Shown piece by piece: positions 1 through 47,257 of a stretch of 47,257 bases of DNA (positions within the stretch are counted from its first letter, which is position 1; every line of letters starts with the position of its first letter). Both the position numbers and the translations under genes were made by a program. Under the pieces are notes generated by a model that was given only the letters and a program-made list of their open reading frames with translations, ran no database searches and was not told where the DNA came from. The stretch spans positions 1 through 47,257 of the forward strand of contig JAPLTR010000701.1 of NCBI GenBank assembly GCA_026398065.1, read 5' to 3'. Source of the DNA: Verrucomicrobiota bacterium. Its GTDB lineage: Bacteria > Verrucomicrobiota > Verrucomicrobiia > Opitutales > Opitutaceae.

Positions 1-731
1 GCGGCGGCGTCGAGGCGCGGCATGATCGTGCGCTGGATAAGCGGGCCGCCGAAGGGCGTGAGCGCGAGGCAGACGAAGAAAAACCACGCGGCGCGACTGC
101 GCGTGCCAAGGAGCGCGAGAAAGGCCTCGGTGAGTCCGAGCACGACGAGCCAAGGGGCGACGGAGCCGAGGGTGGTCAGGGTTCCGGCGGCGACGGTGGC
201 TGGGTCGGGGCGAAGCAGGAGATTGAAGGCGTTGACGAGAGCGGATGTGGCGAAACCGAAGGCGGCGAGCCGCAGGCCGCGACGTCGTCGGTCCCCAGCC
301 GGGGCCAGCCACCAGAAGAAGCCGGCGCCGGTGGCGAGCAGGGTGGTGATGACGACGCGCGTGACGAGGGTGGTGATTGGCAGCGGGGCGAACAGGGCGA
401 GGATCACGGAGCCGGCGGGGACGACGTGGAGCCAGCGGGAAAGTGGGGGAGCCCCGAGGGGCCAGGCCAGGCGGCGCAGGAACTCAAGGAGGACCGCGAT
501 CATCGCGATCCGGTAGCCGAGGCCCGGCGGCGACTCGATGACGCTCGCCTGATTTCCCGTGAGCTGGGAGAGGGTGGTCCGGATCGCCTCGCCGAAGCCC
601 GCGCAAAGCGCGAAGGCGACCAGCCACCAGACGCCGCGCCGGCCGACGACCTCGGGCACGGCGCTCCACGCGACAAACATCCATCCGAGTCCCCCGAGGA
701 AAATCAGGTAACTTTCAGGGAAGGTGTTCAT
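1..731 (-). CDS. Polytopic membrane protein, likely sensor half of a two-component pair (partial)
   Basis: The reading frame starts at the ATG at 729-731 (MNTFPESYLIFLGG) and stays open to the left window edge, giving 243 residues without a stop. The visible part is almost entirely membrane: about six or seven hydrophobic stretches separated by short Arg-rich loops. No kinase, PAS or HAMP motif lies inside the window. The next gene upstream on the same strand, 85 bases away, is a NarL-type response regulator. I infer that this is the membrane sensor region of its partner histidine kinase, with the catalytic part beyond the edge. An unrelated integral membrane protein is possible. The open frame and hydrophobicity are seen directly; the kinase role is inferred from context. 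Confidence 0.6.
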   Translation of the reverse strand, partial: MNTFPESYLIFLGGLGWMFVAWSAVPEVVGRRGVWWLVAFALCAGFGEAIRTTLSQLTGNQASVIESPPGLGYRIAMIAVLLEFLRRLAWPLGAPPLSRWLHVVPAGSVILALFAPLPITTLVTRVVITTLLATGAGFFWWLAPAGDRRRRGLRLAAFGFATSALVNAFNLLLRPDPATVAAGTLTTLGSVAPWLVVLGLTEAFLALLGTRSRAAWFFFVCLALTPFGGPLIQRTIMPRLDAA

Positions 732-816
732 GGATTAGGAGACATACTACCGGAGGTGCTCCGGGCGGGCATCGGCCTGCGACCCTGAGACCGGGGTAGG
801 GGCGCTTCCTACGCGG

Positions 817-1494
817 TCAGCCACCCCCATGCTCGCGAATCCAGTGTGCGGCGCGGGCGGTGAGGGCGGCGGCGGAGTCGAGACCGAGTTTGTTTTTGAT
901 GTTCTCCCGATGGGCTTCCACGGTCTTGATACTGACACCGAGTTTTTCGGCGATGATGCGCGTGGGCAGCGCGTGGCCTACGAGGCGAAAGACCTGCAGT
1001 TCGCGGTCGGTCAGCTGGGCCTCGGCCCCAGTGGATCTGCGGCCATGGCCGGTGAGCGCGCCCAGGACGCTGGCGGAGACGCGGGGCGAAATGGCGATGC
1101 CTCCGGCGGCGGTATCCCGGATGGCGCGGAAGAGGGTGGCGACGGGTTCACGCTTCATCACGTAGCCGTGGGCTCCGGCGCGAAGGCATCGTTCGGCATA
1201 GACGTCCTCCGGGTGGAGGGAGAACACGACGATGCGCAATTCCGGATAAAGGGTGACGAGATCCTTGATGAGGGCGAGGCCGTCGTCTTCGGCGAGCATG
1301 AGGTCCATCACGAGCACCTGGGGCGGAGTGCGTTCGACCAGTGCGCGGGTCTCGCGAGCCGATCCGGCCTGACCGACGACGGTAAAGCCGCCCTCGCCGG
1401 CAAGCAGGGCGGCGAGGCCCTCGCGCATCACCGGGTGATCCTCGGCCACCGTGACGGTCAGGCGGTTCGTCCCGGCGCTGGCGGCGTGCGACAT
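817..1494 (-). CDS. NarL/FixJ-type response regulator
   Basis: This 225-residue protein has a receiver domain and a LuxR-type helix-turn-helix. The receiver (about residues 10-130) shows the acidic pair in VAEDHPVMREG, the phospho-acceptor Asp64 in VLVMDLMLAEDDG, the switch Ser in VVFSLHP and the conserved Lys in GYVMKREP. The C-terminal domain (about 160-220) has LTDRELQVFRLVGHAL and GVSIKTVEAHRENIK, typical of LuxR DNA-binding helices. Length and layout are normal for the family. It is probably phosphorylated by a histidine kinase and then binds DNA as a dimer. The membrane protein gene 85 bases downstream on the same strand is the likely partner sensor. Target genes cannot be read from the sequence. 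Confidence 0.93.
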   Translation of the reverse strand: MSHAASAGTNRLTVTVAEDHPVMREGLAALLAGEGGFTVVGQAGSARETRALVERTPPQVLVMDLMLAEDDGLALIKDLVTLYPELRIVVFSLHPEDVYAERCLRAGAHGYVMKREPVATLFRAIRDTAAGGIAISPRVSASVLGALTGHGRRSTGAEAQLTDRELQVFRLVGHALPTRIIAEKLGVSIKTVEAHRENIKNKLGLDSAAALTARAAHWIREHGGG

Positions 1495-1684
1495 CGGGCG
1501 ACGTAATCAGCTCAGGGTCGGAGGGCGCAAGCGCGAAGCCGTCGGGGTGTCCGGCGCCGGCCGGATCTAAGGGTGGCCCCTATGGGTGCTTCGGGGAGCG
1601 CGCCCGATGCGGGGCCGGGGGGATCTGGGTAGGCTGAGCCCGTCGCTACCTCCCGTCCCCCGTCCCTCCGCCAAAGACAATCCC

Positions 1685-2902
1685 ATGAAAACGATCCCGC
1701 TCCTCACTTTCTCCCTCGCCCTTGTCTCGCTTGGAGCGTCCACCGCCCGCGCCACGATGTTCACCGTGATCGACCTGGGCCTGGCCGACGGCACCTCCAC
1801 CCGGGCGACCGGAGTGAACAACTCGGGCACGGTGGTCGGTAATATCTTTGGCGATACACGGGCCGACGGCACCGCCACCACCTCGGGGTTCCGCTATTCG
1901 TATGCGGGCGGCCTGATGGAATCGCTGCGGTACGACACGGCGAATCCCGACCCGGGCTCGCCATATGGCCCGATCCTCCATCACCAGCGGATGGCCTATG
2001 CGATCAACAATGCCGGCCAGATCGCCGGAGCCATCGATGTCAACGGCTGGTCCGCCGGCGGTGCGGCGGCGGCGAGCGTGGGGCCCTTCGCCACGGTGAC
2101 GAACCCCGACAACTCGACCACGTTCTTTCCGGTCTATGCGCCGGAGACGAACCTCGCGGCCTCGTCGACCGCGTATGCCATCAACGCCAGCGGGCAGATC
2201 GCGGGACTGCGCATTCCGACCGGCACGGACAGCAGCGGCTTCACCACGTACGAGAACTACGGCACGGCCAAAGGCATGAACGACGCGGGCACCGTGGTGG
2301 GCTTCGACGGGAACTTCAAGGGCTTCGTTTCCTCCGGCGGCGTGACGACCCAAATTGCCCAGCCGCTCGGCGGCCGGTCCGACCAGAACTTCTCGGCGAA
2401 CGACATCAATAACAACGGCCTGATCGTGGGCACGGCGGCGAACGCCAGCTTTAACCGACACGGTTTCAGCATCAACGCCGCGGGGGTGATCGTTGACATC
2501 GGACTGTTGAATTTCAGCCAGAGTGCGGCGCTCGCGGTGAACGACGCCGGCCAGATCGTGGGCAATGCAGACTATTTCGAACGGATTGCAGGGCGCAACG
2601 TGGTCTCCAAGCACGCGATTCTCTACACGCAGGAGACCGGGATCATGGACCTGAACAGCTATTTCATCGGCACGGGCAACATGACGCTGACCGAAGCGAC
2701 GGCCATCAGTGAAAACGGCTTCATCGCGGGCTACGGCCGCTATGCCGACGGGATCGACCATGCGTTTCTGCTCGTCCCGGCCACGCTGAGCTCGTCCGTC
2801 CCCGATGGGGGCGGTACGGCAGCACTGCTGCTGCTGGCACTCGTGGTTCAGGTCGCAGTGCGGCGCGGCGCCGCGACGCGCGCAGTGGTCGAATCACGCT
2901 AA
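1685..2902 (+). CDS. Secreted HAF-repeat protein with VPD-CTERM sorting tail
   Basis: The 405-residue protein begins with a clear signal peptide (MKTIPLLTFSLALVSLGAS, cleavage probably near ARA), which is why I use the ATG at 1685 rather than the in-frame start at 1586. The body has about eight HAF-type repeats of the form A-x-x-I/V-N-x-x-G-x-I/V-x-G, for example AYAINNAGQIAG, AYAINASGQIAG and ALAVNDAGQIVG. Such repeats are expected to fold as a beta-propeller. The C terminus has VPDGGG, a hydrophobic helix and an Arg-rich end, the verrucomicrobial version of the PEP-CTERM sorting signal handled by an exosortase. It is therefore probably exported and anchored or released at the cell surface. 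Ligand and function are unknown. The next gene is a second VPD-CTERM protein on the same strand. Confidence 0.88.
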   Translation: MKTIPLLTFSLALVSLGASTARATMFTVIDLGLADGTSTRATGVNNSGTVVGNIFGDTRADGTATTSGFRYSYAGGLMESLRYDTANPDPGSPYGPILHHQRMAYAINNAGQIAGAIDVNGWSAGGAAAASVGPFATVTNPDNSTTFFPVYAPETNLAASSTAYAINASGQIAGLRIPTGTDSSGFTTYENYGTAKGMNDAGTVVGFDGNFKGFVSSGGVTTQIAQPLGGRSDQNFSANDINNNGLIVGTAANASFNRHGFSINAAGVIVDIGLLNFSQSAALAVNDAGQIVGNADYFERIAGRNVVSKHAILYTQETGIMDLNSYFIGTGNMTLTEATAISENGFIAGYGRYADGIDHAFLLVPATLSSSVPDGGGTAALLLLALVVQVAVRRGAATRAVVESR

Positions 2903-2921
2903 CTTCCGATCCGAACCCTTC

Positions 2922-3605
2922 ATGAAATCAACAATCCGCCTGCTCCCACTCCTCGCGTTCTCCATGCTCGCCTCCGCCACCCATGCGGGGACCATTGCGC
3001 TCTCGGTTACCCCTCTCCCGGGCGCAACCGGCACCCATATCGGCGATTCGGGCGTGATCGGCTGGAGCTTCACGGCTAACAGCAATCTCACGGTAACGGA
3101 CCTCGGATTCTATGATTTTCGCGGCAACGGATTCGTCGAGAGCCACTAGGTGGGGATATGGGCGGATGGCGGTGCGCTGCTCGGCTCGGCGTTGGTCACG
3201 ACCGGAGACGCTCTGCTGAACGGGTTTCGCTACACGGCGGCGGCACCGATCCAATTGTCCTCGGGCCAGACCTATGTGATCGGGGCGTGGACGAGCACGA
3301 ACGAAGCGTTTCTGAGCACGTTTTTCGGCAATCCCAGTCTTGCGAGTTACTCGACCTCGGCGGAGGTCACCTACGTGAACAATCGCCTGGCCTACGGCGC
3401 GGGTACACTGGTGCGACCGGACGATTCCGCGCTTGGTCAAACTGGACGCTTTGGCCCCAACTTCCAATACACCGTGACGGCCGCAGTGCCTGACCAAGCG
3501 GCGACGTTTCCCCTGCTCGGTTTGGCGGCCTTGGTGCTGGCTTCGATCCGGCGGACTGCCGGGCGTGCCGGCCGTCAGACAGTGGTCGCGTCAGTCAGGC
3601 GATGA
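2922..3605 (+). pseudogene. VPD-CTERM secreted protein interrupted by an in-frame amber codon
   Basis: The ATG at 2922 opens a signal peptide (MKSTIRLLPLLAFSMLASAT) and a beta-rich domain resembling DUF4082-like modules, up to GNGFVESH. A TAG codon at 3147-3149 then interrupts the frame. The same frame continues at once with VGIWADGGALLGSALV and runs to a normal VPD-CTERM tail (VPDQAATFPLLGLAALV plus Arg-rich end). In this type of domain the expected text is SH-Q-VGxW, so a single C-to-T change (CAG to TAG) explains the stop. There is no other stop or frameshift in 228 codons, so the lesion is recent, a sequencing error, or suppressed. The last 15 bases overlap the convergent transporter gene. 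Confidence 0.8.
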
Positions 3606-4583
3606 CCCCGGGACGGTTGCCGGGCCGATATGACGCGGGGACGGCGTCTGCTCGGCGGCCGCTGCTTGGGCAGGGGCCGGGGCGGACTTGGCTTTTTGCG
3701 TAGTGATGATCGCGACGGCCGTGACGATGACAGCGGAGGCGACAAGGGTCCTTGGTCCGATGGGCTCGTGGAGCAGGAGCCAGCCGAGGAAGACGGCCAC
3801 GATGGGATTCACGTAGGCATAGGTGGAGACGCGTGCGGGGGTGCTGTGCTTCATGAGCCACACGAAGGTCGAAAAGCCAACGAGCGAGCCCATCCCGATG
3901 AGGTAGGCAAACGCGCCCCACGCGCGCGGAGGGATCGCGGCAAGATTGAGCGCGGCAAAGTCGCCGTGAATGATCGCGACAAGCAGCAGCGAGGTGCCAC
4001 CCCCGAGCATCTGGAGTGAGGCGGCGACAATGGAGTCGGCCCCATGCTTCGAGTGACGCGAGTAGATCGAGCCGACGCCCCAGGATGCGCAGCCGAGGAG
4101 GATGGCGGCGACGCCACCGAGGTGAAGGCCACCGTGGCTGGTGTTTTCCCACGGTGCGGCCAGCCAGGTGACACCCGCGAAACCCAGGAGGAGGGCGAAG
4201 GCGGTGGTCGCGCCGGGGCGTGTGCCGCCGGGCCAGGCCCACTCGGTGAGGACGATGAAGAGCGGGCCGATGCCGATGAGCAGAGCGGTGATGCCGGAGG
4301 GCACGTATTGCTCCGCCCACACCACCGCGCCGTTGCCGCCGAGGAGGAGGAAGGTGCCGATGATGGCATTGGCGCGCCACTGACGGGCGGTGGGCCAGGC
4401 GGCGCCGCGGAGCTTCAGTACCGTGAAGAGGATCGTGCCGGCGGTGAGGAAGCGCGCGGCAGCCATGAGGAACGGCGGCATCGACTCGACGGCGACGCGG
4501 ATTCCCAGGTATGTGCTCCCCCAGATGAGATAGATCGCGGCGAAGGCGAGGATGAGGGCGGTGCGGGAGGGCGTGGTATTCAA
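3591..4583 (-). CDS. EamA/DMT-superfamily transporter (YedA-like)
   Basis: The 330-residue protein has about ten hydrophobic segments arranged as two EamA repeats. The first begins IYLIWGSTYLGIRVAVESMP, the second includes WGVGSIYSRH and AYVNPIVAVFLGWLLLHEP, both characteristic of drug/metabolite exporters of the YedA/RhaT kind. The C-terminal tail is Ala/Pro-rich and soluble. It lies 63 bases downstream of a broken MocR-family regulator on the same strand, a common pairing in which the regulator controls the exporter. The substrate cannot be read from sequence; amino acids or related metabolites are typical for relatives. The 3' end overlaps the convergent VPD-CTERM gene by 15 bases. Confidence 0.9.
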   Translation of the reverse strand: MNTTPSRTALILAFAAIYLIWGSTYLGIRVAVESMPPFLMAAARFLTAGTILFTVLKLRGAAWPTARQWRANAIIGTFLLLGGNGAVVWAEQYVPSGITALLIGIGPLFIVLTEWAWPGGTRPGATTAFALLLGFAGVTWLAAPWENTSHGGLHLGGVAAILLGCASWGVGSIYSRHSKHGADSIVAASLQMLGGGTSLLLVAIIHGDFAALNLAAIPPRAWGAFAYLIGMGSLVGFSTFVWLMKHSTPARVSTYAYVNPIVAVFLGWLLLHEPIGPRTLVASAVIVTAVAIITTQKAKSAPAPAQAAAAEQTPSPRHIGPATVPGSSPD

Positions 4584-4646
4584 GCGAGCACGGGTAGGCG
4601 GAGCGAGGAGAGACAGGAAGCGTTCCCGTGAGAAAGCCGCTCCGAT

Positions 4647-6022
4647 TTACAGCTGCTTCTTCGCGAGATCGCCGAGGGTGTGAAGGGCGGTCTCGATGGT
4701 GTCGCTCCAGGGCAGGCCGCAGTTCATGCGGAGGCAGTTCTTGTAGCGTTCCTTCACCGAGAAGAGCGCGCCGGGGGCGATGCTGATCTTGTGCCTGAGT
4801 GCGTCGCGGTGGAGCCGGAGCGTGTCGACGCCGGCTGGCATCTCGATCCAGAGCACGAAGCTGCCCTCCGGGCGGCTGAGGCGCGTGCCCTCGGGAAAGT
4901 GGCGAAGGATCGTCTGCGAGAAGAGATGGAGCTGGCTGTGGTAGGCCCGGCGAATGGAGCGGAGGTGGTGGTCGTAGCCGCCGTTGCGGAGGAAATCGGA
5001 CACGGTCTTCTGCAGCACGACGGGCGTGCCGAGCGTATTGGTAAACTTGAGACGGCGGACGCGCTCCAGGTAGCGGCCCGGCGCGCACCAGCCGACGCGC
5101 AGAGAGGGTGCGAGGGTCTTGCCGAAGGAGCTGCAGAGGAGCACGCGGCCGTCGGTGTCCCAGGCCTTGAGCGGCTTGGGGCGGCGCTCGCCGAAGTGGA
5201 GGTCGCCGTAGATGTCGTCCTCGATGGCAGGCACGTCGAACTCGGCCAGAATCTTATAGAGCTTCTCCTTGTTCTCGTCGGGCATGCAGGAGCCGAGCGG
5301 GTTGGAATAGCTCGGCATGACCATGAGGGCCTTCACGTTGTTGTTCGCGAGGGCGTCGCGGGTGGCGTCGAGGCAGATGCCGGTGCGCGAGCCGGTGGGG
5401 ATTTCCACAACCTTCAGGTTGAGGGCCTGGAGAGTTTCGAGGAAACCGAAGTAGGTGGGCGTCTCCACGGCCACGGTGTCGCCGGGCTTGGTGACGGCGC
5501 GAAGCGAGAGATTGAGCGCCTCGGTGCAGCCGATGGTGACGACGACGAACCGCAGGCGGTGGCATAGCGGCCGAGCAGGGCGGGATCGTTGCGGCCGACG
5601 GCGGCGAGGATGCGTGCGAGCTTCTTGGTGGGAAACAGCGAGTGGTGCGGGCACGCGGCGCCGAAGGGCACGTAGCTCGGGTCGGCGGCGAGCATGAGGA
5701 CTTCGGCGGTAAGGTCGTTGACGCCGACGTGGCTGGCCTTGGCCATCGGCTTCGCCATCCGGGGCTCCAGCGCCTCGCTGGGAAGCCGCGGGCGCACATA
5801 GTATCCGGACTGGGGACGGGCTTCGACACAGCCGCGGTTTTCCAACAGGGTATAAGCCTGGAGCACGGTGGAGATGCTCACGTCACGCTGAAGGGACATG
5901 CGGCGAACCGACGGCAGCCGGTGGCCCGGGCGCAGCGTGCCCTGGTCGATGAGCTGCTCAAGGGAACGCGCGAGCTCGACATAGAGCGGCGCGGCGGCGG
6001 GAGCGGTGAGCGTTTGGATCAT
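4647..6022 (-). pseudogene. MocR/GntR-aminotransferase fusion regulator, frameshifted by internal deletion
   Basis: The N-terminal part starts at 6022 with a GntR winged helix (PLYVELARSLEQLIDQG, RLPSVRRMSLQRDVSISTV, ENRGCVEARPQSGYYV). The frame runs into the aminotransferase-like domain up to LLGRYAT near 5560. From about 5555 downward the family sequence resumes in another frame with VVVTIGCTEALNLSLRAVTK and continues to the stop at 4647, including the PLP-binding lysine region LLCSSFGKTLAPSLRVGW. YdcR-like relatives have roughly 25 residues between these two blocks; here only about 11 bases remain. A deletion not divisible by three therefore shifts the frame inside the gene. The DNA-binding domain alone could still be made as a fragment. 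In intact relatives the protein senses an amino-acid-like ligand and controls a neighbouring exporter. Confidence 0.85.
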
Positions 6023-6095
6023 GGCGGGAATCGTAGAGGACCGTAAATCGGGGACGCTGAGATTACGGAAAAGGGCGGCCGGCTAGCAGGAGTAG

Positions 6096-6122
6096 CCGGT
6101 ACAGTTTGCCACCAGTACAGTT
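6096..6122. promoter_or_regulatory. Direct-repeat operator candidate for the MocR regulator
   Basis: Two copies of an 11-base word lie 16 bases apart: CCGGTACAGTT at 6096-6106 and CCAGTACAGTT at 6112-6122, differing at one position. They lie 74 bases upstream of the MocR-type start. Head-to-tail repeats with about one and a half helical turns between them match how MocR regulators such as PdxR and TauR are known to bind. Function is inferred; repeat and spacing are seen directly. Confidence 0.5.
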
Positions 6123-6201
6123 GGAGCAAGGGATGGAGTGTGACCATGACAATCTGGCGTGGGACATTGACAGGATCAGAGGATTGCGGCGGGGTGGCGG
6201 G

Positions 6202-6783
6202 ATGAACGAGACGGAGGAATTTTCGCGGCTGGTGAGCGCGCTGCTCGGAAGGTTTTTCGCCCAGAACGGACGTGGCGCTCCGTCCGGCGCGGAAAGCGCG
6301 GCGTTGGCCGCGCGGCTGTGGGCGCTCGTCGCGGAGCGGGGTCTGCCCCGGCCACTGGCGGCGGGCGAATGCGGGGCACCGGGCGGGATGAGCGAGGACG
6401 AGTGCGCGCCGCTCGTGGCGCGGGTGCTCGGCGACGGCGAGCGGGACGAGTTGCTGGCGAATGCGGTGAAACAGCTCGTGAAGGCGTGCTTTTATCCGGA
6501 GTTCACAATGTGCCGGGACTCGTATCGCGAACCGACGAAGGACGGCGGGTGCAAGCGGCAGGAGCTCGAGCGTGTGCGCGGACGGGTGAGCGGGGCGCAC
6601 TGTGTGGACTGCCCGCACTGGGTGGCGCTGACGGCGGAGCAGAACGCCGAACTGCTGGCGCGCGAGTGGCGCGTGGGCGGAGCGGAGGTTTTTGCCGCGA
6701 ATCGCGGGGTTTTTCTGCCGGAGGATTTCCGGGCGCTGCGGCAATGGCTGCACGCGCGAGCCCGGTTCGGACAACGCGCCTAA
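6202..6783 (+). CDS. Uncharacterised protein with a Cys-rich C-terminal cluster
   Basis: I do not recognise this 193-residue protein. I start it at the ATG at 6202 (MNETEEFSRLVSALLG), just after a purine-rich GGCGGG; the frame is open further upstream to 6106. The N-terminal half is helical and Ala/Leu/Glu-rich. The C-terminal half has a conserved-looking cysteine set: CFYPEFTMC, then DGGCKRQE, then GAHCVDCPHW. The C-x7-C ... C ... C-x2-C-P-H pattern could hold zinc or an iron-sulfur cluster. No signal peptide or membrane segment is seen, so it is probably cytoplasmic. It is transcribed away from the MocR gene and its stop overlaps the convergent neighbour by four bases. Confidence 0.7.
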   Translation: MNETEEFSRLVSALLGRFFAQNGRGAPSGAESAALAARLWALVAERGLPRPLAAGECGAPGGMSEDECAPLVARVLGDGERDELLANAVKQLVKACFYPEFTMCRDSYREPTKDGGCKRQELERVRGRVSGAHCVDCPHWVALTAEQNAELLAREWRVGGAEVFAANRGVFLPEDFRALRQWLHARARFGQRA

Positions 6784-7373
6784 GCGGAGAGCGCCACGAG
6801 GCGCGCGCCGAGTGGGGCGAGAAGGGTGGTGAGCCGCTGGGCGTGACTGGGCACCGGCGCGCCAGTCGTATAGGTGTGGAGGCCGGAGAGGAGGAATTTC
6901 TCGGCGGCGAGCCACTGGGCGAAGTCGAGGAGTTCCTCGTGCGGAAAGGCGGTGGCGTCCCAGGCGAGGGCGAACCCGTCGGCGATGGCGAGGGCGGCAC
7001 CGAGGGCGCGGGCGTCGGAGACCGGCACGAGCAGGGTGATGGCGCGGAGGCGTTCGTCGGGCTGCGTCAGGCGGGCGAGGGCCGAGCGGACGGCGGCGAT
7101 CGAGACGGGCGAACCGGCGGCGAGGAGGATCGGGGCGGGCAGGGCGTCGCTCGGATGGGCGAGCGTGCCGAGATCGACGCCGCCGAGGAGACCGGCGACA
7201 CCGGGGTAATTGGCCGGAGTCTCGAGATTGAGGACGTAACCGAGCGAGGGGAATAGGGAGCACTCGACGAGGAGGTCGCCGACGAGGTCGCGGCCGGCGG
7301 GGGCGCGGAGGAATGCGGGCAGCGAAGGGTCGTTGAAAAACAGACAGGTGATGGTCGGCGGGGCGAGGGACAT
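6780..7373 (-). CDS. Uncharacterised protein at the end of the V4R gene cluster
   Basis: I do not recognise this 197-residue protein. It starts MSLAPPTITCLFFNDPSLPA and is rich in Ala, Leu and Pro, with alternating short hydrophobic strands and helices that suggest a soluble alpha/beta fold. No catalytic motif, signal peptide or membrane helix stands out. Its start lies seven bases after the stop of the V4R-domain gene, so the two are very likely cotranscribed and may be translationally coupled. This makes it a plausible partner in the same sensory cluster. High third-position GC supports a real gene. Its 3' end overlaps the convergent Cys-rich gene by four bases. Confidence 0.65.
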   Translation of the reverse strand: MSLAPPTITCLFFNDPSLPAFLRAPAGRDLVGDLLVECSLFPSLGYVLNLETPANYPGVAGLLGGVDLGTLAHPSDALPAPILLAAGSPVSIAAVRSALARLTQPDERLRAITLLVPVSDARALGAALAIADGFALAWDATAFPHEELLDFAQWLAAEKFLLSGLHTYTTGAPVPSHAQRLTTLLAPLGARLVALSA

Positions 7374-7380
7374 GGCAGGC

Positions 7381-8031
7381 TCAGGCTTTCAAGCGGGCGA
7401 TGATGGTCTCGGCGGTCTCGCGGCCGAGCAGGGGCGCGACGGTATCGAGGCGTTCGGTCGCGGTGATGACGAAGGTGCACCGGGGCGCGCCGCGGCGGAC
7501 GCAGGCGACCTCGAGGCAGCCGAGTTGCTCCCCGCTGATGTGCTCGAAGAAACCCTGGAGGAGGCCGGCGGGGTAGGCGTCGACGAAGTCGTACGCATCG
7601 ACGAGGATCTCGGCGAAATAGCTGTGGGTGAGATGGGCGACCACGAGACCATGCTCAGGGGCGTCGGAGAGATCGACCTTCAGCAGGCCCCAGCCGTGCG
7701 CCGTGAACGTGCGCTCCAGAAAAGTCATGGAGGTCTCAAGGGGAAGTTCCCCGAGGGTGGGCTGGCCCAGGCGGGCGGACTCGCGGTCGAGGGAGACGGC
7801 AAGCTCGCGGCCGCAGGAGCGGCCGGTGCGGGAGAGGATGTCGCGCCATGCGCCCGGTTTCTCGCGGAGCAGGACGTGATGGATGGCACGGGTGAACTCG
7901 TGGGCGGCGTAAACGACGCGCGCACCGGCCGGGTCGGTCACGGTGCCGGTCCCCGCTTCGGCGGCAAAGGCCCCCGGGTCAAAGAGGTGGTCGAGGCCCG
8001 AGGCGGGAGCAGAATTGTCAGGAGGAGGCAT
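7381..8031 (-). CDS. Stand-alone V4R-type ligand-sensing protein
   Basis: The 216-residue protein ends in a V4R (4-vinyl-reductase-like) domain. The diagnostic part is the C-terminal third: AGLLQGFFEHISGEQLGC, then EVACVRRGAPRCTFVI, with the three-cysteine pattern C-x4-C-x7-C that follows a Gly-rich helix in V4R proteins. V4R domains bind small hydrophobic ligands or metals and occur in aromatic-responsive regulators of the DmpR/XylR type and in tetrapyrrole enzymes. No DNA-binding or AAA domain is attached here. It sits 12 bases after a small Pro-rich gene and 7 bases before a hypothetical gene, in an operon-like run that also includes a second V4R-type protein. The ligand is unknown. Confidence 0.72.
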   Translation of the reverse strand: MPPPDNSAPASGLDHLFDPGAFAAEAGTGTVTDPAGARVVYAAHEFTRAIHHVLLREKPGAWRDILSRTGRSCGRELAVSLDRESARLGQPTLGELPLETSMTFLERTFTAHGWGLLKVDLSDAPEHGLVVAHLTHSYFAEILVDAYDFVDAYPAGLLQGFFEHISGEQLGCLEVACVRRGAPRCTFVITATERLDTVAPLLGRETAETIIARLKA

Positions 8032-8043
8032 CGCGGCGGGCGG

Positions 8044-8304
8044 TCACTTTTTCCAGGGGATTTTCTTGAAGAGGTTGGCTCCCGTTGTGGGGGGCGCGGG
8101 CGGGGGCGCGGCCTGAGCGGTGACCGGCGTGGCGTCAGCCATGGGAGCAGGTGCTGGCGGGGTCGGGGCGGGCGGAGGAGGTGCTGCTGGAGCGGCCACG
8201 GAGGCGGGGCGGGCGCCGGGGGCCGGGGCGGCGGCCAGTGCGGCGGCGAGCAGGCGGGTAAATTCCTCCGCGCGGGCGTAGTGGGTGTCGTTCCAGGAAG
8301 GCAT
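8044..8304 (-). CDS. Small Ala/Pro-rich protein with a basic tail
   Basis: I do not recognise this 86-residue protein. The first 25 residues (MPSWNDTHYARAEEFTRLLA) look helical, the middle is a low-complexity Ala/Pro linker, and the end is basic and aromatic (GANLFKKIPWKK). It sits 12 bases after one V4R-type gene and 12 bases before the other, so its position in a tight operon supports a real gene better than its sequence does. Helix-linker-basic peptide designs are typical of adaptor proteins that tether partners, but that is only a guess. Confidence 0.5.
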   Translation of the reverse strand: MPSWNDTHYARAEEFTRLLAAALAAAPAPGARPASVAAPAAPPPPAPTPPAPAPMADATPVTAQAAPPPAPPTTGANLFKKIPWKK

Positions 8305-8316
8305 CGTGGGGCGGGG

Positions 8317-8964
8317 TTAAGAAAGGCGGCGACGGATTTCGTCGGGGGCGACGCGCTGTCGGCGCCACGACTCCGCCTCGTCGACCTGGGGGGCGGGGCC
8401 GACCACGAAGCGGCAGGTTGGGGCGCCGGTGGCCGCGCATTGGAATTCCACGGCGTGGCGTTCGAGACGTTCGAAGAAACTGAGCGCCCCGGCGAAGAGC
8501 CCGGCGTAGAGATGGCAGCAGGGTTGCGTGGTGCCGGCGAACTGTGGGGCGACCACGCTCTGGCGGAGTTCGACGAACGCGAAGCCTCGGGTGAGGGACG
8601 AGAGGTCGAGAGTCCAAGCGCCCCAGCCGGTGGCGCCAAAGGGGGCCCACCAGCGGTCGAGGACGAACTTTGCGTCCATCTGCCAGAGGTCGAGGTTGGC
8701 GCCGCCACCGAATTCCTCGCCCAGTTGACGGCTCAGGCGGACCATTTCCTGAAGGGACCATTCGTATCCGAACTTGTAAAGGCTGTGGCGGGTGCCATCG
8801 GCGGGAGGTGGCCCGAGTTCCGCCGAGAGATAGCGAAAGAAGACGCCGGGGAGGACGGCGGCGCGCTGGCCGTCGGGCAGGCGAACCGCTCCTTCGGCGG
8901 GAAGTGCGTGGATCAATCCTCCGCGGGCAGGCCGGCGGCCATCGCTATTCGGACGGGGAGACAT
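8317..8964 (-). CDS. Stand-alone XylR-N/V4R-like ligand-sensing protein
   Basis: This 215-residue protein resembles the sensory half of DmpR/XylR regulators. Residues about 20-75 (LPDGQRAAVLPGVFFRYLSA, then LYKFGYEWSLQEM) look like the activator XylR-N domain. Residues about 130-200 look like V4R: FAFVELRQSVVAPQF, PCCHLYAGLFAGALSFFE, and EFQCAATGAPTCRFVVG with the C-x7-C pair. In DmpR and XylR these domains are fused to a sigma-54 AAA+ domain and a Fis helix; here the chain stops after V4R. The gene upstream on the same strand encodes a receiver joined to a decayed NtrC-type AAA domain, so the two halves of such a regulator occur side by side as separate genes. Confidence 0.7.
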   Translation of the reverse strand: MSPRPNSDGRRPARGGLIHALPAEGAVRLPDGQRAAVLPGVFFRYLSAELGPPPADGTRHSLYKFGYEWSLQEMVRLSRQLGEEFGGGANLDLWQMDAKFVLDRWWAPFGATGWGAWTLDLSSLTRGFAFVELRQSVVAPQFAGTTQPCCHLYAGLFAGALSFFERLERHAVEFQCAATGAPTCRFVVGPAPQVDEAESWRRQRVAPDEIRRRLS

Positions 8965-9118
8965 GGAGCGTGAGTGAAAGGAGTTGAGCGGAATCCGACA
9001 GGGATCGGTGCGAGGCGCACGTGTCGGTGTCGGGGCATCAGGTGGTTGCGTGTGCGCCGAAGGGTGCGCAGCCCGGCGCGCGACTCAAGGGGATTGCGCG
9101 GATCGCGAGCGGGGAGAA

Positions 9119-10627
9119 TTACGGCGCTGAGGCGGCTTCGGCGACTGACAGGGACTCGGCTAGGCGCTTGCTGAAATCGTAGGCGCCGGCGACCGTTCGG
9201 AAAACACTGCGACCGGTGAGGCCCGAGGGACGGTTGGGCGCTGTGGCGACCTTGGGGGCCGCGGCTGGCACCGGCGCAGGGGTGCTAGGCTCCGTGACTG
9301 GCTTCACGGCAACGATGGGAGTGGCCCGCATCGAGAAAGGCGGCGGGGTTTCCTCGACGGGGACCGGCGCACGGACAATCGGGGCGGGGGCGGGTGCGAC
9401 GGAGGTCCGGCCGGGGTCTCCGAGCACTTTTTGGAGGGCAGCTTCCAACGCAGGCACACCGAGCTCGGCGCCGGGCTTGGCGTCAAGGGCGAGCTGAAGC
9501 GTGCGTGATAGATCGGCATAGTTGCCGGGCCATTCCTGTTCCTCCAGCCAGGCGGCGGCGGTGGGGCTGAGCGCCGGGGATTTGGCGGATTTGGCCGCAG
9601 CCGAGAACTGGTCGAGGAGCTGGCGGGTGTGAAGGAGGATGTCGCCGCGGAGCTCGCGGAGTGAAGGCACGTCGACGGCGAGAGAACTGACCTTGTAAAA
9701 GAGTGTCTCGTCGAAGGTGCCGGCGTCGGCCAGTTCGGAGAGATGGCAGGCGGCGGCGAGCACAAGGCGAAAGCGCCGGGCAAACGGCAAAAACACGTCG
9801 CGGCTGGAGGTCAGCGTCTGGAGGACGGCCTGCTGGTCGGGGGATAGCGACTCGACCCCGGTGACGATGAGCGTGCCGGCGTCCTGGGAAAGGAGCGTGG
9901 GGGCGAGAACCTCGATCAGGTGCCGGGTCTCGAACTTGGCGGCGGGGCACACCATGACCGGCCCTTCGCGGAAAACCGAGATCGCGGCGAGGTCGCGGGC
10001 GATGAGCTCGAAGGGCGTGCCAGGCCCGCCCTGAAGGAGCAGCGCCGAACGGAAATCGCGGACTTTCCAGAGACGGTGAGTGAATTCCCGGAAGGCTTCG
10101 CACTGTCCGGGAAAAAAACGAGGTGTGTAGGCGAGTTCGCCGGCGGCAGGGCCGACGGGAGCGGCGGGAGCGGCGCCGCGGCGGGCGTCGGGCACGGGCG
10201 CACCGGAACCCTTGCCTGGCAGCGCGGCCTCGCGGGAGCCGGTGCGGCTGAGGGTCTCGTTAATCTTTTCGAGGAGGGTTTTGGGGTTGGCAGGCTTATT
10301 GAAGATGCCGGCCACCCCCTCGCGGCTCAGTTTGATGGCGAGTTCCAAGGTGAGGGAGCCGGACACGAAAATGACGGCGATCTCGGGGAGGATCTTGCGC
10401 AGCTCGTGCATGAACTGCTGGCCGTTCATTTCGGGGAGCTCGTAGTCAATGATGACTAGCTCGTACTTCCGCTCCCGGGCGGCGGCGAGGGCCGTCTGGG
10501 GGTGCTCGTGCCCGGACACGGCATAGCCGGCCTGATGCAGGAGAAGACCCTGCATTTCGCGAAAAACGGATGAATCTTCGACCACGAGGACGTGGGCGCG
10601 GGGCGGATTCTTGGAAGCTTCGCTCAT
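9119..10627 (-). CDS. Receiver domain fused to a degenerate NtrC-type AAA domain
   Basis: The 502-residue protein starts with a good receiver domain (HVLVVEDSSVFREMQ; phospho-acceptor Asp61 in VIIDYELPEMNG; switch region VIFVSGS; Lys in IFNKPA). After an Ala/Pro linker, residues about 170-400 follow the outline of a sigma-54 activator ATPase: FREFTHRLWKVRDFRSALL, GTLIVTGVESLSPDQQ, VPSLRELRGDILLHTRQLL, and EEQEWPGNYADLSRTLQLA. The catalytic parts are gone. The Walker A position reads GGPGTPFE without Lys, Walker B lacks the Asp-Glu pair, and no GAFTGA loop is seen. The C terminus has no recognisable Fis helix. It is therefore probably a phosphorylation-controlled scaffold rather than an ATPase or classical enhancer-binding protein. 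It heads the V4R gene run. Confidence 0.85.
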   Translation of the reverse strand: MSEASKNPPRAHVLVVEDSSVFREMQGLLLHQAGYAVSGHEHPQTALAAARERKYELVIIDYELPEMNGQQFMHELRKILPEIAVIFVSGSLTLELAIKLSREGVAGIFNKPANPKTLLEKINETLSRTGSREAALPGKGSGAPVPDARRGAAPAAPVGPAAGELAYTPRFFPGQCEAFREFTHRLWKVRDFRSALLLQGGPGTPFELIARDLAAISVFREGPVMVCPAAKFETRHLIEVLAPTLLSQDAGTLIVTGVESLSPDQQAVLQTLTSSRDVFLPFARRFRLVLAAACHLSELADAGTFDETLFYKVSSLAVDVPSLRELRGDILLHTRQLLDQFSAAAKSAKSPALSPTAAAWLEEQEWPGNYADLSRTLQLALDAKPGAELGVPALEAALQKVLGDPGRTSVAPAPAPIVRAPVPVEETPPPFSMRATPIVAVKPVTEPSTPAPVPAAAPKVATAPNRPSGLTGRSVFRTVAGAYDFSKRLAESLSVAEAASAP

Positions 10628-10692
10628 GGGTTGGCTTCGGCCGGGCTCATAGCCGCCCCCGGCGTTGTGGCAGGGGGTGTAACTGTGGGCTT

Positions 10693-10704
10693 GAACTTAA
10701 GTTC
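10693..10704. promoter_or_regulatory. Perfect 12-base palindrome between divergent regulator genes
   Basis: GAACTTAAGTTC reads identically on both strands. It lies in the 191-base gap between the receiver/AAA gene and the LuxR-type regulator, 66 bases from the former start and 114 bases from the latter. Such a dyad is a plausible site for a dimeric regulator. I see no clear -35/-10 pair around it. Confidence 0.35.
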
Positions 10705-10818
10705 CGTCATGGGGATTGTGTCGTGGTACTCATCCTAACAAACATTGATTGGCAGCGCCATTCGTAGAAGTGCGCGACCCGTCATGTAATACTGCTTACC
10801 CTCATCGCCTCGAATCGC

Positions 10819-11463
10819 ATGCGTAGCCAAATCCGAGTTGTCCTTATCGAAGACGAGACCATGTTCCGCCAGCTTATTTTGCTCACGTTGGGCAAGGTGA
10901 AGGGCGTGCAAGTCGTCGCAGAATTCGGTCTCGGTCTCCCCGGGCTCGAGTACTGCCTCAAGGAAAAACCCGACATGCTGGTGGTGGACCTGATGCTGCC
11001 CGACACCAACGGCCTCGACATCGCCCGCGAGGTGCGCCGCGCGGTGCCGGACATGAAAATTTTGGTGATCACGGCCCACCCGAGCGAGCGGCTGCCGTCC
11101 GACCTCATGGCGCTCGGGGTGAACGGTTACGTGGACAAGACCGAACCGATCGAATACGTGCTGAGTGCCGTCGAGACGGTGCGCGCGGGCGGGATGTTTT
11201 TTGCGAGCCGGGTACGGGCCAAGAGCGGTGCGCCGCTGCCCGCTGGGGCCAAGCGTCCGCTCGACGTGCCGCTGACGGACCGCGAGCAGGAGATCGCGCG
11301 GCTCGTCGCCGCGGGCCAGATGTCCAAGGAGATTGCCGCGAAGCTGAATCTGAGCGTGCGCACGGTGGAAAAGCACCGCGCGAACATCATGGAAAAAGTC
11401 GGCGTGCGCGAGGTCGCCAGCCTGACGCGCTGGTGCATCCAGGTCGGGCTGGTGGACAACTGA
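10819..11463 (+). CDS. LuxR-type response regulator
   Basis: The 214-residue protein has a receiver domain (acidic pair in LIEDETMFRQL, phospho-acceptor Asp57 in LVVDLMLPDTNG, Thr switch in LVITAHPS, Lys in GYVDKTEP) and a LuxR helix-turn-helix (LTDREQEIARLVAAGQMS, NLSVRTVEKHRANIMEKV). Both domains look intact and the length is normal. It is divergent from the receiver/AAA gene and convergent with an Hpt-domain gene. No histidine kinase is directly next to it; the hybrid kinase at 12.6 kb with the free Hpt protein could supply phosphate by a relay. Targets are unknown. Confidence 0.92.
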   Translation: MRSQIRVVLIEDETMFRQLILLTLGKVKGVQVVAEFGLGLPGLEYCLKEKPDMLVVDLMLPDTNGLDIAREVRRAVPDMKILVITAHPSERLPSDLMALGVNGYVDKTEPIEYVLSAVETVRAGGMFFASRVRAKSGAPLPAGAKRPLDVPLTDREQEIARLVAAGQMSKEIAAKLNLSVRTVEKHRANIMEKVGVREVASLTRWCIQVGLVDN

Positions 11464-11511
11464 GCGGATTGCGCGACCCGTGGCGCAACCAAGATCCGGA
11501 TACGGTGCCAG

Positions 11512-11853
11512 CTAGGCGCCGACAAACGCGCGCAAGGGGCCCGCGACCGCCTCGTAGTCGCTCGCGATCAGGACGAGATCGTCGGGCGTGATGTCGCCCC
11601 CGCCCGGCTGTTCGAGGCGGGTTTCCAAATTAGCCATCCGCTGGGACAGCGCGTGCGCGCCCATCAGGCGGGAGTTGCTCTTCATGCTGTGGGCCACGCG
11701 ATGGCGGTTCTTGCGTTCGCCGGGACCGCCGAGTTCGGCGAGGGAAACGGGGAAATCGCGGAGAAAGGTCCGCACGAGGGTGCGGACATTGTCCTCACCG
11801 AGGACCGCGGCGAGGTCGGCGAGCTCATCGTTGGGAGGTGGCACGCTGGACAT
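11512..11853 (-). CDS. Stand-alone Hpt (histidine phosphotransfer) domain protein
   Basis: I start this 113-residue protein at the ATG at 11853 (MSSVPPPNDELADLAAVLG); the frame is open further upstream but loses family-like sequence. It has the four-helix Hpt layout with the phosphorylatable His in HRVAHSMKSNSRLMGA, the H-x2-K-S/G motif. The helix before it (NVRTLVRTFLRDFPVSLAEL) is also typical. Hpt proteins shuttle phosphate between the receiver of a hybrid kinase and a downstream response regulator. The hybrid kinase at 12.6-15.6 kb ends in a receiver and lacks its own Hpt, and a LuxR regulator lies 48 bases away in convergent orientation, so a relay through this protein is likely but not shown. 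Confidence 0.82.
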   Translation of the reverse strand: MSSVPPPNDELADLAAVLGEDNVRTLVRTFLRDFPVSLAELGGPGERKNRHRVAHSMKSNSRLMGAHALSQRMANLETRLEQPGGGDITPDDLVLIASDYEAVAGPLRAFVGA

Positions 11854-11984
11854 GCGGGATAGCGCGCCGAGTTTCGCGCCGGGGGCAAAACAAAAGTGAG
11901 CGGGAAAACACGCAGCGGAGCATTCGCGCAGGCTCGGTCCGGCGCCCGATCCGCTGAGGTTCGTCCTGCCTTTTCCGGGACGGA

Positions 11985-12464
11985 TCAGGCGTAGCGGGCC
12001 AAGGATTCGCCGGTCAGACGGCAGATCTGCCACTCCTGCATGCGGCGGGCGCCGAGCGATTCGTAGAACTCGATCGCGGGCTGGTTCCACTCAAGGACGG
12101 TCCACTCCATGCGACCGCAGCCGCGGGTGTTGGCGAGTTTGGCGAGGTGGAGGAGGAGGGCCTTACCGAAACCGCGGCCGCGGAATTCGGGCTTCACGAA
12201 GAGGTCCTCCAGATAGAGACCCGGCTGGGCGAGAAACGTCGAGTAGTTGAAAAAGTAGACCGCAAAACCGGCCGGGGCCGGGCCATCGAACGCGAGCACG
12301 CAGTGCGCGACCGGGGCGCCGTCAGAGGGAAAGAGGGTTCGGCGGAGCTGGTCCTCGGTGGCGGTCACTTCGCCGGAAAGCTTCTCGTAGTCGGCGAGGG
12401 CGCGGATGAACCTCAGGATGAGCTGCACATCGTCGGACGTGGCGGAGCGGATGAGCAGAGACAT
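11985..12464 (-). CDS. GNAT acetyltransferase, diamine/thialysine N-acetyltransferase-like
   Basis: The 159-residue protein is a single GNAT domain. The start at 12464 (MSLLIRSATSDDVQLILRFI) matches family N termini. Family features are ALADYEKLSGEVTATEDQL, the strand YLEDLFVKPEFRGRGFG with the acetyl-CoA loop, and the end MEWTVLEWNQPAIEFYESLG. These match the SSAT-like group that acetylates polyamines or thialysine-type amino groups. The exact substrate cannot be fixed by eye. It is a cytosolic enzyme with no obvious operon partner: the Hpt gene lies 131 bases downstream, and the hybrid kinase starts divergently 128 bases away. Confidence 0.88.
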   Translation of the reverse strand: MSLLIRSATSDDVQLILRFIRALADYEKLSGEVTATEDQLRRTLFPSDGAPVAHCVLAFDGPAPAGFAVYFFNYSTFLAQPGLYLEDLFVKPEFRGRGFGKALLLHLAKLANTRGCGRMEWTVLEWNQPAIEFYESLGARRMQEWQICRLTGESLARYA

Positions 12465-12592
12465 AGCAGAAACGCGGCCAGGACCGGGACCGAAGTCAAG
12501 CGGCGCGCAAATCGCGCGTGTGACGGGGCGCGGCCGGTTTGTCCCTCGACAACGCGGTGGCGGCGCGGCTATTTCGGCGCTGTCGCTCACGA

Positions 12593-15500
12593 ATGAATCC
12601 ACCGATATCCGCATCGATCGCCGGGGACCCGCTCCCGACTCTCGCGGCCGGTTCGGTGCTGAACTTCGGGGTCGAGGCGGCTTTGGTCGTGGTGGCGCTG
12701 GGGGCGGGTTGGATGCTGGTCCGGCTGGCGAACCGCCGCGCGCGGGAGTTGCGGGCCAGCGAGGAGCGCTTTCGCGACCTGTTCGAGAACGCCGTCGAGG
12801 GCGTGTACGAGAACCCCGCGGAGGGCGGATTCCGCAGCGCCAACCCGGCCATGGCGCGGATGCTCGGCTTCGCAAGCGCGGAGGACCTGCTGAAGCTTTC
12901 GCCCGCCGACACCGCACGGCTCTATGTTTCGCCGACGCGGCGGGCGGAGTTCCTCGCGGCGCTGGGCACGGGGGACCGGGTGACGGACTTCGAGTCGGAA
13001 GTCAGACGCGCGGACGGCACGACGATCTGGATCAAGGAGAATGTGCGCGCGATCCGGGACCCGCAGGGCCGCCTGCTGTATTTCCAGGGATTTGTCTCGG
13101 ACATCACGGCCCGGCGGAAGACCGAGGCCGCGCTGCGCGCGAGCGAGCAGCGCCATCGGCACCTTTTCGAGCACTCGCCCGTGGCGATCGTGGAAATCGA
13201 CTCGCGGCCGACGATGAAGCGGCTCGCCGAACTGCGCGCGGAGGGCGTCACCGATCTGGCGGACTGGATGATCGTAAACCCGGCTGAGGCGGCAAAGCTG
13301 CTCGGACATTTTCTAATCATGGGCATGAACCGTGCGGCGCTGCAGCTGTTCGCCGCCCACTCCATGGAGGAGGTTTCGGCCAATCTCGCCCGCATCCTTA
13401 CCCCCGAGGCCGTCGTGGTCCGGCGCGAGGCTCTGCTGGCGGTGTGGGACGGGCGCAATCTGGTGGACGGCGAGATGCGGCTCACCGCGCTCGACGGAAG
13501 CATGCACACGGTCTACCAGCGGTGGTGGGTGCCCCTCGACGGCGACGAGCCACTGTTCGAGCGCACACAGCTGGCGTTCATCGATCTGACGGGCGTGAAG
13601 TCAGCGGAATCGGCCCTGCAGGCGAGCGAGAGCCGCTTCCGGATGCTGCTGGAGCAGTCGCCGGTGGCGGTCATCGAACATGATTTCAGGGAGACCAAGC
13701 TGCTGCTCGACGAGTGGCGGCGGGCGGGTGTGACTGACCTCGCGGAGCATTTCGCCGCGCAGCCGGAAGCGCTCACCATGGCGCTGGCGAAGGCGCGGTT
13801 GAGCACAATCAACACCGCGGCGCTGTTGCTTTTCGGTGACGGTGCACCGGCGGACGAACGGTCCTTTCGGGCGCGGATCAACTCGCCGGCCGTCAGCGCG
13901 GCGCGGAGGGAAAACCTGCTCGCCCTGTGGCGCGGCGACCTCGCGCACGAGGCCGAGATGGTTTTTGAAAGCGAACGGGGCTACCGGCCGCGGCACGTCG
14001 TCCAGAAGTGGTCCGTGCCCGTCATCGACGGGGTCCCCGCCTACCAATGGTCGCAGACGGTGCTGCTCGACATCACCGACATCCGGGCGGCGGAGGCGGC
14101 GCTCGCCGCCGAGCGCGCACGCCTGGTCGTGACACTGGGTGCGATGACCGAAGGCGTGATCACCACCGACCCGGCGGGCCGGGTGCAATATATGAACGGT
14201 GCGGCGGGCGCGCTCACGGGCTGGTCGCCGGACTCGGCGATGGGCCTGCCGATCGACCAGATCTGCCGGCTGACGGAGGAGAAGCAGCATCGCCCGGTCC
14301 TCGCGCCGGTGGCATCAGCGCTGGCGCGGGGCGCGCCGGTTGACCTGCCGCCGCGGACAGAGCTGCATGTGCACGCCGGCGGCGTCCGCCGCGTCGACGG
14401 CCGCTGTGCGCCGATGCATGATCCGTCCGGGCGCGGGATCGGGGCGGTGTTTGTGATGCGCGATGTGACCGAGAAATCGCGCTTCGAGACGGAAATTCTG
14501 CGGACCTCGAAACTTGAGTCGGTCGGCCTCCTCGCGGGTGGCATCGCCCACGATTTCAACAACCTGCTCGCGATCGTGATGGGCAACCTGACGCTCGCCC
14601 TCCTCGACGAGAAAACGGCGGCGGCCGGCGGGCGATGGCTACGCGAGGCCGAGCGCGGGACGACCCGTGCTCGCGAACTGACGCAGCAGTTGCTCACGTT
14701 CGCGAAGGGCGGCGAGCCGGTGCGCAGTTCGGTGCTGCTGCCGGACCTGGTGCGCGAGGCGGCGGAGTTTGCGTTGCACGGCTCGACGGTGAAGTGCGAG
14801 TTCGACCTCGCGGCGGATGTGCGGCCGGCCGATGCGGACAAGGGGCAGATCGGGCAGGTGGTGCAGAACCTTGTGATCAATGCCATGCAGGCCATGCCGG
14901 ATGGCGGCGTCATCCGGCTGCGGCTCTGCAATGAGATCCTTTCGGCAGGCGCGGTGCCGCCGTTGCCGGAAGGCGACTACGTGCGGCTGGAGATCACGGA
15001 TGGCGGGCGCGGCATTTCGCCGGAAAATCTGGGGCGAATCTTCGAGCCCTTCTTTACCACGAAGGAACACGGCACGGGGCTGGGCCTCGCGACGGTCTAC
15101 TCGGTGGTGCAGAAACACCATGGGCACGTCACCGTGGAATCGGAACACGGCCGCGGCGCGACTTTCCGGGTGTGGCTGCCGGCGGCGCGTACCCAACCGG
15201 CTCCGGTGGTCGCGTCGGCCTCGCCGTTCGACCTGATGAAGGGGCGGGTGCTGTTCATGGATGACGAGGAGTCGATCCGGGACATGACGAGCGCGCTGCT
15301 GAACCGTCTGGGGATGGAGGTCGTGGTCACGTCCGACGGCGACGCGGCCGTGAGCGAGTTCCTGCAGGCACGGGCGGGCGGCCGGCCATTCGACGTGGTG
15401 ATCTTCGATCTGACGGTGCCGGGCGGAAAGGGCGGTGCGTCGGCCATGAAGGAGATCCTCAGGCTGGATCCTTCGGCGCGTGGCATCGTGTCGAGCGGCT

Positions 15501-15619
15501 ATTCGAGCGATCCGGTCATGGCGAACTACCAGGCGCACGGTTTTCGCGGCAGTATCCCGAAGCCGTATCGCGTCACGGATTTCGCGCGGACATTGCGCGA
15601 GGTGCTGGCGGGAAAGTGA
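12593..15619 (+). CDS. Membrane-anchored hybrid histidine kinase with four PAS domains
   Basis: I use the ATG at 12593 (MNPPISASIAGDPL), giving 1008 residues. There is one membrane helix at about 23-45 (VEAALVVVALGAGWMLV), then PAS domains starting near 56, 183, 343 and 508 (SEERFRDLFENAVEG, SEQRHRHLFEHSPVA, SESRFRMLLEQSPVA, GAMTEGVITTDPAGRVQYMN). The kinase core has His653 in GGIAHDFNNLLA, and an ATPase domain with FEPFFTTKEHGTGLGLATVY. The C-terminal receiver has VLFMDDEESIRD and phospho-acceptor Asp939 in VVIFDLTVPGG. The HDFNNLL type of H-box is usual for multi-PAS kinases. PAS2 and PAS3 resemble each other, which suggests duplication. A free Hpt protein and a LuxR regulator lie just upstream on the map. 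The stimulus is unknown. Confidence 0.93.
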   Translation: MNPPISASIAGDPLPTLAAGSVLNFGVEAALVVVALGAGWMLVRLANRRARELRASEERFRDLFENAVEGVYENPAEGGFRSANPAMARMLGFASAEDLLKLSPADTARLYVSPTRRAEFLAALGTGDRVTDFESEVRRADGTTIWIKENVRAIRDPQGRLLYFQGFVSDITARRKTEAALRASEQRHRHLFEHSPVAIVEIDSRPTMKRLAELRAEGVTDLADWMIVNPAEAAKLLGHFLIMGMNRAALQLFAAHSMEEVSANLARILTPEAVVVRREALLAVWDGRNLVDGEMRLTALDGSMHTVYQRWWVPLDGDEPLFERTQLAFIDLTGVKSAESALQASESRFRMLLEQSPVAVIEHDFRETKLLLDEWRRAGVTDLAEHFAAQPEALTMALAKARLSTINTAALLLFGDGAPADERSFRARINSPAVSAARRENLLALWRGDLAHEAEMVFESERGYRPRHVVQKWSVPVIDGVPAYQWSQTVLLDITDIRAAEAALAAERARLVVTLGAMTEGVITTDPAGRVQYMNGAAGALTGWSPDSAMGLPIDQICRLTEEKQHRPVLAPVASALARGAPVDLPPRTELHVHAGGVRRVDGRCAPMHDPSGRGIGAVFVMRDVTEKSRFETEILRTSKLESVGLLAGGIAHDFNNLLAIVMGNLTLALLDEKTAAAGGRWLREAERGTTRARELTQQLLTFAKGGEPVRSSVLLPDLVREAAEFALHGSTVKCEFDLAADVRPADADKGQIGQVVQNLVINAMQAMPDGGVIRLRLCNEILSAGAVPPLPEGDYVRLEITDGGRGISPENLGRIFEPFFTTKEHGTGLGLATVYSVVQKHHGHVTVESEHGRGATFRVWLPAARTQPAPVVASASPFDLMKGRVLFMDDEESIRDMTSALLNRLGMEVVVTSDGDAAVSEFLQARAGGRPFDVVIFDLTVPGGKGGASAMKEILRLDPSARGIVSSGYSSDPVMANYQAHGFRGSIPKPYRVTDFARTLREVLAGK

Positions 15620-15650
15620 GAAGGGCAGGTCGGTGACCCGTGCCGGCGTC

Positions 15651-17444
15651 TCAGGCGCGCTTGGTGGTGGCGAGGCTGACGGCGAGCGCTTCGCGGGAGG
15701 CGTGGCGGTATTTTTCCGGGAGGAAACGCCGGTCCGAGCACGCGAGGACGGCGGCGAGTTCCTGCAGGGCGAGGAGGTTGGCGTCGAGCGGGTCGATGAA
15801 GGCGTCGACGGCGTCGCGCACGTCGGCGAGCTGCACATCGGTGTCGCGGAGGGCGAGGACGGCGCGCTCCTTCGCGCGGACGAGGATGGCCTCCACGTCG
15901 CTGCCGGTGAGGGCGCGGGCGCCGAGTTCGGTGCGCACGTAGGCGAGCGTCTCGGGGCTGAGCGCGATTTTTTTTACGCGGGCGATGACGGTGAATAGCT
16001 CGATGACTTCGTCGGCGTTCTGCGCGGCGAAGAGCGGAACGCAGAGGCCGAAGCGGCCCTGGCGCTTGAGGTCGATGGCCATGAGGTCGGGGCGCGAGGT
16101 CATCGCGATCCAAAGCTCCCGGCCGCGGAGCGACGAGTCCCCGAGGTGCGCGGCGAAGGAGGCGAAGACGCGGCTGGAAACGCCGCTGTCGCCATCGGCG
16201 GAGCGGTTGCCAAAGACGGCGTCGGCTTCGTCGACAACCACGATCACGGGGCCGAGGGCGCGGATCGTGAGGAGGATGCGGGCCTGCTGGCGCTCGGTTT
16301 CGCCGACCCATTTGGAGCGGAACTCGCCGATTTCCAGCACGGGCAGGCCGCACTCGCTGGCGAAGCAGTCGATGAGAAAGGACTTGCCGACACCGACGCG
16401 GCCGGGGACGAGGACGCCGCGCTCAAGCACGTCGTCCTTCTGGTTGCGGATGAGCCAGGCGAGTTCGCGGAGGCGGGCCTTGGCGGCGGCATGCGTGGCG
16501 ACCTGGTCGAGGGTGACGCCGGGGCGCGGATCCTTGAAACGGACGAGGCCCTGGCAGTAATCCTCGATGAGGCGGCGTTTGCCCGTGCTGACGAGCTCGA
16601 CGGTGAGTTTTTCCCCGGCGCGCAGGGCGGTGACGACAAGCTGCTCGACGCGCAGGAGGGCGAGACCGGAGGTGCGGCGCGCGAGATCGTCGGCGGGAAG
16701 GTGGCCGGAATCGGTGAGCTTCGCGCCGCGGGAGGAGCGGTCGAGCCAGCCGGATTCGAGGAAGGCGCGGCGCTCTGCGAGATCGGGCAGCGGTATCCGA
16801 ATGATGGCGACGTGCGGGTTCTGCACGAGGTCGGCGTGGAGTTCGGCAGCGGACTCGGTGACGAGCATCACGCCGATGTCGCCGAGCTGAAACTCGGGCG
16901 CCGCGGCCCACTTGAGCAGCGTGACGAGGGCCATGCGCTCATCGACACTGGCGCCGGACTCCTCGGCGGCGGGGACGAGTTTTTCCGGAAAGGCGATCAC
17001 GAGTGTCACGCCGCGATCGGCGGCGTTTTTCTCCCCGGCGGCGCTGAGAAAGAACCGGCGGAGGAGGGGCGTGAGCTGGCCGAAGGCCCGGGGCGGGCCC
17101 TCCTCATGGAAGTTGGTGTGTTCAACCTCGTCGTAGATCTTAAGCCACTCGAAGAAGCGCGTCTGCATCGCGGGCGAGGCGAAGGTGAGGCCCTCGCCGA
17201 TATCGTAGAACATCAGGCAGCCGCGGTCGGGGAAAAGGCGGCGCGCGAGGAAGGCGGGGAGCGGCGCGTAATCCGGCCGATCGGGACCAGTGCGAACCGG
17301 AAAGAGGTCGAAGATGTTTCCGTGAAGGAGAAACAGGGAGTGGGCGCCACCATTCCAGAGCCGGGCGAGGTCGGCGGCCCAGGCGGGGAGCGGGGCGCGG
17401 GCGGGCGTGGCGGAGGGGACCGGAGCGGCGGAAGGGGAAGGCAT
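15651..17444 (-). CDS. Classic AAA+ ATPase with degenerate first domain, PspA-locus partner
   Basis: The 597-residue protein starts at 17444 (MPSPSAAPVPSATPARAP), one base after the upstream stop, so translation is probably coupled. Residues about 30-300 look like a first AAA-type domain without Walker motifs (SLFLLHGNIFDLFP). The second domain is complete: Walker A GRVGVGKS at 348-355, a pore loop KWVGE near 378-382 as in Vps4, FtsH and katanin, Walker B VIVVVDEADA near 400, sensor-1 MTSRPD, and arginine-finger region RQGRFG. The two-domain arrangement resembles Ycf46-type ATPases. It is the last gene of a run with a membrane coiled-coil protein, a solute-binding/OmpA fusion and PspA. I infer that it remodels PspA assemblies much as Vps4 acts on ESCRT-III. 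Confidence 0.88.
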   Translation of the reverse strand: MPSPSAAPVPSATPARAPLPAWAADLARLWNGGAHSLFLLHGNIFDLFPVRTGPDRPDYAPLPAFLARRLFPDRGCLMFYDIGEGLTFASPAMQTRFFEWLKIYDEVEHTNFHEEGPPRAFGQLTPLLRRFFLSAAGEKNAADRGVTLVIAFPEKLVPAAEESGASVDERMALVTLLKWAAAPEFQLGDIGVMLVTESAAELHADLVQNPHVAIIRIPLPDLAERRAFLESGWLDRSSRGAKLTDSGHLPADDLARRTSGLALLRVEQLVVTALRAGEKLTVELVSTGKRRLIEDYCQGLVRFKDPRPGVTLDQVATHAAAKARLRELAWLIRNQKDDVLERGVLVPGRVGVGKSFLIDCFASECGLPVLEIGEFRSKWVGETERQQARILLTIRALGPVIVVVDEADAVFGNRSADGDSGVSSRVFASFAAHLGDSSLRGRELWIAMTSRPDLMAIDLKRQGRFGLCVPLFAAQNADEVIELFTVIARVKKIALSPETLAYVRTELGARALTGSDVEAILVRAKERAVLALRDTDVQLADVRDAVDAFIDPLDANLLALQELAAVLACSDRRFLPEKYRHASREALAVSLATTKRA

Positions 17445-17445
17445 G

Positions 17446-18381
17446 TTATTTCTCGGTAGCCGACTGGGGGGTGGCGCGCGCGGAGTCGGGGCGTAAAGCC
17501 CCTCCCGCAGTTCCGGAAAGGGTGGGACCGTTGACGGCGGGCATCTGCGCGGTGAGATCCTTGAACTCGGCGAGCTCGGAGAGCCATTTGTTGGTGGCGG
17601 CGAGGTGCTCGATGCTGAGGTCGATGCGGGCGGTGAGGGTGTCGGCGTTTTTCGCGGCGATGGCATCGGCGCGGATAAGCTTCACCTGCTCGACGAGGCG
17701 CTCCTGCTCGGAACGCACGAGATCGTGGTTGGCCTGGGCCTGCTCGATGCGGGTGACGCGCAGTCGGAGGGAGGAGAGGCGTTCGAGTCGCGAGGTGAGG
17801 AGGCGCTCCTTGCCGTCGAGGGTGGCCGGACGGGGAGAGATTTTTCTGAGGGACTCCACCTCGGCAGCGAGCGGTGGCGTCTCGGCCTCGAGGGTTTTGA
17901 CGAGGGCGGGAACCTGCTCGCGGCGCTCCGTCTCCAGGTAGACTTCGAGCGATTGCTCGATGTTGAGCATGCGGAGATAGGTCCAGGTGAGCTCGTCGAG
18001 CTTGCGGCGGGTATCGAGGCCGATCTCGGCCGTAGTCTGCGCCTCGGCGGAGGCGGACTCAATGTCGCGGCAGACGGCCACGAGCTGGGTGTAACGAGCG
18101 CGGCGGCCGGTGGAGAGATTCGCGAGGAGAGATTCCTGCTGTTTTTGAAAGGCGGCGAGCTGGGCGGCGGCCTCGGTGGCGTTGGCGGTCTCATTGCGGG
18201 CGTCGATGGCGCGGCGGAAGAAGGCGAGGTCCGGCACAAACACGAGACCGAGGGCATAGAGGGTGGCGCCGACGAAGAGGCCAAGCCCCGTGCCGCTCGC
18301 GAAACCGAGACCGAGCGTCAGGAGCGCGAGCCATGCGTGATGGCGGCTGGTCCAGAAGGCGCGGCGGTAGTTGGGGGGCAT
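17446..18381 (-). CDS. Membrane-anchored coiled-coil protein of the PspA locus
   Basis: The 311-residue protein starts at 18381 (MPPNYRRAFWTSRHHAW); further in-frame start codons upstream lie in dispersed repeat sequence. A basic N terminus is followed by two close membrane segments (LALLTLGLGFASGTGLGLFV and ATLYALGLVFVPDLAFF), which puts the rest in the cytoplasm by the positive-inside rule. Residues about 70-280 are Ala/Glu/Leu/Gln/Arg-rich heptads, a long coiled coil with little else. I do not recognise a named family. The gene is one base from the AAA+ ATPase start and follows the solute-binding/OmpA gene. Its layout suits a docking platform that links the inner membrane to the ATPase or to PspA. 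Confidence 0.8.
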   Translation of the reverse strand: MPPNYRRAFWTSRHHAWLALLTLGLGFASGTGLGLFVGATLYALGLVFVPDLAFFRRAIDARNETANATEAAAQLAAFQKQQESLLANLSTGRRARYTQLVAVCRDIESASAEAQTTAEIGLDTRRKLDELTWTYLRMLNIEQSLEVYLETERREQVPALVKTLEAETPPLAAEVESLRKISPRPATLDGKERLLTSRLERLSSLRLRVTRIEQAQANHDLVRSEQERLVEQVKLIRADAIAAKNADTLTARIDLSIEHLAATNKWLSELAEFKDLTAQMPAVNGPTLSGTAGGALRPDSARATPQSATEK

Positions 18382-18386
18382 GGGAG

Positions 18387-18512
18387 GAATGACGAATTCC
18401 GAATGACGAATGTCTAGTGACGAATGACGGAGGCCCAAGACCTAATCGCAGCACGGGAACCGTCTTTTTCGTCATTTAGCATCCGGCATTCGTCATTGCA
18501 CTCCGTCATTCC
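18387..18512. repeat. Dispersed GAATGACGAAT repeats in inverted blocks
   Basis: GAATGACGAAT occurs at 18387-18397 and 18401-18411, with a further partial copy near 18418-18429. The opposite orientation follows at 18465-18475 (TCGTCATT), 18487-18497 (CATTCGTCATT) and 18503-18511. The copy at 18402-18412 and the one at 18487-18497 are exact 11-base inverted repeats. Similar words are widespread between genes in Verrucomicrobiota and Planctomycetota. The block fills the gap between the solute-binding/OmpA gene, whose stop it overlaps, and the coiled-coil gene. Confidence 0.7.
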
Positions 18513-20167
18513 ACCGTGAACCACTGGACCTCGACGCGGCGGTTTTGGTCGGCGTCGGTGCCGGCGGGTTCCTCCCAGCCGCGGCCGACGGTCTCAAGGC
18601 GGGCGGCGTCAACTTTCAGGCGGTCGATGAGGACGCGCTTGATCTCGGCGGCGCGGTTCTTGGAAAGCTCCATGGACTTGAGGGCCATCTGGCGGACGAA
18701 GGCCTCGCCACCCTGCTGGCGGAATTTGTCAACGAGGGCGTTGTCGACGTGACCGCGGAGAAGGATGGTGGAGCCGGGGCTGACCTGCAGCAGGCGCTTG
18801 ATGGAATCGAGGGCGGCGAGGTTGGCCTGATGCGTGAGGTCAAGCTTGGCGGAGTTGGGCTCGAAAAGGAAACGGATGTCCTTGGTGAGGAGCGGATCGC
18901 CCTCAAGCGCACCCCCGGCGGTGCTGCGGATGGGGGCGAGCGAGACCTGCTGACCCGCAAACGCTCCGGCGGTCTGGAGCGCGTTGAGGTGGGTGGGGTT
19001 CATGTAGCGGTCGGCGTCGGTGGGCTGGTCGATGAGCGCGCCGTAGGCGAGGATCGCGGAGGAAAAGATTCCGCTGAAACTGCCGGCGGCGTCGATCGCA
19101 CCGGAGTAGAACGCAAGGTTCTCCGGAAGGTTGGAGAGGTGCACCTTGGCGAGTTCGGTGGTGGCCTTGGTGCGGTCCCATTTGAAGGCTTTCGCGATGG
19201 TGTCGAGGTGGGCGGCGGAGTTGTCGCGGACCAGGCGGTTGCCCTCCAGCACGCCCTCGACGAGGCCGGCGACGAGCTTGGGGTTGGCGGCGGCGAAGCC
19301 CTTGTTGACGACCAGAATGTCGCCCACGATGAGGAGGTTCTTGTTGGTGGTCAGGATCGTTGCGGCGCTCTTGCTGGCTTCGGCGATCTCAGTGGTCTTG
19401 GGAGCCCAGGTCACACAGCCGGCGAGGCGTGTGCCGCCGCTCTGCAGCTCTTTCAGGAAAAGGTCGCCGGCGACGAAGGCGTCCTTGGCGAAGAGGAGAT
19501 TGATCTTGGCGGGATCGGGGCGGTCGGCGGGATTGGCGAGCAGGTTCACGCCGAGGCCGGCTTCCTGCGCGAGGTAGCGGATGAAGAAGTCGGCCTCGGT
19601 GAACTGCGAGGTGACGAGGGTCTTGCCCTTGAGATCGTTGATGCGGCGGATCTCCTTGCGCACAACGAGGCCGTCGGCGCCGCGGGAGAAACCGATCTGG
19701 ACCGGGGCGGTGACCTGGAAATTGCGGCAGTAGGCGGCGAGAACGTCGACGGTGGTGGCAGAGGCGGCGATGCGGCCGGTGTTGAGGGCGGGCCAGCTTT
19801 CCTCCTCGCTGAGCTTGATGCGGACCTTGAAGCCGTGCTTGCGGAAGAAGAACGAGTTTTCGGTCGGCTCGAGGCCGCCGTTGGCGACGATGATGCCGGA
19901 GTAGCCGGCGTATTCGCTGAGCTCGAGATCGACGATGTTGTCCTTGGCGATATAGGTCCCGCCGGGAGGGAGGACGGGGCAGGCGTTGAGCGGGGCGATG
20001 AAGTCGGCGGCGTCGAGCGCCGCGGCCTTGGAGGGGGTGGCGGCGCCGGCCGCGATCGCCGCGGGGGCGGAGGCGTCGGGCCGGAGCTTGTCCCACCACT
20101 TGAAGGCGCCGAGGCCGGCGACCGCGAGGATGAGGAGCGTGAGGACGAATTTGCCGCGGGCAGTCAT
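18506..20167 (-). CDS. Solute-binding-protein domain fused to an OmpA peptidoglycan-binding domain
   Basis: The 553-residue protein has an N-terminal membrane anchor (LTLLILAVAGLGAFKWW), so the rest faces the periplasm. Residues about 60-390 resemble periplasmic binding proteins of the nitrate/sulfonate/phosphate type: LELSEYAGYSGIIVANGGLE, INDLKGKTLVTSQFTEADFF, VAGDLFLKELQSGGTRLAGC. Residues about 420-553 are an OmpA C-terminal domain: DIRFLFEPNSAKLD, ILLRGHVDN, ELSKNRAAEIKRVLIDRL, TVGRGWEEP, NRRVEVQWF, which binds peptidoglycan. No ABC permease or ATPase is nearby, so transport is unlikely. Between pspA and the membrane coiled-coil/AAA+ genes, it most plausibly senses a ligand or wall state and passes this to the inner membrane. 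Ligand unknown. Confidence 0.88.
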   Translation of the reverse strand: MTARGKFVLTLLILAVAGLGAFKWWDKLRPDASAPAAIAAGAATPSKAAALDAADFIAPLNACPVLPPGGTYIAKDNIVDLELSEYAGYSGIIVANGGLEPTENSFFFRKHGFKVRIKLSEEESWPALNTGRIAASATTVDVLAAYCRNFQVTAPVQIGFSRGADGLVVRKEIRRINDLKGKTLVTSQFTEADFFIRYLAQEAGLGVNLLANPADRPDPAKINLLFAKDAFVAGDLFLKELQSGGTRLAGCVTWAPKTTEIAEASKSAATILTTNKNLLIVGDILVVNKGFAAANPKLVAGLVEGVLEGNRLVRDNSAAHLDTIAKAFKWDRTKATTELAKVHLSNLPENLAFYSGAIDAAGSFSGIFSSAILAYGALIDQPTDADRYMNPTHLNALQTAGAFAGQQVSLAPIRSTAGGALEGDPLLTKDIRFLFEPNSAKLDLTHQANLAALDSIKRLLQVSPGSTILLRGHVDNALVDKFRQQGGEAFVRQMALKSMELSKNRAAEIKRVLIDRLKVDAARLETVGRGWEEPAGTDADQNRRVEVQWFTVE

Positions 20168-20398
20168 GGGAAAAAGAGGCTGAGGCGATCAGGTTGCGAA
20201 AGGTGGCGACGCGGGGAGTTAAAAAATGGATACGGCGACGCGTGGTGGAAACACGGAGGGTGTGCGGGAGGAGTGAGGGCCACTCGCTCACGCTCGCAGC
20301 CACGAGGGCGGAGGCCATTAGCGCGGGCGTGAGGATGGATTTGGCGTGGTCTGTTCGCCGCGCCCGCTCCGCCGGGCGTGGCGAAGGTGAAAAGGGCC

Positions 20399-21148
20399 TC
20401 AGCTCTCGGCGATCTTCTGACGCTCGGGAGCGGCGGTGGTGGGCGTGGTGGCGGCGGGCTGCACCATCCCCATCTTCTTCTGGTATTCCTTGAAGAGGGC
20501 GGCGCCGCGGGCCTTCCGCATCTCCTGCTGGCGCTGGATATTCGAGCCCATCTCCTTGGCGAGATCGAGGGTGGCACGCATCTGGCCCTCGCCGCCGGCG
20601 GCGGCCTGGCGGAGCTGCTGCATGGACTTGCCCATCTCGTCGCCCATCATCCCTTGAAGCTCGGTGACGGAACCCTTCATCAGGCCGGCGAGCTGTTCGA
20701 GTGAGCGGCCGACGGCGACCTTGGCCTTCACGGCCTCGACATCGCGCTGGAACTTTTGGATCTCGCGCAGGCTGTTGGCGATGATCTCGGTGTTTTGCTT
20801 GTAGAGGGCCTCGAGGCTTTCGAGCTGCGCGTTGTTGTCGGCGATGTCCTGCTCGATCGTACCGAGCTCTTCGGCGAAGTGGGCGCCGTTGGCCTCGTCG
20901 TTGGCGGCGGCGGCGGCCTGGAGGAGACCCTGCGTCTCGGTGCGCTGGCGCTCCTGGCGCTTCACCTGGTCCTTGAGCAGGGCGATCTGGCCGGCGAGCT
21001 GGCCGTTGGCGTAGTGGGCCTTGTCGGCCTTGGCCTTGGCGTCGCGGATGCCGCGTTCGACGACGGCCTGGTTGATGGCGTCGGTTTCGGTGGCCTGCTC
21101 GGCCATGAGGCCAAGATAAATGAAGAGGCGTTTGAAGGCGCGGAACAT
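20399..21148 (-). CDS. pspA: PspA/IM30 family membrane-stress protein
   Basis: The 249-residue protein has the PspA/Vipp1 layout: an N-terminal amphipathic helix (MFRAFKRLFIYLGLMAEQAT) and then nearly continuous coiled coil to about residue 225 (for example AHYANGQLAGQIALLKDQVK and LESLEALYKQNTEIIANSLR). The last 25 residues are a Pro/Thr/Ala tail. PspA proteins are the bacterial relatives of ESCRT-III. They bind stressed inner membrane and assemble into rods or rings. No pspF, pspB or pspC is nearby. Instead the same strand carries a solute-binding/OmpA fusion, a membrane coiled-coil protein and a classic AAA+ ATPase. The 231-base gap to the next gene is GC-rich with a possible hairpin at about 20358-20383, so PspA may be made in excess over its partners. 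Confidence 0.85.
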   Translation of the reverse strand: MFRAFKRLFIYLGLMAEQATETDAINQAVVERGIRDAKAKADKAHYANGQLAGQIALLKDQVKRQERQRTETQGLLQAAAAANDEANGAHFAEELGTIEQDIADNNAQLESLEALYKQNTEIIANSLREIQKFQRDVEAVKAKVAVGRSLEQLAGLMKGSVTELQGMMGDEMGKSMQQLRQAAAGGEGQMRATLDLAKEMGSNIQRQQEMRKARGAALFKEYQKKMGMVQPAATTPTTAAPERQKIAES

Positions 21149-21307
21149 GGCGGGGTGGGTTGGAGGTGGACGGTTAGGCAGGTGCTATTCTGCGATGGCC
21201 TGTTTGTAGCACGGGCGGGGCCGGTGGGAAATTACATTCGGAGGGCGATTTCCCAACCGGGTTGAGCTTGATTTGCACTTGGGGTGGGGGCTGCCATGGT
21301 GTTTCGC

Positions 21308-21739
21308 ATGAAACGAGGGCTGTGGCTCCTGATGACACTGATGCTGGGCGGCTTGATCCTGCGCGCCGCCGACGGCGGGATGCGTGCGAGCAAACCGGAG
21401 GTCCGCAAGGAGGTCGTGGCCACGATCGAAGGGCAGCTCGGGGCCTTTCGGGCGAAGGACACGAAGAAGGCGTACACCTTTGCGGCGGCGGCGCTGCGGG
21501 CGCAGAACCCGTTGCGGCAGTTTCTGCGGATCGTGGAAAACAACTATCCCGAGATCTGGGCCAACACGAAGGGCGAGTTCGGCGTGGTGCGGGACGACGG
21601 CACGCGGGCGACGGTGCTCGTGCAGGTGTTTTCCACGGACGGCCGCGCGGACTACGACTACGGGCTCGTGAAGGAAAAGGACGGTTGGCGGATCGACAGC
21701 GTGCTGCGCCACGCCCCGAACAAGGCGGACAAGGTGTAA
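21308..21739 (+). CDS. Secreted DUF4864-type protein
   Basis: The 143-residue protein has a signal peptide (MKRGLWLLMTLMLGGLILRA) followed by a small mixed alpha/beta domain of the DUF4864 kind: VVATIEGQLGAFRAKDTKKA, TFAAAALRAQNPL, FLRIVENNYPEI, YDYGLVKEKDGWRIDSV. Such proteins are related in shape to NTF2-like folds; no function is established. The ATG at 21308 puts the basic pair directly before the hydrophobic stretch; an alternative ATG lies at 21296. It is divergent from pspA and 62 bases upstream of a rhomboid gene on the same strand, so it could be cotranscribed with the latter. Confidence 0.82.
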   Translation: MKRGLWLLMTLMLGGLILRAADGGMRASKPEVRKEVVATIEGQLGAFRAKDTKKAYTFAAAALRAQNPLRQFLRIVENNYPEIWANTKGEFGVVRDDGTRATVLVQVFSTDGRADYDYGLVKEKDGWRIDSVLRHAPNKADKV

Positions 21740-21801
21740 ATGTGGTCGTCGGGTGCGACGGGGCTTGCGGGCCGATGGCGTGCTTCGCGTAACATCGCGG
21801 C

Positions 21802-23061
21802 ATGCTGCCTCTGGCCGACACTGCGAAACAAAAACGACCGGCGGTCGTGACGGGCTGCCTTGTCGCGGCGAACCTCGTCGTGTTTGGGTGGGAGCTGTGG
21901 CTGGGCTTCGCGAGGAGCGACCGGATGCTCGCGAGTTTCGTGACCGAGCACGCGCTGGTGGCGAAACGGCTGATCTATCACCCGATCGACGGCGACCAGT
22001 GGCTGACGGTGCTGACGCACATGTTCATGCACGGCGGTGTCGCACACCTGCTGGGCAACATGTGGTTTCTCTGGATCTTCGGCGGCAACGTGGAGGACCG
22101 GCTCGGGCCGGTGAAATACCTGCTGTTCTACCTCCTCGCGGGCGCGGCGGCGGCGGGGGCCCAGGTGATCGTCGATCCGTTTGCGACGGTCCCGATGCTG
22201 GGCGCGAGCGGCGCGATTTCGGGGGTGCTGGGCGCGTACCTGATCCTGTTTCCGACGGCGTGGGTGCTGGCCCTGGTGCCGTGGATCGTGCCGGTGCTGC
22301 CGGTGCCGGCGCTGCTGTTTCTCGTGGCGTGGTTCGCCTTCCAGATGTGGAGCGGGCTCGGAGCGATCGGGTCGGGCGTCGAGGGCGGCGTGGCGTGGTG
22401 GGCGCACGCGGGCGGAGCTCAGTGGCCGCCCTCGTCGAGGTCGCCGGGTTTGAGGAGGGGGGCGAAGGTGGCCTTGTTGGCGGCCTTCATGTACGCCTCC
22501 TTGGGCTCGATGGTGCCGTCCTTCACGCGGTTCATGAGGCTGTTGTCCATCGTGATCATGCCGTCGGAGCCGCCGCTCTCGATGATGGACTTGATGTTGG
22601 CGATCTGGCCGCTGCGAATGGTGTTGGGGAGCGCTTCGTGGGTGAGAAGGATTTCGTGGACGGCGCAGCGGCCCTTGGGGATGCGCTTGCAGAGGAGCTG
22701 GGCGACGACGCCGGCGAGGCAGCTCCCGAGCATGATGCGGACCTGGTTCTGCTCCTCGGCGGGGAAGGTGTTGATGATGCGGTCGACGGTCTTCGGGGCG
22801 TTGTTGGTGTGGAGCGTGCCGAAGACGAGCATGCCCATCGAGGCGCAGCCGAGCGCGAGCTTGATGGTCTCCATCTCGCGCATTTCGCCGAGGAGGAGGA
22901 TGTCGGGGTCGTGGCGCATCGCGCCCTTGAGCGCGGCGGCGAAGGAGGCCGTGTGCTCGCCGACCTCGCGGTGGACGATCACGCACTTTTTCACCGGGTG
23001 GACGAACTCGATGGGGTCCTCGATGGTGATGATGTGGCGCGCGAGATTGGTGTTAATGTAG
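21802..23061 (+). CDS. Rhomboid-family protease whose 3' end runs antisense into pilT
   Basis: Residues 1-205 are a rhomboid protease: FMHGGVAHLLGNMWFLWIFG, the catalytic Ser136 in GASGAISG, and the catalytic His202 in WWAHAGG. In relatives AHxGG is followed by the rest of the last membrane helix. Here the family match stops after Gly205 and the frame continues for more than 200 codons across the opposite strand of pilT (overlap from 22419) until a stop at 23061. The last helix therefore appears lost through a deletion that abuts the pilT 3' end, and any translated tail is antisense-encoded. That tail contains a hydrophobic stretch (KVALLAAFMYASLGSMV) that might replace the helix. The core domain is certain; the end and activity are doubtful. 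Confidence 0.65.
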   Translation: MLPLADTAKQKRPAVVTGCLVAANLVVFGWELWLGFARSDRMLASFVTEHALVAKRLIYHPIDGDQWLTVLTHMFMHGGVAHLLGNMWFLWIFGGNVEDRLGPVKYLLFYLLAGAAAAGAQVIVDPFATVPMLGASGAISGVLGAYLILFPTAWVLALVPWIVPVLPVPALLFLVAWFAFQMWSGLGAIGSGVEGGVAWWAHAGGAQWPPSSRSPGLRRGAKVALLAAFMYASLGSMVPSFTRFMRLLSIVIMPSEPPLSMMDLMLAIWPLRMVLGSASWVRRISWTAQRPLGMRLQRSWATTPARQLPSMMRTWFCSSAGKVLMMRSTVFGALLVWSVPKTSMPIEAQPSASLMVSISRISPRRRMSGSWRIAPLSAAAKEAVCSPTSRWTITHFFTGWTNSMGSSMVMMWRARLVLM

Positions 23062-23498
23062 TCGATCATCGCGGCGAGCGTGGTCGACTTGCCGGAGCCG
23101 GTGGGGCCGGTGACGACGACGAGGCCTTGGTCGAGATTGCAGAGTTTTTTCAGCGCCTCGGGGAGCTTGAGCTCGTCGAAGGAGAGGATCTTCGCCGGGA
23201 TCTGGCGGAACACGGCGGCCTGGCCCCAGTGGTTGTAGAGGTAGTTGCCGCGGAAACGCGCGAGGCCGGGAATCTCGTGGGCGAGGTCGAGGTCCTTGCG
23301 CTCAAGGAACTCGGTCCAGCGCTTGGCGGGGCAGATCTCCTTGAGGAGCGACTCCATCGTGGGGGCGTCGATGATCTTGTCGGCGAGGGGAACGAGCGAG
23401 CCGGACGCGCGGGTCTTCGGCGGGAGGCCGACGGTGAGGTGGAGGTCGGACCCGCCCTTTTCGAGCATGGAGCGGAGGAGGGTGTCGATGGCGGCCAT
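22419..23498 (-). CDS. pilT: PilT-type twitching motility ATPase
   Basis: The 359-residue protein starts at 23498 (MAAIDTLLRSMLEKGGSDLH), a standard PilT N terminus. It has the PAS-like N-terminal domain, Walker A GPTGSGKSTT, the Asp box ITIEDPIEFVH, Walker B HDPDILLLGEMREMETIKLA and the His box GTLHTNNAPKTVDRIINTFP. The Walker B neighbourhood reads GEMREMETI where GEMRDLETI is usual. PilT hexamers power type IV pilus retraction at the inner membrane. It lies 65 bases downstream of a small membrane protein gene and then a second, longer PilT, so two retraction ATPases are encoded together, comparable with PilT/PilU pairs. Its last bases overlap the truncated rhomboid. Confidence 0.95.
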   Translation of the reverse strand: MAAIDTLLRSMLEKGGSDLHLTVGLPPKTRASGSLVPLADKIIDAPTMESLLKEICPAKRWTEFLERKDLDLAHEIPGLARFRGNYLYNHWGQAAVFRQIPAKILSFDELKLPEALKKLCNLDQGLVVVTGPTGSGKSTTLAAMIDYINTNLARHIITIEDPIEFVHPVKKCVIVHREVGEHTASFAAALKGAMRHDPDILLLGEMREMETIKLALGCASMGMLVFGTLHTNNAPKTVDRIINTFPAEEQNQVRIMLGSCLAGVVAQLLCKRIPKGRCAVHEILLTHEALPNTIRSGQIANIKSIIESGGSDGMITMDNSLMNRVKDGTIEPKEAYMKAANKATFAPLLKPGDLDEGGH

Positions 23499-23563
23499 GG
23501 AGAATCGGAAGGCGAAGATCGGAGTTCGGAGAGGGGAGATCGAGGACGCCGGGTTAGACTGGG

Positions 23564-23878
23564 CTATGGCGTTCGGAAGGTGACTTTCACGGTCGGCTTG
23601 GAGAATCCGGAAATGTAGCAAAGCGCCCAGCCTTGGTGAACCTGTCCCTCGGTCGTTTCCGCGACAAATTCCAAGATCACTTCGCCGCGCCTTACCGCCC
23701 AATAAGGCCCGCCTCCGAAAATTTTCCGGCGCGTGTCTTTGATGACGTAACCGTGACTCTTCGCCCACTCCTGCAAAGATGCCACGGCGTCCGTGCTGTA
23801 GGCCCAGGTAATCACCCAGGCGAAGCCGCCCATGAGAGCCAAGCCGACGAATAGCACAAAAAAATCCTGCAGACTCAT
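23564..23878 (-). CDS. Small single-pass membrane protein between pilT genes
   Basis: This 104-residue protein has one N-terminal membrane helix (FFVLFVGLALMGGFAWVI) and then a small beta-rich soluble domain (RKIFGGGPYWAVRRGEVILE, VHQGWALCYISGF). I do not recognise a named family. It begins four bases after the stop of the long PilT gene and lies 65 bases before the second pilT, so it is probably part of that operon. Its place suggests a link to pilus function, but nothing in the sequence proves this. Third-position composition looks less biased than in its neighbours. Confidence 0.7.
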   Translation of the reverse strand: MSLQDFFVLFVGLALMGGFAWVITWAYSTDAVASLQEWAKSHGYVIKDTRRKIFGGGPYWAVRRGEVILEFVAETTEGQVHQGWALCYISGFSKPTVKVTFRTP

Positions 23879-23882
23879 AGGT

Positions 23883-25367
23883 TCACGAAATCTTCGCCTT
23901 CAGCACGCGGTTGGAGATGTTCATCTGGGCGGTTTCGGCGGTGATCTTCTTCTCGCGCCAGAGGCCGAAGACGACGTTGTCCATGAGGCACATTCCCTCC
24001 TTCACGCCGGTCTCCATGGTGTTGCGGAGGCCGGTGGTCTTGCCTTCGCGGATGAGGTTTTGGATCGCGGTGTTGCTGATCAAAATTTCGCAGGCGAGGG
24101 CGAGGGTGCCGTCCACGGCGGGGAGGAGGCGCTGGCAGGCGATGCCGCGGAGGCTCTCGGCCACGCTGGAGCGGATCTGCGTCTGCTGCGCGGGCGGGAA
24201 GACGTCGAGGAGGCGGTTGAGGGTCGTGGCGGCGTCGCTCGTGTGCATCGTACCGATGACCAAGTGGCCGGTCTCGCTGGCGCTGATCGCCATCTCGATG
24301 GTCTCAAGGTCGCGGAGTTCGCCGATGACGATGACGTCGGGGTCTTCGCGGAGGGCGCCCTTGAGGGCGGAGGCGAAGGACTTGGTGTGGGGGCCGACCT
24401 CGCGCTGGGTGACGTTGCAGCCTTTGGAGACCTGGACGACCTCGATGGGGTCCTCGACGGTGATGATGTGGTCGGTGCGCGTCTGATTGAGGTAGGCGAC
24501 CATCGAGGCGAGGGTCGTGGTCTTGCCGGAGCCGACGGGGCCGGTGATGAGGATGAGGCCGTTGTGGTAGGAGAGGAGCTTGTGGAGGGTCGCGATGTGC
24601 TGCGAGTAACCGAGGTCCTCGAGCGTGCGCGTGGTCGCGGGGACCATGCGGTAGGCGCCGGCCGCGCCGTTCTTGTGGAACATGAGGTTGACGCGGTAGC
24701 GCTCGGCGGCGCTGACGGCCAGGGCGTAGTCGAGGTCCTTTTTCTCGAGGAAAATCTTTTTCTGATGCTCGGCGAGGAGGGCGGTGTTGAGGCGGAGCGA
24801 ATCCTGCGCGGTGAGGACGTAGTCGGAGAGGTAGGCGAGCGCGCGGTTCTTCCGGATGAAAGGGCGGGCGCCGGTCGAGAGATGGAGATCGCTCGCGCCG
24901 TAGGCGACGGTGTCCTTGAGGAGCTTGCGGAGGGCGACGGCGACAGCGGTGTCGCTAAGGGCGGAGAGGGTGGCAAAGTCGAACTTCGGCGCGGCGCCGG
25001 TGGCCATCGGGGCTTTGGGCGCGGGCATGGCGATGGATGCCGGGGGCGGACGGACGGCGCCGAGATCGGAGGCGACACGGGGAGCGGCAGCGGCAGGGCC
25101 GGCCTGGACGAAGGGGGCGGCGCTCTCGTCCTCGTCGTCGAAGGGATCGCTGGCGGGCGGGCCGCGCTCGCCTTTGGTGACGGCGAGGTCGGCGCATTTT
25201 TCGAGCCGCTCAATGTCGGTGACAATGCCGGCATCGATGAGACCCTGCGCGAAGGACATGATGTCGCCCGCGGTGCCGATGGAGTCGCGGACCTTGAGGG
25301 CCTGAGGACGCGTGAAAAGGCCTTGGTCGATGCCGAGTCGGGCGAGCCAGCGGGTGTCGTTTGTCAT
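23883..25367 (-). CDS. PilT-like ATPase with long N-terminal extension
   Basis: The 494-residue protein starts at 25367 (MTNDTRWLARLGIDQGLFTR). The first 70 residues form a small helical domain (ALKVRDSIGTAGDIMSFAQG), followed by an acidic then Ala/Pro-rich linker to about 140. The rest is PilT: DTVAYGASDLHLSTGARPF, Walker A GPVGSGKTTT, ITVEDPIEVVQ, Walker B EDPDVIVIGELRDLETIEMA, and GTMHTSDAATTLNRLLDVFP. Typical PilT has about 350 residues, so the extension adds some 140. It is probably a second retraction or accessory motor in the manner of PilU, with the helical domain recruiting a partner. It heads a three-gene run with a small membrane protein and the canonical pilT. Confidence 0.92.
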   Translation of the reverse strand: MTNDTRWLARLGIDQGLFTRPQALKVRDSIGTAGDIMSFAQGLIDAGIVTDIERLEKCADLAVTKGERGPPASDPFDDEDESAAPFVQAGPAAAAPRVASDLGAVRPPPASIAMPAPKAPMATGAAPKFDFATLSALSDTAVAVALRKLLKDTVAYGASDLHLSTGARPFIRKNRALAYLSDYVLTAQDSLRLNTALLAEHQKKIFLEKKDLDYALAVSAAERYRVNLMFHKNGAAGAYRMVPATTRTLEDLGYSQHIATLHKLLSYHNGLILITGPVGSGKTTTLASMVAYLNQTRTDHIITVEDPIEVVQVSKGCNVTQREVGPHTKSFASALKGALREDPDVIVIGELRDLETIEMAISASETGHLVIGTMHTSDAATTLNRLLDVFPPAQQTQIRSSVAESLRGIACQRLLPAVDGTLALACEILISNTAIQNLIREGKTTGLRNTMETGVKEGMCLMDNVVFGLWREKKITAETAQMNISNRVLKAKIS

Positions 25368-25537
25368 GCGTGGCGGGGAAGTGCGCGGAGGTTGGCCGGG
25401 GGGCGGCGGCAAGCCAAGCGCGAAGGCGGCGAAGAGGCGCGAACTCCTTGCCTTCGGTGCGGTCTACGGGCATTCCATCCGGTCCCTGCTGCGGCCGGTT
25501 CCTCCACCTTCACTGCTGGTCACTTTCCTTCGCTTCC

Positions 25538-25957
25538 ATGAAAACGAACCCGACTACGACTGCCACGAAAACGAACCTGTCCCTCTTCCTCGCCGCCGTC
25601 GTGCTGGCGGGAGCCGCATTGACGACCTCCGGATGCGTCGCAGTGGTCGCGGGCGCGGGCGCCGGCGCAGCCGTCGCCTATGTGCGCGGTGACCTGGACA
25701 CGACGCTCAATGCGGGCTTCGAGAAATCGGTCCGCGCGGCGAACGCGGCGGTGAGCGACCTGAAATTTGCCAAGGTGAGCGAGAAGAAGGACGCGCTGCA
25801 GGCGATCATCATCGCGCGCAATGCCGCCGACAAGAAGATCGAGATCCGCGTCGAGCAGGCGGGCGACACGGTTTCCAAAGTGAAAATCCGCGTCGATGTG
25901 TTTGGCAACGAGGCGCTGTCGCTGGCGATCTTGGACAAGATCAAGGCGAACCTGTGA
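25538..25957 (+). CDS. DUF3568-type lipoprotein
   Basis: The 139-residue protein starts MKTNPTTTATKTNLSLFLAA and has a lipobox-like LTTSGC at the end of its signal peptide, followed by a Gly/Ala stretch. The mature part (DLDTTLNAGFEKSVRAANAA, then VKIRVDVFGNEALSLAILDK) matches the DUF3568 pattern of small periplasmic lipoproteins with unknown role. It stands alone: divergent from the long PilT gene by 170 bases and convergent with a VOC-family gene. Probably attached to a membrane through its N-terminal Cys. Confidence 0.83.
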   Translation: MKTNPTTTATKTNLSLFLAAVVLAGAALTTSGCVAVVAGAGAGAAVAYVRGDLDTTLNAGFEKSVRAANAAVSDLKFAKVSEKKDALQAIIIARNAADKKIEIRVEQAGDTVSKVKIRVDVFGNEALSLAILDKIKANL

Positions 25958-26000
25958 CCGGCTGAGGGCCGCTGGTGTACGGCTGGTTCAGGTCATGCGC

Positions 26001-26801
26001 TCACGCGTGTGGCTCCGGGATCAGACGTAACGCGATCCCGTCGGGGTCCGTGAGCTGCTGTGCGGTGTCGAGGCCGGCGTGGGCGAAGGTCGCCTCGACG
26101 AGGCCAAGGGCGGCGGATGGACGGGGTGTGCGCGGGTGGCCCCAAGTGTTGAGGCCGAGGTGATGATGATAGCCGTCGGCGGCGAGGAACCGCGCCCCGG
26201 GATAGGACCCTTGCGTGAGCGCCAGGCCGAGTGTCTTGCGATAGTAGGCGTCGCTGCGGTCGAGGTTGGTGACGCGGAGGTGGAGGTGGCCCCAGCGAGC
26301 GCCGGCCAACGGGGTGGCGGTCGCAGGTGAAGCGGCGGCGAGGAGCGCGGGGACGTTGAGGCGCTCGGTGGTCATGGCGAGTTCGCCGGCGGCGGTGCGC
26401 GGCCACGCGGTCGCGGGGCGGTCGGTGTAGAATTCGAGACCGTTGCCGTCGGGATCGGTAAAGTAGACCGCCTCGCTGACGCCGTGGTCGGAGAAGCCGT
26501 CGAACTCGACCCCGGCCTGCGCGGCGTGCTTGAGCCACGCGCCGAGGGCGGGGGCGGAGGGAAACAGCAGGGCGGCATGGAACAGCCCGGCGGCATCCGG
26601 CGCGGCGGGTGGGGCCGAGGGATCGCCGGTGAGGGTGAGAATGGCGGATGCGGCGGGGGCGACGGCGAGGTCAGCCCGCTCAGGCGTGAGGTTGACGACA
26701 ACGAAACCTAGGCCGCGGGTATAGAAGTCCACGCTGCGGGAGAGGTCGGCGACGCGGAGGTGGACGGCCGTGAGCGAGAGTGAGGTCATGGTGGGCGGCA
26801 T
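26001..26801 (-). CDS. Two-domain VOC protein, catechol-2,3-dioxygenase/CatE-like
   Basis: The protein has two vicinal-oxygen-chelate modules. The first starts LTAVHLRVADLSRSVDFYTR and contains EAVYFTDPDGNGLEFYTDRP; the second starts ARWGHLHLRVTNLDRSDAYY and ends QLTDPDGIALRLIPE. His and Glu residues at the metal positions are present (VHLRV, GLEFY, HLHLRV). Such proteins are iron or other divalent-metal enzymes that act on ring-cleavage substrates or glyoxal-type compounds. Starts at 26801 (MPPT) and 26789 (MTSLSL) are both possible. No other aromatic catabolism genes are nearby, so the substrate is open. It lies four bases after a possible 25-residue reading frame. Confidence 0.86.
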   Translation of the reverse strand: MPPTMTSLSLTAVHLRVADLSRSVDFYTRGLGFVVVNLTPERADLAVAPAASAILTLTGDPSAPPAAPDAAGLFHAALLFPSAPALGAWLKHAAQAGVEFDGFSDHGVSEAVYFTDPDGNGLEFYTDRPATAWPRTAAGELAMTTERLNVPALLAAASPATATPLAGARWGHLHLRVTNLDRSDAYYRKTLGLALTQGSYPGARFLAADGYHHHLGLNTWGHPRTPRPSAALGLVEATFAHAGLDTAQQLTDPDGIALRLIPEPHA

Positions 26802-26805
26802 TGGG

Positions 26806-26883
26806 TTACCGGTCGTGAGACTCGGCGGAGTCCCACGCGGTGAAGGCGATGGTGGCGAAGAGCAGGAGGAGGATAGTGATCAT
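26806..26883 (-). CDS. Possible 25-residue membrane microprotein
   Basis: An ATG at 26883 opens a 25-codon frame (MITILLLLFATIAFTAW and a polar end) that stops four bases before the VOC gene start on the same strand. The peptide is a single hydrophobic helix with a charged tail. No Shine-Dalgarno sequence is seen. The tight spacing would allow translational coupling with the VOC gene. It may equally be a chance frame. Confidence 0.25.
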   Translation of the reverse strand: MITILLLLFATIAFTAWDSAESHDR

Positions 26884-26943
26884 GGGGAAATGCCGCAACG
26901 GGCAAATCGGGCCGGTCAGGGATTGGATGTATCCGGTTGGTGA

Positions 26944-27588
26944 TTACGCGGCGGCGAGCTGCCGGAGGGCGGCCCGGGCCTCGGTGACGGCGGTGACACC
27001 CGCGGGATTCCCGGGGTTCTGGCTGTGCGCGTAGACGAACTGCACATCGGTGATGCCGATGAAGCCAAGGACGGCGCGGAGGTAGGGCTCGAGGAAGTTG
27101 TAGGCGCCACCGGGCGAGGTCGGGCGGAAATCGCTGCCGCTCGCGACGATGACGAGCGCGCGCTTGTTCTTCGCCAGGCCCTCGAAGCCGCCCTGACCCA
27201 TCGCGAACGTGCGGCCGACGCGAACGATCTGGTCGATCCAGGCCTTGAGCGCGGCGGGTAAGGAGAGATTGTAGATGGGCGTGGTGATGACGAGTTGGTC
27301 GGCGGCGAGGAGTTCGTCGACGTAGCGGTTGGAGACGGCGATGGCCTCGCGTGCGGCGGGCGAGTGGTCGGCGGCCGGAGCGAAGGCACCCTCCACCCAG
27401 GCCTCGGAGACGAAGGGCGGGGGCTCGTGGCCGACGTCGCGGACGATGACCTGCCCGGCGGGATGGGCGGCGCGCCAGTCGACAAGAAAGTCCTGGCCGA
27501 GCTTGCGGCTATGGGAACGCGCGCCGCGGGGGCTGGCGTCAAGATGGAGGAGTATGGCGGGAGCGGGGGCGGTGACGGTGGTCTTCAT
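26944..27588 (-). CDS. azoR: FMN-dependent NADH-azoreductase
   Basis: The 214-residue protein is a flavodoxin-like quinone/azo reductase. Starting at 27588 (MKTTVTAPAPAILLHLDASP), it shows the phosphate-binding SPRGARSHSRKLGQDFL, the flavin loop VITTPIYNLSLPAALKAWID, and VIVASGSDF with FLEPYLRAVLGFIGITDVQF, all typical of AzoR. The enzyme reduces quinones and azo dyes by two-electron transfer with NADH and FMN and protects against thiol-reactive quinones. It is directly downstream of an Rrf2 regulator, with an operator-like sequence at 27616-27632 that matches one in front of the regulator, so both are probably controlled by that Rrf2 protein. Confidence 0.92.
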   Translation of the reverse strand: MKTTVTAPAPAILLHLDASPRGARSHSRKLGQDFLVDWRAAHPAGQVIVRDVGHEPPPFVSEAWVEGAFAPAADHSPAAREAIAVSNRYVDELLAADQLVITTPIYNLSLPAALKAWIDQIVRVGRTFAMGQGGFEGLAKNKRALVIVASGSDFRPTSPGGAYNFLEPYLRAVLGFIGITDVQFVYAHSQNPGNPAGVTAVTEARAALRQLAAA

Positions 27589-27615
27589 GGGAAGGGGAGG
27601 TTGGATGGATATAGT

Positions 27616-27632
27616 GAAACTAGTTTGGTTAC
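27616..27632. promoter_or_regulatory. Rrf2-type operator candidate in front of azoR
   Basis: On the minus strand the site reads GTAAC-CAAACTA-GTTTC, preceded by AAT. It is the same layout (5-base arms, 7-base spacer, AAT in front) as the site before the Rrf2 gene, with one changed base in the second arm. It lies 28 bases upstream of the azoR start, in a 62-base gap. Confidence 0.55.
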
Positions 27633-27650
27633 ATTTAGGGCGAAAAATTT

Positions 27651-28088
27651 TTACTTCTTTCCGGGGCAGACGGGCTGGAGCAGCTCGTGGATGTGGGCGA
27701 GCGTGACAAGGGAGAGTTCGGACTCCATGGCGGCCTGGGCCTTCACGAAGGCGGTGTTGAGGATGGATTCGATCTTCGCGCCGACGGGGCACTTGGTGTT
27801 GGGCGCAAAGTGCGACATTCCGTGGGTGGGATGAGGTTCTACGGCGTGGTAGATGTCCCGCAGGGAGATTTGGGCGGGGGTGCGGGCGAGGGAGAAGCCG
27901 CCGGCCGCGCCCTTTTGGGCAGTGACGATGCGGGCCTTGACGAAGGCGGACAGAAGGCGGCGGATCACGACCGGGTTGGTATCCACACTTGAAGCGATCT
28001 CGGCCGACGGCACCGCCGCGCCCTGGCGATAGGCCAGATAGGCGAGGATGTGCACGCTGACGGCAAATCGTGAGGAGTTTCCGGTCAT
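27651..28088 (-). CDS. Rrf2-family transcriptional regulator
   Basis: The 145-residue protein has the Rrf2 winged helix: SRFAVSVHILAYLAYRQG, VPSAEIASSVDTNPVVIRRL, and the wing VTAQKGAAGGFSLARTP. The dimerisation helix follows (VGAKIESILNTAFVKAQAAM). It has only two cysteines, one in NTKCPVGAK and one in LQPVCPGKK near the end. This is not the three-Cys iron-sulfur pattern of IscR or NsrR, so a thiol or ligand switch of the YwnA kind is more likely. It precedes azoR on the same strand, and matching dyads lie in front of both genes. I infer a repressor relieved by electrophiles or quinones. Confidence 0.9.
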   Translation of the reverse strand: MTGNSSRFAVSVHILAYLAYRQGAAVPSAEIASSVDTNPVVIRRLLSAFVKARIVTAQKGAAGGFSLARTPAQISLRDIYHAVEPHPTHGMSHFAPNTKCPVGAKIESILNTAFVKAQAAMESELSLVTLAHIHELLQPVCPGKK

Positions 28089-28103
28089 GGCTCAGTGGTT
28101 AAT

Positions 28104-28120
28104 GTAACTATAAATGTTAC
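28104..28120. promoter_or_regulatory. Rrf2-type operator, perfect dyad
   Basis: GTAAC-TATAAAT-GTTAC is a perfect inverted repeat with 5-base arms and a 7-base AT-rich spacer. It lies 15 bases upstream of the Rrf2 start, where bound protein would block transcription. A near copy sits in front of azoR. The spacer could also contain a -10 element. Confidence 0.65.
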
Positions 28121-28240
28121 GTTTGATCGGGAAGTCAAGCGTGATGAGCAAACCTAAGGGGTTGATGGGCGGACGGCGAGGGATATCCGGGGTTGCAAAG
28201 GCGGGGGTTTCCAAGAGGCTATCCCGTTCCCATACCTGTC

Positions 28241-29941
28241 ATGCTGAAGAAAATCTTTGCGAAGCTGCGCGAAACCATTTCGCCGTCGCGCGCCAAAAAG
28301 GCCGCCCCCACCGAGGCGACCAAACCTGTTTCCCATTCGAAACCTCACTCCGTGGCACCCCGCGGCGAGCCCCGCTCCGACCGGGGCGGCGGTCACGGTG
28401 GCCATGCCCACGGATCGCGCCCGCACGACAAATACCGGGGCCAACCGCGCGATCCGCGCGACGAGCCACAGCGCGAACCACGCGCACCGCGTTCGGCGGA
28501 GGCGGGTGCCGCCGGCGCGCACGAGGCTCGTCCGCGTCGTGATGACCACGGTGGCCGGGGTGATGATCGCGGTGGACGTGGCGGCCGTGGCTTTCAATCA
28601 CGGTCCGGCGGCGGCGCGTCACGCGGCGGCCCGCGCGGCGAGCGCGAGCGGCCGATGATCGACAAGACCTTTGACCATCCGCGGACGGCGGAGATCAAGC
28701 CGGCGATCCCGGTGGATATTCCCAAGATGGACACCGCGTTCACGGCCCTCGGGCTGTCGGATGCACTGGCCTTCGGGGTGCAGGAGATGGGTTACGTGAC
28801 GCCGACGCCGATCCAGGCGCAGGCGATCCCGGTGGTTCTCAAGGGCGGCGACGTGATCGGTTCGGCCCAGACGGGCACGGGCAAGACCGCGGCGTTTGCG
28901 CTGCCGATCATCCAGCGGCTCGGCACGCACGGGAAGCTCCGCTGCCTCATCCTCGAGCCGACGCGGGAACTCGCGCTGCAGGTCGAGGAGGCGTTTCAGA
29001 AATTTGCGAAGTTCACGGATCTTCGCGTGACGATTGTCTACGGTGGCGTCGGCTACGGGAAGCAGGAGGACGACCTTCGCCGAGGGATGGACATCTTGGC
29101 CGCGACGCCGGGCCGACTGCTCGACCACTTGGAGAAGGGCAATTGTTCGCTGGCGGACGTCGACATCCTCGTGCTCGACGAGGTCGATCGCATGCTGGAC
29201 ATGGGCTTTTTGCCGGACGTGAAGCGTATTGTGCAGAAGTGCCCGAAGGACCGGCAGACGCTGTTCTTCACGGCGACGCTGCCGCCGGAGCTGGAGCAGC
29301 TCGCGGGCTGGGCGCTGCGGGAGCCGGTGAAGGTGGAGATCGGCCGCCAGCGTTCGCCGGCGGAGACGGTGTCGCACGGGTTTTATCCGGTGGTGGCGGC
29401 GCAGAAATTCGACCTGTTGCAACTGCTGCTGGAGCAGACGGACTTCAAGAGCGTGATCATCTTTTCGCGCACGCGCATGGGCGCGGACCGCATCGCGCAC
29501 CGGCTCCAGGCCAAGGGCCACACGGTGGCGGTGATGCATTCGGACCGAAGCCAGCGCGAGCGCATCGAGGCGCTGGACGGCTTCAAGAGCGGACGCTACG
29601 AGGTGCTGGTCGCGACGGACATCGCGGCGCGCGGTCTGGACATCGCCGGCGTCTCGCACGTGGTGAACTACGACGTGCCGGAAAACGCCGAGGACTACGT
29701 GCACCGCATCGGCCGCACGGGCCGGGCGCAGAACACCGGCGACGCGTTCACCCTCGTGACCGAGGAAGACGTGCGCGACGCGCGCAGCATCGAGCGCTAC
29801 ATGGGCGTGACGGTGGAGCGGAAGAAGATCGAAGGTTTCCCCTACATCTATTCCGCCCTGTTCGACGAGAAGGCCCTCGCCGAGACGGTGGCGGCGGCGG
29901 CGAAGCCGGTGAGCCGGCTGCACCGCGGCGTGCGGCGGTGA
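28241..29941 (+). CDS. DEAD-box RNA helicase with N-terminal RGG-rich extension
   Basis: The 566-residue protein starts at 28241 (MLKKIFAKLRETISPSRAKK). Residues about 20-145 are basic, disordered and rich in Arg, Gly and His. The helicase core follows with the Q motif (GYVTPTPIQAQAI), AQTGTGKT, PTRELALQ, TPGRL, VLDEVDRMLD, FFTATLP, ARGLDIAGVSHVVNYD and HRIGRTGRA. The core resembles RhlE-type helicases, which unwind short RNA duplexes in ribosome assembly and decay. Bacterial RhlE proteins usually carry the basic tail at the C terminus; here it is at the N terminus and the C terminus is short. The motif is DEVD rather than DEAD. A strong terminator follows. Confidence 0.94.
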   Translation: MLKKIFAKLRETISPSRAKKAAPTEATKPVSHSKPHSVAPRGEPRSDRGGGHGGHAHGSRPHDKYRGQPRDPRDEPQREPRAPRSAEAGAAGAHEARPRRDDHGGRGDDRGGRGGRGFQSRSGGGASRGGPRGERERPMIDKTFDHPRTAEIKPAIPVDIPKMDTAFTALGLSDALAFGVQEMGYVTPTPIQAQAIPVVLKGGDVIGSAQTGTGKTAAFALPIIQRLGTHGKLRCLILEPTRELALQVEEAFQKFAKFTDLRVTIVYGGVGYGKQEDDLRRGMDILAATPGRLLDHLEKGNCSLADVDILVLDEVDRMLDMGFLPDVKRIVQKCPKDRQTLFFTATLPPELEQLAGWALREPVKVEIGRQRSPAETVSHGFYPVVAAQKFDLLQLLLEQTDFKSVIIFSRTRMGADRIAHRLQAKGHTVAVMHSDRSQRERIEALDGFKSGRYEVLVATDIAARGLDIAGVSHVVNYDVPENAEDYVHRIGRTGRAQNTGDAFTLVTEEDVRDARSIERYMGVTVERKKIEGFPYIYSALFDEKALAETVAAAAKPVSRLHRGVRR

Positions 29942-29996
29942 ACGCCGGAGAGGCCCCCGGCGGAGCGGATTTCGCCGGGAGTCGATAGAAAGACAA

Positions 29997-30026
29997 AAGG
30001 CGCGCCAAGCGGCGCGCCTTGTTTTT
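29997..30026. terminator. Bidirectional intrinsic terminator
   Basis: A perfect 10-base stem (AAGGCGCGCC, loop AAGC, GGCGCGCCTT) at 29997-30020 is followed by GTTTTT on the plus strand. On the minus strand the stem is followed by TTGTCTTT. It serves the helicase gene on the left and the convergent aquaporin gene on the right. Confidence 0.9.
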
Positions 30027-30052
30027 GGTGGGTGGGCGACAATCGCCCGCGA

Positions 30053-30757
<705 letters not shown>

Positions 30758-30824
30758 TCAGGTTTTAAAAAAAGCTGCGTCCGAGCGCGGGGTTCCGCGT
30801 CAGCAAGGGTGAGAAAGCAATCCT

Positions 30825-31709
30825 ATGAAAGACATCCAACTGCCCGATTCCGAGAAGATCCGTGAATTCGTTCGCGCCCGCTACGGCGCGATCGCCGAAC
30901 AGGCCGACGCCAGCTGTGGCTGCGGCCCGACCTGCTGCGCGGAGGAGGCGCCCGCCGCTACCGCCCAGCCCGTGGCAACTGCGGCGCAGGCCGCGACCGA
31001 GACCTGCTGTGCGCCCACCTGCTGCGGCGGGGAGAAATCGTATGGTGAAAAACTTGGCTATTCCGCCGCCGACCTGGCAGCGGCCCCGGCGGGAGCGGAC
31101 CTCGGACTGGGTTGCGGCAATCCCGTCGCCATCGCGGGGATCAAGCGGGGTGAGACCGTGCTGGATCTCGGCAGCGGGGCGGGCTTTGACTGCTTCCTGG
31201 CGGCGCGGCAGCTGGCCGGAACGGGCCGGGTGATCGGCGTCGACATGACGCAGGCGATGGTGACGAAGGCGCGAGCCAACGCGGTCAGGGGGATGTACCA
31301 GAATGTCGAATTCCGGCTCGGTGAGATCGAGGCGCTGCCGGTCGCAGACGCGTCGGTGGACCTCATTATGTCGAACTGCGTGATCAATCTCTCGCCGGAA
31401 AAAAACCGGGTCTTCAACGAGGCGTTTCGGGTGCTCAAGCCGGGTGGCCGGCTGGCGATTGCCGATGTGGTGGCGACGAAGCCGCTGCCACCCGAGCTGC
31501 GCGTGAAACTCGCGGCGATCGGCGCCTGCGTCGGCGGCGCGACGCCGGTGGACGAACTGCGGGCGTTGCTGACAGCGGCGGGATTCGGACGGGTCGAGAT
31601 CGTGCCGAAGGAGAGCTCGCGGGCGTACATCGCGCAGTGGACCGACGATACGACGGCGGGAGAATTTGTCGTGAGTGCGCTGATCACCGCGTATAAGACA
31701 ACAGTCTAA
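30825..31709 (+). CDS. arsM: Arsenite S-adenosylmethionine methyltransferase
   Basis: The 294-residue protein starts MKDIQLPDSEKIREFVRARY. The methyltransferase core has VLDLGSGAGFDCFLAARQL (SAM binding), GVDMTQAMVTKARANA, and the As(III)-binding cysteines in SNCVINLSPEK and AIGACVGGA. Before it lies YSAADLAAAPAGADLGLGCG, a typical ArsM block. The N-terminal region has two Cys-rich words, CGCGPTCC and CCAPTCC, separated by an Ala/Pro linker; relatives usually have one such word. ArsM methylates As(III) stepwise to volatile or less toxic forms. It is the first gene of the arsenic run, ten bases ahead of arsN2, and divergent from an aquaporin gene. Confidence 0.95.
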   Translation: MKDIQLPDSEKIREFVRARYGAIAEQADASCGCGPTCCAEEAPAATAQPVATAAQAATETCCAPTCCGGEKSYGEKLGYSAADLAAAPAGADLGLGCGNPVAIAGIKRGETVLDLGSGAGFDCFLAARQLAGTGRVIGVDMTQAMVTKARANAVRGMYQNVEFRLGEIEALPVADASVDLIMSNCVINLSPEKNRVFNEAFRVLKPGGRLAIADVVATKPLPPELRVKLAAIGACVGGATPVDELRALLTAAGFGRVEIVPKESSRAYIAQWTDDTTAGEFVVSALITAYKTTV

Positions 31710-31718
31710 ACCAGCGCG

Positions 31719-32180
31719 ATGAGGCCGTCGGACAGAATCGAGATTTTGCCTGCGACACCGGCAGAGATGCCGGAGGTCGCGGCGCTGTTGCGTGAGGCTG
31801 GCCTGCCGAGCGAGGACATTGGGGGGCAGGCGGGCCGGTTCCTCGTGGCTCGCCGGGGTGCCGCGGTCGTAGGCGCCGTGGGTGCGGAAGTGTGCGGGGC
31901 GGACGCGCTGCTGCGTTCGCTGGTGGTGGCTCCGGCGGTGCGTGGGGCGGGTCTCGGCGGCCGGTTGGTGGATGAGCTGGAGCGGGAGGCCGGGAGCTGG
32001 GGCGTCCGACGGTGGTGGCTGCTGACGACGACGGCGGAGCGGTTTTTTGCCGCGCGGGGTTTTCGCGGCGCCGGGCGGACGGAGGCGCCGGAGGCGATCC
32101 GCGCCACGGGGCAGTTTCGCGGCGGGTGCTGTGGCTCAGCGGTGTGCCTGACGCGCGAGCGGAAGGGGGGCGCACCATGA
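31719..32180 (+). CDS. arsN2: Arsenic-cluster GNAT acetyltransferase ArsN2
   Basis: The 153-residue GNAT protein shows the ArsN2 signature: LRSLVVAPAVRGAGLGGRLV for acetyl-CoA, then WWLLTTTAERFFAARGFR and EAPEAIRATGQFRGGCCGSA. The fixed end AVCL is also typical. ArsN2 genes recur in ars operons, but the substrate is not established; relatives of ArsN1 acetylate organoarsenicals. Its stop overlaps the sigma-factor start (ATGA), so translation is coupled. A second acetyltransferase of the ArsN1 type closes the same cluster. Confidence 0.9.
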   Translation: MRPSDRIEILPATPAEMPEVAALLREAGLPSEDIGGQAGRFLVARRGAAVVGAVGAEVCGADALLRSLVVAPAVRGAGLGGRLVDELEREAGSWGVRRWWLLTTTAERFFAARGFRGAGRTEAPEAIRATGQFRGGCCGSAVCLTRERKGGAP

Positions 32181-32731
32181 GCGTGATGGAATTCGATGCG
32201 GGGGTGACGGAGTTTCGCGCAAAGCTGCACGGGTTCATCCGGCGGCGGGTGCGAGACGAGACGACCGCCGACGATCTCACGCAGGAGACGTTGCTGAAAG
32301 TCTATCGTTCACGCGCGGCGCTGCGGGACGGACAGCGGCTGGAGGCGTGGCTGTACCGCATCGCGCGGACCACGCTCATCGATTTTTACCGGAGACAACG
32401 GCCGAGCGAGGAGCTGCCGGCGGCCGTGGCGGCGGAGCCGCCCGACGAGATCGCGCGGTTGCGCGAGGCGGTGATTGTCTCGATGCGGCGTTTTCTGGAA
32501 GAGCTGCCGGAGGCGTACCGCGAGCCGGTGCGGCTGGCGGAGCTGGAGGGCCTGCCACTGGCGAAGATCGCACTGCGGAGCGGGCTGTCGCTGACGGCGG
32601 TGAAGTCCCGCGTGCAGCGCGGGCGGGCGATGCTGAAGAAGAAACTGCAGGACTGCTGCCGGTTCGAATTCGACCGACAGGGCAAGGTGATCGGGTGGGA
32701 GAAGCGCCCGGCGAAGCCGTGCGCCTGCTGA
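32177..32731 (+). CDS. sigZ: ECF-type sigma factor, SigZ-like, in the arsenic cluster
   Basis: The 184-residue protein has sigma regions 2 (ETTADDLTQETLLKVYRSRA, LEAWLYRIARTTLIDFYRRQ) and 4 (LPEAYREPVRLAELEGLPLA, SLTAVKSRVQRGRAMLKKKL). The extra C-terminal tail contains DCCRFEFDRQGKVIGWEKR and ends KPCAC, the pattern of SigZ proteins. No anti-sigma gene is adjacent. The four tail cysteines (CC and CxC) could bind As(III) or another soft metal and so make this a one-component regulator, but that is inference. It starts inside the arsN2 stop and ends 74 bases before arsR. Its target promoters are unknown. Confidence 0.88.
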   Translation: MSVMEFDAGVTEFRAKLHGFIRRRVRDETTADDLTQETLLKVYRSRAALRDGQRLEAWLYRIARTTLIDFYRRQRPSEELPAAVAAEPPDEIARLREAVIVSMRRFLEELPEAYREPVRLAELEGLPLAKIALRSGLSLTAVKSRVQRGRAMLKKKLQDCCRFEFDRQGKVIGWEKRPAKPCAC

Positions 32732-32769
32732 GGCGAAAGCGACAATTGAGCGACAAGGCATTTCGCCGC

Positions 32770-32805
32770 TTGAACAATATACCTAAAGAGGAATATAATC
32801 CGACC
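32770..32805 (+). promoter_or_regulatory. Near-consensus sigma-70 promoter with ArsR-like dyad for arsR
   Basis: TTGAAC at 32770-32775 and TATAAT at 32794-32799 are separated by 18 bases. Between and over the -10 lies an imperfect dyad, ATATACCT-AAAG-AGGAATAT (32777-32796), with one mismatch per arm pair. Transcription would start at about 32805-32807, which is the GTG at 32806. A repressor bound to the dyad would cover the promoter. Confidence 0.7.
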
Positions 32806-33201
32806 GTGGAACTCGTGAAGATCTACCAATGCCTGTGCGACCTGACCCGGTTGCGCGTGCTGAACGTGCTGGCGCACGGGCCGCTGTGCGTGTGCCATTT
32901 TCAGGCGGTGCTCGGCGAGCCGCAGGTGAAGATCTCCAAGCACCTGGCGTACCTGCGGACGCGCGGACTCGTGACGGCGCGGCGCGAGGGAAACTGGGTG
33001 ATCTACGCGCTGCCTGAAGCGGCGCGGCGTTCGCCGGAGCTGGAGGCCAATCTCGCCTGCCTGCAGGACTGCGCACGGGAGAATGCCGTGATGAAACGGG
33101 ACCTGGCGAAGCTGGCGAAACTCGATATCGGCTGCGCGCCGGTTGCGGCAGGGCGATCGGACAAAACCGGGTCGGAAAACGCGCGCTGCGGATGCCGGTA
33201 G
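32806..33201 (+). CDS. arsR: ArsR-family arsenic-responsive repressor
   Basis: Starting at the GTG at 32806, the protein has 131 residues and begins ELVKIYQCLCDLTRLRVLNV, the usual ArsR N terminus. The metal-binding motif LCVCH (Cys28, Cys30) is in helix 3, and the recognition helix is QVKISKHLAYLRTRGLV with the wing ARREGNWVIYAL. The C-terminal tail is Cys-rich (ACLQDCARE, IGCAP, RCGCR). In-frame TTG codons at 32746 and 32770 are alternatives, but they lie upstream of or inside a strong promoter. From 32806 the message would be leaderless. It should repress itself and the arsC/acr3 genes until As(III) binds. It is followed by DUF6428 after 43 bases. Confidence 0.9.
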   Translation: MELVKIYQCLCDLTRLRVLNVLAHGPLCVCHFQAVLGEPQVKISKHLAYLRTRGLVTARREGNWVIYALPEAARRSPELEANLACLQDCARENAVMKRDLAKLAKLDIGCAPVAAGRSDKTGSENARCGCR

Positions 33202-33244
33202 TCGGCTTCAGCTGCCGTTGGACGAGAGCAGCCCCCTGAAATTT

Positions 33245-33778
33245 ATGAACACAGAAAACAATCCAACCTTAGACCCCAGCGCGCCCTCGTGCGTGTGCGC
33301 CGCGCCGGAGCAGTCGGGCCCTGCAACGACCATCTCCGCCTTGCGCGCGGCGTTGGTGGCGGCGCCAGGGCTCCCGCTCACCGTGCTCTGGCCGGACGGC
33401 GACCCGATCGAAGCCCATTTCCATGTCACCGAGGTTGGACGCGTCCAGAAGGACTTCGTGGACTGCGGAGGCACGGTGCGGCGGCTGGTGAGCTGCCTGT
33501 TGCAGACCTGGGTGGGCGACGACGTGGACCACCGTATCACGGCGGGAAAATTGCTGAAGGCGTTTGACCACGCCGTGCCCGTGCTGGGTGGCGAGGACCT
33601 CCCGGTCGAACTGGAATATGAGGCCTGCAACGTGATCCAGTTCAAGATCGTCGCCGTGACGCAGGAGGCGGGAAGACTCGTCGTGCAACTGGGTGGCAAG
33701 CACACCGACTGCCTGGCAAAAGAGCTTTGCTGTGCGCCGGCGGCGGGTGCTGCCGCGCCGGGTGCGTGCGGCGGCTGA
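33245..33778 (+). CDS. DUF6428-type protein of arsenic operons
   Basis: The 177-residue protein starts MNTENNPTLDPSAPSCVCAA. The middle (IEAHFHVTEVGRVQKDFVDC, GGTVRRLVSCLLQTWVGDD, HRITAGKLLKAFDHAV) follows the DUF6428 pattern seen in ars clusters. Both ends carry cysteines outside the conserved core (CVCAAPE near the start; KELCCAPAAG and GACGG at the end), which may bind arsenite or another thiophilic ion. No catalytic role is known. It sits between arsR and arsC with gaps of 43 and 18 bases, so it is very likely cotranscribed. Confidence 0.82.
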   Translation: MNTENNPTLDPSAPSCVCAAPEQSGPATTISALRAALVAAPGLPLTVLWPDGDPIEAHFHVTEVGRVQKDFVDCGGTVRRLVSCLLQTWVGDDVDHRITAGKLLKAFDHAVPVLGGEDLPVELEYEACNVIQFKIVAVTQEAGRLVVQLGGKHTDCLAKELCCAPAAGAAAPGACGG

Positions 33779-33796
33779 TTTCGTAGTGACATTACC

Positions 33797-34258
33797 ATGA
33801 CGACCACCACTTCCGAAAAACCCCTCATCCTCGTCCTGTGCACGGGCAACTCGTGCCGCAGCCATCTCGCCGAAGGCCTGCTCCGGGCCGCCGCGGGCGA
33901 CCTGTTTGAAATCGCCAGCGCGGGCTCGAAACCCGCGGGCTACGTCCATCCGCTCGCGATCGAGGCGATGAAGGAGATCGAGATCGACATCTCCGGCCAC
34001 CATTCGAAGCACCTGAGCGAGTTCCTGGACCGCAACGTCGAAACCGTTATCACGGTTTGCGGAAATGCGGACCAGGCGTGTCCGATCTTCCCGGGCCAGG
34101 TGAACCGCCACCACTGGCCGTTTGACGATCCGGCGCATGCGACGGGGACGGACGAGGAAAAGCGGGCGGTGTTTCGGCGGGTACGCAATGAGATCCGCCG
34201 GGTGTTCACCGCCTACGCGGACGGCCGGCGTGACGCGCTCAAGGCGCGGCGTGCGTAA
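33797..34258 (+). CDS. arsC: Arsenate reductase, thioredoxin-coupled (LMW phosphatase fold)
   Basis: The 153-residue protein has the phosphatase-type loop CTGNSCRS (Cys15 to Ser22). The two further redox cysteines are in [14 protein letters not shown] (Cys88 and Cys95), matching the Cys10/Cys82/Cys89 relay of the Staphylococcus enzyme. Other family marks are [19 protein letters not shown] and [12 protein letters not shown]. It reduces arsenate to arsenite in the cytosol with thioredoxin; the neighbouring Acr3 pump then exports arsenite. It lies 18 bases after DUF6428 and 18 bases before the pump gene. Confidence 0.95.
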
Positions 34259-34276
34259 ACCAGGCTCCATTTTTCC

Positions 34277-35338
34277 ATGGCCGAAACCTCGCTGACAAAA
34301 AAACTCTCGTTTCTCGACCGCTACCTGACCGTCTGGATTTTTCTGGCGATGGCGCTGGGGGTGCTGGTCGGGCGCTTCCTGCCGCAGGTGCCGGCGGCGT
34401 TGACGGCGTGGAGCGTCGGAACGACCTCGGTGCCGATCGCGGTGGGGTTGATCCTGATGATGTATCCGCCCTTCACGAAGGTGCGCTACGAGGAGCTGCC
34501 GGAGGTGTTTCGCGACCGGCGGGTGCTCACGCTCTCGCTCGTGCAGAACTGGCTGGTGGGTCCGGTGCTGATGTTTGCGCTGGCGGTGATCTTCCTGCGC
34601 GACCAGCCGGAGTATTTCGCCGGACTGGTGCTGATCGGGCTGGCCCGCTGCATCGCAATGGTGATCGTGTGGAACGATCTCGCCGGCGGGAGCCGGGAGT
34701 ATTGCGCGGGGCTGGTGGCCGCGAACGCCCTTTTTCAGGTCTTCTTTTTCGCGCCGATGGCGTGGCTGTTCCTGAAGGTGCTCCCGCCGCTCGTGGGCGT
34801 GCGGTTGGGCGAGCTCGACCTGTCGGGCGTGACGATCGGTGCGGTGGCGCAGAGCGTGCTGATCTACCTGGGCGTTCCGTTCCTTGGCGGCCTTCTGACG
34901 CGGTGGATGCTGCGTCGCGGCGCCCGCGTGGCGTGGTACGACGGGAACTTTCTGCCGGCGATCGGGCCGGTGACCCTGGTGGCCCTGCTGTTCACGATTG
35001 TGGTGATGTTCAGCCTTAAGGGGGACGCGGTGGTGGCGATTCCGCTGGACGTGTTGCGCATCGCGCTGCCGCTGGCGGTGTATTTTGCGATCATGTTTGC
35101 CGCGACCTTCTGGATGAGCGTGCGCGCGGGTGCGGACTATCCGCGGGCGGCGACGCTGGCATTCACGGCGTCGGGGAACAACTTTGAGCTGGCGATCGCC
35201 GTCGCGGTGGGGGTGTTTGGACTGCACTCCGGGGCGGCCTTTGCGGCGGTGGTGGGACCGCTCGTGGAAGTGCCCGCCTTGATCCTGCTGGTGGGACTTG
35301 CGCTGCGGTGGAAGCGCGGGTTGGGTGCGGCGCCATGA
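34277..35338 (+). CDS. arsB: Acr3-family arsenite efflux permease
   Basis: The 353-residue protein has ten membrane segments and the Acr3 signature: [20 protein letters not shown], the conserved Cys125 in [20 protein letters not shown], and the helix with [20 protein letters not shown] followed by [14 protein letters not shown]. It exports arsenite driven by the proton gradient, across the inner membrane. It is not related to the ArsB pump family despite the shared symbol often used. Start and end are tight: 18 bases after arsC, and its stop overlaps the next start (ATGA). Confidence 0.96.
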
Positions 35339-35856
35339 ACATCGCGACGATGGCGGCGACCGACTGGTCGGCGGTGGCGGCGATCTACGCGGAGGGAATT
35401 GCAACGGGCCACGCGACGTTCGCCGTGGCGCCACCGGGAAGTTTTGAGGATTTTGCCGACGGAAAGCTCATGGCGTGCGCCGTGGTGGCACGAGATGAAG
35501 GGATGGAAGGTGGAGGGGTGCTCGGCTGGGCCGCGTTGACGAAGGTGTCGGACCGTTGTGTGTACGCCGGTGTCGCGGAGGTGAGTGTTTATGTGGCGGA
35601 GGCTGCGCGCGGACGTGGCGTTGGCGCGGCGCTGATGAGCGGACTGATCGCGCGAGCGGACGCCACCGGGGTGTGGACGCTGCAGGCGGGGATTTTTCCG
35701 GAGAATACGGCGAGCCTGGCCCTTCATGCGCGCCATGGCTTTCGGGTGGTGGGGCGACGCGACCGGATCGGCAAGATGACGCATGGACCGCTGGCGGGAC
35801 GCTGGCGCGACACCCTGTTGCTGGAACGGCGCAGTGAGGTGACGGGGCAGGAATGA
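35335..35856 (+). CDS. arsN1: ArsN1-type N-acetyltransferase
   Basis: I start the 173-residue protein at the ATG at 35335, which overlaps the pump stop. It is a phosphinothricin-acetyltransferase-like [44 protein letters not shown] for acetyl-CoA, and [20 protein letters not shown]. ArsN1 enzymes acetylate amino-group organoarsenicals such as arsinothricin. The variant loop [10 protein letters not shown] in the middle is acidic and Gly-rich. With arsM and arsN2 this suggests that the locus handles organic as well as inorganic arsenic. Phosphinothricin-like substrates are an alternative. Confidence 0.88.
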
Positions 35857-35874
35857 GAGTTGGGAGTTGAAAGT
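35857..35874. repeat. Short dispersed repeat word after arsN1
   Basis: GAGTTGGGAGTTGAAAGT is a tandem of related GAGTTG/AGTTGAAA words at the end of the arsenic cluster. Words of this type recur between genes in Verrucomicrobiota. It separates arsN1 from the HAD gene. Nothing else stands out in the 49-base gap. Confidence 0.45.
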
Positions 35875-35905
35875 GGAACGGTGCGTGCGAGCATAAACAA
35901 CTCGC

Positions 35906-36499
35906 ATGAAACTCGACATTCCGCCCGGGGACTTTGCCGGCTACATTTTCGATCTCGACGGCACGCTCGTGGACACGATGCCGCTGCATTATCGCGCATG
36001 GGATGCGGCGATGCGGGGCGTGGGACTTCAGTGCCCGCTCGACGAGGATCTGTTCTATTCGTTGGGGGGCGTGCCAACGCGGCGGGTTGCGGAGCTGATC
36101 GGCCAGCACTACGGCCTGAAAATCGATGTGGAAGAGGTGTTTCACACCAAGGAGCGGCTGTTTAACCAGATTCGGGCGGATGCACGGCTGATTGAGCCGG
36201 TGGCGGAGTTTGCGCGGCGCATGGCCAAGACCCACCCCGTGAGCATCGCCTCGGGCGGGACGAGCGACATCGTGCATCCGATGCTGAAGCTGACGGGACT
36301 GACGGAGGTTTTTCCGGTCGTGGTGACGGCGGACGATGTGGTGCATGGAAAGCCGGCGCCGGACATGTTCCTGCTCGCGGCGAAGCGCATGGGGGTGGAG
36401 CCGACCCGATGCTTGGTGTTTGAGGATGCGGAGCCCGGTATGCGCGCGGCGGAGGCGGCGGGGATGAAGTGGGTGCGGGTGACGAGTCGTAAAAAGTGA
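35906..36499 (+). CDS. HAD-superfamily phosphatase, beta-phosphoglucomutase-like
   Basis: The 197-residue protein has the four HAD motifs: DLDGTLVDTMPLHYRAW with nucleophile Asp16 and acid Asp18, the Ser/Thr motif SIASGGTSD, Lys in VVHGKPAPDMFLLAAKRMG, and FEDAEPGMRAAEAAGM. The helical cap is inserted after motif I. Length and sequence are close to YqaB-type sugar-phosphate phosphatases in subfamily IA. The substrate is probably a small phosphosugar, but it cannot be fixed. It follows the arsenic genes after a 49-base gap with a repeat word and may or may not belong to their transcript. Confidence 0.9.
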   Translation: MKLDIPPGDFAGYIFDLDGTLVDTMPLHYRAWDAAMRGVGLQCPLDEDLFYSLGGVPTRRVAELIGQHYGLKIDVEEVFHTKERLFNQIRADARLIEPVAEFARRMAKTHPVSIASGGTSDIVHPMLKLTGLTEVFPVVVTADDVVHGKPAPDMFLLAAKRMGVEPTRCLVFEDAEPGMRAAEAAGMKWVRVTSRKK

Positions 36500-36645
36500 C
36501 CACGTCGGTGTCGCGGAGGTAGTGTAACTACGCTGTGGTTCTGCGTTGTGCTGATTTTGCCATTGGCGGATAAAGCGGTTTCGGTCATCTCGACTCGAAG
36601 CTGGCCAGTGTTATGGCGCACCGTGAAGTCCCCCACCTACCCACA

Positions 36646-39603
36646 ATGAGAAACTCGCTCAAAACCACCTTCCTGTTTGCCGTGTCGCTCGTGCTAGTCA
36701 TGGGAGGGGCCGGTTGCACCAAAGAAGCCAAGAAGGCCCGTCGTCTGTCGAAGGCCAACGAGTACTACCAAGCCGGGGAGTACGAAAAGGCGGAGATCGA
36801 GTACAAGAATGTCTTTCAGATCGAACCGATGAATCCCGAGGCTGTGAGCCGGCTGGGCATCATCTTTTTCGAACAGGGTCGGGCGGGAATCGCGGCGGCA
36901 TTCCTGATCAAAGCACGCGAACTCCAGCCAGACAACTTGGATGCCCGGATCAAACTGGCCATGGTTTACGCCGGGACTGGCCGGCTGGCGGAGGCGCGCG
37001 AGGAGGCCATTTATGTGTTGGATCACCGTCCCAACGACGAGGACGCACCGGTCTTCCTTGCGGAGACCGCGACACAGTCAAAAGAGGCCGATGAAATCCG
37101 GCAGCGTCTGCAGAAGCTGCCCAACGTCCAGACCGCTCCGGTCCAACTCGCGCTCGGTTTGCTCGATTTGCGTCAAGGGAAGCTGGCGGATGCTGAAGCC
37201 GCGTTCAATCGCGCGAAGGCTTCGGCTCCGAATTCGGCGGCAGTCCATTTTTCTCTGTCTACGCTCTACATGGCTCAGAAGAAGATGACTGAGGCCGGTA
37301 AGGAACTTGAAACTGCAGCTTCTCAGTCCCCGATTCGGTCCCCTCGTCGAATCCGGTACGCCCAGTTCAATATCCAGACTGGCAAGCTTGAGGTGGCACG
37401 GCAGATCCTGAACGAAATCACTCAGAAGGCTCCGGATTCGGTGACTGCGTGGATGCTGTTGGCTAACATGGGAATGGCTGAGAAGAAATATGACAATAGT
37501 TTGGCGGCATTGGCTAAGTTACTCGCACTCGACCCTTTGAATCATGATGCCCTTCTGCTCCGTGCGCGGGTATTGTTCGACAAAGGGGACCGTGACCACG
37601 CGATCTCGGAGCTTGAGCGGCAGTCGAAGGTCTTCCCGAAGTCACCGGAATTGTTGTTCCAACTCGGCAAATCCCATTTGGCGATGGGAAATGCGGAGAA
37701 AGCGGCTGTGAGTCTGACGCAGGGCCTGGCGCTGGCCCCGGGGTTTCCCGGACCGACTCTCATGCTGGCGGAGGTGAATATCCGCCTCGGGAAAGCGGAT
37801 GCGGCGATCACTGCTCTGAAACCTTTTGTCCAAAAAAATCCCTCGGTTGCCGAGGCGAGGTTGCTGCTGGCCCAGGCGTACCGCGTCCAAGGAAAGCTGG
37901 AGGAGGCTCTCGAGGTCTACCGGCAGATTGAAAAGGCGTTTGCGCCCCGGCCAGAGCCCGCCCATCTCAGTGGCCTGATCCTCCTCCAGCAGAAGAAGTG
38001 GGAAGAGGCGCGGGCCGCCTTCACCAAGGCGCTGGAGATCGATCCCACGTTCATTGCGGCGACGGAACAGTTGGTCGATGCTGACTTGGCGCAGAAGAAA
38101 TACCCGGAAGCCAAGGCACGGGTCGACGCCATGCTCTTGAAGCGCCCGGAATCGGCGGAGTTGTATATCTTACTGGCCAAGATTCACTTGGCGGCATCTG
38201 ATCCCAAGCAGGCGGAGGCCGCACTCCAAAAAGTGGTGGCTCTGCAGCCTGATTCCCCGACTGGTTTCCTCATGTTGTCGCGGCTGTACATCGTGAGCAA
38301 AGAGAAAGACAAGGCGTTGGCCAACTTGCAGCAGGCGGTGGCAAAGAATCCGAAGAACGTGGAGGCCTTGATGCTGATCGCCGTGATCAATGAACAGCAG
38401 AACAATTTTGCGGCTGCGCGCGACAACTATGAAAAAGTGGTGGCGATCAGTCCTAAATTCGCGGTGGCGCTTAACAATCTGGCCTTCCTCTATTCCGAGC
38501 GATTTGGGGAATTGGAAAAAGCCTTTCAGCTGGCGCAGCGCGCCCGGGAGTCTCTCCCGCTGGATCCAAACATCGCCGATACCCTGGGGTGGATCGTCCT
38601 GAAGAAGGGCCAGTACACCCGTGCGGTCAGTCTGCTCTCTGAGGCAGCCGAAAAACTGCCGAAATCGGCGGAAGCGCAGTATCACGTGGGTATGGCGCAG
38701 TATCAGATGGGGGCTGAGAAGCCCGCCAAAGCAGCGTTGGAGCGGGCGTTGGCGCTTAATGCGACGTTTCCCGGGGCGACAGAAGCCAAGCAGGCGCTGG
38801 CGGTCCTCGCCATCGATCCGGTATCCGGTGGCGCTGCGGCGCAGAGCGCTTTGGAGAAAGTGGTGGCAGCGAATCCCAATGATTCAATCGCCCTGACCCG
38901 ACTTGGCGAAGTTTACGCGAAAACGGGAAATGTTGACAAGGCCAAGGCGACGCTGGAGTTGGCGCTGAAAGCCAATCCTGGCAACATCCCGGCGGCAATG
39001 GAGATGGTTCGTATCCATCTGTCTCAAAAGGAGACCACCAAGGCCATGGAACTTGCCAAGGCCACACGCAAGTTGGCCCCTGATGACCCAGAGGTGGCCC
39101 ACGCGATGGGCCAGATCGCCTTTGGGGCGGGCGACTACACTTGGGCGCTCAGCCTGCTTCAGGAGAGTGCGCGCAAACAGACCGAGGATCCGGAGGTCCA
39201 GTACGATATGGCCCGCGCGGCCTTTGCCAAAGGTCAAATTGCACAATTTTCGCCGGCATTGCGTCGGCTCACAATTATCGATGCGACCAAGGGTGGGAAC
39301 GATGGCAAGGCGCTGGAACGTGGTACTGCAGCGCGCGAAACGTTCTCCGGCGATCCCGAATTGTCGAAGGCCTTGGGAATGATAACCTACCGACAGGGCA
39401 GTTACTCCCGGGCGAAGAATTTCTTGGAGGAGAGTTTTCGGCAGCTGGGCTCTGATGCTGAGGTGGCATACTATCTCGGCATGGCGCAGCACAACCTGAA
39501 GGAACGGGCTGCGAGCCTACGTTCGCTGAAGAAAGCTCAAGAACTCGGCCTGAAGGCCGACTTGGCGGAAGAGGCCAAGAAAGTAATTGGAACTGGAAAG
39601 TGA
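36646..39603 (+). CDS. TPR-repeat lipoprotein of the PEP-CTERM/exopolysaccharide type (PrsT-like)
   Basis: The 985-residue protein starts at 36646 (MRNSLKTTFLFAVSLVLVMG) and has a lipobox ending GGAGC, so it is probably a lipoprotein. Nearly the whole mature part is tandem TPR units from ANEYYQAGEYEKAEIEYKNV to the C terminus, more than 20 by eye, for example EALEVYRQIEKAF and YEKVVAISPKFAVALNNLAF. Length and lipobox match the PEP-CTERM system TPR protein PrsT, found with exosortases and exopolysaccharide loci. Its gene is less GC-biased than those to its left. The nearby PEP-CTERM and polysaccharide export genes support this role. Start codons further upstream (36613) lack a signal peptide directly after them. 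Confidence 0.87.
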   Translation: MRNSLKTTFLFAVSLVLVMGGAGCTKEAKKARRLSKANEYYQAGEYEKAEIEYKNVFQIEPMNPEAVSRLGIIFFEQGRAGIAAAFLIKARELQPDNLDARIKLAMVYAGTGRLAEAREEAIYVLDHRPNDEDAPVFLAETATQSKEADEIRQRLQKLPNVQTAPVQLALGLLDLRQGKLADAEAAFNRAKASAPNSAAVHFSLSTLYMAQKKMTEAGKELETAASQSPIRSPRRIRYAQFNIQTGKLEVARQILNEITQKAPDSVTAWMLLANMGMAEKKYDNSLAALAKLLALDPLNHDALLLRARVLFDKGDRDHAISELERQSKVFPKSPELLFQLGKSHLAMGNAEKAAVSLTQGLALAPGFPGPTLMLAEVNIRLGKADAAITALKPFVQKNPSVAEARLLLAQAYRVQGKLEEALEVYRQIEKAFAPRPEPAHLSGLILLQQKKWEEARAAFTKALEIDPTFIAATEQLVDADLAQKKYPEAKARVDAMLLKRPESAELYILLAKIHLAASDPKQAEAALQKVVALQPDSPTGFLMLSRLYIVSKEKDKALANLQQAVAKNPKNVEALMLIAVINEQQNNFAAARDNYEKVVAISPKFAVALNNLAFLYSERFGELEKAFQLAQRARESLPLDPNIADTLGWIVLKKGQYTRAVSLLSEAAEKLPKSAEAQYHVGMAQYQMGAEKPAKAALERALALNATFPGATEAKQALAVLAIDPVSGGAAAQSALEKVVAANPNDSIALTRLGEVYAKTGNVDKAKATLELALKANPGNIPAAMEMVRIHLSQKETTKAMELAKATRKLAPDDPEVAHAMGQIAFGAGDYTWALSLLQESARKQTEDPEVQYDMARAAFAKGQIAQFSPALRRLTIIDATKGGNDGKALERGTAARETFSGDPELSKALGMITYRQGSYSRAKNFLEESFRQLGSDAEVAYYLGMAQHNLKERAASLRSLKKAQELGLKADLAEEAKKVIGTGK

Positions 39604-39961
39604 ACTACGTAGTTAGTGCGAAAAGTAGCCATTGGCTAAATTACGTATCGGCAGGGTATTAGTCGCTGTGTCGAGATTTCTTACGAATTTTTGCGATGGT
39701 TTTCACCTCCACTAGTTTTTGTTTGATAACATATTAAGTCAGATTTCTGGTTCCCGGAGCCAAATCTGGCTCGTTTCGTCGGAAATGCTTACCTTTCCGT
39801 CGGCCATTGATCCAAATCGGCCAAAGGCTACGTATTTTAAGCGATTATTATCATGCTTATTATCAACGATTTGTGCCAATTTTCACCGCTTTCTTTGGCA
39901 TTGGCACCAAACGCGCTGTACGTAGTAATCTTCGGTCTAGGTAACCGCCAATTCGACTAAA
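39604..39961. other. AT-rich intergenic region dense in dyads
   Basis: No gene is seen in these 358 bases. The region is far more AT-rich than the rest of the window. It holds a perfect palindrome AACTACGTAGTT at 39603-39614, a second one TAGCCA-T-TGGCTA at 39626-39638, and four copies of TACGTA (39606, 39642, 39829, 39919). A partial sigma-54-like pair (TGGCAC at 39902, GC 8 bases after it) lies 46-60 bases before the next start, without the usual TTGC. It is probably the control region of the PEP-CTERM gene. Confidence 0.5.
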
Positions 39962-40906
39962 ATGAAAACAAGCAAAACATACACTGCAGGATTCGCCGCC
40001 GCTCTGCTGCTGCTCGGTGCTTCCTCCGCAAACGCTGCTAACATCACCATCAGCGACAACAACATTGGTAGCAATGGTTACGTCGAGGATGATGGTTCCT
40101 CTTACAGTGGATGGTACAAGGGCGGATCCGCCTACTTGGCTACTTCCGGTGCGACTCAGGCAAAGTCTGAGTATCAGGAAGTTGAGCCGGGTATGCAAAT
40201 CGCCACTGGTTGGGATCTGGCGGCGTTCGTAACTCCAGGTTCGGGCAGGCTGGGTGTGGTCTCCGCTTACAACTTGGCAGAGGGTTTCGGTAACACGACG
40301 ATTGGGGACATCATGGTTTCGACCAACCCTGGCAGCGTGACTGGTTACGCCGATCCGGGTACTCCCTATCCGCACTACGTTGCCAACTCCGCTTACAATT
40401 TCAACTTCGCGATCAAGTTTGATTTCGCTGCGAATACTTACAAGGTATTGAAGATCGACGCCAATACGTTGATGGAAAACGGTGAGTACGCCGGTACGTC
40501 GAACTACAACGCGGCTTCGCAGCCGTGGCGTGTCGCCAATGCCTTTAGTGGAAATTTCGATGCCGCTCACGGTTACAATCTGGGTACTGAGATCTTTTCT
40601 GGTAGCCTCTATTACTCCAATACGGCATCCGTTGCGGCCATGAGCGCGCTTACAGGCTACACTGTGACAAACGAGTATAAATACTACGCCGAAGTGAGCA
40701 CCGGTTGGCTAGCTCCCTTCCTGCCCGCCACCAATCCGAGCGTGCTATACAAGCTCACAATGGAATGCGGTAACGATAACATGCTGGGCTCCCAGACGTC
40801 CGGTTTCAATCAAGTTCCTGATGGGTCTGCCACATTGGCGCTCCTAGGTCTAAGTTTCCTGGGCCTTGTTGGAGCGGCAAAGTTCAAGAGCCGTAAAGCG
40901 GCCTGA
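39962..40906 (+). CDS. PEP-CTERM (VPD-type) secreted surface protein
   Basis: The 314-residue protein has a signal peptide (KTYTAGFAAALLLLGASSAN), a Gly/Ser/Asn/Tyr-rich beta-type body, and the sorting tail VPDGSATLALLGLSFLGLVG with the basic end KFKSRKAA. I see no catalytic motif. It is probably exported by Sec, processed by an exosortase and placed in the extracellular matrix. A strong intrinsic terminator directly follows, so it is a single-gene transcript. The long AT-rich upstream region suggests careful control or high expression. The body may be a lectin-like or structural domain. Confidence 0.87.
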   Translation: MKTSKTYTAGFAAALLLLGASSANAANITISDNNIGSNGYVEDDGSSYSGWYKGGSAYLATSGATQAKSEYQEVEPGMQIATGWDLAAFVTPGSGRLGVVSAYNLAEGFGNTTIGDIMVSTNPGSVTGYADPGTPYPHYVANSAYNFNFAIKFDFAANTYKVLKIDANTLMENGEYAGTSNYNAASQPWRVANAFSGNFDAAHGYNLGTEIFSGSLYYSNTASVAAMSALTGYTVTNEYKYYAEVSTGWLAPFLPATNPSVLYKLTMECGNDNMLGSQTSGFNQVPDGSATLALLGLSFLGLVGAAKFKSRKAA

Positions 40907-40932
40907 TTCGAGCGAAAGATTTCTTTCAGACT

Positions 40933-40962
40933 GAGCGCCATCCGCAAGATGGCGCTCCTTTT
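40933..40962 (+). terminator. Intrinsic terminator after the PEP-CTERM gene
   Basis: A perfect 10-base stem, GAGCGCCATC / GATGGCGCTC, with loop CGCAA is followed by CTTTTG. It begins 27 bases after the stop codon of the PEP-CTERM gene. Confidence 0.9.
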
Positions 40963-41094
40963 GCTGCAAAACAAGGCCAGCTGCGACCAAGAGTCCTTTC
41001 CTTATTGACGCGCCTCACTATTTTGTTGATCCAGCCTCTTCTCTGTATTTATTAGAGACAGTTGAGTTTACGTCACAACACAAGCGCCTTTATT

Positions 41095-41979
41095 ATGTAT
41101 TTGAAAACCAAACTGACGATCGGGTTTCTCTTGGTTGCTGCTTTCTTCGCTCCATTAGGCGCTCAGGTCGTCGCGTTGCCTTATCAGTTAGTCGTCAATC
41201 CTATTTTCGTTCAGAATGGTCCGGCAGGTAATATTGCGGTCCAGTCCAACTACGCGTCGTCTATCGCGCTCTTTCAGGAGGCGACCCAGCGCGTCTATGC
41301 CCAGGCAGGAATCCGGGTTGTTTGGCAAGCTCCCACAGTCTTTACCACTAACAATAGTTCATTCTATACGATTGGCTTCGGACCCCAAGGTTCGCTGGAT
41401 GTGGATAATCTTACGCAGGCTTCTGGAAATGGTGCGTCTGGCAGTGCGACGATTCTAAATTTGTGGTTTACTGGACCTACGCCAACAGGAACGCTTGGTG
41501 TCTCGCAACAGAGCAATAATCTCCACTCCTTTTCTTTACCAGACGGGGATATCAAGCACGGTGCCACTGTTTCGGAGTCGATATTCGTTCCAAGTGGTTC
41601 CTATTCGCTGACAACACTTCCACACGAAATCGGGCATGTGCTCGGCCTTGATCATAACGCCATCATTTCGGGTCAAGGCGGACCAGCCTTTAATCAGGGC
41701 TTAGGCACCTCTAGCACGGTGTTGACAGGAGGAAATCTCATGGCTGGTGGTACGGTAGGTGCCACTACACTTGGTGCAATAACGACTGACGGTTCGACCG
41801 GATTTGGACTATTAACCGCAAATCAAATCACGATGCTCCACCTAAGTCCGATGGTAACCACGAATCCCGTCGCAGGCGATACGTATAACTATTCAGCGAT
41901 ACCGGAACCTGCTAGTTACGCGCTTGCTGTGGGATCTTTGATCGCTTTTTCGATGGTTGTCCGGCGACGGAGGAATTGA
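41095..41979 (+). CDS. PEP-CTERM matrixin-like zinc metalloprotease
   Basis: The 294-residue protein has a signal peptide (TKLTIGFLLVAAFFAPLGAQ) and a domain of the reprolysin/matrixin kind. The metal site HEIGHVLGLDH has His177, Glu178, His181 and His187, the long metzincin form. The methionine needed for the Met-turn is probably NLMAGG about 50 residues later. The early part (EATQRVYAQAGIRVVWQ) is also matrixin-like. The C terminus is IPEPASYALAVGSLIAFSMV plus RRRRN, a PEP-CTERM signal of the PEP rather than the VPD form. It is therefore probably a surface or matrix protease. I chose ATG 41095 over TTG 41062 because of the signal peptide. No partner gene is close. Confidence 0.87.
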   Translation: MYLKTKLTIGFLLVAAFFAPLGAQVVALPYQLVVNPIFVQNGPAGNIAVQSNYASSIALFQEATQRVYAQAGIRVVWQAPTVFTTNNSSFYTIGFGPQGSLDVDNLTQASGNGASGSATILNLWFTGPTPTGTLGVSQQSNNLHSFSLPDGDIKHGATVSESIFVPSGSYSLTTLPHEIGHVLGLDHNAIISGQGGPAFNQGLGTSSTVLTGGNLMAGGTVGATTLGAITTDGSTGFGLLTANQITMLHLSPMVTTNPVAGDTYNYSAIPEPASYALAVGSLIAFSMVVRRRRN

Positions 41980-42401
41980 ACTTAGATTAGGTTTGTGAGT
42001 GGTTTGGTTTTCGCCTATTGGACAATCATTCCGTGAAACGGACTATTTTCGCGCTTTGACTGTATCCGCTTCCGGATGGCTCAGATTCGTGCATGAGTTC
42101 ACATCATTGGACTAGGTGCTGGGTCTTGAGAGGAGACGTCCTGCCAGTGTCGATCTCGTTTGATTGTAACGGATTGCTGATCGGGCACTTAAAAGCGTAG
42201 GATTTCTACGAGCGGTAGTTCTACTGCTGGTTAGCCGATTTCAGTCTTGCTGGTTTCCCGGTTTCAGCTATCAAAGTATTAGCTGAAGGATCGGACTAGG
42301 TTGATCCCTCGCCGCTAACCAATTTGTTGCCCATGTCGTTATTTTTTCGGCCCTTCGAAACTAGGACCGGCTGCGCAAAGCGGACTCGGTCGACCTCGGT
42401 T
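41980..42401. other. Intergenic leader region with tandem hairpins
   Basis: No gene is seen here apart from a possible upstream extension of the next frame. Three hairpins lie close together: CGTAG/CTACG at 42196-42210, AGCGGTAG/CTACTGCT at 42211-42228 with one wobble pair, and TTCAGCTA/TAGCTGAA at 42263-42287. None is followed by a T run. They may form a structured leader for the export gene. No tRNA was found. Confidence 0.4.
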
Positions 42402-43037
42402 ATGCTGCGGCAGTCCCGTTTCATCGTGTTGCCGTTTTGTCTGTCATTACTTGTTGGCTGTCACGAGCCCCCAGTATTGGCGTCGCGCAAATCCGAAGTA
42501 GCCGAACAGAAGTCATCTGTTCAGACCGCCCAGCGGGCGGACGTCTTCACTGTTCAGAATGGTGACACGCTGCGCTTTAGTTTTCCGGGTTCTCCAAACT
42601 TAGATACTTCGCAGCAGATCCGGCCCGATGGACGCATCACCATGCCGATCATCGGCGAAGTGGTTGCGGCGGGAAAGACTCCCGTGGCGCTCGAGAAAGA
42701 ATTGGTCACACTTTATTCCCCTCACTTGGTCTCTAAGGAGGTCACTGTGACGGTCGTCTCCGCGTCTTTTTCGATTTTCGTGTCCGGTGCTGTGCAGAAA
42801 CCGGGGAAAATAACGACGGATCGCCCTATTACGGTGCTGGAGGCGATCATGGAGTCAGGTGGGTTCGATACCGCAAAAGCTAACACGGCGGCCGTTGCAG
42901 TTATCCGGCAGAACGGAAACAAAACTGAGCACTTCACCTTGAATTTGAAGCAAGTATTGGAAGGCAAGCAGGTAGAGGCCTTTTATTTGCGCCGCTCCGA
43001 TATCGTGCACGTGCCCGAGAAATTTACCTGGTTTTAG
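42402..43037 (+). CDS. Polysaccharide export lipoprotein, Wza/SLBB type
   Basis: I start the 211-residue protein at 42402 (MLRQSRFIVLPFCLSLLVGC), which gives a lipoprotein signal ending in LLVGC. The mature part has the polysaccharide export domain (TVQNGDTLRFSFPGSPNLD, QIRPDGRITMPIIGEVVAAG) and one SLBB domain (SIFVSGAVQKPGKITTDRPI, EAIMESGGF, LRRSDIVHVP). Wza-type proteins form the outer-membrane channel for capsule or exopolysaccharide; 211 residues is at the short end of the family. No kinase, polymerase or glycosyltransferase follows: the next gene is on the other strand. It is therefore either an orphan or the end of a split locus. It belongs to the AT-richer PEP-CTERM block. Confidence 0.9.
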   Translation: MLRQSRFIVLPFCLSLLVGCHEPPVLASRKSEVAEQKSSVQTAQRADVFTVQNGDTLRFSFPGSPNLDTSQQIRPDGRITMPIIGEVVAAGKTPVALEKELVTLYSPHLVSKEVTVTVVSASFSIFVSGAVQKPGKITTDRPITVLEAIMESGGFDTAKANTAAVAVIRQNGNKTEHFTLNLKQVLEGKQVEAFYLRRSDIVHVPEKFTWF

Positions 43038-43044
43038 ACTTGTA

Positions 43045-43066
43045 GGGTCAGGCTTGGGGTCAGGCT
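43045..43066. repeat. GGGTCAGGCT direct repeat
   Basis: GGGTCAGGCT occurs twice, at 43045-43054 and 43057-43066, just after the polysaccharide export stop codon. Similar words often mark REP-like elements near IS200-type transposases. No transposase is seen in this gap. Confidence 0.4.
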
Positions 43067-43194
43067 GACTTGGTCGTCCTCGGATATGCCGGCTTCGAGA
43101 GAAAGGCTAACACCTCGGACAAAAGGGGGGCGCCACCCGCTTCACGCGCTCCGGCCTCACCCTTGATTCTTCCTAGATACTTAACGGAGTAGTG

Positions 43195-44661
43195 CTAGGT
43201 CAGCAGGTCCTTAATTACGTGACCGTGGACGTCCGTGAGTCGAAATTGCCGGCCCTGGAATTTGAAGGTGAGTCGTTCGTGATCGATCCCGAGTTGGTGC
43301 AGGATGGTCGCCTGCAGATCATGGACGTGGACCTTGTTTTCGACCGCGTTGAAGCCAAACTCGTCCGTCGCGCCGTAGCTGATGCCGGGCTTCACTCCGC
43401 CACCGGCCATGAATTGCGTGAACGCGTACGGATGGTGATCGCGGCCCCATTGCTTCACGTCGTCGATCTTTCCCTGAAGGAAAGGCGTGCGCCCAAATTC
43501 TCCGCCCCAGATTACGAGCGTGTCGTCGAGCAGGCCACGTTGCTTAAGATCGCGGATGAGGGCGGCGGACGGAGCGTCGGTGTCCTCGCACTGGATCTTG
43601 AGTTGGGAGTTGAGATTGCGGTGCTGGTCCCAGCCGGCGTGCATAACTTGGATGAAACGCACGCCCCGTTCCGCGAGACGTCGGGCCATGAGACAGTTAT
43701 AGGCGTAGCTGCCCTGGCGCCGTACCTCGGGGCCATACATCGCCAGTGTCGCCTCCGACTCCTTGGAGAAATCGGTGAGCTCGGGCACGCTCGCCTGCAT
43801 CTTATAAGCCATCTCGTATTGCGCGATACGGGTGGTGATCTCGGGGTCGCCGAAATCCTCCCGCTTGATCTCGTTGAGATGAGCGAGGTCGTCGAGCAGC
43901 CCACGGCGCACCTCGCGGCTCATGCCGGCGGGATTTGAGAGATAGAGGACCGGGTCGCCTGCGCCACGAAACGCGACGCCTTGGTACTTGGTGGGGAGGA
44001 AGCCGCTACCCCAGTAGAAATCGTAGAAGATCTGACCGCAGCTCGCCTCCTTGTCGCGCGAGGTCATCACGACAAAGGCGGGGAGTTCCTCGGTTTCGCT
44101 GCCGAGACCGTAGCTGAGCCATGAGCCCATCGAGGGCCGGCCGGCCATCTCGGAGCCGGTGAGGAAAAACGTGATCGCGGGCGCGTGATTCACCGCCTCA
44201 GTGTGCAACGACTTCACGAAGCAGAGGTCGTCGGAGATTGATGCGATCTGCGGGAGAAAATCGGAGACCCAGGCACCGGACTTCCCGTGTTGGGAGAATT
44301 TCGTGATCTCGCCGAGGACAGGGCGCGCGGTCTGCCCGCCGGTCATGGTGGAGAACCGCTTGCCACCCGTGAGTTCGTCCGGGATCTGGCGGCCGTGCCA
44401 CTCGCGGAGCTTTGGTTTGTAGTCGAAGAGATCGACATGGGAGGGGGCCCCGTTTTGGAAGAGGTAGATGACGCGTTTTGCCTTGGGCGCAAAATGAGGG
44501 AGATCGGGCAGGCCGGGGATGGGCCGACGTGGAGCGGTGCCCGCGGCAAGCGCGTCGCGGCCGAGAAGCGAGGCGAGGGCGGCGGTGCCGACGCCCATCG
44601 CGGTGCGGCCGAAAAACTGGCGGCGGGTGTAAAGGGCCTGGCCGGCGAGCAGCGGGTTCAT
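43195..44661 (-). CDS. DUF1501 secreted protein with Tat-type signal
   Basis: The 488-residue protein starts at 44661 (MNPLLAGQALYTRRQFFGRT). RRQFFGRTAMGVGTAALAS is a twin-arginine-type signal. DUF1501 features follow: RVIYLFQNGAPSHVDLFDYK, HAPAITFFLTGS, SYAYNCLMARRLAERGVRFI, MHAGWDQHRNL, and DDTLVIWGGEFGRTPF. The fold is related to sulfatases and alkaline phosphatases. In Planctomycetota and Verrucomicrobiota these genes almost always follow PSCyt1/DUF1549/DUF1553 genes and are tied to breakdown of complex polysaccharides, without a proven reaction. Here that partner lies 39 bases upstream on the same strand. Confidence 0.92.
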   Translation of the reverse strand: MNPLLAGQALYTRRQFFGRTAMGVGTAALASLLGRDALAAGTAPRRPIPGLPDLPHFAPKAKRVIYLFQNGAPSHVDLFDYKPKLREWHGRQIPDELTGGKRFSTMTGGQTARPVLGEITKFSQHGKSGAWVSDFLPQIASISDDLCFVKSLHTEAVNHAPAITFFLTGSEMAGRPSMGSWLSYGLGSETEELPAFVVMTSRDKEASCGQIFYDFYWGSGFLPTKYQGVAFRGAGDPVLYLSNPAGMSREVRRGLLDDLAHLNEIKREDFGDPEITTRIAQYEMAYKMQASVPELTDFSKESEATLAMYGPEVRRQGSYAYNCLMARRLAERGVRFIQVMHAGWDQHRNLNSQLKIQCEDTDAPSAALIRDLKQRGLLDDTLVIWGGEFGRTPFLQGKIDDVKQWGRDHHPYAFTQFMAGGGVKPGISYGATDEFGFNAVENKVHVHDLQATILHQLGIDHERLTFKFQGRQFRLTDVHGHVIKDLLT

Positions 44662-44700
44662 GGCAAAGGGGTTTTGGTTCGGAGAACGGAGCAAGCCGCC

Positions 44701-47257
44701 TTATTCTTTCGAGAGGGTTTCATCGAGATTCAGCACCAACAGGCAGAGCGTGGTCCACGCGGCGTGTTCGGCGGGAGCCAGATTTTCGGGGCGTGGAGCC
44801 TCGCCGGTGGAGGAAAGTTCGCGAGCGGACTTGGCGTCGGCGGCGAAATCAGCGCGCAGTTTCATGAGGCGCCCAAGGAGGACCTGGCGTTCGGCCTTCG
44901 TCGCTGCACGTCCGGTCGCGAGGCGGAAGGCGTGGTCGATCCGTGCGGCATCGTCCGGCGCGGCGGCGATCACGCGCTGGGCCATCACGCGGGCGGCTTC
45001 GACGAAGGCGGGGTCGTTGAGGGTGACGAGAGCGTGCAGGGGGGTGTTGGTGCGGGCGACCTTCACCGTGCAGACCTGACGGGCGCCGGCGTCGAAAAAT
45101 GTAGTGGGACCGACGATACGGCGCCAGAACACGTAGAGGCTGCGACGGTAGAGGGCGTCGCCATGATCCTGTTGGTACGTTTTCTTCCCGAAGGTCGCCT
45201 CTTCCCAGATGCCCTTGGGCTGGTAAGGCTTGGTCGCCGGGCCCCCGAGTTGCTCGACGAGGAGGCCGGCGGCGGCGAGCGCCTGGTCCCGGATCATCCA
45301 CGAGGGCAGCCGGTAGCGCGGGCCGCGGGCGAGGAGGCGGTTCTCGGGGTCACGCTCGTGGGCCGCGGGTGTCATGCGCGACGACTGACGGTAGGTGGCG
45401 CTCGTCACGATCAGGCGGTGCAGCGCCTTCATGTCCCAGCCGCTGGCAACGAACTCTGTGGCCAGCCAGTCGATCAACTCGGGGTGGGAGGGGCGCTCGC
45501 TCTGCACCCCGAAATCCTCCGCGGTCTTCACAAACCCGGTGCCGAAGAAAGCCTGCCACGCGCGATTCACCGTGACACGGGCGGCGAGAGGGTTGGCCGG
45601 AGAAACCAGCCAGCGCGCCAGGTCGAGGCGGTTGAGGCGTTCGGGCGTCGCGGGGGCGGAGGTGGAGTCTCTGGGGACCGCCAGAAGGCCGGCCGGGATC
45701 GACTTGGTTCGGAACACCTCGGGCACATGTCCCAGGACGCGGACGTCGGTCTTGCTCTCGTAGTTGCCCTTGTTGAGGACGAAGGTGTCGCGGGGCTTCG
45801 CGAGTTGGTCCATGATCATGACTTTCGTGATCAGGCTGTTGGCGTTGTCGCGGGCACGGACAGCATCGAGCGAGGCTTGGAGAAGGCGGGCGTACTCTGG
45901 GTCGGGCGCCGTGTCGCGAAAGTAGGGGACGGCTTCGAGCAAGGCGTCGGCTCCGCGTCGCTTTGGCTCCACCTTGGCGAGAACGGCGGGAAGATTGCCG
46001 GGGAGCTTCTGTGCGTCGGGGGAGTCGGCGAGCGGTTTGCCCTCGGGGCGGGGAAATTTCTTCAGTTCGTAGGCTTCGACCTCCTTGGAGATGAGGTCGA
46101 TCTGCGCTTGAGCCACCTTTACAGCGGCGCGCTCCGCATCGGTGGAGAGGTCGAGATTGGGGAGGAGTTGTCCGCCGCGCTGACCACCGCTGGCGCCGCC
46201 AGTCTCCGACATCTGGTTGAAGATATCATACAGCGCGTAGTAATCCGTCTGCTTGAAGGGATCGAACTTGTGGTCGTGACAGCGGGCGCAGGTGAACGTC
46301 GCGCCCAGCCAGACGGTCGCAGTGGTCTCGACGCGGTCGAAGACGTTTTCGACGCGGGTCTCCTCCGCGATGCGGCCACCCTCGCCGTTGAACATGTTGT
46401 TGCGGTGGAAACCGCTCGCGAGCTTCTGCTCGCGGGTGGCATTGGGCAGCAGGTCGCCCGCGAGTTGCTCGATGGTGAACTGATCGAAGGGCATGTTGGC
46501 ATTGAGCGCGTTGACGACCCAGTCGCGCCACGGCCACATCGTGCGCTCGGGGTCGCCCTGAAAGCCGTTGGTGTCGGCGTAGCGGGCGAGATCGAGCCAG
46601 TCCCAGGCCCAGCGCTCGCCATAACGGGGCGAGGCGAGCAGGCGGTCGACGAGCTTTTCATACGCGTCGGGCGAGCGGTCGGCGATGAACGCCGCGGTCT
46701 CGGCGGGGGTGGGCGGAAGACCATTGAGATCCAGCGTGACGCGACGGATCAGGGCTTCACGCGAGGCCTCGGGCGCCGGGGTGAGCTTCTCCTGCGCGAG
46801 GCGCGCGAGCACAAAGGCGTCGATGGGATTGCGGATTTTAGATCGGGGATTTTCGATTTTGGGGACTGCCGGACGCCGAGGCGGGACGAAGGCCCAGTGC
46901 TCATTCCACGTCGCGCCTTCGGCGATCCATCGCCTGAGCAGACGCTTCTGCGCTTCAGTGAGGGTGCGATTCGACTTGGGCGATGGCATGACCTCTTCGG
47001 GGTCGGTGCTAAAGATGCGGGCGACGAGCTCGCTGTCGCCGGGCTTGCCGGGGACAATCGCGGCGTAGCCGGATTTGCCGACGGCGAGCGCGCTGTCGCG
47101 TTGGTCGAGGCGGAGCTTGGCCTTGCGGGCTTCGCCGTCCGGACCATGGCAAACCTGATCAAACTCACCCCGGAGGAAAAGACCCGGTACCGCTTTGTCG
47201 CCACTTCCGCCGGAATCTGGGAGCGCATTCAGTATTTCTACGGCATGGACCGGGTAT
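44701..47257 (-). CDS. PSCyt1/DUF1549/DUF1553 protein (5' end truncated or beyond window)
   Basis: Reading from the right edge, family similarity starts at CHGPDGEARKAKLRLDQRD (PSCyt1 haem region). DUF1549 follows (RRVTLDLNGLPPTPAETAAF, YGERWAWDWLDLARYADTNG, TCARCHDHKFDPFKQTDYYA), then DUF1553 (LVSPANPLAARVTVNRAWQA, PTFFDAGARQVCTVKVARTN, LHALVTLNDPAFVEAARVMA). These are exported, probably haem-bearing proteins paired with DUF1501. Upstream of CHGPDG the frame is open to the edge, but it does not match the family: the first haem Cys is absent (FDQVCHG) and no signal peptide is seen. So either the true 5' end is lost at about 47150 or it lies beyond the window. A repeat-derived stretch (KIENPRSKIRNP) sits before DUF1549. 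Confidence 0.85.
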   Translation of the reverse strand, partial: YPVHAVEILNALPDSGGSGDKAVPGLFLRGEFDQVCHGPDGEARKAKLRLDQRDSALAVGKSGYAAIVPGKPGDSELVARIFSTDPEEVMPSPKSNRTLTEAQKRLLRRWIAEGATWNEHWAFVPPRRPAVPKIENPRSKIRNPIDAFVLARLAQEKLTPAPEASREALIRRVTLDLNGLPPTPAETAAFIADRSPDAYEKLVDRLLASPRYGERWAWDWLDLARYADTNGFQGDPERTMWPWRDWVVNALNANMPFDQFTIEQLAGDLLPNATREQKLASGFHRNNMFNGEGGRIAEETRVENVFDRVETTATVWLGATFTCARCHDHKFDPFKQTDYYALYDIFNQMSETGGASGGQRGGQLLPNLDLSTDAERAAVKVAQAQIDLISKEVEAYELKKFPRPEGKPLADSPDAQKLPGNLPAVLAKVEPKRRGADALLEAVPYFRDTAPDPEYARLLQASLDAVRARDNANSLITKVMIMDQLAKPRDTFVLNKGNYESKTDVRVLGHVPEVFRTKSIPAGLLAVPRDSTSAPATPERLNRLDLARWLVSPANPLAARVTVNRAWQAFFGTGFVKTAEDFGVQSERPSHPELIDWLATEFVASGWDMKALHRLIVTSATYRQSSRMTPAAHERDPENRLLARGPRYRLPSWMIRDQALAAAGLLVEQLGGPATKPYQPKGIWEEATFGKKTYQQDHGDALYRRSLYVFWRRIVGPTTFFDAGARQVCTVKVARTNTPLHALVTLNDPAFVEAARVMAQRVIAAAPDDAARIDHAFRLATGRAATKAERQVLLGRLMKLRADFAADAKSARELSSTGEAPRPENLAPAEHAAWTTLCLLVLNLDETLSKE
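46826..46865. repeat. Dispersed AT-rich repeat inserted in frame in the PSCyt1/DUF1549 gene
   Basis: The block contains GGATTTTAGATCGGGGATTT and a following TCGATTTTGGGG. On the coding strand it gives KIENPRSKIRNP. Peptides of the form KIQNPKSKIQNP arise from a short repeat family common in this phylum. It lies between the cytochrome part and DUF1549. Confidence 0.55.
47146..47257 (+). CDS. Possible 5' end of an unrelated gene at the right edge (partial)
   Basis: An ATG at 47146 opens MANLIKLTPEEKTRYRFVAT and stays open to the window edge (37 codons). Codon third positions are G or C in 28 of 37 codons, as in real genes of this genome. In contrast the antisense PSCyt1 frame over the same bases has 19 of 36. 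The residue mix looks like a genuine soluble protein. I do not recognise the family. It starts exactly where PSCyt1 similarity ends on the other strand, so the two may have been joined by a rearrangement or assembly error. Confidence 0.35.
   Translation, partial: MANLIKLTPEEKTRYRFVATSAGIWERIQYFYGMDRV

Follow-up and report, generated by a model that had tools for sequence, protein, structure and literature searches.

A four-gene locus of a Verrucomicrobiota bacterium that combines a PspA-family protein with a tandem AAA+ ATPase: a candidate envelope-remodelling system

The four genes and their products

The window, a 47,257-nucleotide stretch from a member of the Opitutaceae, contains a same-strand run of four genes that encode a PspA-family protein, a fusion of a periplasmic binding domain with an OmpA domain (PBP-OmpA), a coiled-coil protein with a predicted membrane hairpin (CC) and a tandem AAA+ ATPase (AAA) (Table 1). 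The open reading frame coordinates and domain matches bear out the positions, strand and number of genes given in an earlier note made from the sequence alone, as well as its observation that the last two genes are one base apart (CC stop codon 17448-17446, AAA start codon 17444-17442). The gaps from PspA to PBP-OmpA and from PBP-OmpA to CC comprise 231 and 124 bases, respectively, so that a single transcript for the four genes is not certain. No permease or ABC ATPase is encoded inside the cluster in the window, nor inside those of the close relatives G012 and G013; in G012, other ABC genes are located several kb off.

Table 1. Features of the four-gene locus (positions in the window)
Feature	Position	Strand	Basis
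PspA/IM30-family protein (bacterial ESCRT-III superfamily), 249 aa	20399..21148	-	PF04012 below cut-off; relatives; Vipp1 profile match
C-terminal extremity of PspA (QKIAES), a short conserved motif behind a variable linker	20402..20419	-	alignment; pattern counts
PBP-OmpA: NMT1/SsuA-type periplasmic binding domain and OmpA domain, N-terminal hydrophobic segment, 553 aa	18506..20167	-	Pfam; NCBIfam; sequence reading
CC: TM hairpin and long helical (coiled-coil) part, no known family, 311 aa	17446..18381	-	AlphaFold2 model; Pfam/NCBIfam; relatives
Predicted TM hairpin of CC, residues 13-51 (helices H13-29, H32-51)	18229..18345	-	model helices
Tandem AAA+ ATPase, degenerate N-terminal AAA domain and C-terminal AAA domain that retains every catalytic residue, 597 aa	15651..17444	-	PF00004; model; Foldseek
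HGN motif, residues 41-43, degenerate first AAA domain	17316..17324	-	G42, N43 30/30; H41 27/30
Walker A GRVGVGKS, second AAA domain	16380..16403	-	G351, G353, K354 30/30
Pore loop KWVGE	16299..16313	-	W379, G381 30/30
Walker B VVVDE	16227..16241	-	D405, E406 30/30

The window PspA, the single match in its genome to our PspA profile (A3), scores below the cut-off of the Pfam model PspA_IM30 (PF04012; 2.7e-4, 21.1 bits, cut-off 33.9). Its identity holds because PF04012 is matched by 14 of 17 aligned members (best 3.5e-15) and the profile of its relatives matches a Vipp1 structure chain along residues 1-201 (7.4e-6). A loose pattern for the C-terminal tail, composed after all tails had been seen, fits 47/47 PspAs of the system compared to 2/22 other PspAs, at a background rate of 17% in shuffled tails and 12/47 in linkers; a stricter earlier form fits 44/47. 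The pattern is missing from both same-type PspAs of genomes in which no AAA was found, and L198, a distant candidate from a second AAA lineage, lacks even its widened form. The tail has the look of a tag for docking or for marking a client, though an adaptor could have one too. To our knowledge, the pattern does not resemble MIM.

The PBP-OmpA protein is assigned on the basis of Pfam matches to OmpA (1.1e-11) and NMT1 (7.1e-5) and of below-cut-off matches to SsuA and OmpA-type models of NCBIfam; its hydrophobic N-terminal segment was read off the sequence. The CC protein, taken from an ATG internal to a 330-aa ORF, is conserved in relatives. No Pfam or NCBIfam match at E 0.1 was obtained for the 330-aa ORF, and no Pfam family is matched by more than one of 21 relatives. 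The AlphaFold2 model (mean pLDDT 88.9) consists of a helical hairpin followed by long helices, which agrees with the two-helix coiled-coil protein of the earlier note; its placement in the membrane is a prediction, and Arg pairs flanking the modelled hairpin on both sides suggest a cytoplasmic location for the remainder of the protein. Comparison of CC with the PspA profile yielded 0.8% probability in hhalign, a method that performs poorly on coiled coils, and a Foldseek search, which coiled coils likewise defeat, gave no match at E <= 0.001 and none named Snf7 among the 50 of 429 matches listed.

The ATPase is part of a 671-aa ORF that begins upstream, within the CC gene, and matches PF00004 (AAA, Pfam; 4.8e-17) over residues 418-540 of that ORF. 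In the structure model (mean pLDDT 88.9), one helix (residues 21-32) precedes an alpha/beta AAA-like domain that contains no GKT/S and no Walker A motif. The catalytic and pore residues of the protein are invariant in 30/30 AAAs, as are the arginine-finger candidates R461 and R464, so that the Walker A and B motifs, aromatic pore loop and arginine fingers of a classic AAA are all kept. These are generic traits of classic AAA ATPases, and we take the KWVGE loop to be their generic pore loop as well, not diagnostic of Vps4. Thus, of the two-domain AAA+ protein with a Vps4-like KWVGE loop described in the earlier note, the two domains and the loop itself stand, the loop is not specific to Vps4, and the first domain proved degenerate.

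Among the Foldseek matches listed, the best are p97/Cdc48 chains and MSMEG_0858, and alignments of the model with p97-type chains, which have tandem AAA domains, span 563-637 columns (among 50 matches listed). In the profile search, VCP-like, NVL, AFG2 and Cdc48 proteins are closest, with two matched stretches in VCP-like chains. The protein shares tandem classic AAA domains with this group but its first domain lacks Walker A, and given that only about 20 residues lie ahead of that domain, there is no p97-type N domain. Membership of the Vps4 family, as implied by the earlier note, was rejected because no MIT domain was found (no Pfam match at E 0.1; the model starts with the 21-32 helix and then the AAA-like domain), there are two AAA domains of which the first is degenerate, and VCP-like, NVL, AFG2 and Cdc48 profiles are closest. 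The tandem AAA seen in the Foldseek alignments and the profile search differs from the single-cassette architecture of Vps4/CdvC, and the score against the CdvC model is 35 bits (cut-off 650).

Recurrence, co-occurrence and co-divergence

A search for the four genes across genomes, a check proposed in the earlier note, found all of them on one strand in a single run, with gaps of at most 2.6 kb and intervening genes permitted, in 18 genomes besides the window; three gene orders occur. Given this recurrence, the set is more than a chance assembly. The CC gene adjoins the AAA gene in many arrangements. In G226, G229 and G185, the run extends from a VWA gene through PspA, PBP-OmpA, a permease and an ABC ATPase to CC and AAA, with the ABC ATPase observed in G229 and G185; the transporter genes in related clusters (L200-L202) match PF00528 (permease, L200, 3.8e-16) and PF00005 (ABC ATPase, L201, 2.8e-30). 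PspA-type genes again occur in the clusters of a second AAA lineage, which is more distant: PF04012 is matched at 4.5e-9 in L194, where NMT1-type and VWA genes are present too, and at 1.7e-4 in L196.

Across 288 Verrucomicrobiota genomes, a strong AAA is present in 12, the PspA subtype in 14, CC in 9 and PBP-OmpA in 12; the co-occurrence is that of subtypes, since members of the system served to build profiles A6 and A8. All 12 genomes with a strong AAA have the PspA subtype, and 9/9 CC genomes also have the other three proteins. The remaining combinations depend on absences that are provisional, since candidates scored per genome were the best 4 for AAA and PBP-OmpA and up to 9 and 8 for PspA and CC: AAA and PspA with neither CC nor PBP-OmpA found (3 genomes), PBP-OmpA with no AAA found (3, in a different gene context, L211-L213) and the PspA subtype with no AAA found (2). 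Among 57 relatives, the six genomes with a long AAA match (E < 1e-35) are exactly the six that have PBP-OmpA (p=2.8e-8, by a statistic that ignores kinship). In 19 genomes the PBP-OmpA locus lacks AAA; a full AAA is encoded elsewhere in 17 of these (beside CC in 8, PspA in 4, both in 1 and neither in 4), and two have no AAA. The earlier note had held that its proposal would fall if the genes did not stay together; this applies weakly, given that the genes frequently lie apart and yet remain present in the same genome.

Over 22 genomes, the PspA-AAA distance correlation is 0.975 (partial 0.913), a value partly carried by two big clusters, compared to 0.225 for PspA and PBP-OmpA. PspA, CC and AAA diverge together, and PBP-OmpA correlates with these three at r 0.22-0.31, although this contrast is weaker within subgroups: among 15 type-1 genomes the PspA-AAA correlation is 0.770, lower than the 0.936 of CC-AAA, and among seven type-2 genomes all six pairs, PBP-OmpA included, exceed 0.91. 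The largely independent divergence of PBP-OmpA is as compatible with an exchangeable input module as with a core component. The core idea of the earlier note, that this AAA+ is dedicated to PspA, survives and is strengthened by the complete co-occurrence and the PspA-AAA correlation.

Relation to described systems

Neighbourhoods of PspA, two-domain AAA+, PBPB-OmpA and ABC genes have been described in section 18 of Ravi et al., 2024 (PMC11237479; example OGG56892.1), where ESCRT-III/Vps4-like ATP-dependent remodelling is proposed as a prediction, along with a possible link to solute transport. Common to that description and the window are PspA, a two-domain AAA+ with an inactive N-terminal copy, PBPB-OmpA and a TM-bearing coiled-coil-type protein, which is a Snf7 homologue in Ravi et al.; for the window CC, no homology was detected with the PspA profile. 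Their longer operons include an ABC ATPase and a permease, which are not obligatory, and the window cluster lacks both. Given that both neighbourhood and reading are in that section, the window locus belongs to a described kind, in a form without the transporter. The PspA-AAA proposal is thus already in print, and the present analysis adds to that section, which gives no co-occurrence counts, co-divergence or PspA tail motif, these three results.

The ESCRT-III/Vps4 systems of eukaryotes and archaea (CdvB/CdvC) likewise combine an ESCRT-III-superfamily protein that carries a short C-terminal motif with a classic AAA that has an aromatic pore loop; the window AAA differs in that no MIT was found and it is tandem, with a degenerate first domain. 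The classical Psp system (PspF-PspABC) shares PspA, but its PspF is an NtrC-type transcription activator, an AAA+ of another kind. The absence of PspC stated in the earlier note agrees with our scan, in which PF04024 has no match in the genome assembly (89.5% complete) and matches in 7/14 control genomes. In Liu et al., 2021 (PMC8281802), a Vps4-like role of PspF for PspA and an equivalent ATPase for Vipp1 are listed as open questions. Given that ATP binding and slow ATP hydrolysis have been reported for PspA itself (PMC11746142) and that the turnover of Vipp1 is attributed to chaperones of the Hsp70 type (PMC13051332), not every PspA-family protein needs an AAA of its own.

A possible mechanism and the alternatives

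We favour, at a probability of about 0.6, the reading that the four genes form one envelope-remodelling system in which the AAA, recruited via the PspA tail, pulls on or dismantles PspA. By analogy with ESCRT-III-superfamily relatives, PspA would polymerise on the cytoplasmic side of the inner membrane; the AAA would form a ring whose second domain uses ATP to draw subunits of PspA past the pore loop at W379, so that the polymer would be turned over or dismantled. The degenerate first domain may serve as docking platform, with the tail engaged in a role like that of the MIM/MIT pairs of ESCRT-III/Vps4, and CC, whose gene lies one base away from that of the ATPase, may anchor the latter at the membrane. 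PBP-OmpA, presumably tied to peptidoglycan, might report a periplasmic ligand or the state of the wall; alternatively, it may be a leftover receptor of the ABC importer seen beside it in some other genomes. The path proposed in the earlier note, from the wall through PBP-OmpA and the coiled coil to the ATPase, is speculative.

The importer could instead be central, with PBP-OmpA as part of a ligand-sensing or transport-coupled system that the window has lost in part, and with PspA, AAA and CC only keeping the membrane or transporter assembled. The permease and ABC ATPase within the G226/G229/G185 type of run and the solute-transport link suggested in section 18 of Ravi et al. (PMC11237479) are compatible with this, but it appears unlikely given the clusters of the window, G012 and G013, which have no such genes inside, the three proteins that co-diverge over 22 genomes with PBP-OmpA largely on its own, and the three genomes with PspA and AAA in which neither CC nor PBP-OmpA was found. 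Slightly less likely still is a Cdc48-like unfoldase or chaperone of damaged membrane proteins for which PspA is a scaffold or adaptor and not the substrate. The nearest folds and profiles (VCP-like, NVL, AFG2, Cdc48 and MSMEG_0858, all tandem AAA) and the CC gene, which often adjoins AAA and shows the tightest type-1 co-divergence with it, point in that direction; however, no strong AAA was found without the PspA subtype among the 288 genomes, whereas 3 of the 12 yielded no CC, and the PspA tail, albeit compatible with an adaptor, resembles a client or docking tag. That separate envelope genes adjoin by chance in Opitutaceae is very improbable: the gap lengths and the lack of the set in 51/57 relatives would be expected, but the genes are clustered in several orders in several groups and are co-present in the genome when split.

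Within the favoured reading of AAA-driven PspA remodelling, a more specific version is tentative: a bacterial ESCRT-III/motor pair in which the dead first domain of a Cdc48-like tandem AAA would be the receptor of the PspA tail (hydrophobic, small, then Pro/Glu), a functional analogue of MIM/MIT without MIT, with CC as membrane tether. The counts make the proposal in section 18 of Ravi et al. concrete, with one AAA that accompanies one PspA subtype in 12/12 cases among 288 genomes, a tail that is a candidate for recognition, a protein that is a candidate for the membrane anchor, and relatives in which the system can be studied. If true, this would be a bacterial ESCRT-III/motor partnership with a different docking solution, and it would bear on the origin of the Vps4-ESCRT-III pairing.

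The four-gene cluster and its products

The earlier note described four consecutive genes on one strand, encoding PspA, a periplasmic binding domain fused to OmpA (PBP-OmpA), a coiled-coil membrane protein (CC) and an AAA+ ATPase (AAA), the last two separated by one base; the coordinates bear out both statements, and Pfam matches and structural models support the former.

Features of the window: the four-gene cluster and side observations
Feature	Coordinates	Strand	Basis
PspA	21148-20399	minus	PspA_IM30, weak in Pfam, supported through relatives
Binding-protein/OmpA fusion (PBP-OmpA)	20167-18506	minus	Pfam NMT1 and OmpA
CC, long helices after a predicted membrane hairpin	18381-17446	minus	model
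AAA+ protein	17444-15651	minus	Pfam AAA
Short ATTCGTCATTC-like repeat in several copies, PBP-OmpA/CC gap	18382-18505		by eye
Hybrid histidine kinase, rich in PAS domains and carrying a receiver domain; convergent with the AAA gene	12539-15619	opposite to AAA	
Two PilT-like ATPase genes, beyond the divergent neighbours of pspA	22419-25412		named from sequence
Arsenic-type cluster	30053-35338		
Region of lowered G+C	36000-44000		

The host assembly (7.2 Mb, 1004 contigs) contains one long AAA match and one match to this PspA, and the nearest named relatives are Opitutaceae MAGs. PspA_IM30 is matched by 14 of 17 relatives of the window PspA (best 3.5e-15), and the profile of these relatives aligns to a Vipp1 structure over residues 1-201. 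In the model of CC (built on 21 sequences; mean pLDDT 88.9), residues 13-51 make up a hairpin and long helices follow. At most one of the 21 CC members matches any given Pfam family, and the Foldseek matches listed are weak ones to coiled-coil, BAR-type and transporter proteins (best E 0.14), which we do not take as evidence. A relationship of CC to PspA is unsupported by profile comparison, in which no homology between the two was detectable.

The ATPase had been likened to Vps4, the AAA ATPase that dismantles ESCRT-III, with the KWVGE pore loop as a mark of this family. Neither claim survived: the motif is generic, hence does not point to Vps4 and was dropped as evidence, and Vps4 membership is ruled out by the tandem AAA architecture, by the failure to find an MIT domain (the N-terminal domain of Vps4) in the sequence or the model, and by the chains closest to the sequence profile, which are VCP-like, NVL, AFG2 and Cdc48. 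AlphaFold2 predicts two alpha/beta AAA-type domains in tandem (30 sequences, mean pLDDT 88.9); among the Foldseek matches listed, this model groups with MSMEG_0858 and with p97/Cdc48 chains across roughly the whole protein. In the second domain, Walker A (G351, G353, K354), Walker B (D405, E406), the pore-loop tryptophan W379 and the arginines R461 and R464 are kept in all 30 relatives; at the P-loop position of the first domain, GN is equally invariant (HGN in 27/30). Given that the catalytic residues of the second domain are kept and that GN stands in place of the first P-loop, the protein carries two AAA domains in tandem, the first of them degenerate, a feature of this family already described in the sections of Ravi et al. 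(2024; PMC11237479) that we examined.

Nothing was seen that ties the neighboring histidine kinase to the PspA/AAA system. The arsenic-type cluster encodes an aquaporin-family (MIP) protein, a methyltransferase with a Cys-rich N-terminus, which we take to resemble ArsM, a low-molecular-weight phosphatase-family protein, presumably of the ArsC type, and an SBF-family transporter that we assume to be of the ACR3 type. The region of lowered G+C (down to 51-60% from about 65-66%) contains a large TPR protein and a polysaccharide-export (Poly_export/SLBB) protein, and is perhaps an acquired exopolysaccharide island.

Distribution of the genes across genomes

That the four genes belong together is borne out, with exceptions, in 57 relatives, 44 PBP-OmpA loci and 288 Verrucomicrobiota genomes. 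Among the 57 relatives, a long AAA match (E < 1e-35, spanning most of the protein; next match 2.4e-11) and PBP-OmpA are present in exactly the same 6 genomes; at E <= 0.001, the AAA search matches 55 of the 57 because generic AAAs also match. A scan of one genome per species yielded 44 PBP-OmpA loci, mostly from Verrucomicrobia, Acidobacteria and Planctomycetota MAGs; it relied on two short exact peptide patterns and so misses divergent genes. All four genes form one same-strand run in 19 genomes, window included, counting L042, whose AAA, at the end of a contig, is spread over two overlapping frames, as well as L080 and L200-L202, where other genes intervene. The order is PspA-PBP-CC-AAA in the window and 13 other genomes, PBP-CC-PspA-AAA in 2 and CC-AAA-PspA-PBP in 3.

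No AAA was seen on the stretch around 29 of the 44 loci. Leaving aside L040, L058, L059, L062, L064, L072, L073, L075 and L082, which were outside the genome-wide search, a full AAA (E <= 7.6e-138) was found elsewhere in 17 of the 19 genomes searched among the remaining 20 and not found in the other 2. Around these 17 AAAs (2.6 kb, same strand) lie CC in 8 cases, PspA in 4, CC and PspA together in 1 and neither in 4.

In the 288 genomes of the phylum, AAA was matched at 1e-40 in 17 cases, of which 12 (3.8e-193 or better) are considered strong and five (L194-L198; 5.8e-67 to 2.4e-50, ~470 residues) were set aside as a second lineage. The PspA subtype was detected in 14 genomes, PBP-OmpA in 12 and CC in 9. 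Every strong AAA is accompanied by the PspA subtype (12/12) and every CC by the other three genes (9/9). AAA and PspA alone were found in three genomes, PspA alone in two and PBP-OmpA alone in three. Absences are provisional here, as scoring was limited to the top few candidates of each genome. PspAs in general, as matched by PF04012 at 1e-5 (too strict to recover the PspA of the window), occur in 32 of the 288 genomes, and 26 of these have no strong AAA match, so the link to AAA is a matter of a PspA subtype.

In the three genomes with only PBP-OmpA (L211-L213), this gene lies in a different context, as it does in L059, L061, L069 (apparently the same contig as L212) and L072, mostly behind one or two small membrane or lipoprotein-like genes; no strong AAA match was found in the searched genomes of L061, L069 and L211-L213.

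A VWA gene is located just upstream of PspA in ten loci identified by eye (L041, L043, L046, L048, L051, L053 and L199-L202; Pfam-checked for L199 and L200) and is likely a further partner of the system. In the window it does not adjoin PspA, and the L199 VWA protein had no match in the window's genome in a search run without a positive control. PilT-like genes similar to those of the window are found upstream of the VWA-PspA cluster of L041 (2512-4420); with such genes near both clusters, synteny may extend past the four genes.

In L194, the second-lineage AAA has PspA-like, VWA and NMT1-type binding-protein genes nearby; in several of L195-L198, genes resembling PspA and binding proteins are found close to it. 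Two of the PspA-like candidates match PF04012 at 4.5e-9 and 1.7e-4. These loci represent a parallel version of the PspA-AAA assembly.

Co-divergence and the C-terminal tail of PspA

Pairwise distances were compared for 22 sets of proteins, hand-picked from the loci and including at least two truncated proteins (the G064 AAA and the L077 PspA); a 23rd, G067, had no PspA to use. The correlation is 0.975 for PspA-AAA (partial 0.913), 0.878 for CC-AAA and 0.858 for PspA-CC, and for PBP-OmpA only 0.225 with PspA, 0.285 with CC and 0.307 with AAA. That PBP-OmpA behaves differently within the same genomes speaks against kinship being the whole explanation. The high PspA-AAA value is partly a two-cluster effect: within 15 type-1 genomes, the correlations are 0.770 for PspA-AAA, 0.936 for CC-AAA and 0.503 for PBP-AAA, and in the 7 type-2 genomes every one of the six pairs, those with PBP-OmpA too, is above 0.91. 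Compared with the window, three genomes (G226, G229 and G185) have PBP-OmpA 29-31% identical and PspA and AAA 64-79% identical; their clusters have a permease in between, and an ABC ATPase was seen there as well in G229 and G185. Our reading of these sequence comparisons is that PspA, AAA and CC would form a core, with PBP-OmpA as an exchangeable input.

PspAs belonging to the system, down to 17-23% identity with that of the window, carry a short end motif behind a variable linker (QKIAES, KLGESA, KEIGPQ and TMGPVSQ are examples). The pattern [ILM][GASTD][PEGQ] occurs in the last 12 residues of 47/47 such PspAs, 42 of them from a contig or genome with a confirmed AAA (all except L040, L058, L073, L081 and L082), versus 2 of 22 other PspAs of the phylum; it also occurs in 17% of shuffled tails and in 12 of the 47 linkers. 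It is absent from two same-type PspAs of one genus, in whose genomes no AAA was found (G112, G121). The controls are 22 of the 30 loci L113-L142, after exclusion of L130 (wrong ORF), L135, L137, L138 and L140 (system members), L141 (beside a second-lineage AAA), and L139 and L142, which are the two counted apart as lacking AAA. The motif was first noticed in 17 aligned PspAs, and all tails were inspected before any pattern was set. Initially, the pattern covered 15 terminal residues and prescribed the residue ahead of the hydrophobic one as well; it matched 44 of 49 PspAs (44/47 of the system and 0/2 without AAA). It was then loosened once and the stretch shortened. Written after all tails had been seen, and then loosened, the pattern is a lead, not proof. 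Three of four PspA-like candidates neighboring the second-lineage AAA end in LPE or LPEN, and such ends pass only with Pro added in the middle place. No mention of the motif was found in the parts examined of PMC11237479, PMC11746142, PMC8281802, PMC13051332, PMC10936438 and PMC9239133, and it may yet be in print.

A putative PspA remodeling system

We estimate at roughly 60% the probability of a mechanism in which AAA would turn over or dismantle PspA polymers, gripping the C-terminal tail of PspA, with CC as the presumed membrane anchor and PBP-OmpA as a possible source of periplasmic input; the figure takes into account that the tail pattern was set with all tails in view. Polymer formation is known for relatives of this PspA, according to the portion of PMC11746142 considered here; counting against the mechanism are the weak ATPase activity reported there for PspA itself and the chaperones invoked for Vipp1 in the part of PMC13051332 at hand.

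As far as the examined sections go, Liu et al. (2021; PMC8281802) left a Vps4-like ATPase for PspA or Vipp1 as a question, and in the main text of a 2022 Psp survey (PMC9239133) OmpA, Vps4 and VWA do not occur, AAA being confined to the reference list. The sections of Ravi et al. (PMC11237479) covered here link PspA to a two-domain AAA protein whose first domain is inactive, and also to Snf7 homologues with a TM segment, an ABC ATPase, a permease and a PBPB-OmpA protein; for this neighborhood they put forward ESCRT-like remodeling. Judged by these sections, the window cluster is of the kind they described. No test of their proposal was found in the literature examined. To that literature, within the same bounds, the present analysis adds the pairing of AAA with a PspA subtype, the co-divergence of the proteins, the tail pattern and the frequent VWA neighbor.
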